From positions 1 through 36,774 of the forward strand of contig JAHHHV010000029.1 of the NCBI GenBank assembly GCA_019359155.1: a stretch of 36,774 nt of DNA, read 5' to 3'. Source of the DNA: Pegethrix bostrychoides GSE-TBD4-15B. GTDB lineage: Bacteria > Cyanobacteriota > Cyanobacteriia > Elainellales > Elainellaceae. The notes beneath the pieces were generated by a model. It searched no databases. It saw nothing but the letters and a program-made list of their open reading frames with translations, and was not told the DNA's origin. This document shows positions 1 to 36,774 of the stretch, piece after piece. The position numbers and the translations under genes were made by a program. Every line of letters begins with the position of its first letter. The stretch's first letter is position 1.

Positions 1-88
1 GAAGCTATCGGGAGCGCAGTGGAAGCAAGAGAATGTGGCTCAAGTGCTCAAGCAACGATGCGCTTATCTCAATCTAGCCATTTCCTGA
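1..88 (+). pseudogene. C-terminal tail of a transposase-like protein (partial at window edge)
   Basis: An open frame enters from the left edge and stops at 86-88. It reads ...LSGAQWKQENVAQVLKQ and then RCAYLNLAIS. The pattern LSGA-x-W ... NV-x-Q-x-L ... RCAYLN resembles the C-terminal tail of some cyanobacterial transposases; I associate it tentatively with the ISKra4 type. This is a match from memory on 28 residues. Only the tail is visible, so I cannot tell whether the gene is intact to the left. The truncated sensor-like gene that follows fits the idea of an element boundary here. Confidence 0.35.
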
Positions 89-102
89 GTATTTATACTC
101 AT
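88..102. repeat. 15-bp sequence AGTATTTATACTCAT, copy 1
   Basis: The string AGTATTTATACTCAT occurs here and, identical over 15 bp, at 17835-17849. Here it lies inside a perfect inverted repeat, GAGTAT-TT-ATACTC (87-100). It sits directly after the transposase-like stop codon and just before the 110 start. It could be an operator, an element terminus or a preferred target; the sequence does not decide. Confidence 0.5.
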
Positions 103-109
103 TGCCTTA

Positions 110-733
110 ATGAGATGCTCCCTCGAAGACCTTCCACTAGGCGAAAGTTTTCATAACATTCCAGACAGGATGAAAGCAGATGTTCCGGTATTAGTTAAGG
201 CAGGAATTGCTCCATCTGTCACCAAACAGCTTCTAGAACAACTGGACGTTAAGGATCCTGTCAGCACTGAACAGAATGTCCGATATGATCCGTTAGGGGT
301 TGAGATTAAACTGAATGTTGATGACAAAATGTTCAAAGTCAGGCCTGTTACAGAAGGCAGGAAGCCTATAATTCCTGGTGATCCAGCAATTTGGATATGG
401 GAACTGACTCCCCTTAAATGCGGAAAGGCTCTAATTACTATTCAGGCATTTGTTGAATTGAAAGTGCCTGGCATTGATGACTCTTATAGAAAGGACACAA
501 TTGTCTTTTCAGAGGAACGGGAAGTTCAGATTAATCTTGGCTACACTGTGTCCCAAGCAGTTTCTAACTACTGGAAGGAAATTAGTACGTTTTTGTTTGG
601 ATCTGGTTCCATTGCTGCTGGCTTCAAGTTTTGGATTGATCGAAAATCACAGCAAGAAAAAACATCTGAAAAGGGCCAGGATGTAGTAGGTTTTGCTAGA
701 TCCCTACCTGGAAACAAAAAAAATAATAAATAG
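110..733 (+). CDS. Truncated sensor-domain protein with a C-terminal membrane segment
   Basis: The 207-residue product looks like the C-terminal part of larger cyanobacterial proteins in which a beta-rich domain follows an effector or TIR/CHAT-type module. The features seen are a beta-rich block (about residues 57-140) with the pattern W-x-WELTPLKCGKA-x-x-x-I-x-A, then a hydrophobic segment (about 160-176, TFLFGSGSIAAGFKFW) and a basic tail. That this domain sits in signalling or defence proteins is recalled family knowledge; the role here is unknown. No effector domain precedes it, and an in-frame stop lies at 86-88, so the gene has probably lost its front end. The ATG at 110 is simply the first available start, and Met21 (nt 170) is an alternative. 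No clear ribosome binding site is seen. Confidence 0.55.
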   Translation: MRCSLEDLPLGESFHNIPDRMKADVPVLVKAGIAPSVTKQLLEQLDVKDPVSTEQNVRYDPLGVEIKLNVDDKMFKVRPVTEGRKPIIPGDPAIWIWELTPLKCGKALITIQAFVELKVPGIDDSYRKDTIVFSEEREVQINLGYTVSQAVSNYWKEISTFLFGSGSIAAGFKFWIDRKSQQEKTSEKGQDVVGFARSLPGNKKNNK

Positions 734-767
734 TAAAGCTACACGCTTGACTCACAGTTCCCCGATC

Positions 768-839
768 TCCGGCAGTGTTAGTTGTAGGAATTGACAGAGC
801 CGCCGTGAGGAGTATCAGATCGCTTAAGAAGAGTTTCAT
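768..839 (-). pseudogene. 5' remnant of a second Excalibur-type gene (signal peptide only)
   Basis: Read on the minus strand from the ATG at 839, the frame begins MKLFLSDLILLTAALSIP. This closely parallels the first residues of the intact Excalibur gene at 1443-1673 (MKLFLGGLLLIASALAIP). Similarity ends after about 24 codons, and the frame then runs into unrelated sequence that is antisense to the gene at 110-733. I read this as the signal-peptide end of a duplicated gene whose body was replaced. It belongs to the same duplicated block as the small membrane gene at 904-1113. Confidence 0.5.
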
Positions 840-903
840 CTATTGCTCCGTAGAATCCTGTGGCAGAGTGCCCAGTGCGGGGAACCTAGAACAAGGAATT
901 TGG

Positions 904-1113
904 GTGACATGCGATAACTCTGCGATCGAAAGAGTTTTGGGTTGCCGCCTGATACTGAGTGCGTTTCTGCCAGTCTGGCTATTTGTGATCACCCCTCGCA
1001 TCTCCCCCAAAGTGTCCTGCGTGATTCAGAATCCTGACGACGAATTGGTAAAGACATGGGGCAAAACCTGTCTCAATAATGAGCGGGTTGTGATGACGGT
1101 ACGGGCAGACTGA
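904..1113 (+). CDS. Small membrane or secreted protein, copy 1 (paralogue of 1752-1961)
   Basis: Starting from the GTG at 904, the product has 69 residues and aligns without gaps to the 69-residue product of 1752-1961; I count 34 identical positions. The shared core includes AFLP-x-W, IxPR, CVI-x-NPD-x-ELVK-x-W and CLNNER. It has an N-terminal hydrophobic stretch (about residues 11-29) and two conserved cysteines (39 and 56), which suggests an exported or anchored small protein. The ATG used by the other copy is absent, so translation depends on the GTG, and no ribosome binding site is seen. The frame is also open further upstream, to 775. It may be a decaying copy. Function unknown. Confidence 0.45.
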   Translation: MTCDNSAIERVLGCRLILSAFLPVWLFVITPRISPKVSCVIQNPDDELVKTWGKTCLNNERVVMTVRAD

Positions 1114-1167
1114 AGCGACCTGCCGAGTAAACCCGCCGATCCTGAGCCAGTTGCTTGGGTGCCGCCT

Positions 1168-1216
1168 CTCTCATCTCAAGACAGTAAGACTCACAGCAAG
1201 TTAGCCTGTAGTCATA
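1168..1216 (+). repeat. 49-bp repeat, copy A
   Basis: This 49-bp stretch matches 6857-6905 at 45 of 49 positions, in the same orientation. It ends 16 bp before the ATG at 1233. The other copy lies upstream of a remnant whose first residues resemble the 1233 product, so the repeat is probably the 5' regulatory and leader region of that gene family, copied together with it. On the minus strand it also contains a possible -10 box (TATGAC here, TATGAT in copy B), so a divergent promoter is also possible. Confidence 0.6.
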
Positions 1217-1232
1217 CCTGTTGCGTGTGGCA

Positions 1233-1436
1233 ATGACTTCTCTTGATCCGACTGGACAAGGCTCGACTACGACACTGGGCAAACTGGGTCAGCTCATCCC
1301 GCAACTATCCGAGGGCGATCAGGTGCGGCTGCTGCAATTTGCTGAGGCGATGGTGCAGCAGCGGGCAGGAAAGCGGAGCCAGCGGCGGGGACGGTTGGAC
1401 AAACCGATTGATGAGAGTTGGCGGCTAAATGGCTAG
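1233..1436 (+). CDS. Small protein of the STTTLG family, copy 1
   Basis: The product (67 residues from the ATG at 1233) aligns with the product of 17099-17305: both share STTTLG, then PQLSEGD and a helix (VRLLQFAEAMVQQ against LRVLEFALALLEQ), followed by a basic stretch and a C-terminal W. The layout is that of a small helical protein with a basic tail, perhaps antitoxin-like or DNA-associated, but I do not recognise the family. The ATG was chosen because the paralogue starts with the same ATGACTT context. There is no clear Shine-Dalgarno sequence in front of either copy. A third, degenerate relative may lie at 6944-7036. Confidence 0.6.
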   Translation: MTSLDPTGQGSTTTLGKLGQLIPQLSEGDQVRLLQFAEAMVQQRAGKRSQRRGRLDKPIDESWRLNG

Positions 1437-1442
1437 ATGGCG

Positions 1443-1673
1443 TTACGCTTCGCAGCCCACCCCATCCTTGTCCCCATCAAATCGGTGCGGGTCAGGCTGC
1501 CGGACTGGGAAATTTGTTTGATCAACATCTTTGCAATCCAGGTCAGCACTTCCCACCGGGATGCATAGCGTCGGATAGCTTGGCTCGCAGTTCTCCTGAG
1601 CTGCGGCAGGCTGTGGCGCGGGAATGGCTAGAGCTGAGGCAATGAGTAGCAGTCCGCCCAAGAAAAGTTTCAT
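1443..1673 (-). CDS. Secreted Excalibur calcium-binding domain protein
   Basis: The 76-residue product has a clear signal peptide (about residues 1-25, ending AQPAAAQ-like) and a mature part with two cysteine-containing motifs (CEPSYPTLCIP and DLDCKDV). It ends in the Excalibur signature D-x-D-x-DG-x-GCE (DPHRFDGDKDGVGCEA). In known Excalibur proteins the DxDxDG loop is an EF-hand-like calcium site in extracellular proteins. Here the protein should be exported and disulphide-bonded. It lies on the minus strand, divergent from the small membrane gene at 1752. A copy of this divergent pair, with only the signal peptide left, lies at 768-1113. Confidence 0.85.
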   Translation of the reverse strand: MKLFLGGLLLIASALAIPAPQPAAAQENCEPSYPTLCIPVGSADLDCKDVDQTNFPVRQPDPHRFDGDKDGVGCEA

Positions 1674-1751
1674 CTGTTGCCGTTCCTAAAGTTCTGTGCC
1701 CAGAGTGCCCAGCGCCGGGAAGTCTAGAACAAGAAATTTGGGTGACTTACT

Positions 1752-1961
1752 ATGCCGACGATGACTCCAAGATTGAAAAAGCTTTTGCTTGCCGCTTGTG
1801 TGCTGTGTGCATTCCTGCCGATCTGGACAGGCGTGATCATCCCTCGCGTCTTTCCTAAGATAGCCTGCGTGATTGAAAATCCTGACGGCGAATTGGTGAA
1901 GGCCTGGGGCGAGGGCTGTCTCAATAATGAGCGGGCAGTGACAGTTCTGACGGCTGAATAA
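1752..1961 (+). CDS. Small membrane or secreted protein, copy 2
   Basis: A 69-residue product with a basic start (MPTMTPRLKK), one hydrophobic segment (about residues 11-30) and a short outer part containing CVIENPDGELVKAWG and CLNNERAV. Two cysteines (39 and 56) are conserved with the paralogue at 904-1113. Predicted to be exported or anchored; function unknown. It is divergent from the Excalibur gene at 1673, and the 78-bp gap must hold both promoters. Met4 (nt 1761) is an alternative start. No strong ribosome binding site is seen. Confidence 0.6.
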   Translation: MPTMTPRLKKLLLAACVLCAFLPIWTGVIIPRVFPKIACVIENPDGELVKAWGEGCLNNERAVTVLTAE

Positions 1962-2524
1962 GGGCTGAGCCAGTACCCTATTTCAAGTCTGGATAAGAGC
2001 AGACTCGCCTTGAATTGCTGGATGAGGATTCTGCCCAATAGTCAACAGTCAGGGATTTCAACACCACATTCGTAAGATGGACTTAACACTTGGTGCTGGC
2101 TGGCTGCTGCAAACAACATCAACACCGCATAGATCAAAAGCACTATCTGCCAAATTGGGGTAGCTGACGTTGGGGGTGGTGGAGGTGGGGGAGTGGGTCT
2201 CTATTTGCGTTGAGGTAAACATGAACTCCCCGTTTCCATTGTTGATTGGCATTTCTGTGGATGAAAACTCAATTTCACTATCCTATGGGGGAGGCGAAGA
2301 ATTAAATAGTAACCACAGAGGAATTGCGAAATCCCTGTATTCAGGCTGCTCAACGACATTCCCACTGCCTGAATTACCATAGCCACCCTGATACCAGACA
2401 GGCACAATGCCCCACAGCCACAGCCCAGACTCAGCAAGCGATTGCCCGAAATCAAAGGCACAAATCTGACACCAAACAGCCACCACAAACGGGCATCCTG
2501 ACACTGAACGAACTAGTAAGCAAA
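1962..2524. other. Stretch without a convincing gene
   Basis: Frames on both strands are open in parts here, but none shows a ribosome binding site, a recognisable domain or a paralogue in this window. The plus-strand frame of the next gene stays open upstream to 2324, but its residues there are low in hydrophobic content and do not look like the protein that follows. I see no strong repeat or terminator. Confidence 0.5.
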
Positions 2525-3115
2525 ATGGCTAATCTCAGTGAGCTTCGAGCGGCGGCGGGTGTAGCAGGCGGTAAGCATCCAGCCAGCGACCGTCAAAAGC
2601 AAATCGCATCCCAGACCATACAGCGAGTCAAGCCGTGGCAGAAATCTACTGGTCCATCAACACCAGCAGGCAAGTTTGTTGCTTCGCTGAATGTCAGACC
2701 AAAGCCTGGGCGATTTACTTTGAGCCGTTTGCTCGACTCACGGACAGCGCCAGACTTTGAGGCCGAATGTCGCCGCGTCGATGGACTTATTGAGCGGGTG
2801 CAGTCGAGCTGTGAAGAACTCCGACAGCTCAGTAATGACTATGGCGTGACGGTACGGGCTGAAGTGCAGCTGGTGAAAGAGCGGCGCAAGTTTCCCGACG
2901 GGGCGCAGGTTGTTGCGGTCTATCGCTGCCGTCTGAAGCTAGCCTTTGGGTATTCAGAGATATTGGTGCTGTTGCTGGGACTGCCTGAGCGCAAATGCTT
3001 GGAGCGGGCAGCGCTGTTGCGGCTGGAGTTCGATCGACGGATTCAGGCGATTGCCGGGTTGATTGAGGAGTCTCAGCGGAAAACAATCACCAGCCGTAGT
3101 CTTCATAGTCAGTGA
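2525..3115 (+). CDS. Hypothetical protein with an STGPxTPxGK motif
   Basis: Starting at the ATG at 2525, the product is 196 residues. The N-terminal part (residues 1-60) contains VKPWQKSTGPSTPAGKFVASLN, which matches the STGP-x-TPEGK-x-x-S-x-N motif found in many small uncharacterised bacterial and phage proteins. A helical region follows (about 75-190) with a central beta-like stretch (VTVRAEVQLVKERRKF ... YRCRLKLAFGYSEILVLLLG). I do not know its function. The start was chosen at MANLSELRAA because the upstream extension is compositionally unlike the rest. Its 3' end overlaps the convergent gene at 3087-3269 by 29 bp. Confidence 0.6.
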   Translation: MANLSELRAAAGVAGGKHPASDRQKQIASQTIQRVKPWQKSTGPSTPAGKFVASLNVRPKPGRFTLSRLLDSRTAPDFEAECRRVDGLIERVQSSCEELRQLSNDYGVTVRAEVQLVKERRKFPDGAQVVAVYRCRLKLAFGYSEILVLLLGLPERKCLERAALLRLEFDRRIQAIAGLIEESQRKTITSRSLHSQ

Positions 3116-3269
3116 CCATATCTTCGATCAGCTCTCGCACCCGTTCGCGCCAGCCTGGAATCTGGGGCAGCCGTTCGAGTTGTCCGTCAGGCAGTCTGAG
3201 GCAGAGTGGCCTTGCTCCTAGCTTGGGCGGTCGAACCAACCCTGCCTTCTGAGGGTTCTGCTGCTGCAT
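3087..3269 (-). CDS. Small protein with an RHH-like layout
   Basis: A 60-residue product starting at the ATG at 3269, preceded on the minus strand by AAAAGGGAAAGCC, a reasonable Shine-Dalgarno sequence. After a basic N-terminus comes RPLCLRLPDGQLERL, which could form a beta strand, and then a helix (GWRERVRELIEDMVTDYEDY). The strand-helix layout resembles small ribbon-helix-helix or relaxase-accessory proteins, but no diagnostic motif is present. It is convergent with 2525-3115 and overlaps its last 29 bp. Function not established. Confidence 0.5.
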   Translation of the reverse strand: MQQQNPQKAGLVRPPKLGARPLCLRLPDGQLERLPQIPGWRERVRELIEDMVTDYEDYGW

Positions 3270-3338
3270 GGCTTTCCCTTTTGTGGTACTGCCGCAATTC
3301 TCATAAATCACCGCCTTGTTCAAAGGAAGGCAGCATTA

Positions 3339-3593
3339 TTACAAGCGCTTTTTTTTGTCACCCTGCGGCTGTGCAGGATGACACCAATTCTGTCTTGGCA
3401 GAAACAGCCCAGAATTGGGCTTCCAACGAGTCTGAACTTCTACTTGATTATTTTTCTTCGCTATTTCTGCAACAGATTTACCAATATCAACAATCTGAAT
3501 GTTCTGGTGCGTTGTTTGCGATGGTCTACCAGAAGGCTCTGGAGGCTTATCTTGCCCACGCAGCTTGTCGATAATGTATCTTAATGCTTGCAT
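3339..3593 (-). CDS. Hypothetical small hydrophilic protein
   Basis: The 84-residue minus-strand product begins MQALRYIIDKLRGQDKPPEPSG and continues with a polar region and a C-terminal block containing RWKPNSGLFLPRQNW. Its composition looks more protein-like than the frames on the opposite strand. No ribosome binding site is obvious before the ATG at 3593. No family recognised. It lies 69 bp upstream of the 3087-3269 gene on the same strand and may be co-transcribed with it. Confidence 0.4.
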   Translation of the reverse strand: MQALRYIIDKLRGQDKPPEPSGRPSQTTHQNIQIVDIGKSVAEIAKKNNQVEVQTRWKPNSGLFLPRQNWCHPAQPQGDKKKRL

Positions 3594-3677
3594 AGTGATT
3601 GAGTAATAATAAAGGTCTGCCGACGGTTAGAAAGAGTGGCCGCTACAATATGATACTCAAGTTAAGTTGGAAATTCC

Positions 3678-4706
3678 CTAAGGCATGCCACTTCTTTGCA
3701 CTAAATTTGCAGCCTCATTAAACGCACGCGAATAAGTTGTGTAGGTTAGTCGCTGGATTAGATATAGGCTTGAAATGTCAGCAAAAATATATCCAAGATC
3801 AAGATCTTCATTTTCGTTGAAAAAAGCTGTATTCTGATGATCCAGGCAAAGAAATCCAAAGCTTGCTCTAGAGCCATTAGCCCCAATATTGAAGTGAGAA
3901 CGAAACTCGCTAGATAACCAGTTGTTGCTGTTTAGCAAGGTCATCGGTATGACAAGAGTGGATTTGTAGCAAGTCTCTATGGGCGGTAACTCCTCCAAAT
4001 TGGCTACAGTTACTCGCTTCCAGCACTGCTGCCAATTCCGATCTACAGCGGTGGCAGAATGCCGATATCGAAGCCGTCTTATCAGACCTGGTTCGGAGTA
4101 GATCTGCCTCACAGCATCTTCATAGATTCGAGCGTTTCTATAAGAACCTCTTTTGACCTCGCTCGGAATATTGTTACAAATGTAGTGCGTACCCGTTTCG
4201 TTAATTCGAGTAAATGCAGTATTTGCGCCAACAGAAAAGTCCTCCTCAACAATTGAGAATTTATCTCTTGCCAGCGTAACCATCGTACTTCCTTCAACAG
4301 CTTTAATGCAAGCTCTCAAAGGCTTTCCTAGTGGTGTCTTGTAGGTAAAAAATCTCAATAACCGTTCAAAATTCTCATGTGAGACTCGTCTGAATTCATA
4401 GTCAAGATACCCTGACAAATCGTCAGCTCGATTCTTTAGAATATCTAAGTCTTGTTGAGAAACTAGAGCAGTAGAAGAACCTATTCTGACTAGCTCCTCT
4501 TTCAGTCTCTTGTGACACTCGCTTGCAACAAAAGAGTAGTCAGCAAGCCTTCCCTGGTTATAACAAATGAGTTCTCTAATTGCTTTAAGATTTGCTCTTT
4601 GATGAATTTGCTGTGCACCACCCGGCAAGGAGCGCAAAAAGCGTATCGCAATGTTGTTAAAAAATTGATCCACCACTTCAAGCTGGAACTCACACAATAA
4701 ATTCAT
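3678..4706 (-). CDS. GAF-like-fold conserved protein of unknown function
   Basis: The 342-residue product has an N-terminal helical half (residues 1-150). The C-terminal half, with HYICNNIPSEVKRGSYRNARI, then W-x-x-CW, then YKSTLVIPMTLLN, then FGFLCLDHQNTAFFNENEDLDLGYIFADISSLYLIQRL, matches the rhythm of a GAF-like sensor domain: a core strand followed by a cap helix that ends the fold. I recall similar proteins in diverse bacteria, without a known role, sometimes near defence genes; that is memory, not evidence from this window. No DNA-binding or catalytic domain is seen. Base composition is more AT-rich than in the flanking genes, which suggests separate transfer. It appears monocistronic. 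Confidence 0.6.
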   Translation of the reverse strand: MNLLCEFQLEVVDQFFNNIAIRFLRSLPGGAQQIHQRANLKAIRELICYNQGRLADYSFVASECHKRLKEELVRIGSSTALVSQQDLDILKNRADDLSGYLDYEFRRVSHENFERLLRFFTYKTPLGKPLRACIKAVEGSTMVTLARDKFSIVEEDFSVGANTAFTRINETGTHYICNNIPSEVKRGSYRNARIYEDAVRQIYSEPGLIRRLRYRHSATAVDRNWQQCWKRVTVANLEELPPIETCYKSTLVIPMTLLNSNNWLSSEFRSHFNIGANGSRASFGFLCLDHQNTAFFNENEDLDLGYIFADISSLYLIQRLTYTTYSRAFNEAANLVQRSGMP

Positions 4707-4774
4707 CTATGGTCTATTGGCACACAGATGGACTTAGTATACGACAATGCAGCCGTAGAAAATCTCTCTCGGCA

Positions 4775-5521
4775 TTACATTGTAGAAATCGTCAACGAAG
4801 TAAAACGTTTGGCATTGCGGGGTTTTAGCGATTTTGCTATAGATAAGATATGGATGTTTCCCGCTTGCATGGCTTCGAGTGCCATTTGAGCTGATGCCAG
4901 CTCCTGCTCGTCAGTTGTCTCTGGCTGAGCTACAGGGGCAGGGATAGGGGCGTTGCGGCGGCAATCGATAGGCATGTGCATGCGCCCACCAAACCCAGTA
5001 GAGGCCGATATTAGCAGTCCGGCTGGCTCCAGTCCCATGTGCAGGCGACCAATAGCATCAACCGGCTGGCTCATGCGACGGTCGATCTCTGTGGGGCTGG
5101 CAGCGAGTACAACAGGCCGCTGGCCGGTGACGGTGGCTGCTTCATCGGCGATTTCCTGGCTCAGTCCGATCAGCGCTTTTGCTGCATCGAATAGCTTGGC
5201 TTCGAGCTTCTCAAAGGCTGCGAGTGCCTTGGCCTGCTCTGCCTTGAGTTTTGCGATCGCCGTCTGCCGTTTGGCGAGTTCGGCTTCAAGAGCTGCCAAT
5301 TCTTTGCGCTGGCTGGCAAGCTGCTGCTGGATCTGCGCGACTAGAACCTGATGCTCGGAGGCCGTTGCTGCCTGGGCGAGAGTCGAGCGGACGGTGTTCA
5401 ATGCCGGGTATGCCGTCTCATCGATTTTGTACGGCGGTGGATTCTTCTGAAGTTCTAGCGCCTGCTCGACTTCGGAAATCTGGGACTTTAGCAGGCTGAT
5501 CTGGCTTGGGAGGGTACTCAT
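4775..5521 (-). CDS. Coiled-coil protein of unknown function
   Basis: The product (248 residues from the ATG at 5521) begins MSTLPSQISLLKSQISEVEQ. It has heptad-rich, alanine, lysine, glutamate and glutamine-rich helices across about residues 5-130 (for example LEAELAKRQTAIAKLKAEQ), and then a less regular part with PIPAPVAQPET. A long coiled coil suggests a scaffold or a partner-binding rod; no enzymatic motif is visible. The exact HIP1 octamer GCGATCGC lies inside it at 5253-5260. Upstream on the same strand is the repeat-rich gap 5560-6110, which may regulate it. Confidence 0.55.
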   Translation of the reverse strand: MSTLPSQISLLKSQISEVEQALELQKNPPPYKIDETAYPALNTVRSTLAQAATASEHQVLVAQIQQQLASQRKELAALEAELAKRQTAIAKLKAEQAKALAAFEKLEAKLFDAAKALIGLSQEIADEAATVTGQRPVVLAASPTEIDRRMSQPVDAIGRLHMGLEPAGLLISASTGFGGRMHMPIDCRRNAPIPAPVAQPETTDEQELASAQMALEAMQAGNIHILSIAKSLKPRNAKRFTSLTISTM

Positions 5522-5661
5522 GGCTTTTAGCAAAAACGGTTGCACCGTCAAGATGCCCCATGAGAAAACTGCCCGGAAGAAACGAGCGGCTGAGGTTTAC
5601 CGTGTTTGCTGAAGTCTCTCGCAGGATGCCCCGGCATTGAAGAGTGCAGCAGGGGCTGAAG

Positions 5662-5758
5662 TTGTCCGCTAGATGTCCATTTCTTGTCCGTTTTTGTCCG
5701 GTCGGGTAGCCGCCAGAATGATGTCGCGGGTTGTCGTTTTTTTGTCGCAATCTGTCGC
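5662..5758. repeat. Two sets of four helically phased heptamers (TTGTCCG and TTGTCGC types)
   Basis: Heptamers start at 5662, 5673, 5684 and 5694 (TTGTCCG, ATGTCCA, TTGTCCG, TTGTCCG). Then come 5721, 5731, 5742 and 5752 (ATGTCGC, TTGTCGT, TTGTCGC, CTGTCGC). Spacing within each set is 10-11 bp, so all sites in a set face the same side of the helix. This is the layout of iteron arrays bound cooperatively by replication initiators, or by ribbon-helix-helix partition proteins of the ParR type. The region has no convincing gene. The same TGTCG core recurs in the two hairpins that follow. Confidence 0.65.
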
Positions 5759-5827
5759 AAGCAGCAGTGAAGCTCCGACCGATGCAGTTGGCGCAGGCTT
5801 TACCACGTTCGCATAAACCTCTTGAGC

Positions 5828-5854
5828 CACACTGTCGCAAAACCCGACAGTGTG
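5828..5854. other. Perfect 10-bp hairpin
   Basis: CACACTGTCG (5828-5837) and CGACAGTGTG (5845-5854) are perfect reverse complements around the 7-nt loop CAAAACC. The stem contains the TGTCG core of the upstream heptamers. No T-tract follows on either strand, so a simple terminator is unlikely. It may be a protein-binding palindrome or a cruciform in an origin region. Confidence 0.6.
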
Positions 5855-5893
5855 ACTTTGGCTAAAGTGCCGTACCGTGAGTTTAGGCTAGCC

Positions 5894-5957
5894 CTCAAAA
5901 TTGATGCTGCCTTGACACTTGCGCCTGACCACCCTTTTCTCAAAATTGATGCTGCCT
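5894..5957. repeat. Perfect 19-bp direct repeat
   Basis: CTCAAAATTGATGCTGCCT occurs at 5894-5912 and again, identical, at 5939-5957; the copies start 45 bp apart. The repeats lie between two hairpins whose stems share the TGTCG core. They could be binding sites or the scar of a short duplication. Confidence 0.6.
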
Positions 5958-5959
5958 GA

Positions 5960-5998
5960 AGTTGTCGGAAAAACCCGACAACTCCGATTTGGAATCGG
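5960..5998. other. Two adjacent hairpins
   Basis: AGTTGTCGG (5960-5968) pairs perfectly with CCGACAACT (5975-5983) around AAAAAC. Directly next to it, CCGATT (5984-5989) pairs with AATCGG (5993-5998) around TGG. Neither is followed by a T-tract. The first stem repeats the TGTCG core seen upstream. Confidence 0.55.
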
Positions 5999-6043
5999 GA
6001 CTGTGCTGGGGCTATCGGGATTCCCACAAAATGCAGCCGCTGT

Positions 6044-6071
6044 GCCGTCTATGGGAATCTGTATAGACGGC
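6044..6071. other. Perfect 9-bp hairpin
   Basis: GCCGTCTAT (6044-6052) and ATAGACGGC (6063-6071) form a perfect 9-bp stem with a 10-nt loop. It is the last of a series of four hairpins in the gene-poor stretch 5560-6110. From here to the GTG at 6351 I see no gene or strong repeat. Confidence 0.5.
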
Positions 6072-6350
6072 TGAAGAATGCGCTTCATTTTTCATCAACT
6101 TTGATGGAAAACATTCAGGGCAAGGCTTACGACCATATTGTCCCTGCCCCAAATATGATCGAACTCTGGACGGAGAGATGCTTTTTACGCCGTCGGGTAA
6201 TATGGGCGGTCACCGCGACAGGTCAAAGGCAATCCTCGCTTTCTGTCCAGAGTATAAGTCCAGGCTGTAAATCGGCTCGCTATTTGCAGTACTATCACCC
6301 TCTGCCATCCATCTTAGAATGAGACTCATCATCTTTATCTCAAGAAGCAA

Positions 6351-6668
6351 GTGCTTTATCTGATTGGGTATCGAGAGGCTGGAATCTATCACATCAAAAT
6401 TGGTATTGCGGCTAATCCACTACGGCGATTGAAGCAGCTCCAGACTGGGAACGGGCATCGCCTGAGCGTTCTGAAGGCGATTGACTGCGTTGCGCCGCGA
6501 CGGGTCGAGCTGGGTTTGCATCGGCAGTTCAGTCATTACCGGAAGTCTGGAGAGTGGTTTGAGCTGACGGCTCCAGTGCTGGCTCACCTTGAGCAGGTGA
6601 TGGACAGGCTAGCTGTTGATCAATTGCAGAATGAGCAGCAGCCTAAATCTTTTTACCTCGTCCGGTGA
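6351..6668 (+). CDS. GIY-YIG / Mug113-like small protein
   Basis: The 105-residue product (GTG start at 6351) reads LYLIGYREAGIYHIKIGIA, then NPLRRLKQLQTGNG, then VAPRRVELGLHRQF, then SGEWFEL. This order (a degenerate YLI...IKIGIA strand pair, an R-x-x-x-LQTG turn, E-x-x-LH-x-F, GEWFEL) is that of the T5orf172/Mug113 branch of the GIY-YIG superfamily. That family includes endonuclease-like domains, and many stand-alone copies have no known target. The conserved R and E positions are present. The ribosome binding site is weak. It is the first plus-strand gene before the tail-like cassette and could be an accessory homing-type or modification protein. Confidence 0.75.
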   Translation: MLYLIGYREAGIYHIKIGIAANPLRRLKQLQTGNGHRLSVLKAIDCVAPRRVELGLHRQFSHYRKSGEWFELTAPVLAHLEQVMDRLAVDQLQNEQQPKSFYLVR

Positions 6669-6856
6669 AAAGATGCGCCTTACTGACTGAGGTTTTGCCG
6701 ACTCTTTCGATCGCGCTTGAAACGCAGTGGTGAGTCGGCTTGTTCCCGCTGCAAAAATGGTCGATACCAACTGGCAAGCCTGCACAATGGCATGGTCAGC
6801 GAGATTCTGAATCCCTGCTAATTCCCGCTGCGCTGCCCCTAGACCACCTGCTGCCA

Positions 6857-6905
6857 CTCTCATCTCAAGACAGTAAGACTCACAATAAGTTAGGCTGTAA
6901 TCATA
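6857..6905 (+). repeat. 49-bp repeat, copy B
   Basis: It matches 1168-1216 at 45 of 49 positions in the same orientation. Here it lies 133 bp before the giant gene. The sequence after it (6944-7036) reads as LLPDSDPISTTKIGSGIRHIS and then DDLEALEGRR before a stop at 7034-7036. This faintly recalls the TSLDPTGQGSTTTLGKL start of the small gene at 1233. It is probably a worn copy of that gene's front end, and it may still carry a promoter and leader for the cassette. Confidence 0.55.
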
Positions 6906-6943
6906 TCCATTCTGCTAAGACTTTTAGCACTCGCGATGCCTTG

Positions 6944-7036
6944 TTGCCCGACTCTGATCCCATTTCGACAACGAAGATCGGTAGCGGAATACGACACATA
7001 TCTGACGACTTAGAAGCACTCGAAGGTAGACGGTGA
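6944..7036 (+). pseudogene. Possible remnant of an STTTLG-family gene, upstream of the cassette
   Basis: The frame ending at the TGA at 7034-7036 carries LLPDSDPISTTKIGSGIRHIS and stops 1 nt before the ATG at 7038. It follows repeat copy B just as the gene at 1233 follows copy A, and the STT-x-x-x-G pattern is in the corresponding place. There is no ATG near its start; a TTG at 6944 is possible. It may be a short coupled leader or a gene remnant. Similarity is weak, so this is tentative. Confidence 0.25.
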
Positions 7037-7037
7037 G

Positions 7038-10000
7038 ATGGGCAATGACAATCAGGTAGAGATTCAGTTTCGGCTAAATATCGAAAACTTCAGACAGGAT
7101 TTGTCTGAAGCTGAGAATTTAACGAAACAGAGTGTCACTAAGATTGCAGAAACTGCTGAGTCCGTTTCTTCTCCTCAGAATCAGGGGTCTGTTGCGGAGA
7201 TTCTAGGGCCAGGGCAAAGCCCTTATGTGGAACGTCCAGCTTTAAACATCCCAGCACCTGAGCCGCAATCGGAGAACCCTGCAAAAATTATTGAACCGGG
7301 TGCAGCAGCAGCAACTACGCGGCCAGCGCCGCCATTCCCTGGCACTGCGCCCGATAGTAGTCCGATTGGAAGCGTCCCCGCAGCACAGAACCCTGCACAC
7401 AAAATCATTCCGCCACCGCCAGAGCAAGAGACGGAGAAGCAAAGCCCTTCTCTTGCTTCAATCCGGGCGCAAGTCGAGCAGGTTAAGCAGTATGGACAAA
7501 ATGCGCCAGATGTGGCCGTGGCGCAAGTCCAGAAGCTGCAATCTGCGGCAGTCAAAGAAGCCGTCAAGAATCCTGAAGAGGCAAAAGCATATCAGGAGTT
7601 AATTGATGAACTGAAGAATCTTGCTGGAGTTTACAGGCAAGAAGCCAAGCAGTCCAAGGGCGGCGGCAGTGACGAGTTCCATGCGCTAAGAGAAGAGGTA
7701 AAAACAACCCGGCAAGTCAAATCTGCACCTGAGCGAGACAGTAGTTCAACAGAAAAGCTGGTGGGGCGTGTTGGTGGAAAAGAAGATCGCGCAGAGAAAC
7801 CTCGCGCGCAGGAGCAAGGCGCTGACGAGGGCGGGTTCAATAAGCTGATGAAATTCCTCAACGTGGCAGCAATTGCTGGCGTTGCAGGGAAGTCAGCAAG
7901 TGACGTTAGCCAAGGCAATTATTTGGGTGCTGCTGGCGGGCTGGCAGGCGGAGCTGCGGGTGCACTCTTAGCGCCGTTCACGGGGGGCATGTCCATCGGC
8001 ATTGGCGCTGGCATTGGTAACATGATCGGCGGTGCTGCTGACGGCTATATCAAACAAGCAGATCAAGCGCGGCAATATCAGGTCAAAGCGTCTGATATTG
8101 CGACTCGATTCGGGGGGCTGAGCGATGAGAACCTGAAGCCATTAGAGATCCAGCAGGCGGCTGCATGGTCGTCTAAGGGGTCAACGGCTGAAGAGTCGTT
8201 GCAGATGGTCGATCAGCTGCGCGACAAGCATGTAATCGGCAAGGTTGGGGAAGAAGAACAGCAGCTAGTCAAGGCACTGCAAGAGCTTTCACGCGCCACT
8301 GGCCAGAATACTGATGCGATGGTCAATCAGTATGCCTCCTATAGCGCGGCGGGCGGTGAGGGTGATGGCGCTGAGTATATGGCGCAGATGGTTGGTGGTG
8401 CTGTCAAGGCAGGGATGGAAAACAACCTGCAACAGTATGCCGAGCAAATGAATTCAGCTCGCAGTCAGGTTGTCCAGTCTGTTGGAACTGCCGATAAAGA
8501 CGATAAAGCGCTGAAGATGATTCAGTCGGTTTCGGCGATGCTAACTGGCGGCAAAAATGACACGTCTGAGTTTCTGCGAGAGAACGCAGGGATGTCTCAG
8601 GCGGCAATGTCCAACTTCCTGTCTACTGGAGGGGCAAAATCATATAGCTACGACTCTGTAGCGATGCAGATCTCAGGTATCGAGCGTAGTCAGACGGATG
8701 AAGTGTTCATTACGCCAGAGCGGAAACTGAAGAACGCTGCAATGCGGATGGATAAGACGCTGGATGATACCGTGTTCTCCCAGTCTGGCCTGAATATCTT
8801 GGGAATGAATGAGGGTCAGCTCAAAGAGCGTATGGCTCAAGATCCGAATTACCTTGAGAATGTCATGTCGTCTGAGAATCCAGACACACAGCAGGCAGCG
8901 GCGTTACAGGATCTAATCAAGACGAATTTCAAGGGCAACTATGGTCGCGATATGACCGTAGAGGATCGGCAGGTTTTTACGCAACTTGCTGGCGCTAAAG
9001 CTGCAAACAATGGCGAACTCTCAATTGACGCTATAGGTGCTGACGGCAAAACTGTTCAGCAGATGCTTGAGACACAAGGGATGTCTGAGGCGGAAAAGAC
9101 GAAAGAGTTAGAGGCGGAACGGTCAAAACTCACCATCCAAGCGCTTGACCATCTGACGACAGCGCTGAACACGATGGACGAGACGACCAATCAACTGCTA
9201 GGCGATGTCAATACATTCCTGGAGCAGAACCCGCAAATCATTGAGGGGTTGAATTCCATTTTGGGGCATCTACCAGACTTGATTGATTGGCTTGGCAATC
9301 TGGTCACAGACAAAATTCCGGGGTTGATCGGCTCTCTGACCGGCATGACCAAAACCGTGACAGACTTCAGCGGAGTATTCATTAAAGGTGTTGCTGATTT
9401 CTCGAAAGGGATCATTGATGGGGTCATGCAATTCGGCGGAGTTATAGGCAAATTTGGCGCAGACCTTGGATCAACGCTAGTTAAAGCGATCATGGGCTTT
9501 GGCGAGTTTTTGTCTAAGGGGTTGGATGGAATTGCCACTATTTTCCAAAATACGCCTGGGCTGAAAAGTGTTGGCGACACGATGAAGGCTGGCGGTAACG
9601 CGATCGGCGGTGTCATGGATGGACTGGGACAACTCGGCCAGAATGCTGCAAATATGGCGGGTGGCATTGCCAATAATATTATGGGCGGCAGCGCTCAAGC
9701 AGCAGCTGCGCCATCTGGGGGAAGTGGTGCAAAAGACGACTGGGCTAGTGAAGGGAAACCTCCCGCTAGCGCTCCATCTGTAGTAAGTAGCAATGGAGTC
9801 CCCGCCAATGCTACCAAGATAAGCAATGAGGAGCTTTACCAGCTTGCAGCAATCTCAAATCTGGAAGCCACGACAAAAATGGGGCGGGTTGACGTTGCTC
9901 AATCTATTTTCAATCGTGTCAATTCTGGCAACTACGGCGATAGCGTCACTGACGTAATTTTCGCAGAAGGTCAATACGAACCAATGTTCGGGCATGACCG

Positions 10001-13000
10001 CTCTGAAATCACAGACAGAGCAAGTGCGGCAAAATTCCTAGCGCAAAATCGCGGGATGTCCGAGGAAGAAGCGCTGACGCGATTGGATGAAACAGTCGGC
10101 ATGTTTGGCGAATCTTCAATCATGAAGAATGCTGCTGATCACGTCGGCGGGCGGACTGAATTCAAAGGTACAACGATGTACCAGCATAGAGTGGCCGCTG
10201 AAGATCCACTCAGGTCAGACGGTGAGAACTTCTTTCATATCGGGGGCGGGCAAACTCAATCCGATTTGGAAAAATGGCATAGCCAAGCGCCTACAGCGAT
10301 CGTTGGCGAAGATGTTGACCTGTCCAAGATTCAAGCAAAAGCGGGACAGGCTAGTGCCGCTGCGGACGCGCAATATCATGACACTCCACCTGCGGGGGTT
10401 TCGGCCACTCCAAACTTTAGGACTTTCAAATTTGAACCGGGTGACGTTGTTCATGCCTACCAGGCCAATAGCATCCCCTTTGGCTCAATAGGCGCAGCAT
10501 ACCCAGGCAAGGGCGTAGAGAAAAGTCCGGCACGTCACGAGCAGCAAAAGCAGGCAGTCAATAGCACCGAAAGTAGCCTTGACCATATCTTGTCAGTTCT
10601 CCAATCAGTATCCGGCAATAAATCTGAGAAGCCAGCATCTCTAGAAGATTTTGCGATGAAGCTCGGCTCTCCCATGTTTGGGAATGCTTCTGCCGTGACT
10701 GAACAATCTGCTGCTGTAACTGGTGGGGCGACTACTCCCGTTAGTTCAATCGCACCGCCTTACGAAACAGGGCGCGTGATGGGTGAGCCGCATGGGGAAA
10801 AGCCGACACAATCTCAGCAGTCGGGCGCTCCAGCCGTATTCACGGCACTGCTAGAAGAGGTTAAAAAGATCAGTGCATGGCTGCTGGATGGCAGGAAATC
10901 GGCCACTGAAGCTGTGCAAATCAAAGCGGCAGCGCCTGAAGTTCAGAAAACTCAGATCGAGGCAGTTCTGCCCAAGCCGGAAGAGAAGAAGGGAGAAAAA
11001 GGCAAAGATGGCGCTGTTACGACTGGCGGCGTTCTTTCTGGTGGCGGGAAGCCCACGGCATCTCAACAAGCTGCGGCTGGTGCAGTTACGGGCAGCGCAG
11101 ATCCGGGGTTTGAGTCGGGGATCTTTACCGCGCCGCAATCAAACAATGGCGGTTCTGCTGACTACCATATCGATCAGAAGTTCGATCGCGGCCTGGGAAT
11201 GCAGAAGATCGTCGGGATGTTTGACCAGATGGCTCAGCAGTACGACAAACAGGGTCGAAAGATTGAGTTTTCAAACAATAGCGTTGCCGGACAGGTCTAC
11301 GACTCCAAGGCTTCATTTGAGAAGAAAAAAGCGCTTCTGGAATCTGCATTTGAAGCGCACGGGGAGCACAGCGCATCAAGAGATGATGCCAACAATGTCC
11401 ATTCGATTGATTACTATGTTCCACAAAAAGACAAAGATCGGTTTGACAAGTCTGCCGAAAACGTCAACATGCTGCTGCCAACGATTCAAGGGGCCAAGCT
11501 TGAATATGCGTCAGGCGGCAATTATGGCAACTATGTGATCATGAAGGATGCTCAGGGTAAATACCTGATGCAGATGGGTCATGGAAATGACAGTAAGGCT
11601 TTACCTGGCAATAGAACGATAACTGGAGCGCCTGCCACTGCTGCGAAGCCTGCCGCTGCGCCTGCCAAAGATGACTGGGCAAACGAGCATCAAGCCGCAC
11701 CTGCCAACATCACAGGCGGGGCTGCACCTGCGCCTGGTGTGGGTGATGACAAACTGTTTGGCGGTGGATCTGCTAGCCTTGCTGCCAAAATCATCGGCAT
11801 GTCCGAAGGAAACCGCGATGAGTCGGGCGGCTTCCGAGAGTCTTATTACGGGCATTCAGATCCGGGCAATGGCGCGGCAAATACAGGCTCGTTCAGCGCA
11901 CAGCAGGGCATGGCTCCAGAAGAAGCCGACAAGCACTGGAACGCCAAGCTGAAAGAGCAAAAGGCAGTATTCCAGCAGCGAGCAAAACAAGCAGGCGTAG
12001 ATCCGAACGATTCGCGCCTGTTGATGAATTACCTGGATCTTTATGTCCAGTCTCCGCTGGCTGCTTCAGATAAAGGCGGTTTTCTGGATCAGCTTTCGAC
12101 CATTAAGGAGAAGGGCGTTAGCGATGAGTCGATCCTGGATGCGCGGGTCGCATCTTACTACAACCCTGACACTGGCAGGCTTGACGCGCCGGGGCTAGGC
12201 AATGATGAAGGCCGGGTTCGCAAAGACCAGGCACGGCGACAGGCTGAACTGAATGCAGGTATCAAAGTTCACTTGGGCGGTAATGTGGCGAATTCCGCCC
12301 CTGCTGCAACGCCGGATGTCGTTGCCACACAGCCCACGGCAGGAGGTTCACCCCAGGCGAGTGAATCTCCTGCATCTGAAACTGCGCCAGTGAGTAGCTC
12401 TACCGGTGGGAGTGATTCTGCGCTAAGCAGTAGCCGTGAGACGCTGGTCGGAATCCTCCACGAGGTGCGCCGCATTGCAGACTTCATCATTCTGGGTAAG
12501 ACGCTTGGTAGTGAGCGTCAGATGGGCGAGGGCATTGTGGATCATAAGCGTAATGTCTCCAGAAGAACAGACAGGGCATTCTCTGACAGCGTTTTTGATG
12601 GTGCGGGTAAAGTCGGCGGGCTAAGCGCAACCGCTGGATTGTCCAACACGGTTAGCGTCACAGACGCAAGCCAAAGCAATCTAGATAAAGTGATTGGCAC
12701 GTATGAGGCGGCGCAGGGCAGCGATGCAGGCAAGTTTGCTCAGTCGTTGGGCATCCAAAGTCAATCCCCAGAACCAGCCATGTCTGGCGCAACCCCTGAA
12801 GGCGCTCCGGCTCCCGACACAAACAAGATTGGCAAATTCTATGAGTCCGTTCAAGGCGGAATTGGAGGATTCCTAAGTAATCTTGGGTTTGGCAGTAAAC
12901 CTGAAGCCAAAGTCATCCCGACTCAGCCGGATCAGTATGAGCTGAACTCTATCGAGAAGGCTCTAGGGGGAGGGTTTGTCGGCAAAGCGGGCGGCAAGCT

Positions 13001-14498
13001 GCTAGAGCCAAGCAAGAAGGCAGGATCTGCAATTGATTCAGCAGGGCTGTATGACGCAAGCGGACAAGCTCTTGGTGCATTCGTCAAAGAATTAGGATTA
13101 GACGGCAACGCTCACAAGCTAGGTGCTGCTGGGATGATGACGGCTGGCGCTGGTGATTTTACAACACCAGAAGACCTGGACTTGCCAGAACGCGATGTCC
13201 CACAGGATGAAGACTTTTTCACCACCCTGAAGCGACGTGGACGCGGGCGCAAAACGAAGAATAAAGCGACGTTGACTAAACTGGGCGCTGACTTTGGGGG
13301 CAAACCCACGCTGAAGACAGACCCATCTGAATTTGGCGCAATGGCCGAACTTGGCGACTTTAGCGGCGTGGCAAAAGTGGATCTAGGTCTTGATCCAAAG
13401 ATTGACGTTGACAGCGTTGGGCAGTTCTATGATGGCGTGCAAGGTGATGACTTAAGTAAGTTCGTGGGGGCAGGTTCCCCAAAACCTGATCGTGATTCTG
13501 GCCTTGATAAAGTTGGCGGGTTTTATGACGCGCTAGATGGCGATGCCGCCACTTTCGCACAAAGCGTATATCCTCTAAAAGATGGGAGTGTTGGGCAAAC
13601 ACAAATGGGCGGGCTTAAAGCCACGCCTGCTGACTTTGACGTTGCGAAACTCGGCGATTTTACCGGGGCAGCAACATCACCCGACTTACTTGCAGCCCAG
13701 CCGGAGACTGACGCGCTGAAAGCTGCGGGATTGGACGAGAGCAGTGAAACGCTAGACGGGTTTTTGAAAACAGTGCAGCCAAAGGCCGAAAGCAAGGCCG
13801 AGTTGGCTAAAGATGGGTTGGTGCCCACTCAGCCTAATTCGCAAGATCAGGGCGCAGCGATGCGTTCAGATCCCAACCCAACGGTTGGAGACAATTTACT
13901 CGGAACGCAGGTCGCGGCAGTCGAACAAACGGAAGATCAGAAACAATCCGGACTGCTCCAAAAAATACTGGACGTGCTAACCAGCATGGCAACAAAAATG
14001 CTCGGCAGTACGCCAACGATGACGGCGCAACCTGCGGACTATGCGCTTAACGATGGGATGCCGTTTAAGGATGATGGCGCATTTTACAAAGCGGTTAGCG
14101 GCAGCGTCGATGATTTTATCAAAGCTGTCACCGAGAAGCCTGCACCAGAGTTCGGCTTTGCCAAACTGCCCATACAGCCTGAAGGTTCACCAGCGTATCG
14201 TGACCATGAGAATGTCAAAGGCAAAGGCCGCAGCATCGTAGACCGTGTGGCTGACGGCGACATGAAAGTGGAGGGACTTGACCTAAAGGGGATCTCCCCC
14301 GGCGGCGCAAATCGTGGGTCAATGCCGCAAATGAACGTCGTGGTTCATGTCACAGTGGCAGGTGAAGGCAGCAAGGAACAGGCTCGTGATGGCGCGAAAG
14401 AGGGCGTGCTGGCCGCTCATGACGAATTCTTGGCTCGATGGGAAAAAGGTGTTACAGATCCGCGCAATCACCCACGGATGAGAACTGGGATTCATTAA
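7038..14498 (+). CDS. Giant tape-measure-like protein with three wall-hydrolase-like domains
   Basis: The product has 2486 residues. A Pro/Ala-rich region (about 45-140) is followed by helices. A glycine-rich hydrophobic block (about 275-340, GLAGGAAGALLAPFTGG) and a second block (about 735-840) resemble the membrane-active parts of phage tape measure proteins. A SleB/CwlJ-like domain is at about 929-1071 (LAAISNLEATTKMG, IFNRVNSGNYGDSVTDVIF). A degenerate M23-like part is at about 1375-1520 (GGNYGNYVIMKDAQGKYLMQ). A lysozyme-like domain is at about 1575-1745 (MSEGNRDESGGFRESYYGHS, DPGNGAANTGSF). The last 600 residues hold degenerate repeats of the type DKVGxFYDAxxGD. The assignment is inferred from architecture and from the hub-like gene 2 nt downstream. 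No host-range motif or transmembrane signal peptide is seen at the start. Confidence 0.65.
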   Translation: MGNDNQVEIQFRLNIENFRQDLSEAENLTKQSVTKIAETAESVSSPQNQGSVAEILGPGQSPYVERPALNIPAPEPQSENPAKIIEPGAAAATTRPAPPFPGTAPDSSPIGSVPAAQNPAHKIIPPPPEQETEKQSPSLASIRAQVEQVKQYGQNAPDVAVAQVQKLQSAAVKEAVKNPEEAKAYQELIDELKNLAGVYRQEAKQSKGGGSDEFHALREEVKTTRQVKSAPERDSSSTEKLVGRVGGKEDRAEKPRAQEQGADEGGFNKLMKFLNVAAIAGVAGKSASDVSQGNYLGAAGGLAGGAAGALLAPFTGGMSIGIGAGIGNMIGGAADGYIKQADQARQYQVKASDIATRFGGLSDENLKPLEIQQAAAWSSKGSTAEESLQMVDQLRDKHVIGKVGEEEQQLVKALQELSRATGQNTDAMVNQYASYSAAGGEGDGAEYMAQMVGGAVKAGMENNLQQYAEQMNSARSQVVQSVGTADKDDKALKMIQSVSAMLTGGKNDTSEFLRENAGMSQAAMSNFLSTGGAKSYSYDSVAMQISGIERSQTDEVFITPERKLKNAAMRMDKTLDDTVFSQSGLNILGMNEGQLKERMAQDPNYLENVMSSENPDTQQAAALQDLIKTNFKGNYGRDMTVEDRQVFTQLAGAKAANNGELSIDAIGADGKTVQQMLETQGMSEAEKTKELEAERSKLTIQALDHLTTALNTMDETTNQLLGDVNTFLEQNPQIIEGLNSILGHLPDLIDWLGNLVTDKIPGLIGSLTGMTKTVTDFSGVFIKGVADFSKGIIDGVMQFGGVIGKFGADLGSTLVKAIMGFGEFLSKGLDGIATIFQNTPGLKSVGDTMKAGGNAIGGVMDGLGQLGQNAANMAGGIANNIMGGSAQAAAAPSGGSGAKDDWASEGKPPASAPSVVSSNGVPANATKISNEELYQLAAISNLEATTKMGRVDVAQSIFNRVNSGNYGDSVTDVIFAEGQYEPMFGHDRSEITDRASAAKFLAQNRGMSEEEALTRLDETVGMFGESSIMKNAADHVGGRTEFKGTTMYQHRVAAEDPLRSDGENFFHIGGGQTQSDLEKWHSQAPTAIVGEDVDLSKIQAKAGQASAAADAQYHDTPPAGVSATPNFRTFKFEPGDVVHAYQANSIPFGSIGAAYPGKGVEKSPARHEQQKQAVNSTESSLDHILSVLQSVSGNKSEKPASLEDFAMKLGSPMFGNASAVTEQSAAVTGGATTPVSSIAPPYETGRVMGEPHGEKPTQSQQSGAPAVFTALLEEVKKISAWLLDGRKSATEAVQIKAAAPEVQKTQIEAVLPKPEEKKGEKGKDGAVTTGGVLSGGGKPTASQQAAAGAVTGSADPGFESGIFTAPQSNNGGSADYHIDQKFDRGLGMQKIVGMFDQMAQQYDKQGRKIEFSNNSVAGQVYDSKASFEKKKALLESAFEAHGEHSASRDDANNVHSIDYYVPQKDKDRFDKSAENVNMLLPTIQGAKLEYASGGNYGNYVIMKDAQGKYLMQMGHGNDSKALPGNRTITGAPATAAKPAAAPAKDDWANEHQAAPANITGGAAPAPGVGDDKLFGGGSASLAAKIIGMSEGNRDESGGFRESYYGHSDPGNGAANTGSFSAQQGMAPEEADKHWNAKLKEQKAVFQQRAKQAGVDPNDSRLLMNYLDLYVQSPLAASDKGGFLDQLSTIKEKGVSDESILDARVASYYNPDTGRLDAPGLGNDEGRVRKDQARRQAELNAGIKVHLGGNVANSAPAATPDVVATQPTAGGSPQASESPASETAPVSSSTGGSDSALSSSRETLVGILHEVRRIADFIILGKTLGSERQMGEGIVDHKRNVSRRTDRAFSDSVFDGAGKVGGLSATAGLSNTVSVTDASQSNLDKVIGTYEAAQGSDAGKFAQSLGIQSQSPEPAMSGATPEGAPAPDTNKIGKFYESVQGGIGGFLSNLGFGSKPEAKVIPTQPDQYELNSIEKALGGGFVGKAGGKLLEPSKKAGSAIDSAGLYDASGQALGAFVKELGLDGNAHKLGAAGMMTAGAGDFTTPEDLDLPERDVPQDEDFFTTLKRRGRGRKTKNKATLTKLGADFGGKPTLKTDPSEFGAMAELGDFSGVAKVDLGLDPKIDVDSVGQFYDGVQGDDLSKFVGAGSPKPDRDSGLDKVGGFYDALDGDAATFAQSVYPLKDGSVGQTQMGGLKATPADFDVAKLGDFTGAATSPDLLAAQPETDALKAAGLDESSETLDGFLKTVQPKAESKAELAKDGLVPTQPNSQDQGAAMRSDPNPTVGDNLLGTQVAAVEQTEDQKQSGLLQKILDVLTSMATKMLGSTPTMTAQPADYALNDGMPFKDDGAFYKAVSGSVDDFIKAVTEKPAPEFGFAKLPIQPEGSPAYRDHENVKGKGRSIVDRVADGDMKVEGLDLKGISPGGANRGSMPQMNVVVHVTVAGEGSKEQARDGAKEGVLAAHDEFLARWEKGVTDPRNHPRMRTGIH

Positions 14499-14500
14499 AG

Positions 14501-16939
14501 ATGGTTTTAACGGTAGGAACATACGCACCACCGATGATCGTCTCGGATATCCGACCGGGCGACATGGAACATCCTGCGGGTAAAGGGTTGATCCAATTTC
14601 AGCTTAGAATTCTAACCCGGCTTGGCGAGGTGGTTCTTGACTTTGGGGAGTTTCAAGATCTGATTTCGTATCGCGACTCTTTGTCGGCTGAGGCAGCGTC
14701 GGGCACATTCACTTTCAGGATGCGGGCAAGCCTCTGCAACCAAAACCTGCTCAAAAAAGTACATCCTGGACTGGTAATGGAGGCTTACTGCGCTCGTAAC
14801 GCTGATGCGTTGCAGGGCGTGATTCGAGATCCATCCAAGATTGAACGGGTTGAGACTGCGCCGGAAGGTGAGGGCGCGGAGGGACTGCAAGACCCAGATG
14901 TTGGCATTATCGCCCCAGTGGAGGATGCCTACCTAGACAAAGCTCCGCACCTGCTGATCCGTGGTGTGATTACTGACTATGGCCGCAGTTCCGAAGGCGG
15001 GGAGACAAGCCTGTATGTGACGGGCGAAAGCTACGGAAAGATCTATAAAGACTCGTATGTGCTGACAGATCTGAATACACCAGAGACGATAGGTGTTTCG
15101 CAGAGATCTCTTGAGATCCGGCAGACAGCGACAGTAACGATGGGCGCTGCTATTCTCTACTATCGAATCCTGCGTGACTGGGTAGAGAACTTCTGGGGGG
15201 AGCCGACAGGATGGGAGGCTAGAACAAGGCCGCTGCCATTCCCGCCCAACTATTTAGCCAGGATAAACAACGAAGGCTCTGCATGGTCGAACCTTCAATA
15301 CCTTGCGGTAGAAGGCTTCTTCCACATGTTCGTGGATCACACAGGCGCAATCGTCTGGGAGAAACTACCTTATTCGTCGCGTTCGCAGGCATTAGTGCCG
15401 GGTCGGAATTGGGAAGACCTGCCGATGATCGAGATGCCGTCCTGGAAAATCCTTAGCTGGTCAGATCGCTTGTCAGAGCAAGGTATTACCAATTTCTTGC
15501 GTGTCACATCAAGCCAACAGGGGAATAGCGGCGGGCAGGAAAGAGCGGCAATGGCATCCTGCATTTATAACCTTGGCTCAATCAAGCAGTATGGCGGGCC
15601 AACCAAACGTGAGTTGATGGTGCCAATCGGCATCCTCGAAAAAGATAATTGGTATACCTCGCCAGATCGCCGCAATCAGCAGGCAACCAATAACACGCTG
15701 ACCGACTACATAGCGCTTGAGTCGATCCGTTGGTTTGACCGCCCGGTGCAGCGAGTCGGCATTACAGCGCGGGGTGAGTCAGCTTGGCGTGTTCATACGC
15801 GCATCTCGCTCAAAGAAGATTGGCATTGCCCAGACGCAGAACCAGCTGAATACTATGTTGTCTCCAGGACACATCAGATCGACATACAGCGAGGCTCATG
15901 GATATCAACGCTTGAATTGCTGAGAGACAGGAGAGAGCGGTATTTAGGGCTTGGTGCAGGTTCAACAGCAGTCGTGAATAATCCAGCAGAGCCAGTTCCC
16001 CCTGTGATTCCGCCGCGCCAAACGGCAAGGCCAGTGCTGACGACGGATCAACTGCTCGACTTAGGCATAGACCTGACAGATGAGCTGAAGCGGCTGCTGG
16101 GCAACGAGCCGTACAGGCCGCTAGATGGCCTGCGGCGCATTACGTCTGGGATTGACATTGGGCGGATTCTAGGGATTAGCGAGTCTAAAGGCGGATTGCA
16201 GAATATTCCAGACCTTGACTTCCCTGACATCAACCTGGACGAGGAATATAACAACGGCGCAGATATCGAGGTTGAGGCGGATGACTACTGGTGGACAGAT
16301 CGCATGTCAGGAATGCGAATAATCAATATTGGCGGAGATCCGATTGCTTGGGGGCAGGCTCATGTTGCGGGAGCCGTGGGTGAGCCTGGGCCAGTTGCAA
16401 CGGTTGAACCAAATCCAACACCAGAGCCTGCACCAGTAGATCCGAATGCGCCGCCGCCTGCTGTTGTAACGCCAGATCCAACAGGTGTGGACTTTGAGCC
16501 AGTAGACAAAATCTATCGCGACAATCTAGAAGATGAGTCCCCGCCCGGTTCGTATGATTTCACGCTGGAGCGCAAAGGGAATGTGATCACGCCAATCCCT
16601 GCACCAGTAAACGGCACGATTGGTAGGTCTGAAGTATTGCCGGGATACGGGAATGTTGTCGAGGTGATCGGCGATGACGGCAACACCTGGTTCTTCGCCC
16701 ATATGGACTCGCGCGGTGTTCAACCGGGAGCAAGGATCACCAAAGGGCAAACGTTGGGGAATCAGGGCTGGACGGGCAAGATCTTCCCGCAAAACGAGAA
16801 TGGTTCGCATATTCATCTTGAAATATCCAATGCTCAAAAAGGCGCGGGCAATGCCTTTAACCGTGTGACAGATCGCAGTTACACAAGACCATTGGTAGAA
16901 AGCTATTTGCAGGGCGTACAGAATGGGAGGATTAACTGA
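14501..16939 (+). CDS. Baseplate-hub-like protein with a C-terminal M23 peptidase-like domain
   Basis: Starting at the ATG at 14501, 2 nt after the previous stop, the product is 812 residues. The first 370 residues (FGEFQDLISYRDSLSAEAAS, FTFRMRASLCNQNLLKKVHP, LLIRGVITDYGRSSEGGETS, LYVTGESYGKIYKDSYVLTD) read like a phage baseplate hub of the gpD/gp27 type. A Pro-rich linker (about 640-670) leads to an M23-like domain (about 684-790) with PIPAPVNGTI, PGYGNVVEVIG, FFAHMDSRG, G-x-x-I-x-KGQ-x-LG and the zinc-binding HIHLE. The usual first histidine ligand is not obvious; YDFT may supply the aspartate. It would cap a tail tip and cut peptidoglycan. It is tightly coupled to the giant gene and overlaps the next start by 1 nt. 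Confidence 0.65.
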   Translation: MVLTVGTYAPPMIVSDIRPGDMEHPAGKGLIQFQLRILTRLGEVVLDFGEFQDLISYRDSLSAEAASGTFTFRMRASLCNQNLLKKVHPGLVMEAYCARNADALQGVIRDPSKIERVETAPEGEGAEGLQDPDVGIIAPVEDAYLDKAPHLLIRGVITDYGRSSEGGETSLYVTGESYGKIYKDSYVLTDLNTPETIGVSQRSLEIRQTATVTMGAAILYYRILRDWVENFWGEPTGWEARTRPLPFPPNYLARINNEGSAWSNLQYLAVEGFFHMFVDHTGAIVWEKLPYSSRSQALVPGRNWEDLPMIEMPSWKILSWSDRLSEQGITNFLRVTSSQQGNSGGQERAAMASCIYNLGSIKQYGGPTKRELMVPIGILEKDNWYTSPDRRNQQATNNTLTDYIALESIRWFDRPVQRVGITARGESAWRVHTRISLKEDWHCPDAEPAEYYVVSRTHQIDIQRGSWISTLELLRDRRERYLGLGAGSTAVVNNPAEPVPPVIPPRQTARPVLTTDQLLDLGIDLTDELKRLLGNEPYRPLDGLRRITSGIDIGRILGISESKGGLQNIPDLDFPDINLDEEYNNGADIEVEADDYWWTDRMSGMRIINIGGDPIAWGQAHVAGAVGEPGPVATVEPNPTPEPAPVDPNAPPPAVVTPDPTGVDFEPVDKIYRDNLEDESPPGSYDFTLERKGNVITPIPAPVNGTIGRSEVLPGYGNVVEVIGDDGNTWFFAHMDSRGVQPGARITKGQTLGNQGWTGKIFPQNENGSHIHLEISNAQKGAGNAFNRVTDRSYTRPLVESYLQGVQNGRIN

Positions 16940-17172
16940 TGGCTGAAATAGGGGCGGGTCATCGCAAAGTAAATCCAGGGCGCGAGTCCACTGGCACCGA
17001 TTTTTATAGTGAAGTTGCAGATCTACTACTGTCGGCTGTTGGTGAGCTAGCAGTTCAGTCCGAAGACCCACTCCAGGCAAAAAACACGGTCGTCAATAAT
17101 GACTTACATCTCTTCTTCCACTTCAACAACGACGCTGGGGCAGCTATCTCAAATCTGTCCTCAACTATCTGA
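16939..17172 (+). CDS. Small protein translationally coupled to the hub gene
   Basis: The ATG at 16939 shares one base with the hub stop codon (TGATG), a classical coupling arrangement. The 77-residue product begins MAEIGAGHRKVNPGREST, has a helix-prone middle (EVADLLLSAVGELAVQ) and then polar sequence. Its last 74 nt overlap the next gene (17099-17305) in another frame, so the true end may differ or the two may be coupled. By position after the hub it could be a small tail or chaperone component; no family recognised. Confidence 0.5.
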   Translation: MAEIGAGHRKVNPGRESTGTDFYSEVADLLLSAVGELAVQSEDPLQAKNTVVNNDLHLFFHFNNDAGAAISNLSSTI

Positions 17173-17305
17173 GGGTGATCGGCTCCGAGTGCTTGAGTTC
17201 GCCCTGGCGCTGTTGGAACAGAAGTCAGGCAAGCGGGTAAAACGGGCGGCTCGGTTCATCCAGCCTGCGCGTCCGGCGCTGGAAGATTGGCGAGTGGGGC
17301 AGTGA
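17099..17305 (+). CDS. Small protein of the STTTLG family, copy 2
   Basis: A 68-residue product aligned to the product of 1233-1436: STTTLG-x-L, CPQLSEGDRLRVLEFALALLEQ, a basic patch (KRVKRAARF) and a C-terminal EDWRVGQ. It begins in the same ATGACTT context and also lacks a Shine-Dalgarno sequence, so it may be translated by coupling to the overlapping upstream gene. Conservation of two copies 16 kb apart suggests a real gene. It may be a helical regulator or antitoxin-like; not established. Confidence 0.6.
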   Translation: MTYISSSTSTTTLGQLSQICPQLSEGDRLRVLEFALALLEQKSGKRVKRAARFIQPARPALEDWRVGQ

Positions 17306-17367
17306 TGTTCGGGGTAAAGCTGGTTTTTGAAAATGGTGCTTTTTAATGCCAGCTTGGCCTAAAACTC

Positions 17368-17388
17368 TAACTTATAGACGTTTTAACA
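17368..17388. repeat. 21-bp sequence shared with 22312-22332
   Basis: TAACTTATAGACG followed by any base and TTTAACA occurs here and at 22312-22332, identical at 20 of 21 positions. At 22312 it encodes, on the minus strand, the last residues (VKPSIS, stop) of the gene at 22311-22544. Here the minus strand would read VKTSIS and stop, but no gene precedes it. It may be a gene-end remnant or a DNA site. Confidence 0.5.
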
Positions 17389-17401
17389 TTCCCGATCTGC
17401 C

Positions 17402-17490
17402 TACTCATTCTGTACTCATTCTGTACTCATGGAAACGCCAGAAATCGATTTTATGACTCTTTAGCGCAAGAATGAGTACGGAATAGTACA
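17402..17490. repeat. 11-bp tandem repeats TACTCATTCTG with inverted partners
   Basis: TACTCATTCTG occurs at 17402-17412 and 17413-17423, and a third partial unit (TACTCAT) is at 17424-17430. About 40 bp further on, 17470-17490 contains two related units on the opposite strand (TACTATTCCG then TACTCATTC when read in reverse). Direct 11-bp periodicity with inverted partners is typical of iterons or cooperative operators. The stretch 17306-17938 has no convincing larger gene. Confidence 0.55.
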
Positions 17491-17578
17491 CTGCTGCCAA
17501 CGAGCTAGAGTAGCTGAAAACTGGTGCGATCACTAGGTCAAAGCTGTAAACAGCAAACTGTTGAGGGTAGTCAGGTGA

Positions 17579-17672
17579 TGGAAAAGAAGCGAAAAATACG
17601 GAAATTGAGCGCAGAATGGTGGCTTTAATTCCGATTTTGGCGCTATGTATGGTGATGATTTCGCAGTATTGA
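17579..17672 (+). other. Two overlapping tiny reading frames, basic then hydrophobic
   Basis: ATG at 17579 gives MEKKRKIRKLSAEWWL and then a stop. ATG at 17616, in another frame, gives MVALIPILALCMVMISQY and then a stop at 17670-17672. Joined by a frameshift in the overlap they would form a basic N-terminus followed by one membrane helix, the layout of small single-pass membrane peptides, including some type I toxins. CAGGTG just before 17579 is at best a weak ribosome binding site. This could be chance. Confidence 0.25.
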
Positions 17673-17722
17673 GTGTGTGTGGGAAGCCCCAGAAGCCTTC
17701 AGCTGTAGAGATCTCGGCTTGG

Positions 17723-17750
17723 GAGCGATGAACTGTTTTCCGCTCTTTTC
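17723..17750 (+). terminator. Weak terminator-like hairpin
   Basis: GAGCG (17723-17727) can pair with CGCTC (17741-17745), and TTTT follows. The stem is only 5 bp, so support is weak. It lies in the gene-poor stretch downstream of the plus-strand cassette. Confidence 0.25.
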
Positions 17751-17771
17751 CAGAAAAACTAGACGGGTAGG

Positions 17772-17802
17772 GAATGCTTCAGCCCCACTTTGAATGCTTC
17801 AG
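17772..17802. repeat. 11-bp direct repeat GAATGCTTCAG
   Basis: GAATGCTTCAG occurs at 17772-17782 and 17792-17802; starts are 20 bp apart, two helical turns. It lies in the same non-coding stretch as the TACTCATTCTG array, upstream of the 17835 repeat. Confidence 0.45.
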
Positions 17803-17834
17803 TTGTCAGCGGGAGCATGTCACCTTTGCGGTGA

Positions 17835-17849
17835 AGTATTTATACTCAT
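17835..17849. repeat. 15-bp sequence AGTATTTATACTCAT, copy 2
   Basis: Identical over 15 bp to 88-102. The TACTCAT core also recurs in the array at 17402-17430, so one DNA-binding protein may recognise all of these. No gene starts directly downstream on the plus strand; the minus-strand HNH-like gene ends at 17939. Confidence 0.5.
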
Positions 17850-17938
17850 GAGCAGAAACCCTCTACTTACAGGCATTCAGCTATATCGTTGCCAAGACAC
17901 TCAAGTTATGAACCTTCCAAAGTGACATGCACACGTTG

Positions 17939-18970
17939 TCAGCTGATGAATGGCCGGTTTTCAAAATCGCGTTGTAGTTTTTCAAATCGATTCATCAAAT
18001 TTTGTAGATGAGCAGCCATTTTGGGTTTCTCAAAACGCCAGCCTTCTACTGAGGTTAAATATTCAACAAAATGCTGGGGTTCGCATCCGCTACTCCCATG
18101 CCACTTATGGAAGCCTTGATGTATGTCTTCATGCATTGCTAGAAGATTATCGTGACGGGCTGCAAGATCAGGGCGAGTTGAACGATCGAACAGATGATGA
18201 ATATGCATGTCAAATGGGGCATGGGGTCTCTGCCGCTCCAGAGTTACCTGACATTTGCGGTTGGCAGCTGCTTTCACCTGATCCATGGCTCTTTGAACTC
18301 TCGCATCAAAAGAGTCTAAATATTTTCTCTGCTGATTAATAGCATCCTCATAGACTTCACATACTGCCTCAGTCCAAGCTTTTCGAGACTTTTGCGCTAA
18401 CTTCTCAGACATATTTTTGGCAATACGAACCATCCCGCTCTGGCTCCAGTATTCAACTCCATCGATTATGTCAAAGTCTTTCCCTATTTTTAGTTGATTA
18501 CGTCCGTCTAAGCTATCGTTTTCCTGCTCTCTCTTTCTAGCAGCATTCAACCCCTTGCCATTAGTATCTAGAATCCGAATTGTACGGCGTCGATCAACAA
18601 AGACCAGTTCACCTCTGACGACTACACCATCTTGGCATTCGCGAACAATTCTGCGTCTTACTAGCATTTGTTTGATGCGTTTGCGCCGATGCGTCAGCCT
18701 CTCTATAACAGATTCAAAAAGCTGACTAAACACGCTGGCTCTTGCAGTCTCTTGAAGGTATTTGGCAATTGCCATTGCTCCTTCTTCATAGAAGATACGA
18801 GTTCCCAGGCTCTGATTTAACCACTCAAAATGTTCACCTTCGATCAAATCCCATTCGTCATCATTGCGAGCATCAAAAGCTGTACAGACTGCATATAATC
18901 GCTTCAAATTAACATCCAGAATCTTTGCTGTCTCTTCAGCAGACAGCAGTTCGTGCTTAGTGTTGACCAT
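17939..18970 (-). CDS. HNH-like nuclease-fold protein with an N-terminal HTH
   Basis: The 343-residue product starts with a MerR/excisionase-like helix-turn-helix (residues 8-30, LLSAEETAKILDVNLKRLYA). A basic middle region follows (RRKRIKQMLVRRRIVRECQ). Near the C-terminus (about 235-300) is C-Q-V-T followed by FDMHIHHLFDRSTRPDLA, NLLAMHEDIHQGFHKWHG. The order C ... H-x-HH ... NL ... H-x-x-FH-x-W resembles HNH-type nuclease folds with a zinc-binding or catalytic His cluster. I infer a DNA-binding or DNA-cutting protein; the exact family is not recalled. It runs in the same direction as the J-domain gene 31 bp upstream. Confidence 0.6.
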   Translation of the reverse strand: MVNTKHELLSAEETAKILDVNLKRLYAVCTAFDARNDDEWDLIEGEHFEWLNQSLGTRIFYEEGAMAIAKYLQETARASVFSQLFESVIERLTHRRKRIKQMLVRRRIVRECQDGVVVRGELVFVDRRRTIRILDTNGKGLNAARKREQENDSLDGRNQLKIGKDFDIIDGVEYWSQSGMVRIAKNMSEKLAQKSRKAWTEAVCEVYEDAINQQRKYLDSFDARVQRAMDQVKAAANRKCQVTLERQRPHAPFDMHIHHLFDRSTRPDLAARHDNLLAMHEDIHQGFHKWHGSSGCEPQHFVEYLTSVEGWRFEKPKMAAHLQNLMNRFEKLQRDFENRPFIS

Positions 18971-19001
18971 AGCTGCTCAGCCTTCTAGTAGAGCGGTGTA
19001 C

Positions 19002-19568
19002 TTAACGAAACGCCAGAAGTGAATCTCGCATTTTTTGCAACTCCTCAAATACTTCGCGGTTCCCCCCATAATCTGGGTGATGCTGCTTTGCTAAGTGACG
19101 AAACGCTGTGTTGATATCGTCAGTGCTGGCTGTCTTTGGATTCAGGTTGAAGACGTGCCACGGGCGGAAATTCTTGAGAACGTCAATGCCATTGATGCAG
19201 GTCGGGCCTTCCTCATGACGCTCGGTTTCAGGAACTCTCACCCACTCTCGATATAGAATCAGCCAGCCTTCTTTTTTGCGAAGATCTAGTTCTTGCCCAG
19301 CAATTGCAAGCTTGAAAGCTTTGTGCTTCTTCAGTTCTTTGATATCACCGCACCCAAAAGCTTTGGCAACAGCAGCCTGTAGCTCAGATACTGTTGGTTC
19401 TTTTATTTTTGGAGTCTTGCTTGTTTGAGTTGACTTGGTGGAAGTCTTAGGCTTACGAGCTGATTTAGTTTGTGATTGTACAAATTCAGCAAACTCTTTT
19501 AAGACTTGAGCGTCATAGCCGAATTCGTGAACAATTTCGTGAATTCTAGATTCAATTGGGGTTGTCAT
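19002..19568 (-). CDS. J-domain (DnaJ-like) protein
   Basis: Using the ATG at 19568, the product has 188 residues. The C-terminal part (about 140-188) is a J domain: INTAFRHLAKQHHPDYGG with the HPD tripeptide, then EVFEELQKMRDSLL. The N-terminal part has a helix (EIVHEFGYDAQVLKEFAEFV), a Lys/Ser/Thr-rich linker (KSARKPKTSTKSTQTSKTP) and a middle domain. J proteins stimulate Hsp70 (DnaK). A non-canonical C-terminal J domain usually recruits Hsp70 to one specific task, possibly replication or assembly of the replicon's own complexes. An upstream in-frame TTG at 19592 is a less likely start. Confidence 0.8.
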   Translation of the reverse strand: MTTPIESRIHEIVHEFGYDAQVLKEFAEFVQSQTKSARKPKTSTKSTQTSKTPKIKEPTVSELQAAVAKAFGCGDIKELKKHKAFKLAIAGQELDLRKKEGWLILYREWVRVPETERHEEGPTCINGIDVLKNFRPWHVFNLNPKTASTDDINTAFRHLAKQHHPDYGGNREVFEELQKMRDSLLAFR

Positions 19569-19648
19569 AACTTCATTCTTAACCCTTGACAATAATGTAA
19601 AGTACTGCGAGCGACTAAACTCTCAGTTCTCAGCTCTGCCCTGATGTT

Positions 19649-19987
19649 TCATTGCGACAGATGGTAAGTACAGACGCGCCTGAGCATCTTTCGAGTAGCT
19701 TCGGACTGTGGCTCAAGCATCGGCTCAAAGGTCACTCCGTCAGCTTTGACTACTTGAAATCGGCCATCGCAAGGTGTGAAAGAAAAAGGTCGATCTTGTC
19801 CAATCTGGTAGGTGAAGAAGTAGCCTCCACCTCTAGCGTCAGCTTGAATAGAATCCAGATTGAGATAAACCTTCTCTCCAGTGGAAGCAACTCCTTGATA
19901 TTCCCACCGTGCCTCACCCTGCGCCATTGCATTTGCCTCAACTGCAATCACAAAAATTGCAGCAAGCGTCATCATTCGGCTCAGCAT
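19649..19987 (-). CDS. Secreted surface-adhesin-E-like protein
   Basis: The 112-residue product has a signal peptide (residues 1-23, MLSRMMTLAAIFVIAVEANA). The mature part reads ARWEYQGVASTGEKVYLNLD, then SIQADARGGGYFFTYQIG, with two cysteines near the end (C-D-GRFQ and VCTYHLS). This is the pattern of the adhesin-E-like family: W-x-x-x-x-x-STG-x-x-x-YLD-x-x-S and C-terminal cysteines that form a disulphide. Predicted extracytoplasmic; binding partner unknown. It lies 9 bp after the lipoprotein gene (19997-21262) and is probably in its operon. Confidence 0.65.
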   Translation of the reverse strand: MLSRMMTLAAIFVIAVEANAMAQGEARWEYQGVASTGEKVYLNLDSIQADARGGGYFFTYQIGQDRPFSFTPCDGRFQVVKADGVTFEPMLEPQSEATRKMLRRVCTYHLSQ

Positions 19988-19996
19988 TTTTGACCT

Positions 19997-21262
19997 CTAC
20001 CTGAAAATTTTCTGGGCTACAGTTTCGGCATAGGTGGCAGAGAAAATCTTCTCGTCCAGCGACTTCCCACTTTCATCAAGAGCAATGCAAACCGTCTGGT
20101 TGTCCTGTCCCCCACCTGGCCTGACAATCTCCTGGCAGGCCGCCCAGAGTTTATAGGCCGAGGAGTAGTCTGCCCTTGATTTTATATGAAGGTTATAGCA
20201 GCCCAGAAAAGTGTTCACTTGCTGGGCATTGCCTGCAAGTACAACATGCTGATAGTAGGGCGATGCATTGTTTGCACCCAGTGAAATAGGACTCTCTAAT
20301 GCCCAAGGATCTACTTGCGGGAGAGAACTGCATTGTGAGTCAGCGCTCCCAAGCAGTTCCGAATAGAGCCAGCCGACTTTCCCATCCACTTCAACTTCAT
20401 ACCAAAGCTGTCCAGAGCTGTTGGTCTTCTCGCTCAAGATTTTTACAGCAGTGCCATTGGGTACTTTTGAAACTACGCTGACCTCGGTGCTGGGGCTGCT
20501 ACGCAGATTTGCAGAACCATCTTTCGCCTGCACCGTGCGCGAGGAAGCCTGACTGACTGCTGGGGTTGGACTTGCACTAGGTGTCGCGCCGATTGTCGGC
20601 TGAGGCGATTTTTTGGCTGAAGCATCCGTGCTGGTTGGCGTGGCTGCTGCGCTCGTTATTGCTGGGTTGCTCTCAGTCTCGAACAACACCTCGTTGACTA
20701 GCAGCTTGATGTTAGAGGCGTCAGGCGCAACGCGAAAAGCTTTTGCCGTTTTGACGGTCGCGCCGGGGAATAGCTGATCACTTGACTCGCCGAGATTATG
20801 TTCTTTCAACCACTGATTGAAAACAGTGGTATCCTCCCAATCCTCCAAGTCATCATATTTACGGCCTTGACTGTCAATGAGCTGAAACCCTGACCAGTCC
20901 AAGTCTCCTGATTCCTTACCTGTATTTTTGAGCGTCACGTACACAACAACGAGCTTTCCATCTTTTTGGGCAACCTCTTTTGCGCTGAAAGTTGCTGCTG
21001 AGATCGTTGTTCCGATTTCACTGCTGCTAACCTGAACCGCACGATTGTCTCTGACATCACCCCATGTTCCAAGGCTGATGACCGATTCCTGCGAGGGGGA
21101 AGCTGCTAACGGCGCTGCTTGTTGAAATGGTGAGCTGACAGCCTCACCCTGTGGTGATTGCGCCGAGGTGCAGGCGGAGAGAGCAAGAATTGGTATGGTC
21201 AAAATCACACTGGCAAAGAGGTTCCTGATGTGCCCAGAGGAGATATTCAGTCGCTTGGTCAT
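19997..21262 (-). CDS. Lipoprotein with DUF4352-like and SH3b domains
   Basis: The 421-residue product has a lipoprotein signal: a basic start, a hydrophobic stretch and the lipobox LSAC at about residues 28-31. A DUF4352-like beta domain spans about 75-195 (LVVVYVTLKNTGKESGDLDW, FQLIDSQGRKYDD). A Ser/Pro/Thr-rich linker follows (about 200-250), then a bacterial SH3 domain (about 255-315: GSANLRSSPSTEVSVVSKVP, W-YEVEVDGKVGWLYSELL). The C-terminal 100 residues contain four cysteines. It should be anchored outside the cytoplasm and bind cell-wall material through SH3b. It is probably the first gene of an operon with 19649-19987. Confidence 0.8.
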   Translation of the reverse strand: MTKRLNISSGHIRNLFASVILTIPILALSACTSAQSPQGEAVSSPFQQAAPLAASPSQESVISLGTWGDVRDNRAVQVSSSEIGTTISAATFSAKEVAQKDGKLVVVYVTLKNTGKESGDLDWSGFQLIDSQGRKYDDLEDWEDTTVFNQWLKEHNLGESSDQLFPGATVKTAKAFRVAPDASNIKLLVNEVLFETESNPAITSAAATPTSTDASAKKSPQPTIGATPSASPTPAVSQASSRTVQAKDGSANLRSSPSTEVSVVSKVPNGTAVKILSEKTNSSGQLWYEVEVDGKVGWLYSELLGSADSQCSSLPQVDPWALESPISLGANNASPYYQHVVLAGNAQQVNTFLGCYNLHIKSRADYSSAYKLWAACQEIVRPGGGQDNQTVCIALDESGKSLDEKIFSATYAETVAQKIFR

Positions 21263-21492
21263 AATTGTTCGGCGCTGTTTGTCAATTCACTAGGATGTAG
21301 ATAGAGCAAAGACGCACACAGCCCTCATGCGGGCATGTTACGGAGCATTGCTTTGTGAATGACAACTTTACAGAGGAACGCCAGATGATCAGTAGCCTAG
21401 AGCCTGCATCTACCTCCCGTCTTTGATGTTGTAGTTTTGTTTAAAAGTCTTTGCGCTCTGTTACGTGCCGTTATCTAAGGAGAGGTGAACAT
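21263..21492. other. Intergenic stretch, possible tiny reading frame
   Basis: No convincing gene. A GTG at 21355, with GGAG 9 nt upstream, opens a 23-residue frame (MNDNFTEERQMISSLEPAST ...) ending at 21426; this is too short to trust. The stretch should hold the promoter of the minus-strand lipoprotein operon. Confidence 0.25.
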
Positions 21493-21882
21493 TCAACCAG
21501 CTTTTGGCTTCTCTCGAAGCCCCAATTCCTGCTCGACCTTCATCAGCCGTTCTTCTGAGTCAAGGTCGAAAAATGTGGTGCTGGCAAAGCTAAGCAACTT
21601 GCTAGCTGCTGCAACTCGGCAACGTGGGTCTTGATCTGGGTTGGTCATGATTTCGCTGAGCGTAGCCAGGGCATCATCCACTAGCGACAATGCTCGGCTG
21701 AAGCTGAGCCGTCCTTGCCTCCGATGCAGATCGCGTAGAGCCGCGTTGAAGTCGTCTTGGTGTAACCATTGGTACAAAGTCTCTCGGCTAATGCCACATT
21801 CTTGAGCAGTGTCAGTCTTATTCATGCCAGCACCCAGCAGGCCAATCGCTTTAGTTTGTTTTGGGGTGAGATTGGTTGGCAT
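21493..21882 (-). CDS. HTH protein resembling a phage terminase small subunit
   Basis: From the ATG at 21882 the product is 129 residues. It begins MPTNLTPKQTKAIGLLGAGM and continues NKTDTAQECGISRETLYQWL, a helix-turn-helix of the type found in terminase small subunits and in related plasmid proteins. A helical C-terminal half follows (ALATLSEIMTNPDQDPRCRV, AAASKLLSF). Terminase small subunits bind phage DNA for packaging, but no large subunit is visible here, so a regulatory role is as likely. It is divergent from 21963; the 80-bp gap holds both promoters. A longer frame to 21972 was rejected because it would cross that promoter region. Confidence 0.6.
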   Translation of the reverse strand: MPTNLTPKQTKAIGLLGAGMNKTDTAQECGISRETLYQWLHQDDFNAALRDLHRRQGRLSFSRALSLVDDALATLSEIMTNPDQDPRCRVAAASKLLSFASTTFFDLDSEERLMKVEQELGLREKPKAG

Positions 21883-21962
21883 AAGCTGACAATTTCTGAC
21901 GCTCTGAATATCCCAAGAGTAGCTAGAATTAAGGCGCACTGCCAATTTTGAGGAAATTAAGA

Positions 21963-22304
21963 ATGACGACAACGGCTGAATTAGAACGGCGTTTGGCGGC
22001 GGCAGAACGCAAGCTGCAAGAGTTTGAGCAGGCTGGTGTAGTCAAAAAAGCGGCACTGCTGGATGACGTGATACTTGTCAAAATTACGGATCGGCATGGT
22101 GAGATTGGTAACTACACGATCCAAAACGCGCGTCGCGCTCAAGCGCGGCTAAGTATCGGCGAATGGCATCTGCTGAGCCGTTCTGAGTTCGGTGATGCAG
22201 TCGAACAGACCAAATCAAACCTTAAAAATAACCCGTCTCGGTCATACTCGATTGAAGTGCGCTATGGCCAAGACGTGACAATCTCAACTGCCTCTTTCGC
22301 CTAA
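21963..22304 (+). CDS. Hypothetical protein with an N-terminal coiled coil
   Basis: The ATG at 21963 is preceded by GAGGAAATTAAGA. The 113-residue product starts MTTTAELERRLAAAERKLQE (coiled coil, residues 1-25). The rest looks like an alpha/beta domain (DDVILVKITDRHGEIGNYTI, RAQARLSIGEWHLLSRSEFG, SYSIEVRYGQDVTIS). No family recognised. It is convergent with 22311-22544, with only 6 bp between the stops. Confidence 0.6.
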   Translation: MTTTAELERRLAAAERKLQEFEQAGVVKKAALLDDVILVKITDRHGEIGNYTIQNARRAQARLSIGEWHLLSRSEFGDAVEQTKSNLKNNPSRSYSIEVRYGQDVTISTASFA

Positions 22305-22310
22305 CAAGGT

Positions 22311-22544
22311 TTAACTTATAGACGGTTTAACAAGAGCCGTTTTTTGCAACTGCGCCAACATCTTTTCCTGATCTGGCAGGCTGAGATTTAAGACTCCAGA
22401 CTCTAACTTTTCGATTGCTGTTTCTGCGTCCCCCAACCATGCGAGCTGCCGCTGCACTGGATAAGGCTGGCCGGTGATGCGGATCGAATAGGCAATGCTG
22501 AAATAATCCTTCCCGGCCTTGCGATACTTGCGGAGAAACGCCAT
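22311..22544 (-). CDS. Hypothetical small protein
   Basis: A 77-residue product starting MAFLRKYRKAGKDYFSIAYS, then IRITGQPYPVQRQLAWLGDA and a helical tail. The front half recalls the beta-rich N-termini of some transposases and related small cyanobacterial proteins (K-x-G-x-x-Y-x-S-I ... QRQLAWLG), but this is not enough to assign it. A perfect 14-bp stem (22548-22584) ends 3 bp before the ATG and may control it. The 21-bp sequence over its stop codon recurs at 17368-17388. Confidence 0.55.
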   Translation of the reverse strand: MAFLRKYRKAGKDYFSIAYSIRITGQPYPVQRQLAWLGDAETAIEKLESGVLNLSLPDQEKMLAQLQKTALVKPSIS

Positions 22545-22547
22545 AGG

Positions 22548-22584
22548 AAATGTAGTGAGAAATCAAAAGCTTCTCACTACATTT
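22548..22584. terminator. Perfect 14-bp hairpin before the 22544 start
   Basis: AAATGTAGTGAGAA (22548-22561) and TTCTCACTACATTT (22571-22584) are perfect reverse complements with a 9-nt loop. On the minus strand it lies between the frameshifted gene (ending at 22610) and the ATG at 22544. On the plus strand T-rich sequence follows. It could terminate transcription, act as an operator, or fold over the ribosome entry region of the 22544 gene, which has no Shine-Dalgarno sequence. Confidence 0.6.
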
Positions 22585-22609
22585 TAGTTTTTAAGTTTTG
22601 AAGCTATGA

Positions 22610-22790
22610 CTACTTGCCGGAATCGGGATGTATGTGGTGGGCCAGCCCAGCAGTATCCATCAGGTCATACGCGACAAGCATCGGCACCTGTGGAATCTGG
22701 CGTAGTGCGGCGCTCGACTGCGGGCGTTAACCGCTTCATGATGATGTTGATTTTCAATTCGTCTGTGTTCATTTCAAAACCTTCACTCAT
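22610..22790 (-). pseudogene. Frameshifted small gene
   Basis: An ideal ribosome binding site (TTAGGAGAACT then ATG at 22790) starts MSEGFEMNTDELKINIIMKR, LTPAVERRTTPDSTG, which soon stops. The neighbouring frame, taken up around 22710, reads AALRQIPQVPMLVAYDLMDT, AGLAHHIHPDSGK and stops at 22610-22612. The second part is much more protein-like, and a one-base deletion in GAGCGCCGCA would join them as VEAALRQIP. I read this as an inactivating or, less likely, a programmed frameshift. The reading is inferred from protein-likeness. Confidence 0.5.
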
Positions 22791-22818
22791 AGTTCTCCTA
22801 ATAAATTGGTGACGATGC

Positions 22819-23157
22819 TCAGATCTCATGTGGCAACCATTTTTTAGAACCACGCGACCAAACAGGGTCGGAGCATCCGGGCGAGTTCACAAACAAAACG
22901 CTAACTACCGTCTGCTGCCTTAATTCACTGCGCAGCATTTTGATAATTTCATCCACGAGTCCCAAACATAAATCTTCATGACTTGACAGATGCACGACAA
23001 AGCCTATCGCTTCATCTTTACGATCGTTTGAAGATATTCGGTAGCACCTTGTGACTTTCCTCTCAAGAGCTTTACGCAACGCTTTACTGAAGCCGGACAT
23101 CACCCAGAGATGATTCAAGTGACACGAGTCATCCGAAATAAAAAGAAGCTCTTGCAT
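22819..23157 (-). CDS. Hypothetical protein
   Basis: A 112-residue product from the ATG at 23157, preceded by GCAGGAAAATC (a Shine-Dalgarno sequence of fair quality). It reads MQELLFISDDSCHLNHLWVM and has helices and strands without a known motif. The layout is compact alpha/beta (DEAIGFVVHLSSHEDLCLGL, VDEIIKMLRSELRQQTVVSV). It is 28 bp upstream of the frameshifted gene on the same strand. Function unknown. Confidence 0.55.
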   Translation of the reverse strand: MQELLFISDDSCHLNHLWVMSGFSKALRKALERKVTRCYRISSNDRKDEAIGFVVHLSSHEDLCLGLVDEIIKMLRSELRQQTVVSVLFVNSPGCSDPVWSRGSKKWLPHEI

Positions 23158-23198
23158 GATTTTCCTGCGTGTAATTTACTGCGACGATTTCCAGGAAT

Positions 23199-23312
23199 TC
23201 AAACTGCAACTTTGCGCGGCCTGCCCCGACGTTGGGGCGCTGGTTTCGATTCCACCGGGTTCATTTTTGCGCGCGGGTTACGAGTTCGTTTTGAGGCTGC
23301 TGCCGCGACCAT
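23199..23312 (-). CDS. Very small basic protein with an AT-hook-like motif
   Basis: From the ATG at 23312 the frame gives 37 residues: MVAAAASKRTRNPRAKM, then NPVESKPAPQRRGRPRKVAV. The GRPRK core flanked by basic residues is the AT-hook signature for the minor groove of AT-rich DNA. The ribosome binding site is weak, and Met17 is an alternative start. It lies 42 bp upstream of the 23157 gene on the same strand. It may be real or the tail of an older protein. Confidence 0.4.
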   Translation of the reverse strand: MVAAAASKRTRNPRAKMNPVESKPAPQRRGRPRKVAV

Positions 23313-23419
23313 GACCAGTCCAACCGCATCGACCGGGACTCCCCACGTTCAACCGCCCTGACTCACCGCGCTCAAAACTCACTGGGTAGTAAGTGTCGCA
23401 GGCATAATAGCGTCAGGAA

Positions 23420-23830
23420 TTAGAGCTTCGATCCTCGACTCACGGTCAGGCTGAACTTTCGTCTTAGCGCAGCCGAGTGATAAGTTAACCTTTCAATCCC
23501 TTTCACAATTTCTTTTGCTTCAGCCACTGAATCGTCTATACTGCCATCGCGCCATTTACCGATTACGTTGTGCAGCTGAACCAAAGCCAAGCCAAGCCCC
23601 ATCCGCTCAACAACATCTGAAAAGTCAGCATCTAGCCGGTCACTCCCGGCCTCAACATAGCCTTTTAGCCCTAGCTCAGCCCGCTTACGGCTAACCTCAA
23701 ACTGGACATCAGAATACGAATCAGATTGACTCCAGACGTTAATACGCTGCTCGTCTGCGGTCACAGGATGCACCAGAGTTACCGCATGGAGAACAGTGTG
23801 GATAGTTTCAGGTCGGTGTTCAGACATCAT
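23420..23830 (-). CDS. Hypothetical protein
   Basis: A 136-residue product starting with tandem ATGs (23830 and 23827), with AGGAT 7 nt upstream. Residues 10-45 look like a beta region (HTVLHAVTLVHPVTADEQRI), and the rest is helical (DVVERMGLGLALVQLHNVIG, EAKEIVKGIERLTYHSAALR). No known motif. It is part of the minus-strand run of small genes. Confidence 0.55.
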   Translation of the reverse strand: MMSEHRPETIHTVLHAVTLVHPVTADEQRINVWSQSDSYSDVQFEVSRKRAELGLKGYVEAGSDRLDADFSDVVERMGLGLALVQLHNVIGKWRDGSIDDSVAEAKEIVKGIERLTYHSAALRRKFSLTVSRGSKL

Positions 23831-23957
23831 GATTTTAATCCTGCTATGGTTTTACTGAGCAGCGTTTAGATCTGTGTGCTAGGCGCTGCTTACTGTGTGG
23901 GTGTCGCAAAGATTGACAACCTCTGCGAGGGCAGAGAAGCCCCCATACTCTCTCGCT

Positions 23958-24344
23958 CTAAGCAGCCCTCCTGCCTGCGTTCAGCCGCTCGATCAGCCCA
24001 GCTCGTACATTGGGCGATAGCTTGCGAGTCTTAGCCCACTTGGAGCTACCAGGCCACTTCACCGATTTGGCAAACAGCACCAGGGAAGCATCAGTCGGGT
24101 CAGCCAATTCAGCCTCTGAGATAATCAGTCGGGCTTCTGGCTGCATGGCCTTCGCTGCTGCCCGTACTGGCTCAGCAGGCCACAATTCCACGGCATTGAT
24201 GATTGGGTCATCCATCAGTTCGGGTGCTGCTAGTGCCGATGGACTTGGGGTATGTCGAGTGACCAAGCCTGCAATGAACATCGTCGCGATGTAACCACAG
24301 CCAAGAATCACTGAGCCTTCAATCAAAACATCTATTAGTTGCAT
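23958..24344 (-). CDS. Small protein with one N-terminal membrane helix
   Basis: A 128-residue product with a hydrophobic segment (residues 8-29, IEGSVILGCGYIATMFIAGL), then a Pro/Ala-rich stretch and a basic C-terminal domain (LVLFAKSVKWPGSSKWAKTR, KLSPNVRAGLIERLNAGRRA). The tail looks like a small helical DNA- or protein-binding unit held at the membrane. The ribosome binding site is GAGGATTTTCAACT before the ATG at 24344. Function unknown. Confidence 0.6.
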   Translation of the reverse strand: MQLIDVLIEGSVILGCGYIATMFIAGLVTRHTPSPSALAAPELMDDPIINAVELWPAEPVRAAAKAMQPEARLIISEAELADPTDASLVLFAKSVKWPGSSKWAKTRKLSPNVRAGLIERLNAGRRAA

Positions 24345-24422
24345 AGTTGAAAATCCTCAAAGTGTAAATGTGTTGCAGGAAGGGCATTTGAAGCGTTCGC
24401 CTTCCACCAATGTTCTGTATCC

Positions 24423-24902
24423 CTACTCAATTCCGACTGTTATCCCAGACCGCCCTGTGACTGTTCGCCTGTTTACGTTGCGATTCTGCACTGGAGCATT
24501 TAACCAACGGTCAGACGGAGGGTCAGGCGTTACGCTGGGGCGCTTACTGACTGTCTTTAGATGCTGTTCAATCCGTTGGCTGGTGGTAGGAACTCGCTGC
24601 GCCATCTCCCAAGCCAAACTTTCCACTGCATCGTGGCTGACCTTGACCTCAAATAGAGTCGCCAGACGCTTGCCAGTCCGCACCTGAATCCGCGCTTTGG
24701 GATAGCGGCGGCGCACTGAATCAGCAAACGCCTGAGCATCATCGAAGCCATCAAAGCCGAAGTAACCAGCCTTGACCCGTGCCATCCGGCCACCCCGGCC
24801 AGCTCTCAGCAATGTCTGGGTGATGAGGGCAACGCGAGCGCAGAGATTGATTTGAAAGTGACGATCGCCTAATTGCTGAACTCGAACTCTGACCCGTTGC
24901 AT
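24423..24902 (-). CDS. Hypothetical basic protein
   Basis: A 159-residue product from the ATG at 24902 (ribosome binding site AAGGATTTTAGCTT). The N-terminal half is beta-rich (MQRVRVRVQQLGDRHFQINL), then GYFGFDGFDDAQAFADSVRR, RYPKARIQVRTGKRLATLFE. The C-terminal half is basic and probably disordered (PSVTPDPPSDRWLNAP ...). The FDGFDDAQAFADSVRRRYP segment looks like a small alpha/beta module. No family recognised. It begins the left minus-strand run and faces the RHH gene across a 300-bp divergent region. Confidence 0.55.
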   Translation of the reverse strand: MQRVRVRVQQLGDRHFQINLCARVALITQTLLRAGRGGRMARVKAGYFGFDGFDDAQAFADSVRRRYPKARIQVRTGKRLATLFEVKVSHDAVESLAWEMAQRVPTTSQRIEQHLKTVSKRPSVTPDPPSDRWLNAPVQNRNVNRRTVTGRSGITVGIE

Positions 24903-25054
24903 AAGCTAAAATCCTTGTAGCTCTTGTGGGCTGAGAGGCGAGTAACTTTGGTCGGTGGATCGCCTCTCTTGTGTCTGGGCTTCCTCTGGCTGCCTACTGG
25001 CGGCGGGGACTTTCGGGAGCCGACCGCTCGACTCGCGCCCATGTCTCTAATATA

Positions 25055-25135
25055 AATCAAGTGATGTCACATTGCAATCATTTAATCATCACTTGATTCT
25101 ATGGGATTAGCCTCTATCCATCAGTTCAAGTGATG
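25055..25135. promoter_or_regulatory. Operator-like inverted repeat before the RHH gene
   Basis: AATCAAGTGATG (25055-25066) and CATCACTTGATT (25087-25098) are perfect 12-bp inverted repeats with a 20-bp spacer. A third site, TTCAAGTGATG, follows at 25125-25135. They lie 70-150 bp upstream of the RHH gene at 25205. RHH proteins typically bind short repeated half-sites and repress their own promoter, so autoregulation is a natural inference. Confidence 0.6.
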
Positions 25136-25204
25136 GCATATATGCACTTATTGATAGCGCTTGTCGTTATAATGATGGCGAAGTTGCATAATGATGGAGG
25201 TGTT

Positions 25205-25438
25205 ATGGTTCAATGTTTGACCGTGGCTAAAGGGCAGCGCTTTACTTTCACAATTGAGCCGGACTTGATCGAGCCGTTGAAGCAGCAGGCTGCCCGTGAG
25301 CGTCGGTCTATTGGTTCGCTGCTGAACTGGCTGGCTGCGAGGTATTTGGAAGAGCAGCAGGGTATTGCCGTCGAGCCGACTGTGCAGCATGGCGGTGATC
25401 GGAAGTCTGGGACAGGCAAAGCGGATGTTGATGACTGA
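25205..25438 (+). CDS. Ribbon-helix-helix transcriptional regulator
   Basis: The ATG at 25205 is preceded by GGAGGTGTT, the best ribosome binding site in the area; the frame extends upstream to 25130 but without such a site. The 77-residue product has an RHH core: strand RFTFTIEPDLIEPLKQQAAR, then ERRSIGSLLNWLAARYLEEQ, followed by an acidic and basic polar tail. RHH (CopG/Arc) proteins bind DNA as dimers through the strand and often control plasmid copy number or small operons. The upstream inverted repeat is its likely operator. Confidence 0.75.
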   Translation: MVQCLTVAKGQRFTFTIEPDLIEPLKQQAARERRSIGSLLNWLAARYLEEQQGIAVEPTVQHGGDRKSGTGKADVDD

Positions 25439-25494
25439 CTTGCCGATTCGGGAACTATAGCCGCGCATGGTAAATGCAACCCTGATCTTGAATT

Positions 25495-25526
25495 AACGCC
25501 CTGGTCTATTCGGCTGGGGCGTTTTT
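25495..25526 (+). terminator. Factor-independent terminator
   Basis: AACGCCC (25495-25501) pairs with GGGCGTT (25517-25523), and the stem runs into TTTTT. It lies between the RHH gene and the next plus-strand gene and probably ends the RHH transcript. Confidence 0.7.
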
Positions 25527-25632
25527 GTGGTGATGGAGCGGTTCGTGCTAGCCTAGCTGCTGTTTGTCGTGCCAGTTGAGCGGCTTTGATGGTGATGGCG
25601 GTGCTTGCAATCCTGACTTTGTGGGGGGCAAA

Positions 25633-25908
25633 ATGCCTATATTTTACGGGTCTAGCAGTTCAGCGCTGTCGGCTCCGATGGTAAGACGGCAGTCCGCCAG
25701 CATCCCTGCAATTAATTCGTCTACTGTGCTAGTCAGCATTCAAGAAGCAAGCAGGCTCTTGCAGGCTGAGCGCGGATGGGATATATCCCCTAAAACGATT
25801 CGTGAGTATTGCCGCTCTGGGAAATGGGAGCAAGGCTATCAATGGGTGAAGCCTGGGAAGCAATACCTGATCAGTATGGCGGCTGTCTATGCTTGGATGG
25901 TGCGGTGA
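25633..25908 (+). CDS. Excisionase-like HTH protein
   Basis: From the ATG at 25633 (GTGGGGGG upstream) the product is 91 residues. After a Ser-rich front it has VSIQEASRLLQAERGWDISP, KTIREYCRSGKWEQGYQWVK, PGKQYLISMAAVYAWM. The order of an HTH helix pair, an arginine-glutamate turn and a wing (QYLI) is that of MerR-like excisionase/Xis-type winged helix proteins. Such proteins bend DNA to direct integrase reactions or regulate transcription. No integrase is visible in this window. A TTG at 25564 is an unlikely earlier start. Confidence 0.65.
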   Translation: MPIFYGSSSSALSAPMVRRQSASIPAINSSTVLVSIQEASRLLQAERGWDISPKTIREYCRSGKWEQGYQWVKPGKQYLISMAAVYAWMVR

Positions 25909-25990
25909 TCGCTTTGTCTACCGCTGCCGCTGACCCTCTAATCGCGGCCTGATGGTTTTGGTATGATGGCAGCACCACGAGGGATGAGCC

Positions 25991-26341
25991 ATGACCACTG
26001 AATTAGAGCAGAGGGTATCGAGCATCGAGGGCACTTTGGATCGGCTGGCTCGGCTGCAAGAACAGAACCAGATGCAGCTAAATGAAACCAGCACCCGGCT
26101 GCACCAGCTCACAATGCGGGTTGATTCATTCGTGTTCGAGTCGCAGCGGCTATTTGCCAGACTGGGAGAGCGAGCAGAGAGCAATACTGCGGCGGTGGAT
26201 TCACTCAGAGAGTCAGTAACTCGCCTCACCCAGACTGCTGAAGCAGACCGCACCCAGAGCCGCGCTACTACTGAACGGATGGACTCGATGATCAGCCGCC
26301 TAGATCGGCTAGTCGATTACCTGATGCAGCAAGGCACCTAG
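25991..26341 (+). CDS. Coiled-coil protein
   Basis: A 116-residue product from the ATG at 25991 with GAGGG 8 nt upstream. It is almost entirely heptad-repeat helix: LEQRVSSIEGTLDRLARLQE, STRLHQLTMRVDSFVFESQR, RMDSMISRLDRLVDYLMQQ. Such short all-coil proteins oligomerise; a role as a scaffold or adaptor is possible. No catalytic motif. It is convergent with the small gene 26398-26553. Confidence 0.6.
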   Translation: MTTELEQRVSSIEGTLDRLARLQEQNQMQLNETSTRLHQLTMRVDSFVFESQRLFARLGERAESNTAAVDSLRESVTRLTQTAEADRTQSRATTERMDSMISRLDRLVDYLMQQGT

Positions 26342-26349
26342 ACTACTCC

Positions 26350-26376
26350 CAGCAAAACATCCCCTGCTGAGTTTTA
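26350..26376. terminator. Weak hairpin between convergent genes
   Basis: CAGCA and TGCTG can pair around AAACATCCCC, and AGTTTTA follows on the plus strand. The stem is short, so this is only a possible terminator for the coiled-coil gene ending at 26341. Confidence 0.3.
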
Positions 26377-26397
26377 GACGACGCAGCGAGGGTTAAG

Positions 26398-26553
26398 TCA
26401 CTCAGCCTTGAGCAATGCCTTGATTTCAGGCCACAACCTGTCCGGGTTGGCTAATAAAAGCTGTTCAACTCGGCGCAGGCGTTCTAGTTCTGCTTGCTCC
26501 GCTTTGTAGCGATCAGCGACCGCGTTAAGAATTTGCAGTGGTGTTTCATTCAT
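26398..26553 (-). CDS. Small helical protein, 51 residues
   Basis: Read from the ATG at 26553 it gives MNETPLQILNAVADRYKAEQ, AELERLRRVEQLLLANPDRL, WPEIKALLKAE. It is strongly helical with a leucine-rich face, and ends just before the convergent coiled-coil gene. It is shorter than most annotation cut-offs, but its composition and position in a minus-strand run support it. Function unknown. Confidence 0.55.
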   Translation of the reverse strand: MNETPLQILNAVADRYKAEQAELERLRRVEQLLLANPDRLWPEIKALLKAE

Positions 26554-26613
26554 GATTGCGCTTCAAAAGTGATCAGAAGTTTTCCTCAAGGACTTAGCAC
26601 AGTCAACTGCTAT

Positions 26614-26940
26614 CTAAGCGGCTAGCACCTCAACTGCTGCCACAGCGCCCAGCAGTGTCAGCTCATCCTCATTAAAGCACTCCAGCTCCCATCGGGACTG
26701 TGCTGTGGCAGCTTCAGCGGCAGACATCTCGAAATCACCGTCCACTAGATAGTGCCAGCCAGCGGAGGCATTGAAGAACTCAGCATAGCTTTCAGGCGTA
26801 TAGTTCATCCCGACAATCACAGCTCGCTCTGGCCGGGGGATCTGAAATAACTTGCCGTGCAATATAACCGGCTTTGAAGGTTGGACACTGACTTCTTGAA
26901 ACAGTTGAAACTTGGGAGCGGGCACAGATTGCAGTTGCAT
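26614..26940 (-). CDS. Single-copy version of a repeated SH3-like domain
   Basis: A 108-residue product from the ATG at 26940 (GAGG 8 nt upstream). It has the sequence PKFQLFQEVSV, then GKLFQIPRPERAVIVGMNYT, then GWHYLVDGDFEMSAAEAATA and ECFNEDELTLLG. This is the same about 70-residue domain seen twice in the next gene upstream (26988-27488): a FQL-x-x-x-V strand, a hydrophobic I-V-x-GM strand, W-x-Y-x-V and an acidic E-D-E-L end. The fold looks like a small beta barrel (SH3 or KOW-like). Function unknown. Confidence 0.6.
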   Translation of the reverse strand: MQLQSVPAPKFQLFQEVSVQPSKPVILHGKLFQIPRPERAVIVGMNYTPESYAEFFNASAGWHYLVDGDFEMSAAEAATAQSRWELECFNEDELTLLGAVAAVEVLAA

Positions 26941-26987
26941 GATTGACCTCTGGGGAAAATTGCGACTAGAGAGGCGAACGTCAAAAG

Positions 26988-27488
26988 CTAGGCGGCTTGA
27001 TGCTGGCTGGGCTGGGACTGCTGGATTTCGTCGGCGCAGAAGTATTCGCCTTGGCTGATGCCTACGCCAAAGACACTGTATTGCCAGTCTTCGGCATCAG
27101 CGGGGTGAGCCATCTCAACCCCGCTGATAAAGCCCTGCTCGCCTGTGTAGAGCCTCACTGAATCGAATAGCTGAAACTCTGGCTGCTTAACTATCGGCTT
27201 GCGAACTGCACCTATTTCAATTGGCTGCAAGTCATGCCCAGCATGACTACACGAACTATCAACGCCTTCGCCGTGAAGGAAATAAGCCCAGTAGCAACAA
27301 GTTGGCTCAACCATCAAACTGACCCCTGTGACGATTGCACTCTTGCCGCTCTCGCGGCCTCGAAGAATTGCGACCGAATCGAGCAGCTGGAATTTGGGTT
27401 GTTCAATCGCCAGAGTCAGTGTGGCAATCGTTGCGCTGGTGGGAGCGCGGTTCAGTACCGCTGTGTTTGCCTCGTTGATGTCGAGCAT
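26988..27488 (-). CDS. Protein with two copies of an SH3-like domain
   Basis: A 166-residue product from the ATG at 27488 (AAGGATAACGAATC before it). Domain 1 (about 30-90): PKFQLLDSVAILRGRESGKS, AIVTGVSL, YWAYFLHGEGVDSS. Domain 2 (about 98-155): PEFQLFDSVRLYTGEQGFIS, GVEMAHP, WQYSVFGVGISQGEYFCADE. Both share FQL-x-DSV, a glycine-turn strand and a W-x-Y strand. I infer a beta-barrel pair of the KOW/SH3 sort, as often seen in phage- or plasmid-borne adaptor proteins. It forms a pair with 26614-26940. Confidence 0.6.
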   Translation of the reverse strand: MLDINEANTAVLNRAPTSATIATLTLAIEQPKFQLLDSVAILRGRESGKSAIVTGVSLMVEPTCCYWAYFLHGEGVDSSCSHAGHDLQPIEIGAVRKPIVKQPEFQLFDSVRLYTGEQGFISGVEMAHPADAEDWQYSVFGVGISQGEYFCADEIQQSQPSQHQAA

Positions 27489-27521
27489 GATTCGTTATCC
27501 TTTTGATATGTATATGTTTCT

Positions 27522-27545
27522 ACTGGGAGTGTTCACGCTCCCAGT
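27522..27545. terminator. Strong hairpin between two minus-strand genes
   Basis: ACTGGGAG (27522-27529) and CTCCCAGT (27538-27545) pair perfectly, and two more pairs extend to a TTCA loop. On the plus strand TTTTG follows; on the minus strand the hairpin has no T-tract, although the flanking genes run that way. It may cut down read-through or protect an mRNA end between 27553 and 27488. Confidence 0.55.
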
Positions 27546-27552
27546 TTTGTCC

Positions 27553-28578
27553 TCACTTGAGGAACTTCAGAACCTTGCAGAGATTTTGTTCGGTTTGGCT
27601 GTAGGATGCACCGCCAGCAGTTTGAGTGCAGAATGTTTGCCACGCTTGCCGAGTTGTTGGGTTGAACTGCTTGACTTGATCGACAGTCGATTGCAGTGTC
27701 GGATCGTAAACCATTGGAATTGGGGCAGTGGTTGGTGAGTCGATACTGACAACCGGGGCAGTCAGAACTTGTGGATGCTTCAGCCAGCCTGATAAAAACA
27801 TCCCGCCGACCCCAAGCGTGATCACAAAAACCGTCGCAATCGATGTCAAAGCCGAAAACATTTGCCGCTCCTCCATAGATGGATAGTTTGTGAGCTGTGG
27901 CTGATATTGCCGTTCCAACCTTGGAGCAGGCGCAACCGTCACAGGCTCAAAGTGGACTCTCGTTCGGTGAACACGATGCTGCCGTGGCTTCTTTCTTTTT
28001 AAGCCAGCAAAGATAGGCTCGAACATCGAATCCAGTTCGGGCTTGAGGGTTGAATCTACTGGGGGTAGCTTAGTATCCTGTTGCCGTCTCCGGTTTTGCT
28101 CGGCATTCCAGTCCATAATTTCGGCCAGAGTGCGCTCGAACTCTGCTTCGAGGGATTGTCTTGGGGCTGACTCCCAGGCTGAAATTGAGGCATCCAGCAC
28201 CCGCTCAAGCTCAGCGAGTGACGCCTGCTGCGCTCGCTCAAATTGCAGCATCGCTGTGCCAACTGCCTCAATTTCAGCCACTGCTTCAGCTTGGCTTTGC
28301 TCGATAAGTGCCCGCGCTGCCCGAGCCTCTGCCAAACTGGCCTCAGCTTCAGCCTTGGATTTTCCAAGTTCAGCTACTTGCTCATTGAGTGTCTTAGCCT
28401 GCTCTCGATTGAGTTTAGTTAGATCGCTCAGCCGCTTCTTGAGCTTCAAAGTGAACTCAACCATCTGGCGATTTCCCTGGCATGGGTCGCTAGCTGTAGC
28501 CTGCTGGAGTAGGCTTTGTAGTTGTTCGACTCCCAGTGTCGAAATATTCTGGGTGGGATCTATCAGGGCAATCTTCAT
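27553..28578 (-). CDS. Long coiled-coil protein with a C-terminal membrane segment
   Basis: The product has 341 residues from the ATG at 28578. Residues 40-170 are coiled coil (LNREQAKTLNEQVAELGKSK, AEAEASLAEARAARALIEQS). A basic stretch (KRKKPRQHRVHRTRVHF) precedes a transmembrane helix near 245-268 (FSALTSIATVFVITLGVGGM). An outer part (about 275-341) follows, with two cysteines near CTQTAGG and LCKVL. It could anchor a rod to the membrane, for example in conjugation, plasmid positioning or the tail-like machine. No Shine-Dalgarno sequence is obvious. Confidence 0.6.
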   Translation of the reverse strand: MKIALIDPTQNISTLGVEQLQSLLQQATASDPCQGNRQMVEFTLKLKKRLSDLTKLNREQAKTLNEQVAELGKSKAEAEASLAEARAARALIEQSQAEAVAEIEAVGTAMLQFERAQQASLAELERVLDASISAWESAPRQSLEAEFERTLAEIMDWNAEQNRRRQQDTKLPPVDSTLKPELDSMFEPIFAGLKRKKPRQHRVHRTRVHFEPVTVAPAPRLERQYQPQLTNYPSMEERQMFSALTSIATVFVITLGVGGMFLSGWLKHPQVLTAPVVSIDSPTTAPIPMVYDPTLQSTVDQVKQFNPTTRQAWQTFCTQTAGGASYSQTEQNLCKVLKFLK

Positions 28579-28614
28579 AACCAAAAAACAACTCGGTAAC
28601 GATTTCAGGAGATG

Positions 28615-29271
28615 TCAGGCAGCATTCAGTCCAGCGATTAGCTGATCAAGCGAGTCGTCACTTTCCCAACTTTGGATCAGCTCATCCATATCAGCGCCGG
28701 TCATAATTTGCATGACAGCATCAGTGGCCTGAATAGCGGTGATGGCATCGGCAACGGCAAATCCAAACTCTGATCGGCTTTGCTCAAAATCTTCAACGCT
28801 GGTCGAGATGGCATCAGCGGCAGCTCGACTCAACTTTGAGACTTGCTTCAGTCGGGCATCCAGAGCGACGGTTAGCTTGACCTGCTTGGCATTGAGCGGC
28901 ATGGCATCGCCCATCTGCTTCAGTGCAGTCGTCCATTGCAGGACTTCAGCCTCATCCATCTGCCTGACGGCTCGCAGTGTGGGCATCGCCACAGATACAG
29001 GCTCAGCCGTCGCCAACTGGACTGACTGACTACGCTTGCCCTCGACCTTTTGAATCTGCCCTGCGGCTGGCTCAGTGGACGGCGCAGACTTGGACAGCTT
29101 GCCGCCGCCGCGAGTTTTGCGACCGCTGCTACCGCCACCCATTTCAGCGACTAGGGTATCGATGTCTGCTTCGCCAATGAACTCAGCAGATCCAAAACGC
29201 TCAGTAATCTCAGCCTCGGTAATCGCTGCGCCACGCTGGGCGAATCGTTCAATCAGCTCGTTTATTTCCAT
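28615..29271 (-). CDS. Hypothetical protein, helical
   Basis: A 218-residue product from the ATG at 29271 (AAGGAG 8 nt upstream). Residues 1-50 look like a small helical domain (INELIERFAQRGAAITEAEI, TERFGSAEFIGEADIDTLVA). A Gly/Lys/Arg-rich linker follows (GGGSSGRKTRGGGKLSK), then helices to the end (VEDFEQSRSEFGFAVADAIT). No family recognised. It is probably in an operon with the neighbours on either side, which have similar ribosome binding sites. Confidence 0.55.
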   Translation of the reverse strand: MEINELIERFAQRGAAITEAEITERFGSAEFIGEADIDTLVAEMGGGSSGRKTRGGGKLSKSAPSTEPAAGQIQKVEGKRSQSVQLATAEPVSVAMPTLRAVRQMDEAEVLQWTTALKQMGDAMPLNAKQVKLTVALDARLKQVSKLSRAAADAISTSVEDFEQSRSEFGFAVADAITAIQATDAVMQIMTGADMDELIQSWESDDSLDQLIAGLNAA

Positions 29272-29305
29272 TGGTGAACTCCTTAAATGGTGTGAATGGG
29301 GCAGG

Positions 29306-29881
29306 TTAAGCCGAGCGCATATTCAGCCGATCGCTCTCCCGCTTCCTGCGGTTGTGTTCAGCCAGCCTATTCCCTGCTGCAACAGACCGCTGTAGCTTCT
29401 CAGCTCGCAGCCGAGCGCGATGATTGACCAGCTGGCGAATCTCTGCTGCGGTGTACCGCTCAAACTGATGCAGGCCACGGCCTAAAACCTTCTGGCAATA
29501 CCGCGCCAACGTAGACTCTGGTATCTCTAGGCGATAGTCGTCATAAATCCTTTGGCGCAAATCACACCCCAGACTGTCAAACTTCGGTTGCCGAACTGGG
29601 TCAGAAGAAATCAGGCCAGGAAAGAACGTTCTGGGGTCTTTGCCCTTGCGAGCCAGAAACTCTAGCACCATAACCAAAGTGATTCGCTTGGTGGGATACT
29701 GCCGCCTGATCGCCGCATAAGCCCAAAGTTTCACCCATTGCTCTTGGCTGCAAGTTGACTGAAATGGCTGGATACCGACGAACCGCTTCATCTGCCGGAA
29801 GGTCTCACGATTCAAACCCCCCAACGTCAAAAGCAAATCATTGTGGATCGCTTCGATCTCGTAAATTAATTTGTCCTCCAC
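29306..29881 (-). CDS. Hypothetical basic protein
   Basis: A 191-residue product with a GTG start at 29881, preceded by AAAAAAGGAGTTTTTT, a strong Shine-Dalgarno sequence that fixes the start. It is helical and basic (EIEAIHNDLLLTLGGLNRET, VKLWAYAAIRRQYPTKRITL, RRKRESDRLNM). Its N-terminal 150 residues could be a compact DNA-binding unit. No known motif. It is the first gene of the right minus-strand run and is divergent from 30132. Confidence 0.55.
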   Translation of the reverse strand: MEDKLIYEIEAIHNDLLLTLGGLNRETFRQMKRFVGIQPFQSTCSQEQWVKLWAYAAIRRQYPTKRITLVMVLEFLARKGKDPRTFFPGLISSDPVRQPKFDSLGCDLRQRIYDDYRLEIPESTLARYCQKVLGRGLHQFERYTAAEIRQLVNHRARLRAEKLQRSVAAGNRLAEHNRRKRESDRLNMRSA

Positions 29882-29976
29882 AAAAAACTCCTTTTTTCAA
29901 ACTGGTGAGACTAGAGTGCTTAGGAACTGAGAGTGCTAGCGATCAAACCCGCATTACTCCATCTCTTGTATGCACG

Positions 29977-30011
29977 GTGCAATAGCTGTCTATTGGTGAG
30001 TGCAATAGCTG
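29977..30011. repeat. 12-bp direct repeat GTGCAATAGCTG
   Basis: GTGCAATAGCTG occurs at 29977-29988 and 30000-30011; starts are 23 bp apart. It lies in the divergent promoter region between 29881 and 30132 and is a candidate operator. Confidence 0.5.
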
Positions 30012-30060
30012 AATGCTGCTCTTGTTTGAACTTAGATTCACTCTTGCAGCTATGCTAGCA

Positions 30061-30100
30061 TAAAAGAATCTAAAAGAATCTAGTAGAAGCAAAAAGAATC
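30061..30100. repeat. Four 10-bp units in tandem (TAAAAGAATC type)
   Basis: TAAAAGAATC at 30061 and 30071 is followed by the degenerate TAGTAGAAGC at 30081 and AAAAAGAATC at 30091. The exact 10-bp period puts all units on one face of the helix. The array ends 31 bp before the start codon at 30132, in the position of an operator or iteron set for that operon. Confidence 0.6.
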
Positions 30101-30131
30101 TATCAGCCTTATAGTCAGTGAGGGAATTAGG

Positions 30132-30533
30132 ATGGGGAATAGAGTTGAAGAGTTGAAACCCGTGGCGCAGAAGGATCGGATATCGGTAGACATTGCAGAC
30201 CTGAAGCAGAGGATCGAGTCATGTCGGGATGATGCCGCATGGGGCGAGCTGCCTTTGACAGGCAAGGTTCGGACGCTGGTTATAGAGCGGATGAACTATT
30301 TAGAACGGGCGAAGTCTGGCGGCGAGGTTGCGCTGTCCAGTTCGGATGCTGAAACCTTGCAGTTACTCATCGGCTTTTTGAACTGCCTGCTGGATACCCA
30401 CGACCGGGACGGTTACTCACTCTCAGAGATAGCTGAAGCGTTGGGGCGTGACGATAAGGGAGCTTCGCTCATTGCGCTGATCTCTAAGTTGCAAAACGGT
30501 GATGCCGCAAAAAAGGGAGTCCCTCAGCCATGA
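30132..30533 (+). CDS. Putative DNA-binding regulator
   Basis: A 133-residue product from the ATG at 30132, preceded by GAGGGAATTAG. The N-terminal half (RISVDIADLKQRIESC ... LPLTGKVRTLVIERMNYLER) has a strand-then-helix look. A C-terminal helix-turn-helix-like part (GYSLSEIAEALGRDDKGASL) follows. A DNA-binding role is likely, and the 10-bp array just upstream is a natural target. The stop overlaps the start of the next gene by 4 bp (ATGA), so the two are translationally coupled. Confidence 0.6.
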   Translation: MGNRVEELKPVAQKDRISVDIADLKQRIESCRDDAAWGELPLTGKVRTLVIERMNYLERAKSGGEVALSSSDAETLQLLIGFLNCLLDTHDRDGYSLSEIAEALGRDDKGASLIALISKLQNGDAAKKGVPQP

Positions 30534-31231
30534 ACCGGAGAGTAGAGAACTTGGTAAGCATCAACCATCTGGCGGCCAGCACAATTTTCACCAGCACAGG
30601 GCTAGCGTGGCGATTCCCTACTGTGGAAGCAGCGCGGCAGCATCTGCGGAAGTATGAAAAGCTGATCGCTCATTGGGCGGCTTCACTGGGGGCGAGCGAT
30701 GCGGTGGTGGGCGGCGGTGGTAAAGAGTGGCCTGTACTGCCCCACCTGTCGCCAGACCTCAGCCCAGAAGTCAGCCCTATTGCGGCGGCTCCTACATTCA
30801 AAGCCGACGGCGATCTGTTAATTGCCCAGCACTGGCTGAACGCTCCGCTGCTCGATGCTTTGATGGAACTGCGGCAGACACCCGGCATTGCTGGGCTGGT
30901 CAACTGGCAGAGCCAGAAGCAAGTTGTTTTGACCCAAGCCTGCGAGGAGCTGACGCTAGGCGAACAGCTTTCAGACAGCCTGAAATATAGCCGCAGCGAC
31001 TACTGGCACCGCCCAGATTTTGAGCGCTTTGAGCGGGAATGCCGCCAAGCTTTGAACCAGGATGGCAGTAATATCATCGAGTTTCGCTACCAAGCTTTTG
31101 ACCCTAAAAGCGGCGGCAGATGGAGAGACATTGTTGCCAGCTACAGGTTCATCGATGCGGGGCATCTGGGCTTATTCCAACTGGCTCGGAACCTCAGCTA
31201 TCGGCCAATCGAGTCGCCAGTGACAGCCTGA
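30530..31231 (+). CDS. PAS-domain protein
   Basis: A 233-residue product. The N-terminal third is helical (RFPTVEAARQHLRKYEKLIA). A Pro-rich linker follows, then a PAS-like domain at about 95-225: GIAGLVNWQSQKQVVLTQAC, SRSDYWHRPDFERFERECRQ, ALNQDGSNIIEFRYQAFDP, WRDIVASYRFID, LFQLARNLSYRPIES. The SDYW, IEFRY and W-R-x-x-x-x-SYR-x-ID elements are those of a cyanobacterial PAS variant. No output domain is attached, so it probably acts with the coupled upstream regulator. A decayed copy of its tail is at 31770-31862. Confidence 0.65.
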   Translation: MNRRVENLVSINHLAASTIFTSTGLAWRFPTVEAARQHLRKYEKLIAHWAASLGASDAVVGGGGKEWPVLPHLSPDLSPEVSPIAAAPTFKADGDLLIAQHWLNAPLLDALMELRQTPGIAGLVNWQSQKQVVLTQACEELTLGEQLSDSLKYSRSDYWHRPDFERFERECRQALNQDGSNIIEFRYQAFDPKSGGRWRDIVASYRFIDAGHLGLFQLARNLSYRPIESPVTA

Positions 31232-31324
31232 CACGCGCATTAGGGGCTGGAGAGGTTTTGAGTTTTGAGCCTGCGGCAAGAGAGCCACATGTAAGAATCA
31301 GATCGTTGATTTCTGCGCGTGGCC

Positions 31325-31624
31325 ATGGAAGTTTATCTGAAGCTGACTTTTGACGAGCTAAGGCGATTGCTGGATTTTCTGAAGGCAACGGATGGAGCGG
31401 AATCGGCATGGGCTGCGGGTATTTTGTTCGAGCGCTCAGCCGAGGCTGTGCGAGGCGAATTTCAGTTTGTTGCTCGGCTTGGGCTGCATTTCTATCCAGA
31501 GTTTCAGCAGTTTCGAGCAGCTTCAGAGCCGGAAGCTGAGCGCGAGGTTGCCGAGAGTAAGCAGATTTTTGGTGAAGCTTTTGAGGCTGAGTTATTGGAT
31601 TTTGCCAGACGGCAGACTGAGTGA
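31325..31624 (+). CDS. Hypothetical helical protein
   Basis: A 99-residue product from the ATG at 31325; a GTG two codons upstream is equally possible. It is mostly helical (EVYLKLTFDELRRLLDFLKA, PEAEREVAESKQIFGEAFEA). No motif known. It follows the PAS gene by 93 bp on the same strand. Confidence 0.5.
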   Translation: MEVYLKLTFDELRRLLDFLKATDGAESAWAAGILFERSAEAVRGEFQFVARLGLHFYPEFQQFRAASEPEAEREVAESKQIFGEAFEAELLDFARRQTE

Positions 31625-31769
31625 TCGGGGTGCAGGGGGACAAACGAACCACTGCGGGCGATGAGCCGCCCAAGACACAGGAATAACCGGTGGACATCTT
31701 GCAGCGCAACGCATCCACCAAAGCACTCGAAACATGCTGTACACAGCTGTAGACAGCAAGCTCCAGTGA

Positions 31770-31862
31770 TTTTAGTGATACCAAAAGCGGCTCTAATATC
31801 AACTTTTTCAGCTCGCACGCAACCTCAGCTATCGACCTGTTTCAGCACCGACCCCAGCATGA
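31770..31862 (+). pseudogene. Remnant of a second PAS-protein gene
   Basis: From 31800 the frame reads QLFQLARNLSYRPVSAPTPA and stops at 31860-31862. It matches the end of the PAS protein (GLFQLARNLSYRPIESPVTA). Just upstream, CCAAAAGCGGC recalls the CTAAAAGCGGC of the same gene, but the 100 bp between those points in the parent are missing and a stop intervenes. It is therefore a deleted duplicate. Confidence 0.6.
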
Positions 31863-32090
31863 GGGGTGATGCCCAGTACAAGCCATTGATTTAGACAGGA
31901 AACAGTGAACAGATTTCGTGCATCGCGTGAGAATGGGGAAGGAGATGTTCCCAATTTTGTATTACCTCTTTTATGAGAGAGTTCATACATTTGTCCATAA
32001 AGAATCTCTGGATCATGTCCTGCAAAATGTTGATATTTTCTGCTGCTTGCGCTAAAACAAGAGCTAGTCAATCTTGGAGCACTTGTACTA

Positions 32091-32273
32091 ATGGCTGAAA
32101 TAAAGCGGGGGCGCGGGCGTCCGAGGGTCGATAAACCTTCGAGTTGTGTCTATGGGGTGTGTTTGAAGGTCGAGGTTCTTGAAGACGTGAGACAGCTCGC
32201 AAAAAGGGAGAAGTCCAGTATTAACCGGGTTCTCCGGTCAGCAGTCGAGCAATATCTGCAAAATAATTCGTGA
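32091..32273 (+). CDS. AT-hook plus ribbon-helix-helix protein
   Basis: A 60-residue product from the ATG at 32091. It starts MAEIKRGRGRPRVDKPSS, where RGRGRPR is an AT-hook-like motif, followed by VYGVCLKVEVLEDVRQLAKR, EKSSINRVLRSAVEQYLQ, a ribbon-helix-helix core. Two DNA-contact elements in one very small protein suggest a repressor or partition-site binder. It is followed 7 bp later by the 32281 gene, probably an operon. Confidence 0.7.
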   Translation: MAEIKRGRGRPRVDKPSSCVYGVCLKVEVLEDVRQLAKREKSSINRVLRSAVEQYLQNNS

Positions 32274-32280
32274 GGTGAGT

Positions 32281-33033
32281 ATGGCCGGTTTCGGCAACAA
32301 AAATAAGCTTGCGGATTTCTTCCCAGACGAGCAAATTGCAACGTTGGCGGTTTTGAAGGATCTGCCACCCGACCATCAGCTTCAGCAGGTTATGACCCCT
32401 CAACAGGCTGAGCGGATGGCGCATGTTAAAGGCCATCACGTTGACCTGGCAGCGGCATTAGAGGCTTACTTTAGCGGGCGGCGTAACCCGTTCTCGGATG
32501 TTCATCCGACGCGGCGCAAGTTGGTTGAGTCTGACTTGAAGTATTACCTACGGTTTTACGATCTCGTCTGGTTCGGCTGGACTGAGATTCAGGCAGAGGT
32601 GAAGCGAACAATGGATCTCGAAGATCAGGCGGTCTTCCCTGATTCGCCGGGTGAACTGCTGCGGTTTGTCCTGACCAGCGGCTGCAACTATCAGGTTGAA
32701 ACAATACTCTCAGGCGCTAAGGTCAACATCCGAGAATCTAGGGCGCTGCTGGGCACTTTGCCAGAGAGGTCAGAGGTGTCTGGTCTGGCGGGGAAGCGTT
32801 TAGACCGGACGCTGGCCTATGCCCATGAGGTCAGAGAGCGGTTGTCCACTGATGCGCTGATGGTTGAGTTCTGCAAGGTTGCAGTCAAGAAGCGGCTGCG
32901 CGGTAACTCTGGTCTGGCGGCTACACTCAAAGACTTCAAGACAGAGGAGAAACGCAAAATCGGCACGATACGCAAGCTGCTCACCGGCGTCAAGGGGACT
33001 GATTTTTTGGTTCAAAAACGGGTGAAAAACTAG
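32281..33033 (+). CDS. Hypothetical protein, operon partner of the RHH protein
   Basis: A 250-residue product from the ATG at 32281 (GAGG 6 nt upstream; a GTG at 32275 is less likely). It is alpha-helical: FFPDEQIATLAVLKDLPPDH, then YYLRFYDLVWFGWTEIQAEV, then GLAATLKDFKTEEKRKIGTI. It has no known motif. Being next to the RHH gene, it may take part in replicon maintenance. After it there is no gene until 33584. Confidence 0.55.
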   Translation: MAGFGNKNKLADFFPDEQIATLAVLKDLPPDHQLQQVMTPQQAERMAHVKGHHVDLAAALEAYFSGRRNPFSDVHPTRRKLVESDLKYYLRFYDLVWFGWTEIQAEVKRTMDLEDQAVFPDSPGELLRFVLTSGCNYQVETILSGAKVNIRESRALLGTLPERSEVSGLAGKRLDRTLAYAHEVRERLSTDALMVEFCKVAVKKRLRGNSGLAATLKDFKTEEKRKIGTIRKLLTGVKGTDFLVQKRVKN

Positions 33034-33161
33034 CCTAAACCCTCACCCTGACTAGGTTTACGTGCTCTCTGTTCAAACCGGGTTTTACTCTGGCAATTCG
33101 CTGCTTGACTCGCTAAAGTGATGGCAGATCAAATCAAAGCCCGAATTGCGCGAGGTTGAGC

Positions 33162-33175
33162 TTAGGCTAGCCTAA
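33162..33175. repeat. 14-bp perfect palindrome TTAGGCTAGCCTAA
   Basis: TTAGGCTAGCCTAA is a perfect palindrome. A related string, TTAGGCTAGCC, lies at about 5883. It is in the gene-free stretch 33034-33583 and could be a dimer-binding site. Confidence 0.45.
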
Positions 33176-33264
33176 CGACCTGCCTCAGTCGGAGCGACAA
33201 TCGGGCGAGATGATCAAATCTTCGCTTAGGGGCAAAAAGCGATGAAAGTAACGCAACTTTTGCC

Positions 33265-33423
33265 AAAGTTTCTTTCCACTGGAAGTGGTTCGTTTATAGC
33301 CGCTCTCTAGCCAGCAAAGAAACTTTAGTCAATCCTTAAAAGTTATATAGGACAGGCTTGTTAAAATTCTTGTAGATGTGTCCATGAATGAAAGAGCGGC
33401 TATAAACGATTCGCTTCCAGTGG
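33265..33423. repeat. Nested inverted repeats, 31-bp and 11-bp arms
   Basis: Arms of 31 bp at 33276-33306 and 33393-33423 are reverse complements at 28 of 31 positions. Directly in front of the first arm, AAAGTTTCTTT (33265-33275) pairs perfectly with AAAGAAACTTT (33316-33326). The strand 33265-33306 can therefore fold with a near or a distant partner, giving alternative structures. Outer arms begin with CCACTGGAAG. It may be a single-strand origin, a recombination site, or a tiny element; no gene is inside. Confidence 0.65.
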
Positions 33424-33583
33424 GATTCCAACAAGTGATCACGCAGAATTCAAAAAAAAGCTATGCTAACTGCTCCGAAAGCCGAAAAGTCGGTTAGGAT
33501 TCTAGCGTCAACAGTGCAGCGGTACTACCAGCCCCAATCGGGCATTTTTCAGACTCAGATCTGTCACACAAGGGAGAGAAGTT

Positions 33584-33745
33584 ATGGGCCTACAAGCATT
33601 GTCCTTCAGGATCGAATCCTTTGACCGTTCGCGCTTGGAGCGGATTGCGAAAAAGCGCGGCAAGCCTGCAACCGCGATTGTCCGCGAGTTGACGCAGAAA
33701 TATATCGACAGTTTCGAGGAGGCCGAGCGCAAATCAGCCGCTTAA
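33584..33745 (+). CDS. Tiny ribbon-helix-helix protein 1
   Basis: A 53-residue product from the ATG at 33584, with AGGGAG 7 nt upstream. It reads MGLQALSFRIESFDRSRLER, IAKKRGKPATAIVRELTQKY, IDSFEEAERKSAA: a short strand (LSFRI) and two helices, as in CopG/Arc proteins that control plasmid copy number. The nested inverted repeats lie upstream. It is the first gene of the replication region. Confidence 0.65.
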   Translation: MGLQALSFRIESFDRSRLERIAKKRGKPATAIVRELTQKYIDSFEEAERKSAA

Positions 33746-33808
33746 AAATCAGCCTGATTTTCCGGTATACGCAATCTAGGCATCCTAAAGTAGCACTCCA
33801 AAAAAGCT

Positions 33809-33967
33809 ATGCGCCAACCCCATCCGCTCGCAGTCCGAGTCCCGCCCGCCAAGATTGAGGCGCTTAACCTCGCATCTATCCGGCTAGGCATCAAGCGCAA
33901 TCGGTTCATCAATCAGGCTATCGACAGAGCACTAGCTGAGTTGGGGTTGCCCAACGATGCCGCTTAA
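33809..33967 (+). CDS. Tiny ribbon-helix-helix protein 2
   Basis: A 52-residue product from the ATG at 33809. It begins MRQPHPLAVRVPPAKIEALN, LASIRLGIKRNRFINQAIDR, ALAELGLP: a strand (LAVRVP) followed by two helices, RHH-like. It has 63 bp between it and the previous RHH gene, and the ribosome binding site is weak. The two may form a hetero- or homodimer repressor or segregation factor for the downstream primase gene. Confidence 0.55.
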   Translation: MRQPHPLAVRVPPAKIEALNLASIRLGIKRNRFINQAIDRALAELGLPNDAA

Positions 33968-34053
33968 ATCAAAACCCCACCAGCAGCGCCAAAAGCCTAG
34001 GAACTTTAGCTGCGAAGTGGGGTTGTCCAGTAAACCTATAAGGAGGCTCACTA

Positions 34054-34461
34054 GTGCACGGATATTATCTAACAGAAAGTCGAAAACGGCACCTGCCTGC
34101 GGCAGATTCCAAGAAAAACTCGAAACCCTACGTCAATGATAATTGTTCTCATTGCAAGAATCAAGCGTCTCAAGGCAAGGTAGCGGTTTCTCAGTTCGAT
34201 CTGTTCGCCAGCAGCAGTCCGGTCATCAGTCTTGAGCCAGTACCGACTCGCTCTGGGCGAGTACGGCTGACCATCAATCAGCTAGATTGCCGATGGGAGC
34301 TAATCCCAAATCTCAAAATGGCTGAAGCCAAAGCGCTGCTGGAGTTTATCGCGGCAGAAGGTATCGCTTTCGACCTCGACCTTAACGAGGGCCACCCGAT
34401 TGAATCGGAGCGGCTTCACTGGGCTACAGAGCAGGTGATTTGCGGGGATGTGCGGTTATGA
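34054..34461 (+). CDS. Hypothetical protein coupled to the primase gene
   Basis: A 135-residue product with a GTG start at 34054, fixed by the ideal AAGGAGG 7 nt upstream. The N-terminal third is polar with two cysteines (CSHC). The rest reads VRLTINQLDCRWELIPNLKM, AEAKALLEFIAAEGIAFDLD. Its stop overlaps the ATG of the primase gene (34458) by 4 bp, so it probably acts with it. No family recognised. Confidence 0.6.
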   Translation: MHGYYLTESRKRHLPAADSKKNSKPYVNDNCSHCKNQASQGKVAVSQFDLFASSSPVISLEPVPTRSGRVRLTINQLDCRWELIPNLKMAEAKALLEFIAAEGIAFDLDLNEGHPIESERLHWATEQVICGDVRL

Positions 34462-36740
34462 TGCAGCACCTCCATCGGCAGCAGGCGCAGGATATTGGCG
34501 GCGCGGTAGGCTTATCACCTTTCGAGCAGTGGCAGCGCTTCTGCTGCACACTAGCGCCAAAAGACGGCTCCAGTGAAATTTGGCTGAAATTTGGTCATAA
34601 CCAGTTTTTCGTAGGCGAGTTCAGCCACTCTGGACGCTTCGACATCTGGGCAACGAAGGGCGCAGGTGCTGAGCGAGTTCGCACTGACAATTTAGGGGAC
34701 GCTTACACACACTTAAGCAAGCTTTGCTTGGAGCAACCAGGTGGCGCGTTCTATATCCCGACCCAGCCAATCGGCTCACCGACAAAAGAGGCCGTTGCAA
34801 CAACAGACGATATCGGCATCGAGCTTGACTCGATCAGCAGATCGGAGCAGCTAGAGCAATATGCCGACTTCAGCCGGGTCACTGGATTGGAATGGGCAAT
34901 GCTCATCGGTAGCGGTGGGAAGTCCGTTCATGCCCACCTCAAGCTAGACGAACATCGACCGGTCGAACAGGTTCAACCTTTGCGGCGAGCCACCTGTCTT
35001 GGTCTCCGGGCTGACCCGGTTACGGTACGGCTTCATCAGCCCATGCGTGCCTCTGGACTCTACCGGAAAGAGAAGCAGTCCTATCAGGAGTTGCTCTCGG
35101 CAAGCGATGCTCGCTATACCCCAGAGCAGATAATCGCAGGGCTGAAAAAGTGGTTTGCTCATCTCGATTGGCAGTTCCCAGATTCGCTCAGCGAGGCATG
35201 GTGGCGCGAGAAGTTTCACCCATTACTAAAAGGCAGTGCCAACAATACTGAGCAGCACAAGCTGGACACGGCGCGAGAATTGCTTGCAGCAGGTGAGGCG
35301 GGATTTCTGGCTGATAAGGCAGCAGCCCAGGCTGTCCGCGAGTCACGGGAAACCGAGCGGCGGCTTTACACCGCGCAGCAACAGCTCACGGGCAAAGTTA
35401 GCTTAGTTGATTTGGTCACTCAAACAGAAGAGCGGCTCGGTGCTGACGCTTTCAACTGGAGCGGGCACAACTGGAAGTTTAGCGGCGATCACGCGCGGGG
35501 CTGCTGCCCATTCCACCAATCCGCCAGTGGTTCATCCGGCTGGATTGCGCCTGCTGGGGACGGCTGGGCGTTCCATTGCACGGCCTGCACCGACGATAAG
35601 CCGATAAGCCCATTCGCATACTGGCTCTATCTCAAGAATGGATTCAACACCCCATACCCGCGCGGGCGCGAGTGGGTCGAGGCAGCAAAACAGTTTCTAT
35701 CTGAAACTGGGGTTGCAGTCCCTGACCTTGTGGCGGAGCAAGGCTTTTCAGAATCCGAGTACACAGCGCTGCTGGGACAGCAAGCAGAGCAAGAGCGGCT
35801 TGAGCTGGCTCAGGAAGAACACAGCGAAAGTCTGTGCCTGATCGAATCACTTAGACGGGGCGGCAAGTCCAAGCGCAAGCGTCGCGAACGAGTTGAACCT
35901 ATCGCAGGGGAAAACCTGACAGTTTATTACGAGCCGGGGTGCCTGCCGGAATATAAGGCTGCACTAGAGCTTCCTAACTATTTGCTTCGATCAATTGACG
36001 ATCGGAATCAGTTCTTTGCTGAGGCAGTCAGCAAGGGTTGGTCACACGTTTTGGATGCGAGCGGTACTGGCAGCGGCAAATCGTATAGAGCAGGGTTCCT
36101 GACTCCTGAAAAAATTGGTGTCGATCAGCTCTACTACTTCACGAAAGAATCGCGTAACCCTAGTACACCAACAATTGAGGCCAATTTTACTGAGCTACCA
36201 ACCCGCCATAACGGTCAAGTTCCTGCGGTAGGTAAGAAAACGCCACTGGGCAAATCAGTCATGCGGGTGGTTTCTGAATCAACAGCAGAATCAGGGGGCG
36301 GCAATTGCAATCTCGCACCGTTTTTTAATTCGGTTCAGTCAAAAGGGTACGGTTGGGAGAATAATAATCCGCTTTGCCAACTCTGCGAGTGGTCGGAGTT
36401 TTGTGGTAAAGAGCAGGGGATCGGCTTTGGATTCAAACACCAGCGAGGGGTGGCACTGCGGCAACCTCGAATCAGACTACACCCGCAGTCTGCACCGCAT
36501 GACCTTGACCAAAAGGACGCGGCTATTTGGGAGGAAATTGGGGATCTAAGCACCACCAAGACAATTGCCGCAACACCTGCTCAAGTTAATGAACAGTGGG
36601 CGAGGATTGAGGAATTCGATTCTGAACTTTACGGGCGACTGGCACCCATCAGAACGGCCATTCGCGAAGCAGTCAGACACCCCCAGCAAAGCTGGTGGCT
36701 TGATGAATGTGACCGCCCCAAGGGCGGGTGTCCTCGCTGA
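34458..36740 (+). CDS. Truncated plasmid replication primase-helicase
   Basis: From the ATG at 34458 the product has 760 residues. Residues about 120-170 carry an archaeo-eukaryotic-type primase (AEP) signature (IGIELDSISRSEQLEQYADF, IGSGGKSVHAHLKLDE). Residues about 345-385 form a CHC2-like zinc finger (CCPFH ... WAFHCTAC). A helicase domain begins near 530 with Walker A (DASGTGSGKSYRAG) and has a cysteine cluster (CQLCEWSEFC, about 640). The frame ends after SWWLDECDRPKGGCPR, at the place where Walker B would start, and downstream helicase motifs are missing. The last 11 codons probably belong to an inserted element, so the protein appears cut short. Confidence 0.75.
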   Translation: MMQHLHRQQAQDIGGAVGLSPFEQWQRFCCTLAPKDGSSEIWLKFGHNQFFVGEFSHSGRFDIWATKGAGAERVRTDNLGDAYTHLSKLCLEQPGGAFYIPTQPIGSPTKEAVATTDDIGIELDSISRSEQLEQYADFSRVTGLEWAMLIGSGGKSVHAHLKLDEHRPVEQVQPLRRATCLGLRADPVTVRLHQPMRASGLYRKEKQSYQELLSASDARYTPEQIIAGLKKWFAHLDWQFPDSLSEAWWREKFHPLLKGSANNTEQHKLDTARELLAAGEAGFLADKAAAQAVRESRETERRLYTAQQQLTGKVSLVDLVTQTEERLGADAFNWSGHNWKFSGDHARGCCPFHQSASGSSGWIAPAGDGWAFHCTACTDDKPISPFAYWLYLKNGFNTPYPRGREWVEAAKQFLSETGVAVPDLVAEQGFSESEYTALLGQQAEQERLELAQEEHSESLCLIESLRRGGKSKRKRRERVEPIAGENLTVYYEPGCLPEYKAALELPNYLLRSIDDRNQFFAEAVSKGWSHVLDASGTGSGKSYRAGFLTPEKIGVDQLYYFTKESRNPSTPTIEANFTELPTRHNGQVPAVGKKTPLGKSVMRVVSESTAESGGGNCNLAPFFNSVQSKGYGWENNNPLCQLCEWSEFCGKEQGIGFGFKHQRGVALRQPRIRLHPQSAPHDLDQKDAAIWEEIGDLSTTKTIAATPAQVNEQWARIEEFDSELYGRLAPIRTAIREAVRHPQQSWWLDECDRPKGGCPR

Positions 36741-36774
36741 AAGTGTCTGTGAGTCAATTAGAATCGTCCACTTT
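36707..36774 (-). mobile_element. Possible end of an IS200/IS605-type element
   Basis: The stem CCGCCC-CAA-GGGCGG (36713-36727) lies 27 bp outside a short minus-strand reading frame that enters from the window edge and stops at 36754-36756 (reads KVDDSN). Seen on the minus strand, the order is coding end, short spacer, GC-rich hairpin, boundary. This is how the right ends of cyanobacterial IS200/IS605-type elements look. The boundary would cut the primase gene. Only the tip is visible, so the family is uncertain. Confidence 0.4.

Follow-up and report, generated by a model that had tools for sequence, protein, structure and literature searches.

A tape measure and baseplate hub gene pair on a cyanobacterial plasmid contig, possibly the partial tail kit of a satellite-like plasmid

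A contiguous pair of genes for a tape measure protein (TMP) and a baseplate hub protein is found on contig JAHHHV010000029.1 of the cyanobacterium Pegethrix bostrychoides GSE-TBD4-15B, of which the whole stretch of 36,774 nucleotides was analyzed (hereafter, the window). The pair is related to genes of phage tail clusters, the cluster is cut around it, and searches of the whole genome gave no sheath gene and no capsid gene such as the related phages have. The replicon is a plasmid, a gene similar to those of terminase small subunits (TerS) lies on it, and two more orphan hubs are found elsewhere. The best explanation, for and against which we see about equal chances, is a satellite-like plasmid supplying its own TMP and hub to the tail of a putative helper phage: the two proteins would be made and built into helper tails, and the plasmid would be packaged.

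The tape measure and hub genes and their phage relatives

The two frames described in the earlier note, one of 2486 residues (7038-14498) and the other of 812 residues with an M23 tail (14501-16939), are confirmed, with a gap of 2 nt from the TMP stop to the hub start (Table 1). Above the cut-off, Pfam has a single name for each protein, Hydrolase_2 for P0001 and M23 for P0002, and the tail identity of the pair therefore rests on kinship to genes of tail clusters. Contractile-tail clusters with relatives of both genes, ordered alike, occur in a prophage-like region of Leptolyngbya sp. FACHB-36 (NZ_JACJPG010000189.1) and in uncultured IMG/VR phages: FACHB-36 and the loci L034-L040 and L043 have a homologous hub and, where read, a homologous TMP in the same order, a kinship that supports the tape measure and hub identities proposed in the earlier note. 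Unlike the window, these loci harbor a sheath gene (4/4 searched) and a capsid gene (3/3 searched). The loci read also contain what we take, partly by position, to be spike, gp25-like and baseplate J genes.

Table 1. Features of the window, with coordinates, strand and basis of each assignment.
Feature	Coordinates	Strand	Basis
T5orf172/MUG113 nuclease-like gene, left of pair	6351..6668	+	MUG113 4.9e-16 (59.5 bits, cut-off 22.3); T5orf172 7.8e-10 (39.6, cut-off 20)
57-nt repeat, second copy at 1160-1216 of same replicon	6849..6905	+	89% identity
Tape measure protein (TMP, P0001), 2486 aa	7038..14498	+	kinship to phage TMPs
Conserved core of TMP	8046..9215	+	ORF coordinates 345-734, converted to window
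Hydrolase_2 (SleB-type) cell-wall hydrolase segment within TMP	9876..10001	+	Pfam 3.6e-07, 31.2 bits, cut-off 27
Segment common to window TMP and IMG/VR phage TMPs	11121..11621	+	38% over 170 aa, ~2e-29
TMP domain present elsewhere in nearly all host-family genomes	11748..12377	+	family-genome search
Baseplate hub protein (P0002), 812 aa	14501..16939	+	kinship to FACHB-36 and IMG/VR hubs
Peptidase_M23 at hub C-terminus, residues 696-779	16586..16837	+	Pfam E 2.4e-12
77-aa ORF with a stub, at residues 6-24, of the spike gene, which comes after the hub in phages	16939..17172	+	similarity to FACHB-36 spike
HNH-like gene (weak call), right of pair	17939..18970	-	phrog_119 E 0.0029
TerS-like gene	21493..21972	-	phrog_2538 1.3e-10 and four more TerS families, each 1.3e-05 or better
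Plasmid gene near rep, common to window and pSYN6312.01	32275..33033	+	31% over 249 aa, 2e-25
Plasmid replication protein (Rep), CyRepX-like via pSYN6312.01	34440..36740	+	plasmid-record matches

The window hub matches that of FACHB-36 at 51% over 691 aa and 60% over 121 aa, and those of seven IMG/VR loci at 45-49% over 307-509 aa. It keeps 195 of the 228 columns invariant in five phage or prophage hubs, four of which are near-identical to one another. The TMP is aligned with the FACHB-36 TMP in four places (41% over 392 aa, 6.7e-88; 33% over 96 N-terminal residues; 63% over 30 in the middle; 42% over 50 at the C-terminus) and with IMG/VR TMPs at 33-35% over 394-446 aa, in four of six also at 38% over 170. 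Both of its ends are retained in comparison with phage TMPs, and it is 2486 aa long against 809, 1281, and 1307 aa in the phage TMPs read. Residues ~296-327 form one strongly hydrophobic stretch. Matches to P0001 occur in 34 of 36 genomes of the host family (own genome included), and all non-self matches fall within residues 1517-1798; the domain at 11748..12377, with no match in Pfam or among solved structures, is probably a wall enzyme. The search for tail homologues among structure profiles, proposed in the earlier note, gave a weak match of the hub to the phage hub 9ndy_E (E 0.028, with a nanobody at 0.051) and none for two TMP segments. AlphaFold2 yielded no usable model for the hub (alignment of 8, mean pLDDT 30.2) or for TMP residues 1560-1800 as a single sequence (mean pLDDT 44.3).

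Edges of the captured piece, the replicon and the rest of the genome

On the left side, the captured phage piece is bounded by the plasmid repeat, which stops 132 nt upstream of the TMP gene. Between 5600 and 7037, a comparison with tail references (E <= 0.05) gave a single 24-residue similarity with E ~0.02; the DNA directly 5′ of the TMP gene has no match among PLSDB plasmids, and a 98-aa ORF upstream of it has no PHROG match. On the right side, 19 recognizable residues of the spike are left after the hub. Their alignment with the FACHB-36 spike scores 80 (E 3.8e-06), a score reached by 0 of 2000 shuffles with a maximum of 56; the shorter spike of L036 gave no comparable match. Because the repeat ends 132 nt upstream and only this stub remains, two whole genes appear to have been captured, and the stub means that the cluster was not cut tidily. 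The “stripped tail machine” of the earlier note holds as an origin of the pair, given that the tail gene adjoining the hub persists as a stub. The untidy cut was counted against the satellite-like plasmid, as was a contig without end overlap.

A piece of this shape could also be a passenger, left on the plasmid by recent recombination, functionless and not yet decayed. This main rival is unlikely, though not negligible. In its favor, of the spike only a stub is left, the window contains no relative of a phage chaperone, tube or sheath, and the pair is bracketed by the T5orf172 nuclease-like gene and the weak HNH-like gene (without a match in Pfam or NCBIfam), as in nuclease-flanked islands, which are proposed to mobilize such pieces (PMC10448857). 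Against it stand the two complete open genes, 3298 codons in total, for which the chance of meeting no stop under free drift falls to 0.05 once substitutions reach ~0.009 per site (indels left aside, transitions given a weight of 2), the phage-invariant columns kept in the hub, and hub frames intact on three separate replicons (812, 733, and 594 aa). Between orphan hubs, dN/dS gives no value because synonymous sites are saturated (pS 0.82).

Judging from its sequence, the contig belongs to a cyanobacterial plasmid. It has its own replication module, with a Rep related to cyanobacterial plasmid Reps: 93 plasmid records match, the best covering 91% of the query, and the Rep of pSYN6312.01 matches at 34% over 191 aa, which bears out the plasmid-like setting suggested in the earlier note. 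The frame ends 34 nt short of the contig end and is possibly cut short there; no overlap was found between the contig ends. Among viral contigs, searched by exact peptide patterns, no relative of this Rep was found, which was counted against the satellite-like plasmid. The shared replication module was once considered as the mark of a special family of satellite plasmids, an idea dropped as 117 plasmid records match, the sign of a common cyanobacterial Rep.

The genome is a 92-contig draft, 99.97% complete, and no sheath was found in any part of it with PF04984, phrog_279 and the FACHB-36 sheath as queries. Because PF04984 also missed the FACHB-36 sheath, the absence is not trusted on that profile alone; phrog_279 found the FACHB-36 sheath, with 4/4 positive controls. 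The capsid of the matching phage family is likewise missing genome-wide (controls 3/3), which, with regard to a resident helper, was also counted against the satellite-like plasmid, and one search of the genome, run without a positive control, gave no relative of baseplate J. When phage tube, chaperone and spike genes were compared with the window, no tube or chaperone relative appeared, and the spike only as the stub. The virion gene set is thus incomplete, lacking sheath, capsid and baseplate J relatives in the genome and having a cut spike. The pair can accordingly be called orphan across the genome as regards sheath and capsid, where controls passed, and baseplate J, which had no control, and within the window for tube, chaperone and spike. 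The earlier statement that no tube, sheath or capsid gene is recognizable here is to be corrected in two points, the spike stub in 16939-17172 and the TerS-like gene on the minus strand. At gathering scores, the window has no Rfam match.

Two further readings depend on these searches. A temperate phage living as a plasmid, its remaining virion genes missed or located on another contig, would suit an open contig in a 92-contig draft; with the sheath and capsid searches of a nearly complete genome empty, their controls passing, and the spike truncated, this is very improbable. A stand-alone wall-piercing or conjugation-related device, suggested by the wall hydrolase segments of the TMP and hub, is the least probable of all. 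The FACHB-36 hub and one IMG/VR TMP also bear wall hydrolase domains, so that these segments need no separate device. Of the sheath and tube expected in a contractile injection system or tailocin, the former was not found in the genome with three queries and the latter not in the window, and the cell-wall-piercing device of the earlier note is left unsupported, with no tube or sheath relative adjoining the pair. Scans of a subset of the ORFs of this open contig with Pfam, PHROGs, or NCBIfam gave no relaxase or type IV secretion gene, and pSYN6312.01 is typed non-mobilizable. A transfer aid, also raised in the earlier note, is hence plausible only through a helper phage.

Other orphan hubs and the TerS-like gene

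One orphan hub lies on pSYN6312.01 of Synechococcus PCC 6312 (NC_019681.1), a closed 23-kb plasmid. It shows 34% identity to the window hub over residues 1-469, and the Rep and the gene near rep are related as well; unlike in the window, no TMP was found and the hub is devoid of M23. In a tree this hub groups with IMG/VR hubs (99.2/99), and it is therefore probably a separate capture. The other is found on a tRNA-linked island, G032, whose integrase abuts a tRNA 3′ half. Two genes past this hub is a relative of the gene adjoining the phage large terminase. Its TerS call is unsupported by PHROGs alone and supported by that kinship; the phage gene itself is named TerS weakly (phrog_2538 3.8e-04 and 8.5e-04, with other families scoring better). 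Because its integrase is 46.5% identical to that of FACHB-36, the island could be a shrunken prophage, a point counted against the satellite-like plasmid.

In a search of the phylum at E <= 1e-15, with two candidates scored per listed genome, 1 of 386 genomes matched, which was the own genome, and the family is thus rare, not absent, in a sample that may not include G032 or FACHB-36. As single queries, P0001, P0002, and P0003 each found no viral contigs; alignment queries did match viral contigs. The hub core had no match among INPHARED phages at E <= 10.

The best Pfam match of the TerS-like gene is HTH_Tnp_1_2 (1.6e-07), a transposase/resolvase HTH, with Terminase_5 at just 0.038, and no large terminase subunit is found beside it. 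Relatives occur on five small cyanobacterial plasmids. On two of 21-23 kb the relative immediately precedes a large subunit; on two others no large subunit is annotated next to it, so that an association with terminase may be no fixed trait of the family. The hub phages searched contain no relative of this gene, and a viral search gave two weak TerS-like loci. The placement in an HTH family, the lack of a relative in those phages, the two plasmids with no large subunit next to the gene and the weak TerS name of the phage gene were counted against the satellite-like plasmid. Taken at the level of sequence similarity, the gene may point to packaging.

How a satellite-like plasmid would work, and known satellites

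The observations counted for the satellite-like plasmid are the tail-cluster kinship of the pair, the two-gene cut, the open frames, the retained TMP ends and conserved hub columns, the lack of sheath, capsid and baseplate J relatives in the genome, the TerS-like gene, the orphan hubs and the precedent of the PLE satellites (below). In the proposed course, a cyanophage with a contractile tail was the source of the TMP-hub piece, which the plasmid would have acquired uninterrupted and retained as a partial tail kit. On infection by a related phage, or on its induction, the phage hub and TMP would give way on the phage baseplate to the plasmid hub, which brings an M23 wall peptidase of its own, and to the very long plasmid TMP; the helper phage would provide tube, sheath, spike, wedge, fibers, and head, and the TerS-like protein would steer the helper terminase onto plasmid DNA. 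Or the plasmid hub and TMP may be an anti-phage decoy that poisons tail assembly when a phage comes in, the plasmid itself not being packaged. Interference with tail assembly by satellites or prophages is established for Tai systems (PMC11364771) and Rta (PMC12987554), and a hub by itself, such as that of pSYN6312.01, could act in this way without a TMP; Rta is described as having just 80 aa (PMC12987554), next to which a 2486-aa TMP with wall-enzyme segments would be costly, and the TerS-like gene suggests packaging, which makes the decoy improbable.

The satellite-like plasmid has a close counterpart in the PLEs of Vibrio cholerae, satellites of ICP1 described in 2026 as the first phage satellites known to reprogram tail assembly: all of them are reported to carry a TMP and a chaperone and PLE11 a hub in addition, with chimeric tails demonstrated (PMC12987554). 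Like PLE11, PLE1, and PLE4, the plasmid has its own TMP, as well as its own hub (PLE11), and would obtain its remaining tail parts from a helper, by the mechanism of chimeric tails shown for PLEs; the likeness is one of gene content. PLEs have a tail assembly chaperone and parasitize a lytic vibriophage, whereas the window belongs to a cyanobacterial plasmid and shows no similarity to hub-phage chaperone genes; an unrelated chaperone may be present. Because no chaperone was found, the plasmid is said to work like a PLE and not to be one, and the lack of a phage chaperone relative, in view of the chaperone of every PLE, was counted against the satellite-like plasmid. In Marinitoga piezophila, plasmid DNA is packaged into phage particles, and the abstract of that report is silent on plasmid-encoded tail parts (PMC11921389). 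Some cf-PICIs, which are capsid-forming satellites, are noted to have putative tmp genes (PMC12987554); in the genome analyzed here, the capsid gene known from the hub phages was not found.

More generally, cyanobacterial plasmids and islands may act as satellites of contractile-tailed phages with their own hub, and here, with a TMP ~2-3 times as long as in the related phages read, the satellite would set the tail length of the particle and its wall-cutting tip; this extension is judged somewhat more doubtful than not. If true, tail reprogramming would also have arisen outside Vibrio and on plasmids. Since the TMP-hub pair is cut out whole, it becomes testable which tail parts suffice to reprogram a tail. 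If the plasmid works like PLEs, the strategy is wider, reaching plasmids and photosynthetic hosts, and it would open a route between cyanobacteria for plasmids typed non-mobilizable, such as pSYN6312.01. The Rep of the latter also matches a 106-kb plasmid of Synechocystis PCC 6803 at 27999-30797, which is judged by its size to be pSYSX, the plasmid on which slr6031 sits (PMC10899382).

Kinship of the pair to phage tail proteins

The earlier note had described an orphan phage-tail-like pair in a plasmid-like setting, and the pair itself is real: genes for a tape measure protein (TMP, P0001) and a baseplate hub lie 2 nt apart. Above the Pfam cut-offs, the TMP has only a Hydrolase_2 segment and the hub only Peptidase_M23, so that tail identity had to be established via kinship. 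Searched as an alignment with two of its relatives, the 812-aa protein retrieved a single additional genome locus together with seven viral contigs, and a wider alignment added an eighth viral contig; no INPHARED phage matched the hub core. In Leptolyngbya sp. FACHB-36 (contig NZ_JACJPG010000189.1), the genes run sheath, tube, chaperone, TMP, hub, spike, LysM, gp25-like and baseplate J, one extra gene separating TMP from hub and two separating hub from spike, and the order is the same in both IMG/VR viral loci read (L034 and L036). The sheath is named by phrog_279, the tube matches only a “virion structural protein” family, and gene position is the guide to the presumed identities of chaperone, spike, LysM, gp25 and baseplate J. 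The window TMP is 41% identical to the FACHB-36 TMP over 392 aa (6.7e-88), with both ends also matching, and the hub is 51% identical to its counterpart over 691 aa and 60% over 121 aa. The suspected tail origin is thereby borne out, both proteins being akin to the TMP and hub of phage-type tail clusters. The FACHB-36 contig is prophage-like, carrying large terminase, capsid and tail genes, with an integrase about 110 kb from the terminase. A 579-aa gene, presumably AIPR-like, lies between TMP and hub there on the opposite strand. On an Oscillatoria acuminata plasmid (NC_019700.1), a gene combines M23 with an endolysin-type domain; between this M23 part and the C-terminal part of the window hub, identity is 39%.

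Features of the window and of related loci
Feature	Location	Size	Basis or remarks
TMP	7038-14498 (+)	2486 aa	kinship to phage TMPs
Baseplate hub	14501-16939 (+)	812 aa	kinship to phage hubs
Host-type TMP domain	11748-12377		no Pfam hit; common to proteins across the host's family
TerS-like gene	21493-21972 (-)
Window Rep	34440-36740 (+)
G032 island	L028 (G032 contig 6) 1-19740		also short recombinase and 664-aa ATPase-like gene
FACHB-36 gene between TMP and hub	L033 7757-9496 (-)	579 aa
O. acuminata M23 gene	L015 17672-18811 (-)
Small and large terminase pair	L045 (AP018215.1) 2360-4178
Small and large terminase pair	L047 (AP018305.1) 17061-18882

The window TMP exceeds those of the phages read (809, 1281 and 1307 aa); it has extra domains, and residues of about 1530-2430 are without match in these phage TMPs. 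Such a TMP may give a longer tail. P0001 matched 34 of 36 family genomes, in every case except the query itself via residues 1517-1798; one added domain is thus of host type. Nine loci with this domain were compared; neither of the two read is TMP-like in length, and one has a signal-like start.

Edges of the captured piece and the replicon around it

To the right of the hub, ORF 16939-17172 retains the start of the spike for 19 residues, beyond which the similarity is lost (0/2000 shuffles reach the score); to the left, a 57-nt repeat, also present at 1160-1216, ends 132 nt upstream of the TMP start. As this spike stub and repeat show, the tail cluster is cut at both sides, and the captured piece is two whole genes and little more. 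A T5orf172/MUG113 nuclease-like gene flanks the pair on the left and a weak HNH-like gene on the right; phage genes, including tail genes, bracketed by such nucleases, which are proposed to mobilise them, are described in PMC10448857.

The Pegethrix genome (GCA_019359155.1; 5.72 Mb, 92 contigs, 99.97% complete, the window being one entire contig) gave no match to the FACHB-36 sheath, the FACHB-36 baseplate J or PF04984, a family too narrow here, as it also missed the FACHB-36 sheath. A phrog_279 sheath search was positive in four of seven, namely the controls (FACHB-36 and three IMG/VR records), and negative in this genome, in the family genome G032 and in the Synechococcus PCC 6312 plasmid pSYN6312.01 (NC_019681.1). 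The phage-family capsid protein was found in three of six records, controls only, the Pegethrix genome being negative. One PF04984 match in G032, on another contig than its hub, was not reported by phrog_279. No tail assembly chaperone was found in the window. The pair is thus orphan as proposed, as regards sheath, capsid and baseplate J across the genome and tube, chaperone and full spike within the window; the self-standing piercing device is not supported, since no sheath relative was found in the genome and no tube relative in the window.

Window Rep matched 93 plasmid records, the best covering 91% of its length, and the genera named among them are all cyanobacterial. Its relative on pSYN6312.01 matched 117 plasmid records and no phage; one match (27999-30797) is on a 106-kb Synechocystis PCC 6803 plasmid, taken as pSYSX from its size, and falls within the slr6031 (CyRepX1) region as placed by PMC10899382. 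With Rep kin on many cyanobacterial plasmids, the presumed pSYSX among them, the replicon has the backbone of an ordinary plasmid of cyanobacteria. The window ends share no overlap (exact end repeats, 20-399 nt), and Rep, whose stop lies 34 nt from the contig end, may be cut short there. A direct repeat of ~360 nt (73% identical) occupies 745-1093 and 1578-1941.

Other orphan hubs and constraint

The hub core occurs in two of 36 family genomes, Pegethrix and G032. The G032 hub lies close to one end of its 268-kb contig; after it come a RusA-like gene and, next, kin (2.5e-10) of the gene beside the phage large terminase, for which the TerS name is weak (phrog_2538, 3.8e-04). Further along are a DNA primase (PHROGs), presumably D5-type, and a tyrosine integrase abutting a tRNA 3′ half (Rfam tRNA 23.9 bits against a gathering score of 29; none by ARAGORN), which we take to be tRNA-Phe from its anticodon loop. 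The ATPase-like gene of this island is presumably FtsK-like. No TMP core was found in G032 with P0001, and its primase has no match on the FACHB-36 contig. Since its integrase shares 46.5% identity with the one on the FACHB-36 contig, the island is possibly a shrunken prophage. pSYN6312.01 (closed, 23,223 bp, typed non-mobilizable) has a hub without M23, and a search of it for TMP relatives gave none.

In the hub tree, window and G032 group together (88.2/85) and pSYN6312.01 with IMG/VR hubs (99.2/99); therefore, the hub was likely captured at least twice. Over 456 core columns, the hubs of the window and G032 share 70% identity with one another and 66% each with FACHB-36. Five phage or prophage hubs, of which four are 97-99% alike, have 228 invariant columns; the window keeps 195 of these, G032 194 and pSYN6312.01 139. 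Synonymous sites of the hub are saturated. The M23 region of G032 is just 38% identical to that of the window (78 columns), against 70% in the hub core, and has lost the residues presumed to bind zinc. Without constraint, TMP and hub would both still be free of stops with a probability that drops to 0.05 at ~0.009 substitutions per site. These data favour function or very recent capture, both alike; that the pair is a captured phage piece without function, not yet decayed, is the main rival reading and a somewhat less likely one.

A terminase-like gene and a possible satellite-like plasmid

The TerS-like gene matches phrog_2538 (terminase small subunit) at 1.3e-10, and four other families of TerS match it with <= 1.3e-05; Pfam gives only a helix-turn-helix of transposase/resolvase kind, with Terminase_5 at 0.038. 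Its relatives lie on five small cyanobacterial plasmids, with none among INPHARED phages; the five hub-phage records and the genome of FACHB-36 gave no match either. On Calothrix NIES-22 plasmid8 and Fischerella NIES-4106 plasmid7, the relative is directly upstream of a terminase large subunit (phrog_2, 1.7e-24 and 9.3e-30), while on Geminocystis pGM04 and C. aponinum pAL20118a no adjoining large subunit is annotated.

A comparable kit is known from Vibrio cholerae. According to PMC12987554, the phage satellite PLE11 encodes TMP, chaperone and hub, and its tails hold the PLE11 TMP and hub and exclude those of the phage; tmp and tac are present in all PLEs, which the paper presents as the first known case of satellites that manipulate the assembly of tails. 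Like PLE11, the window has its own TMP and hub, but no chaperone was found in it. The best reading, about as likely as not, is that the window belongs to a satellite-like plasmid carrying part of a tail kit: in a putative helper phage akin to those of FACHB-36 and IMG/VR, its hub and TMP would nucleate hybrid tails, and plasmid DNA would be marked by the TerS-like protein. Satellite tail kits being a kind first reported in 2026, this plasmid would be a variant. Searches on satellites of cyanobacteria, on tail parts or terminases of satellites and on pSYN6312 found no such case in mainly openly available literature.

Next after the TerS-like gene, on the same strand, 20000-21262 (-) encodes a 421-aa protein with DUF4352 and bacterial SH3, likely a lipoprotein from its start. 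The two plasmids with a small and large terminase pair (L045 and L047) are closed cyanobacterial plasmids of 21-23 kb, whose Rep is related to that of pSYN6312.01. Among 10/23 and 8/35 annotated proteins scanned there, no clear capsid or tail protein appeared; L047 gave one minor-head match (3.7e-04), and both plasmids are possibly satellites.
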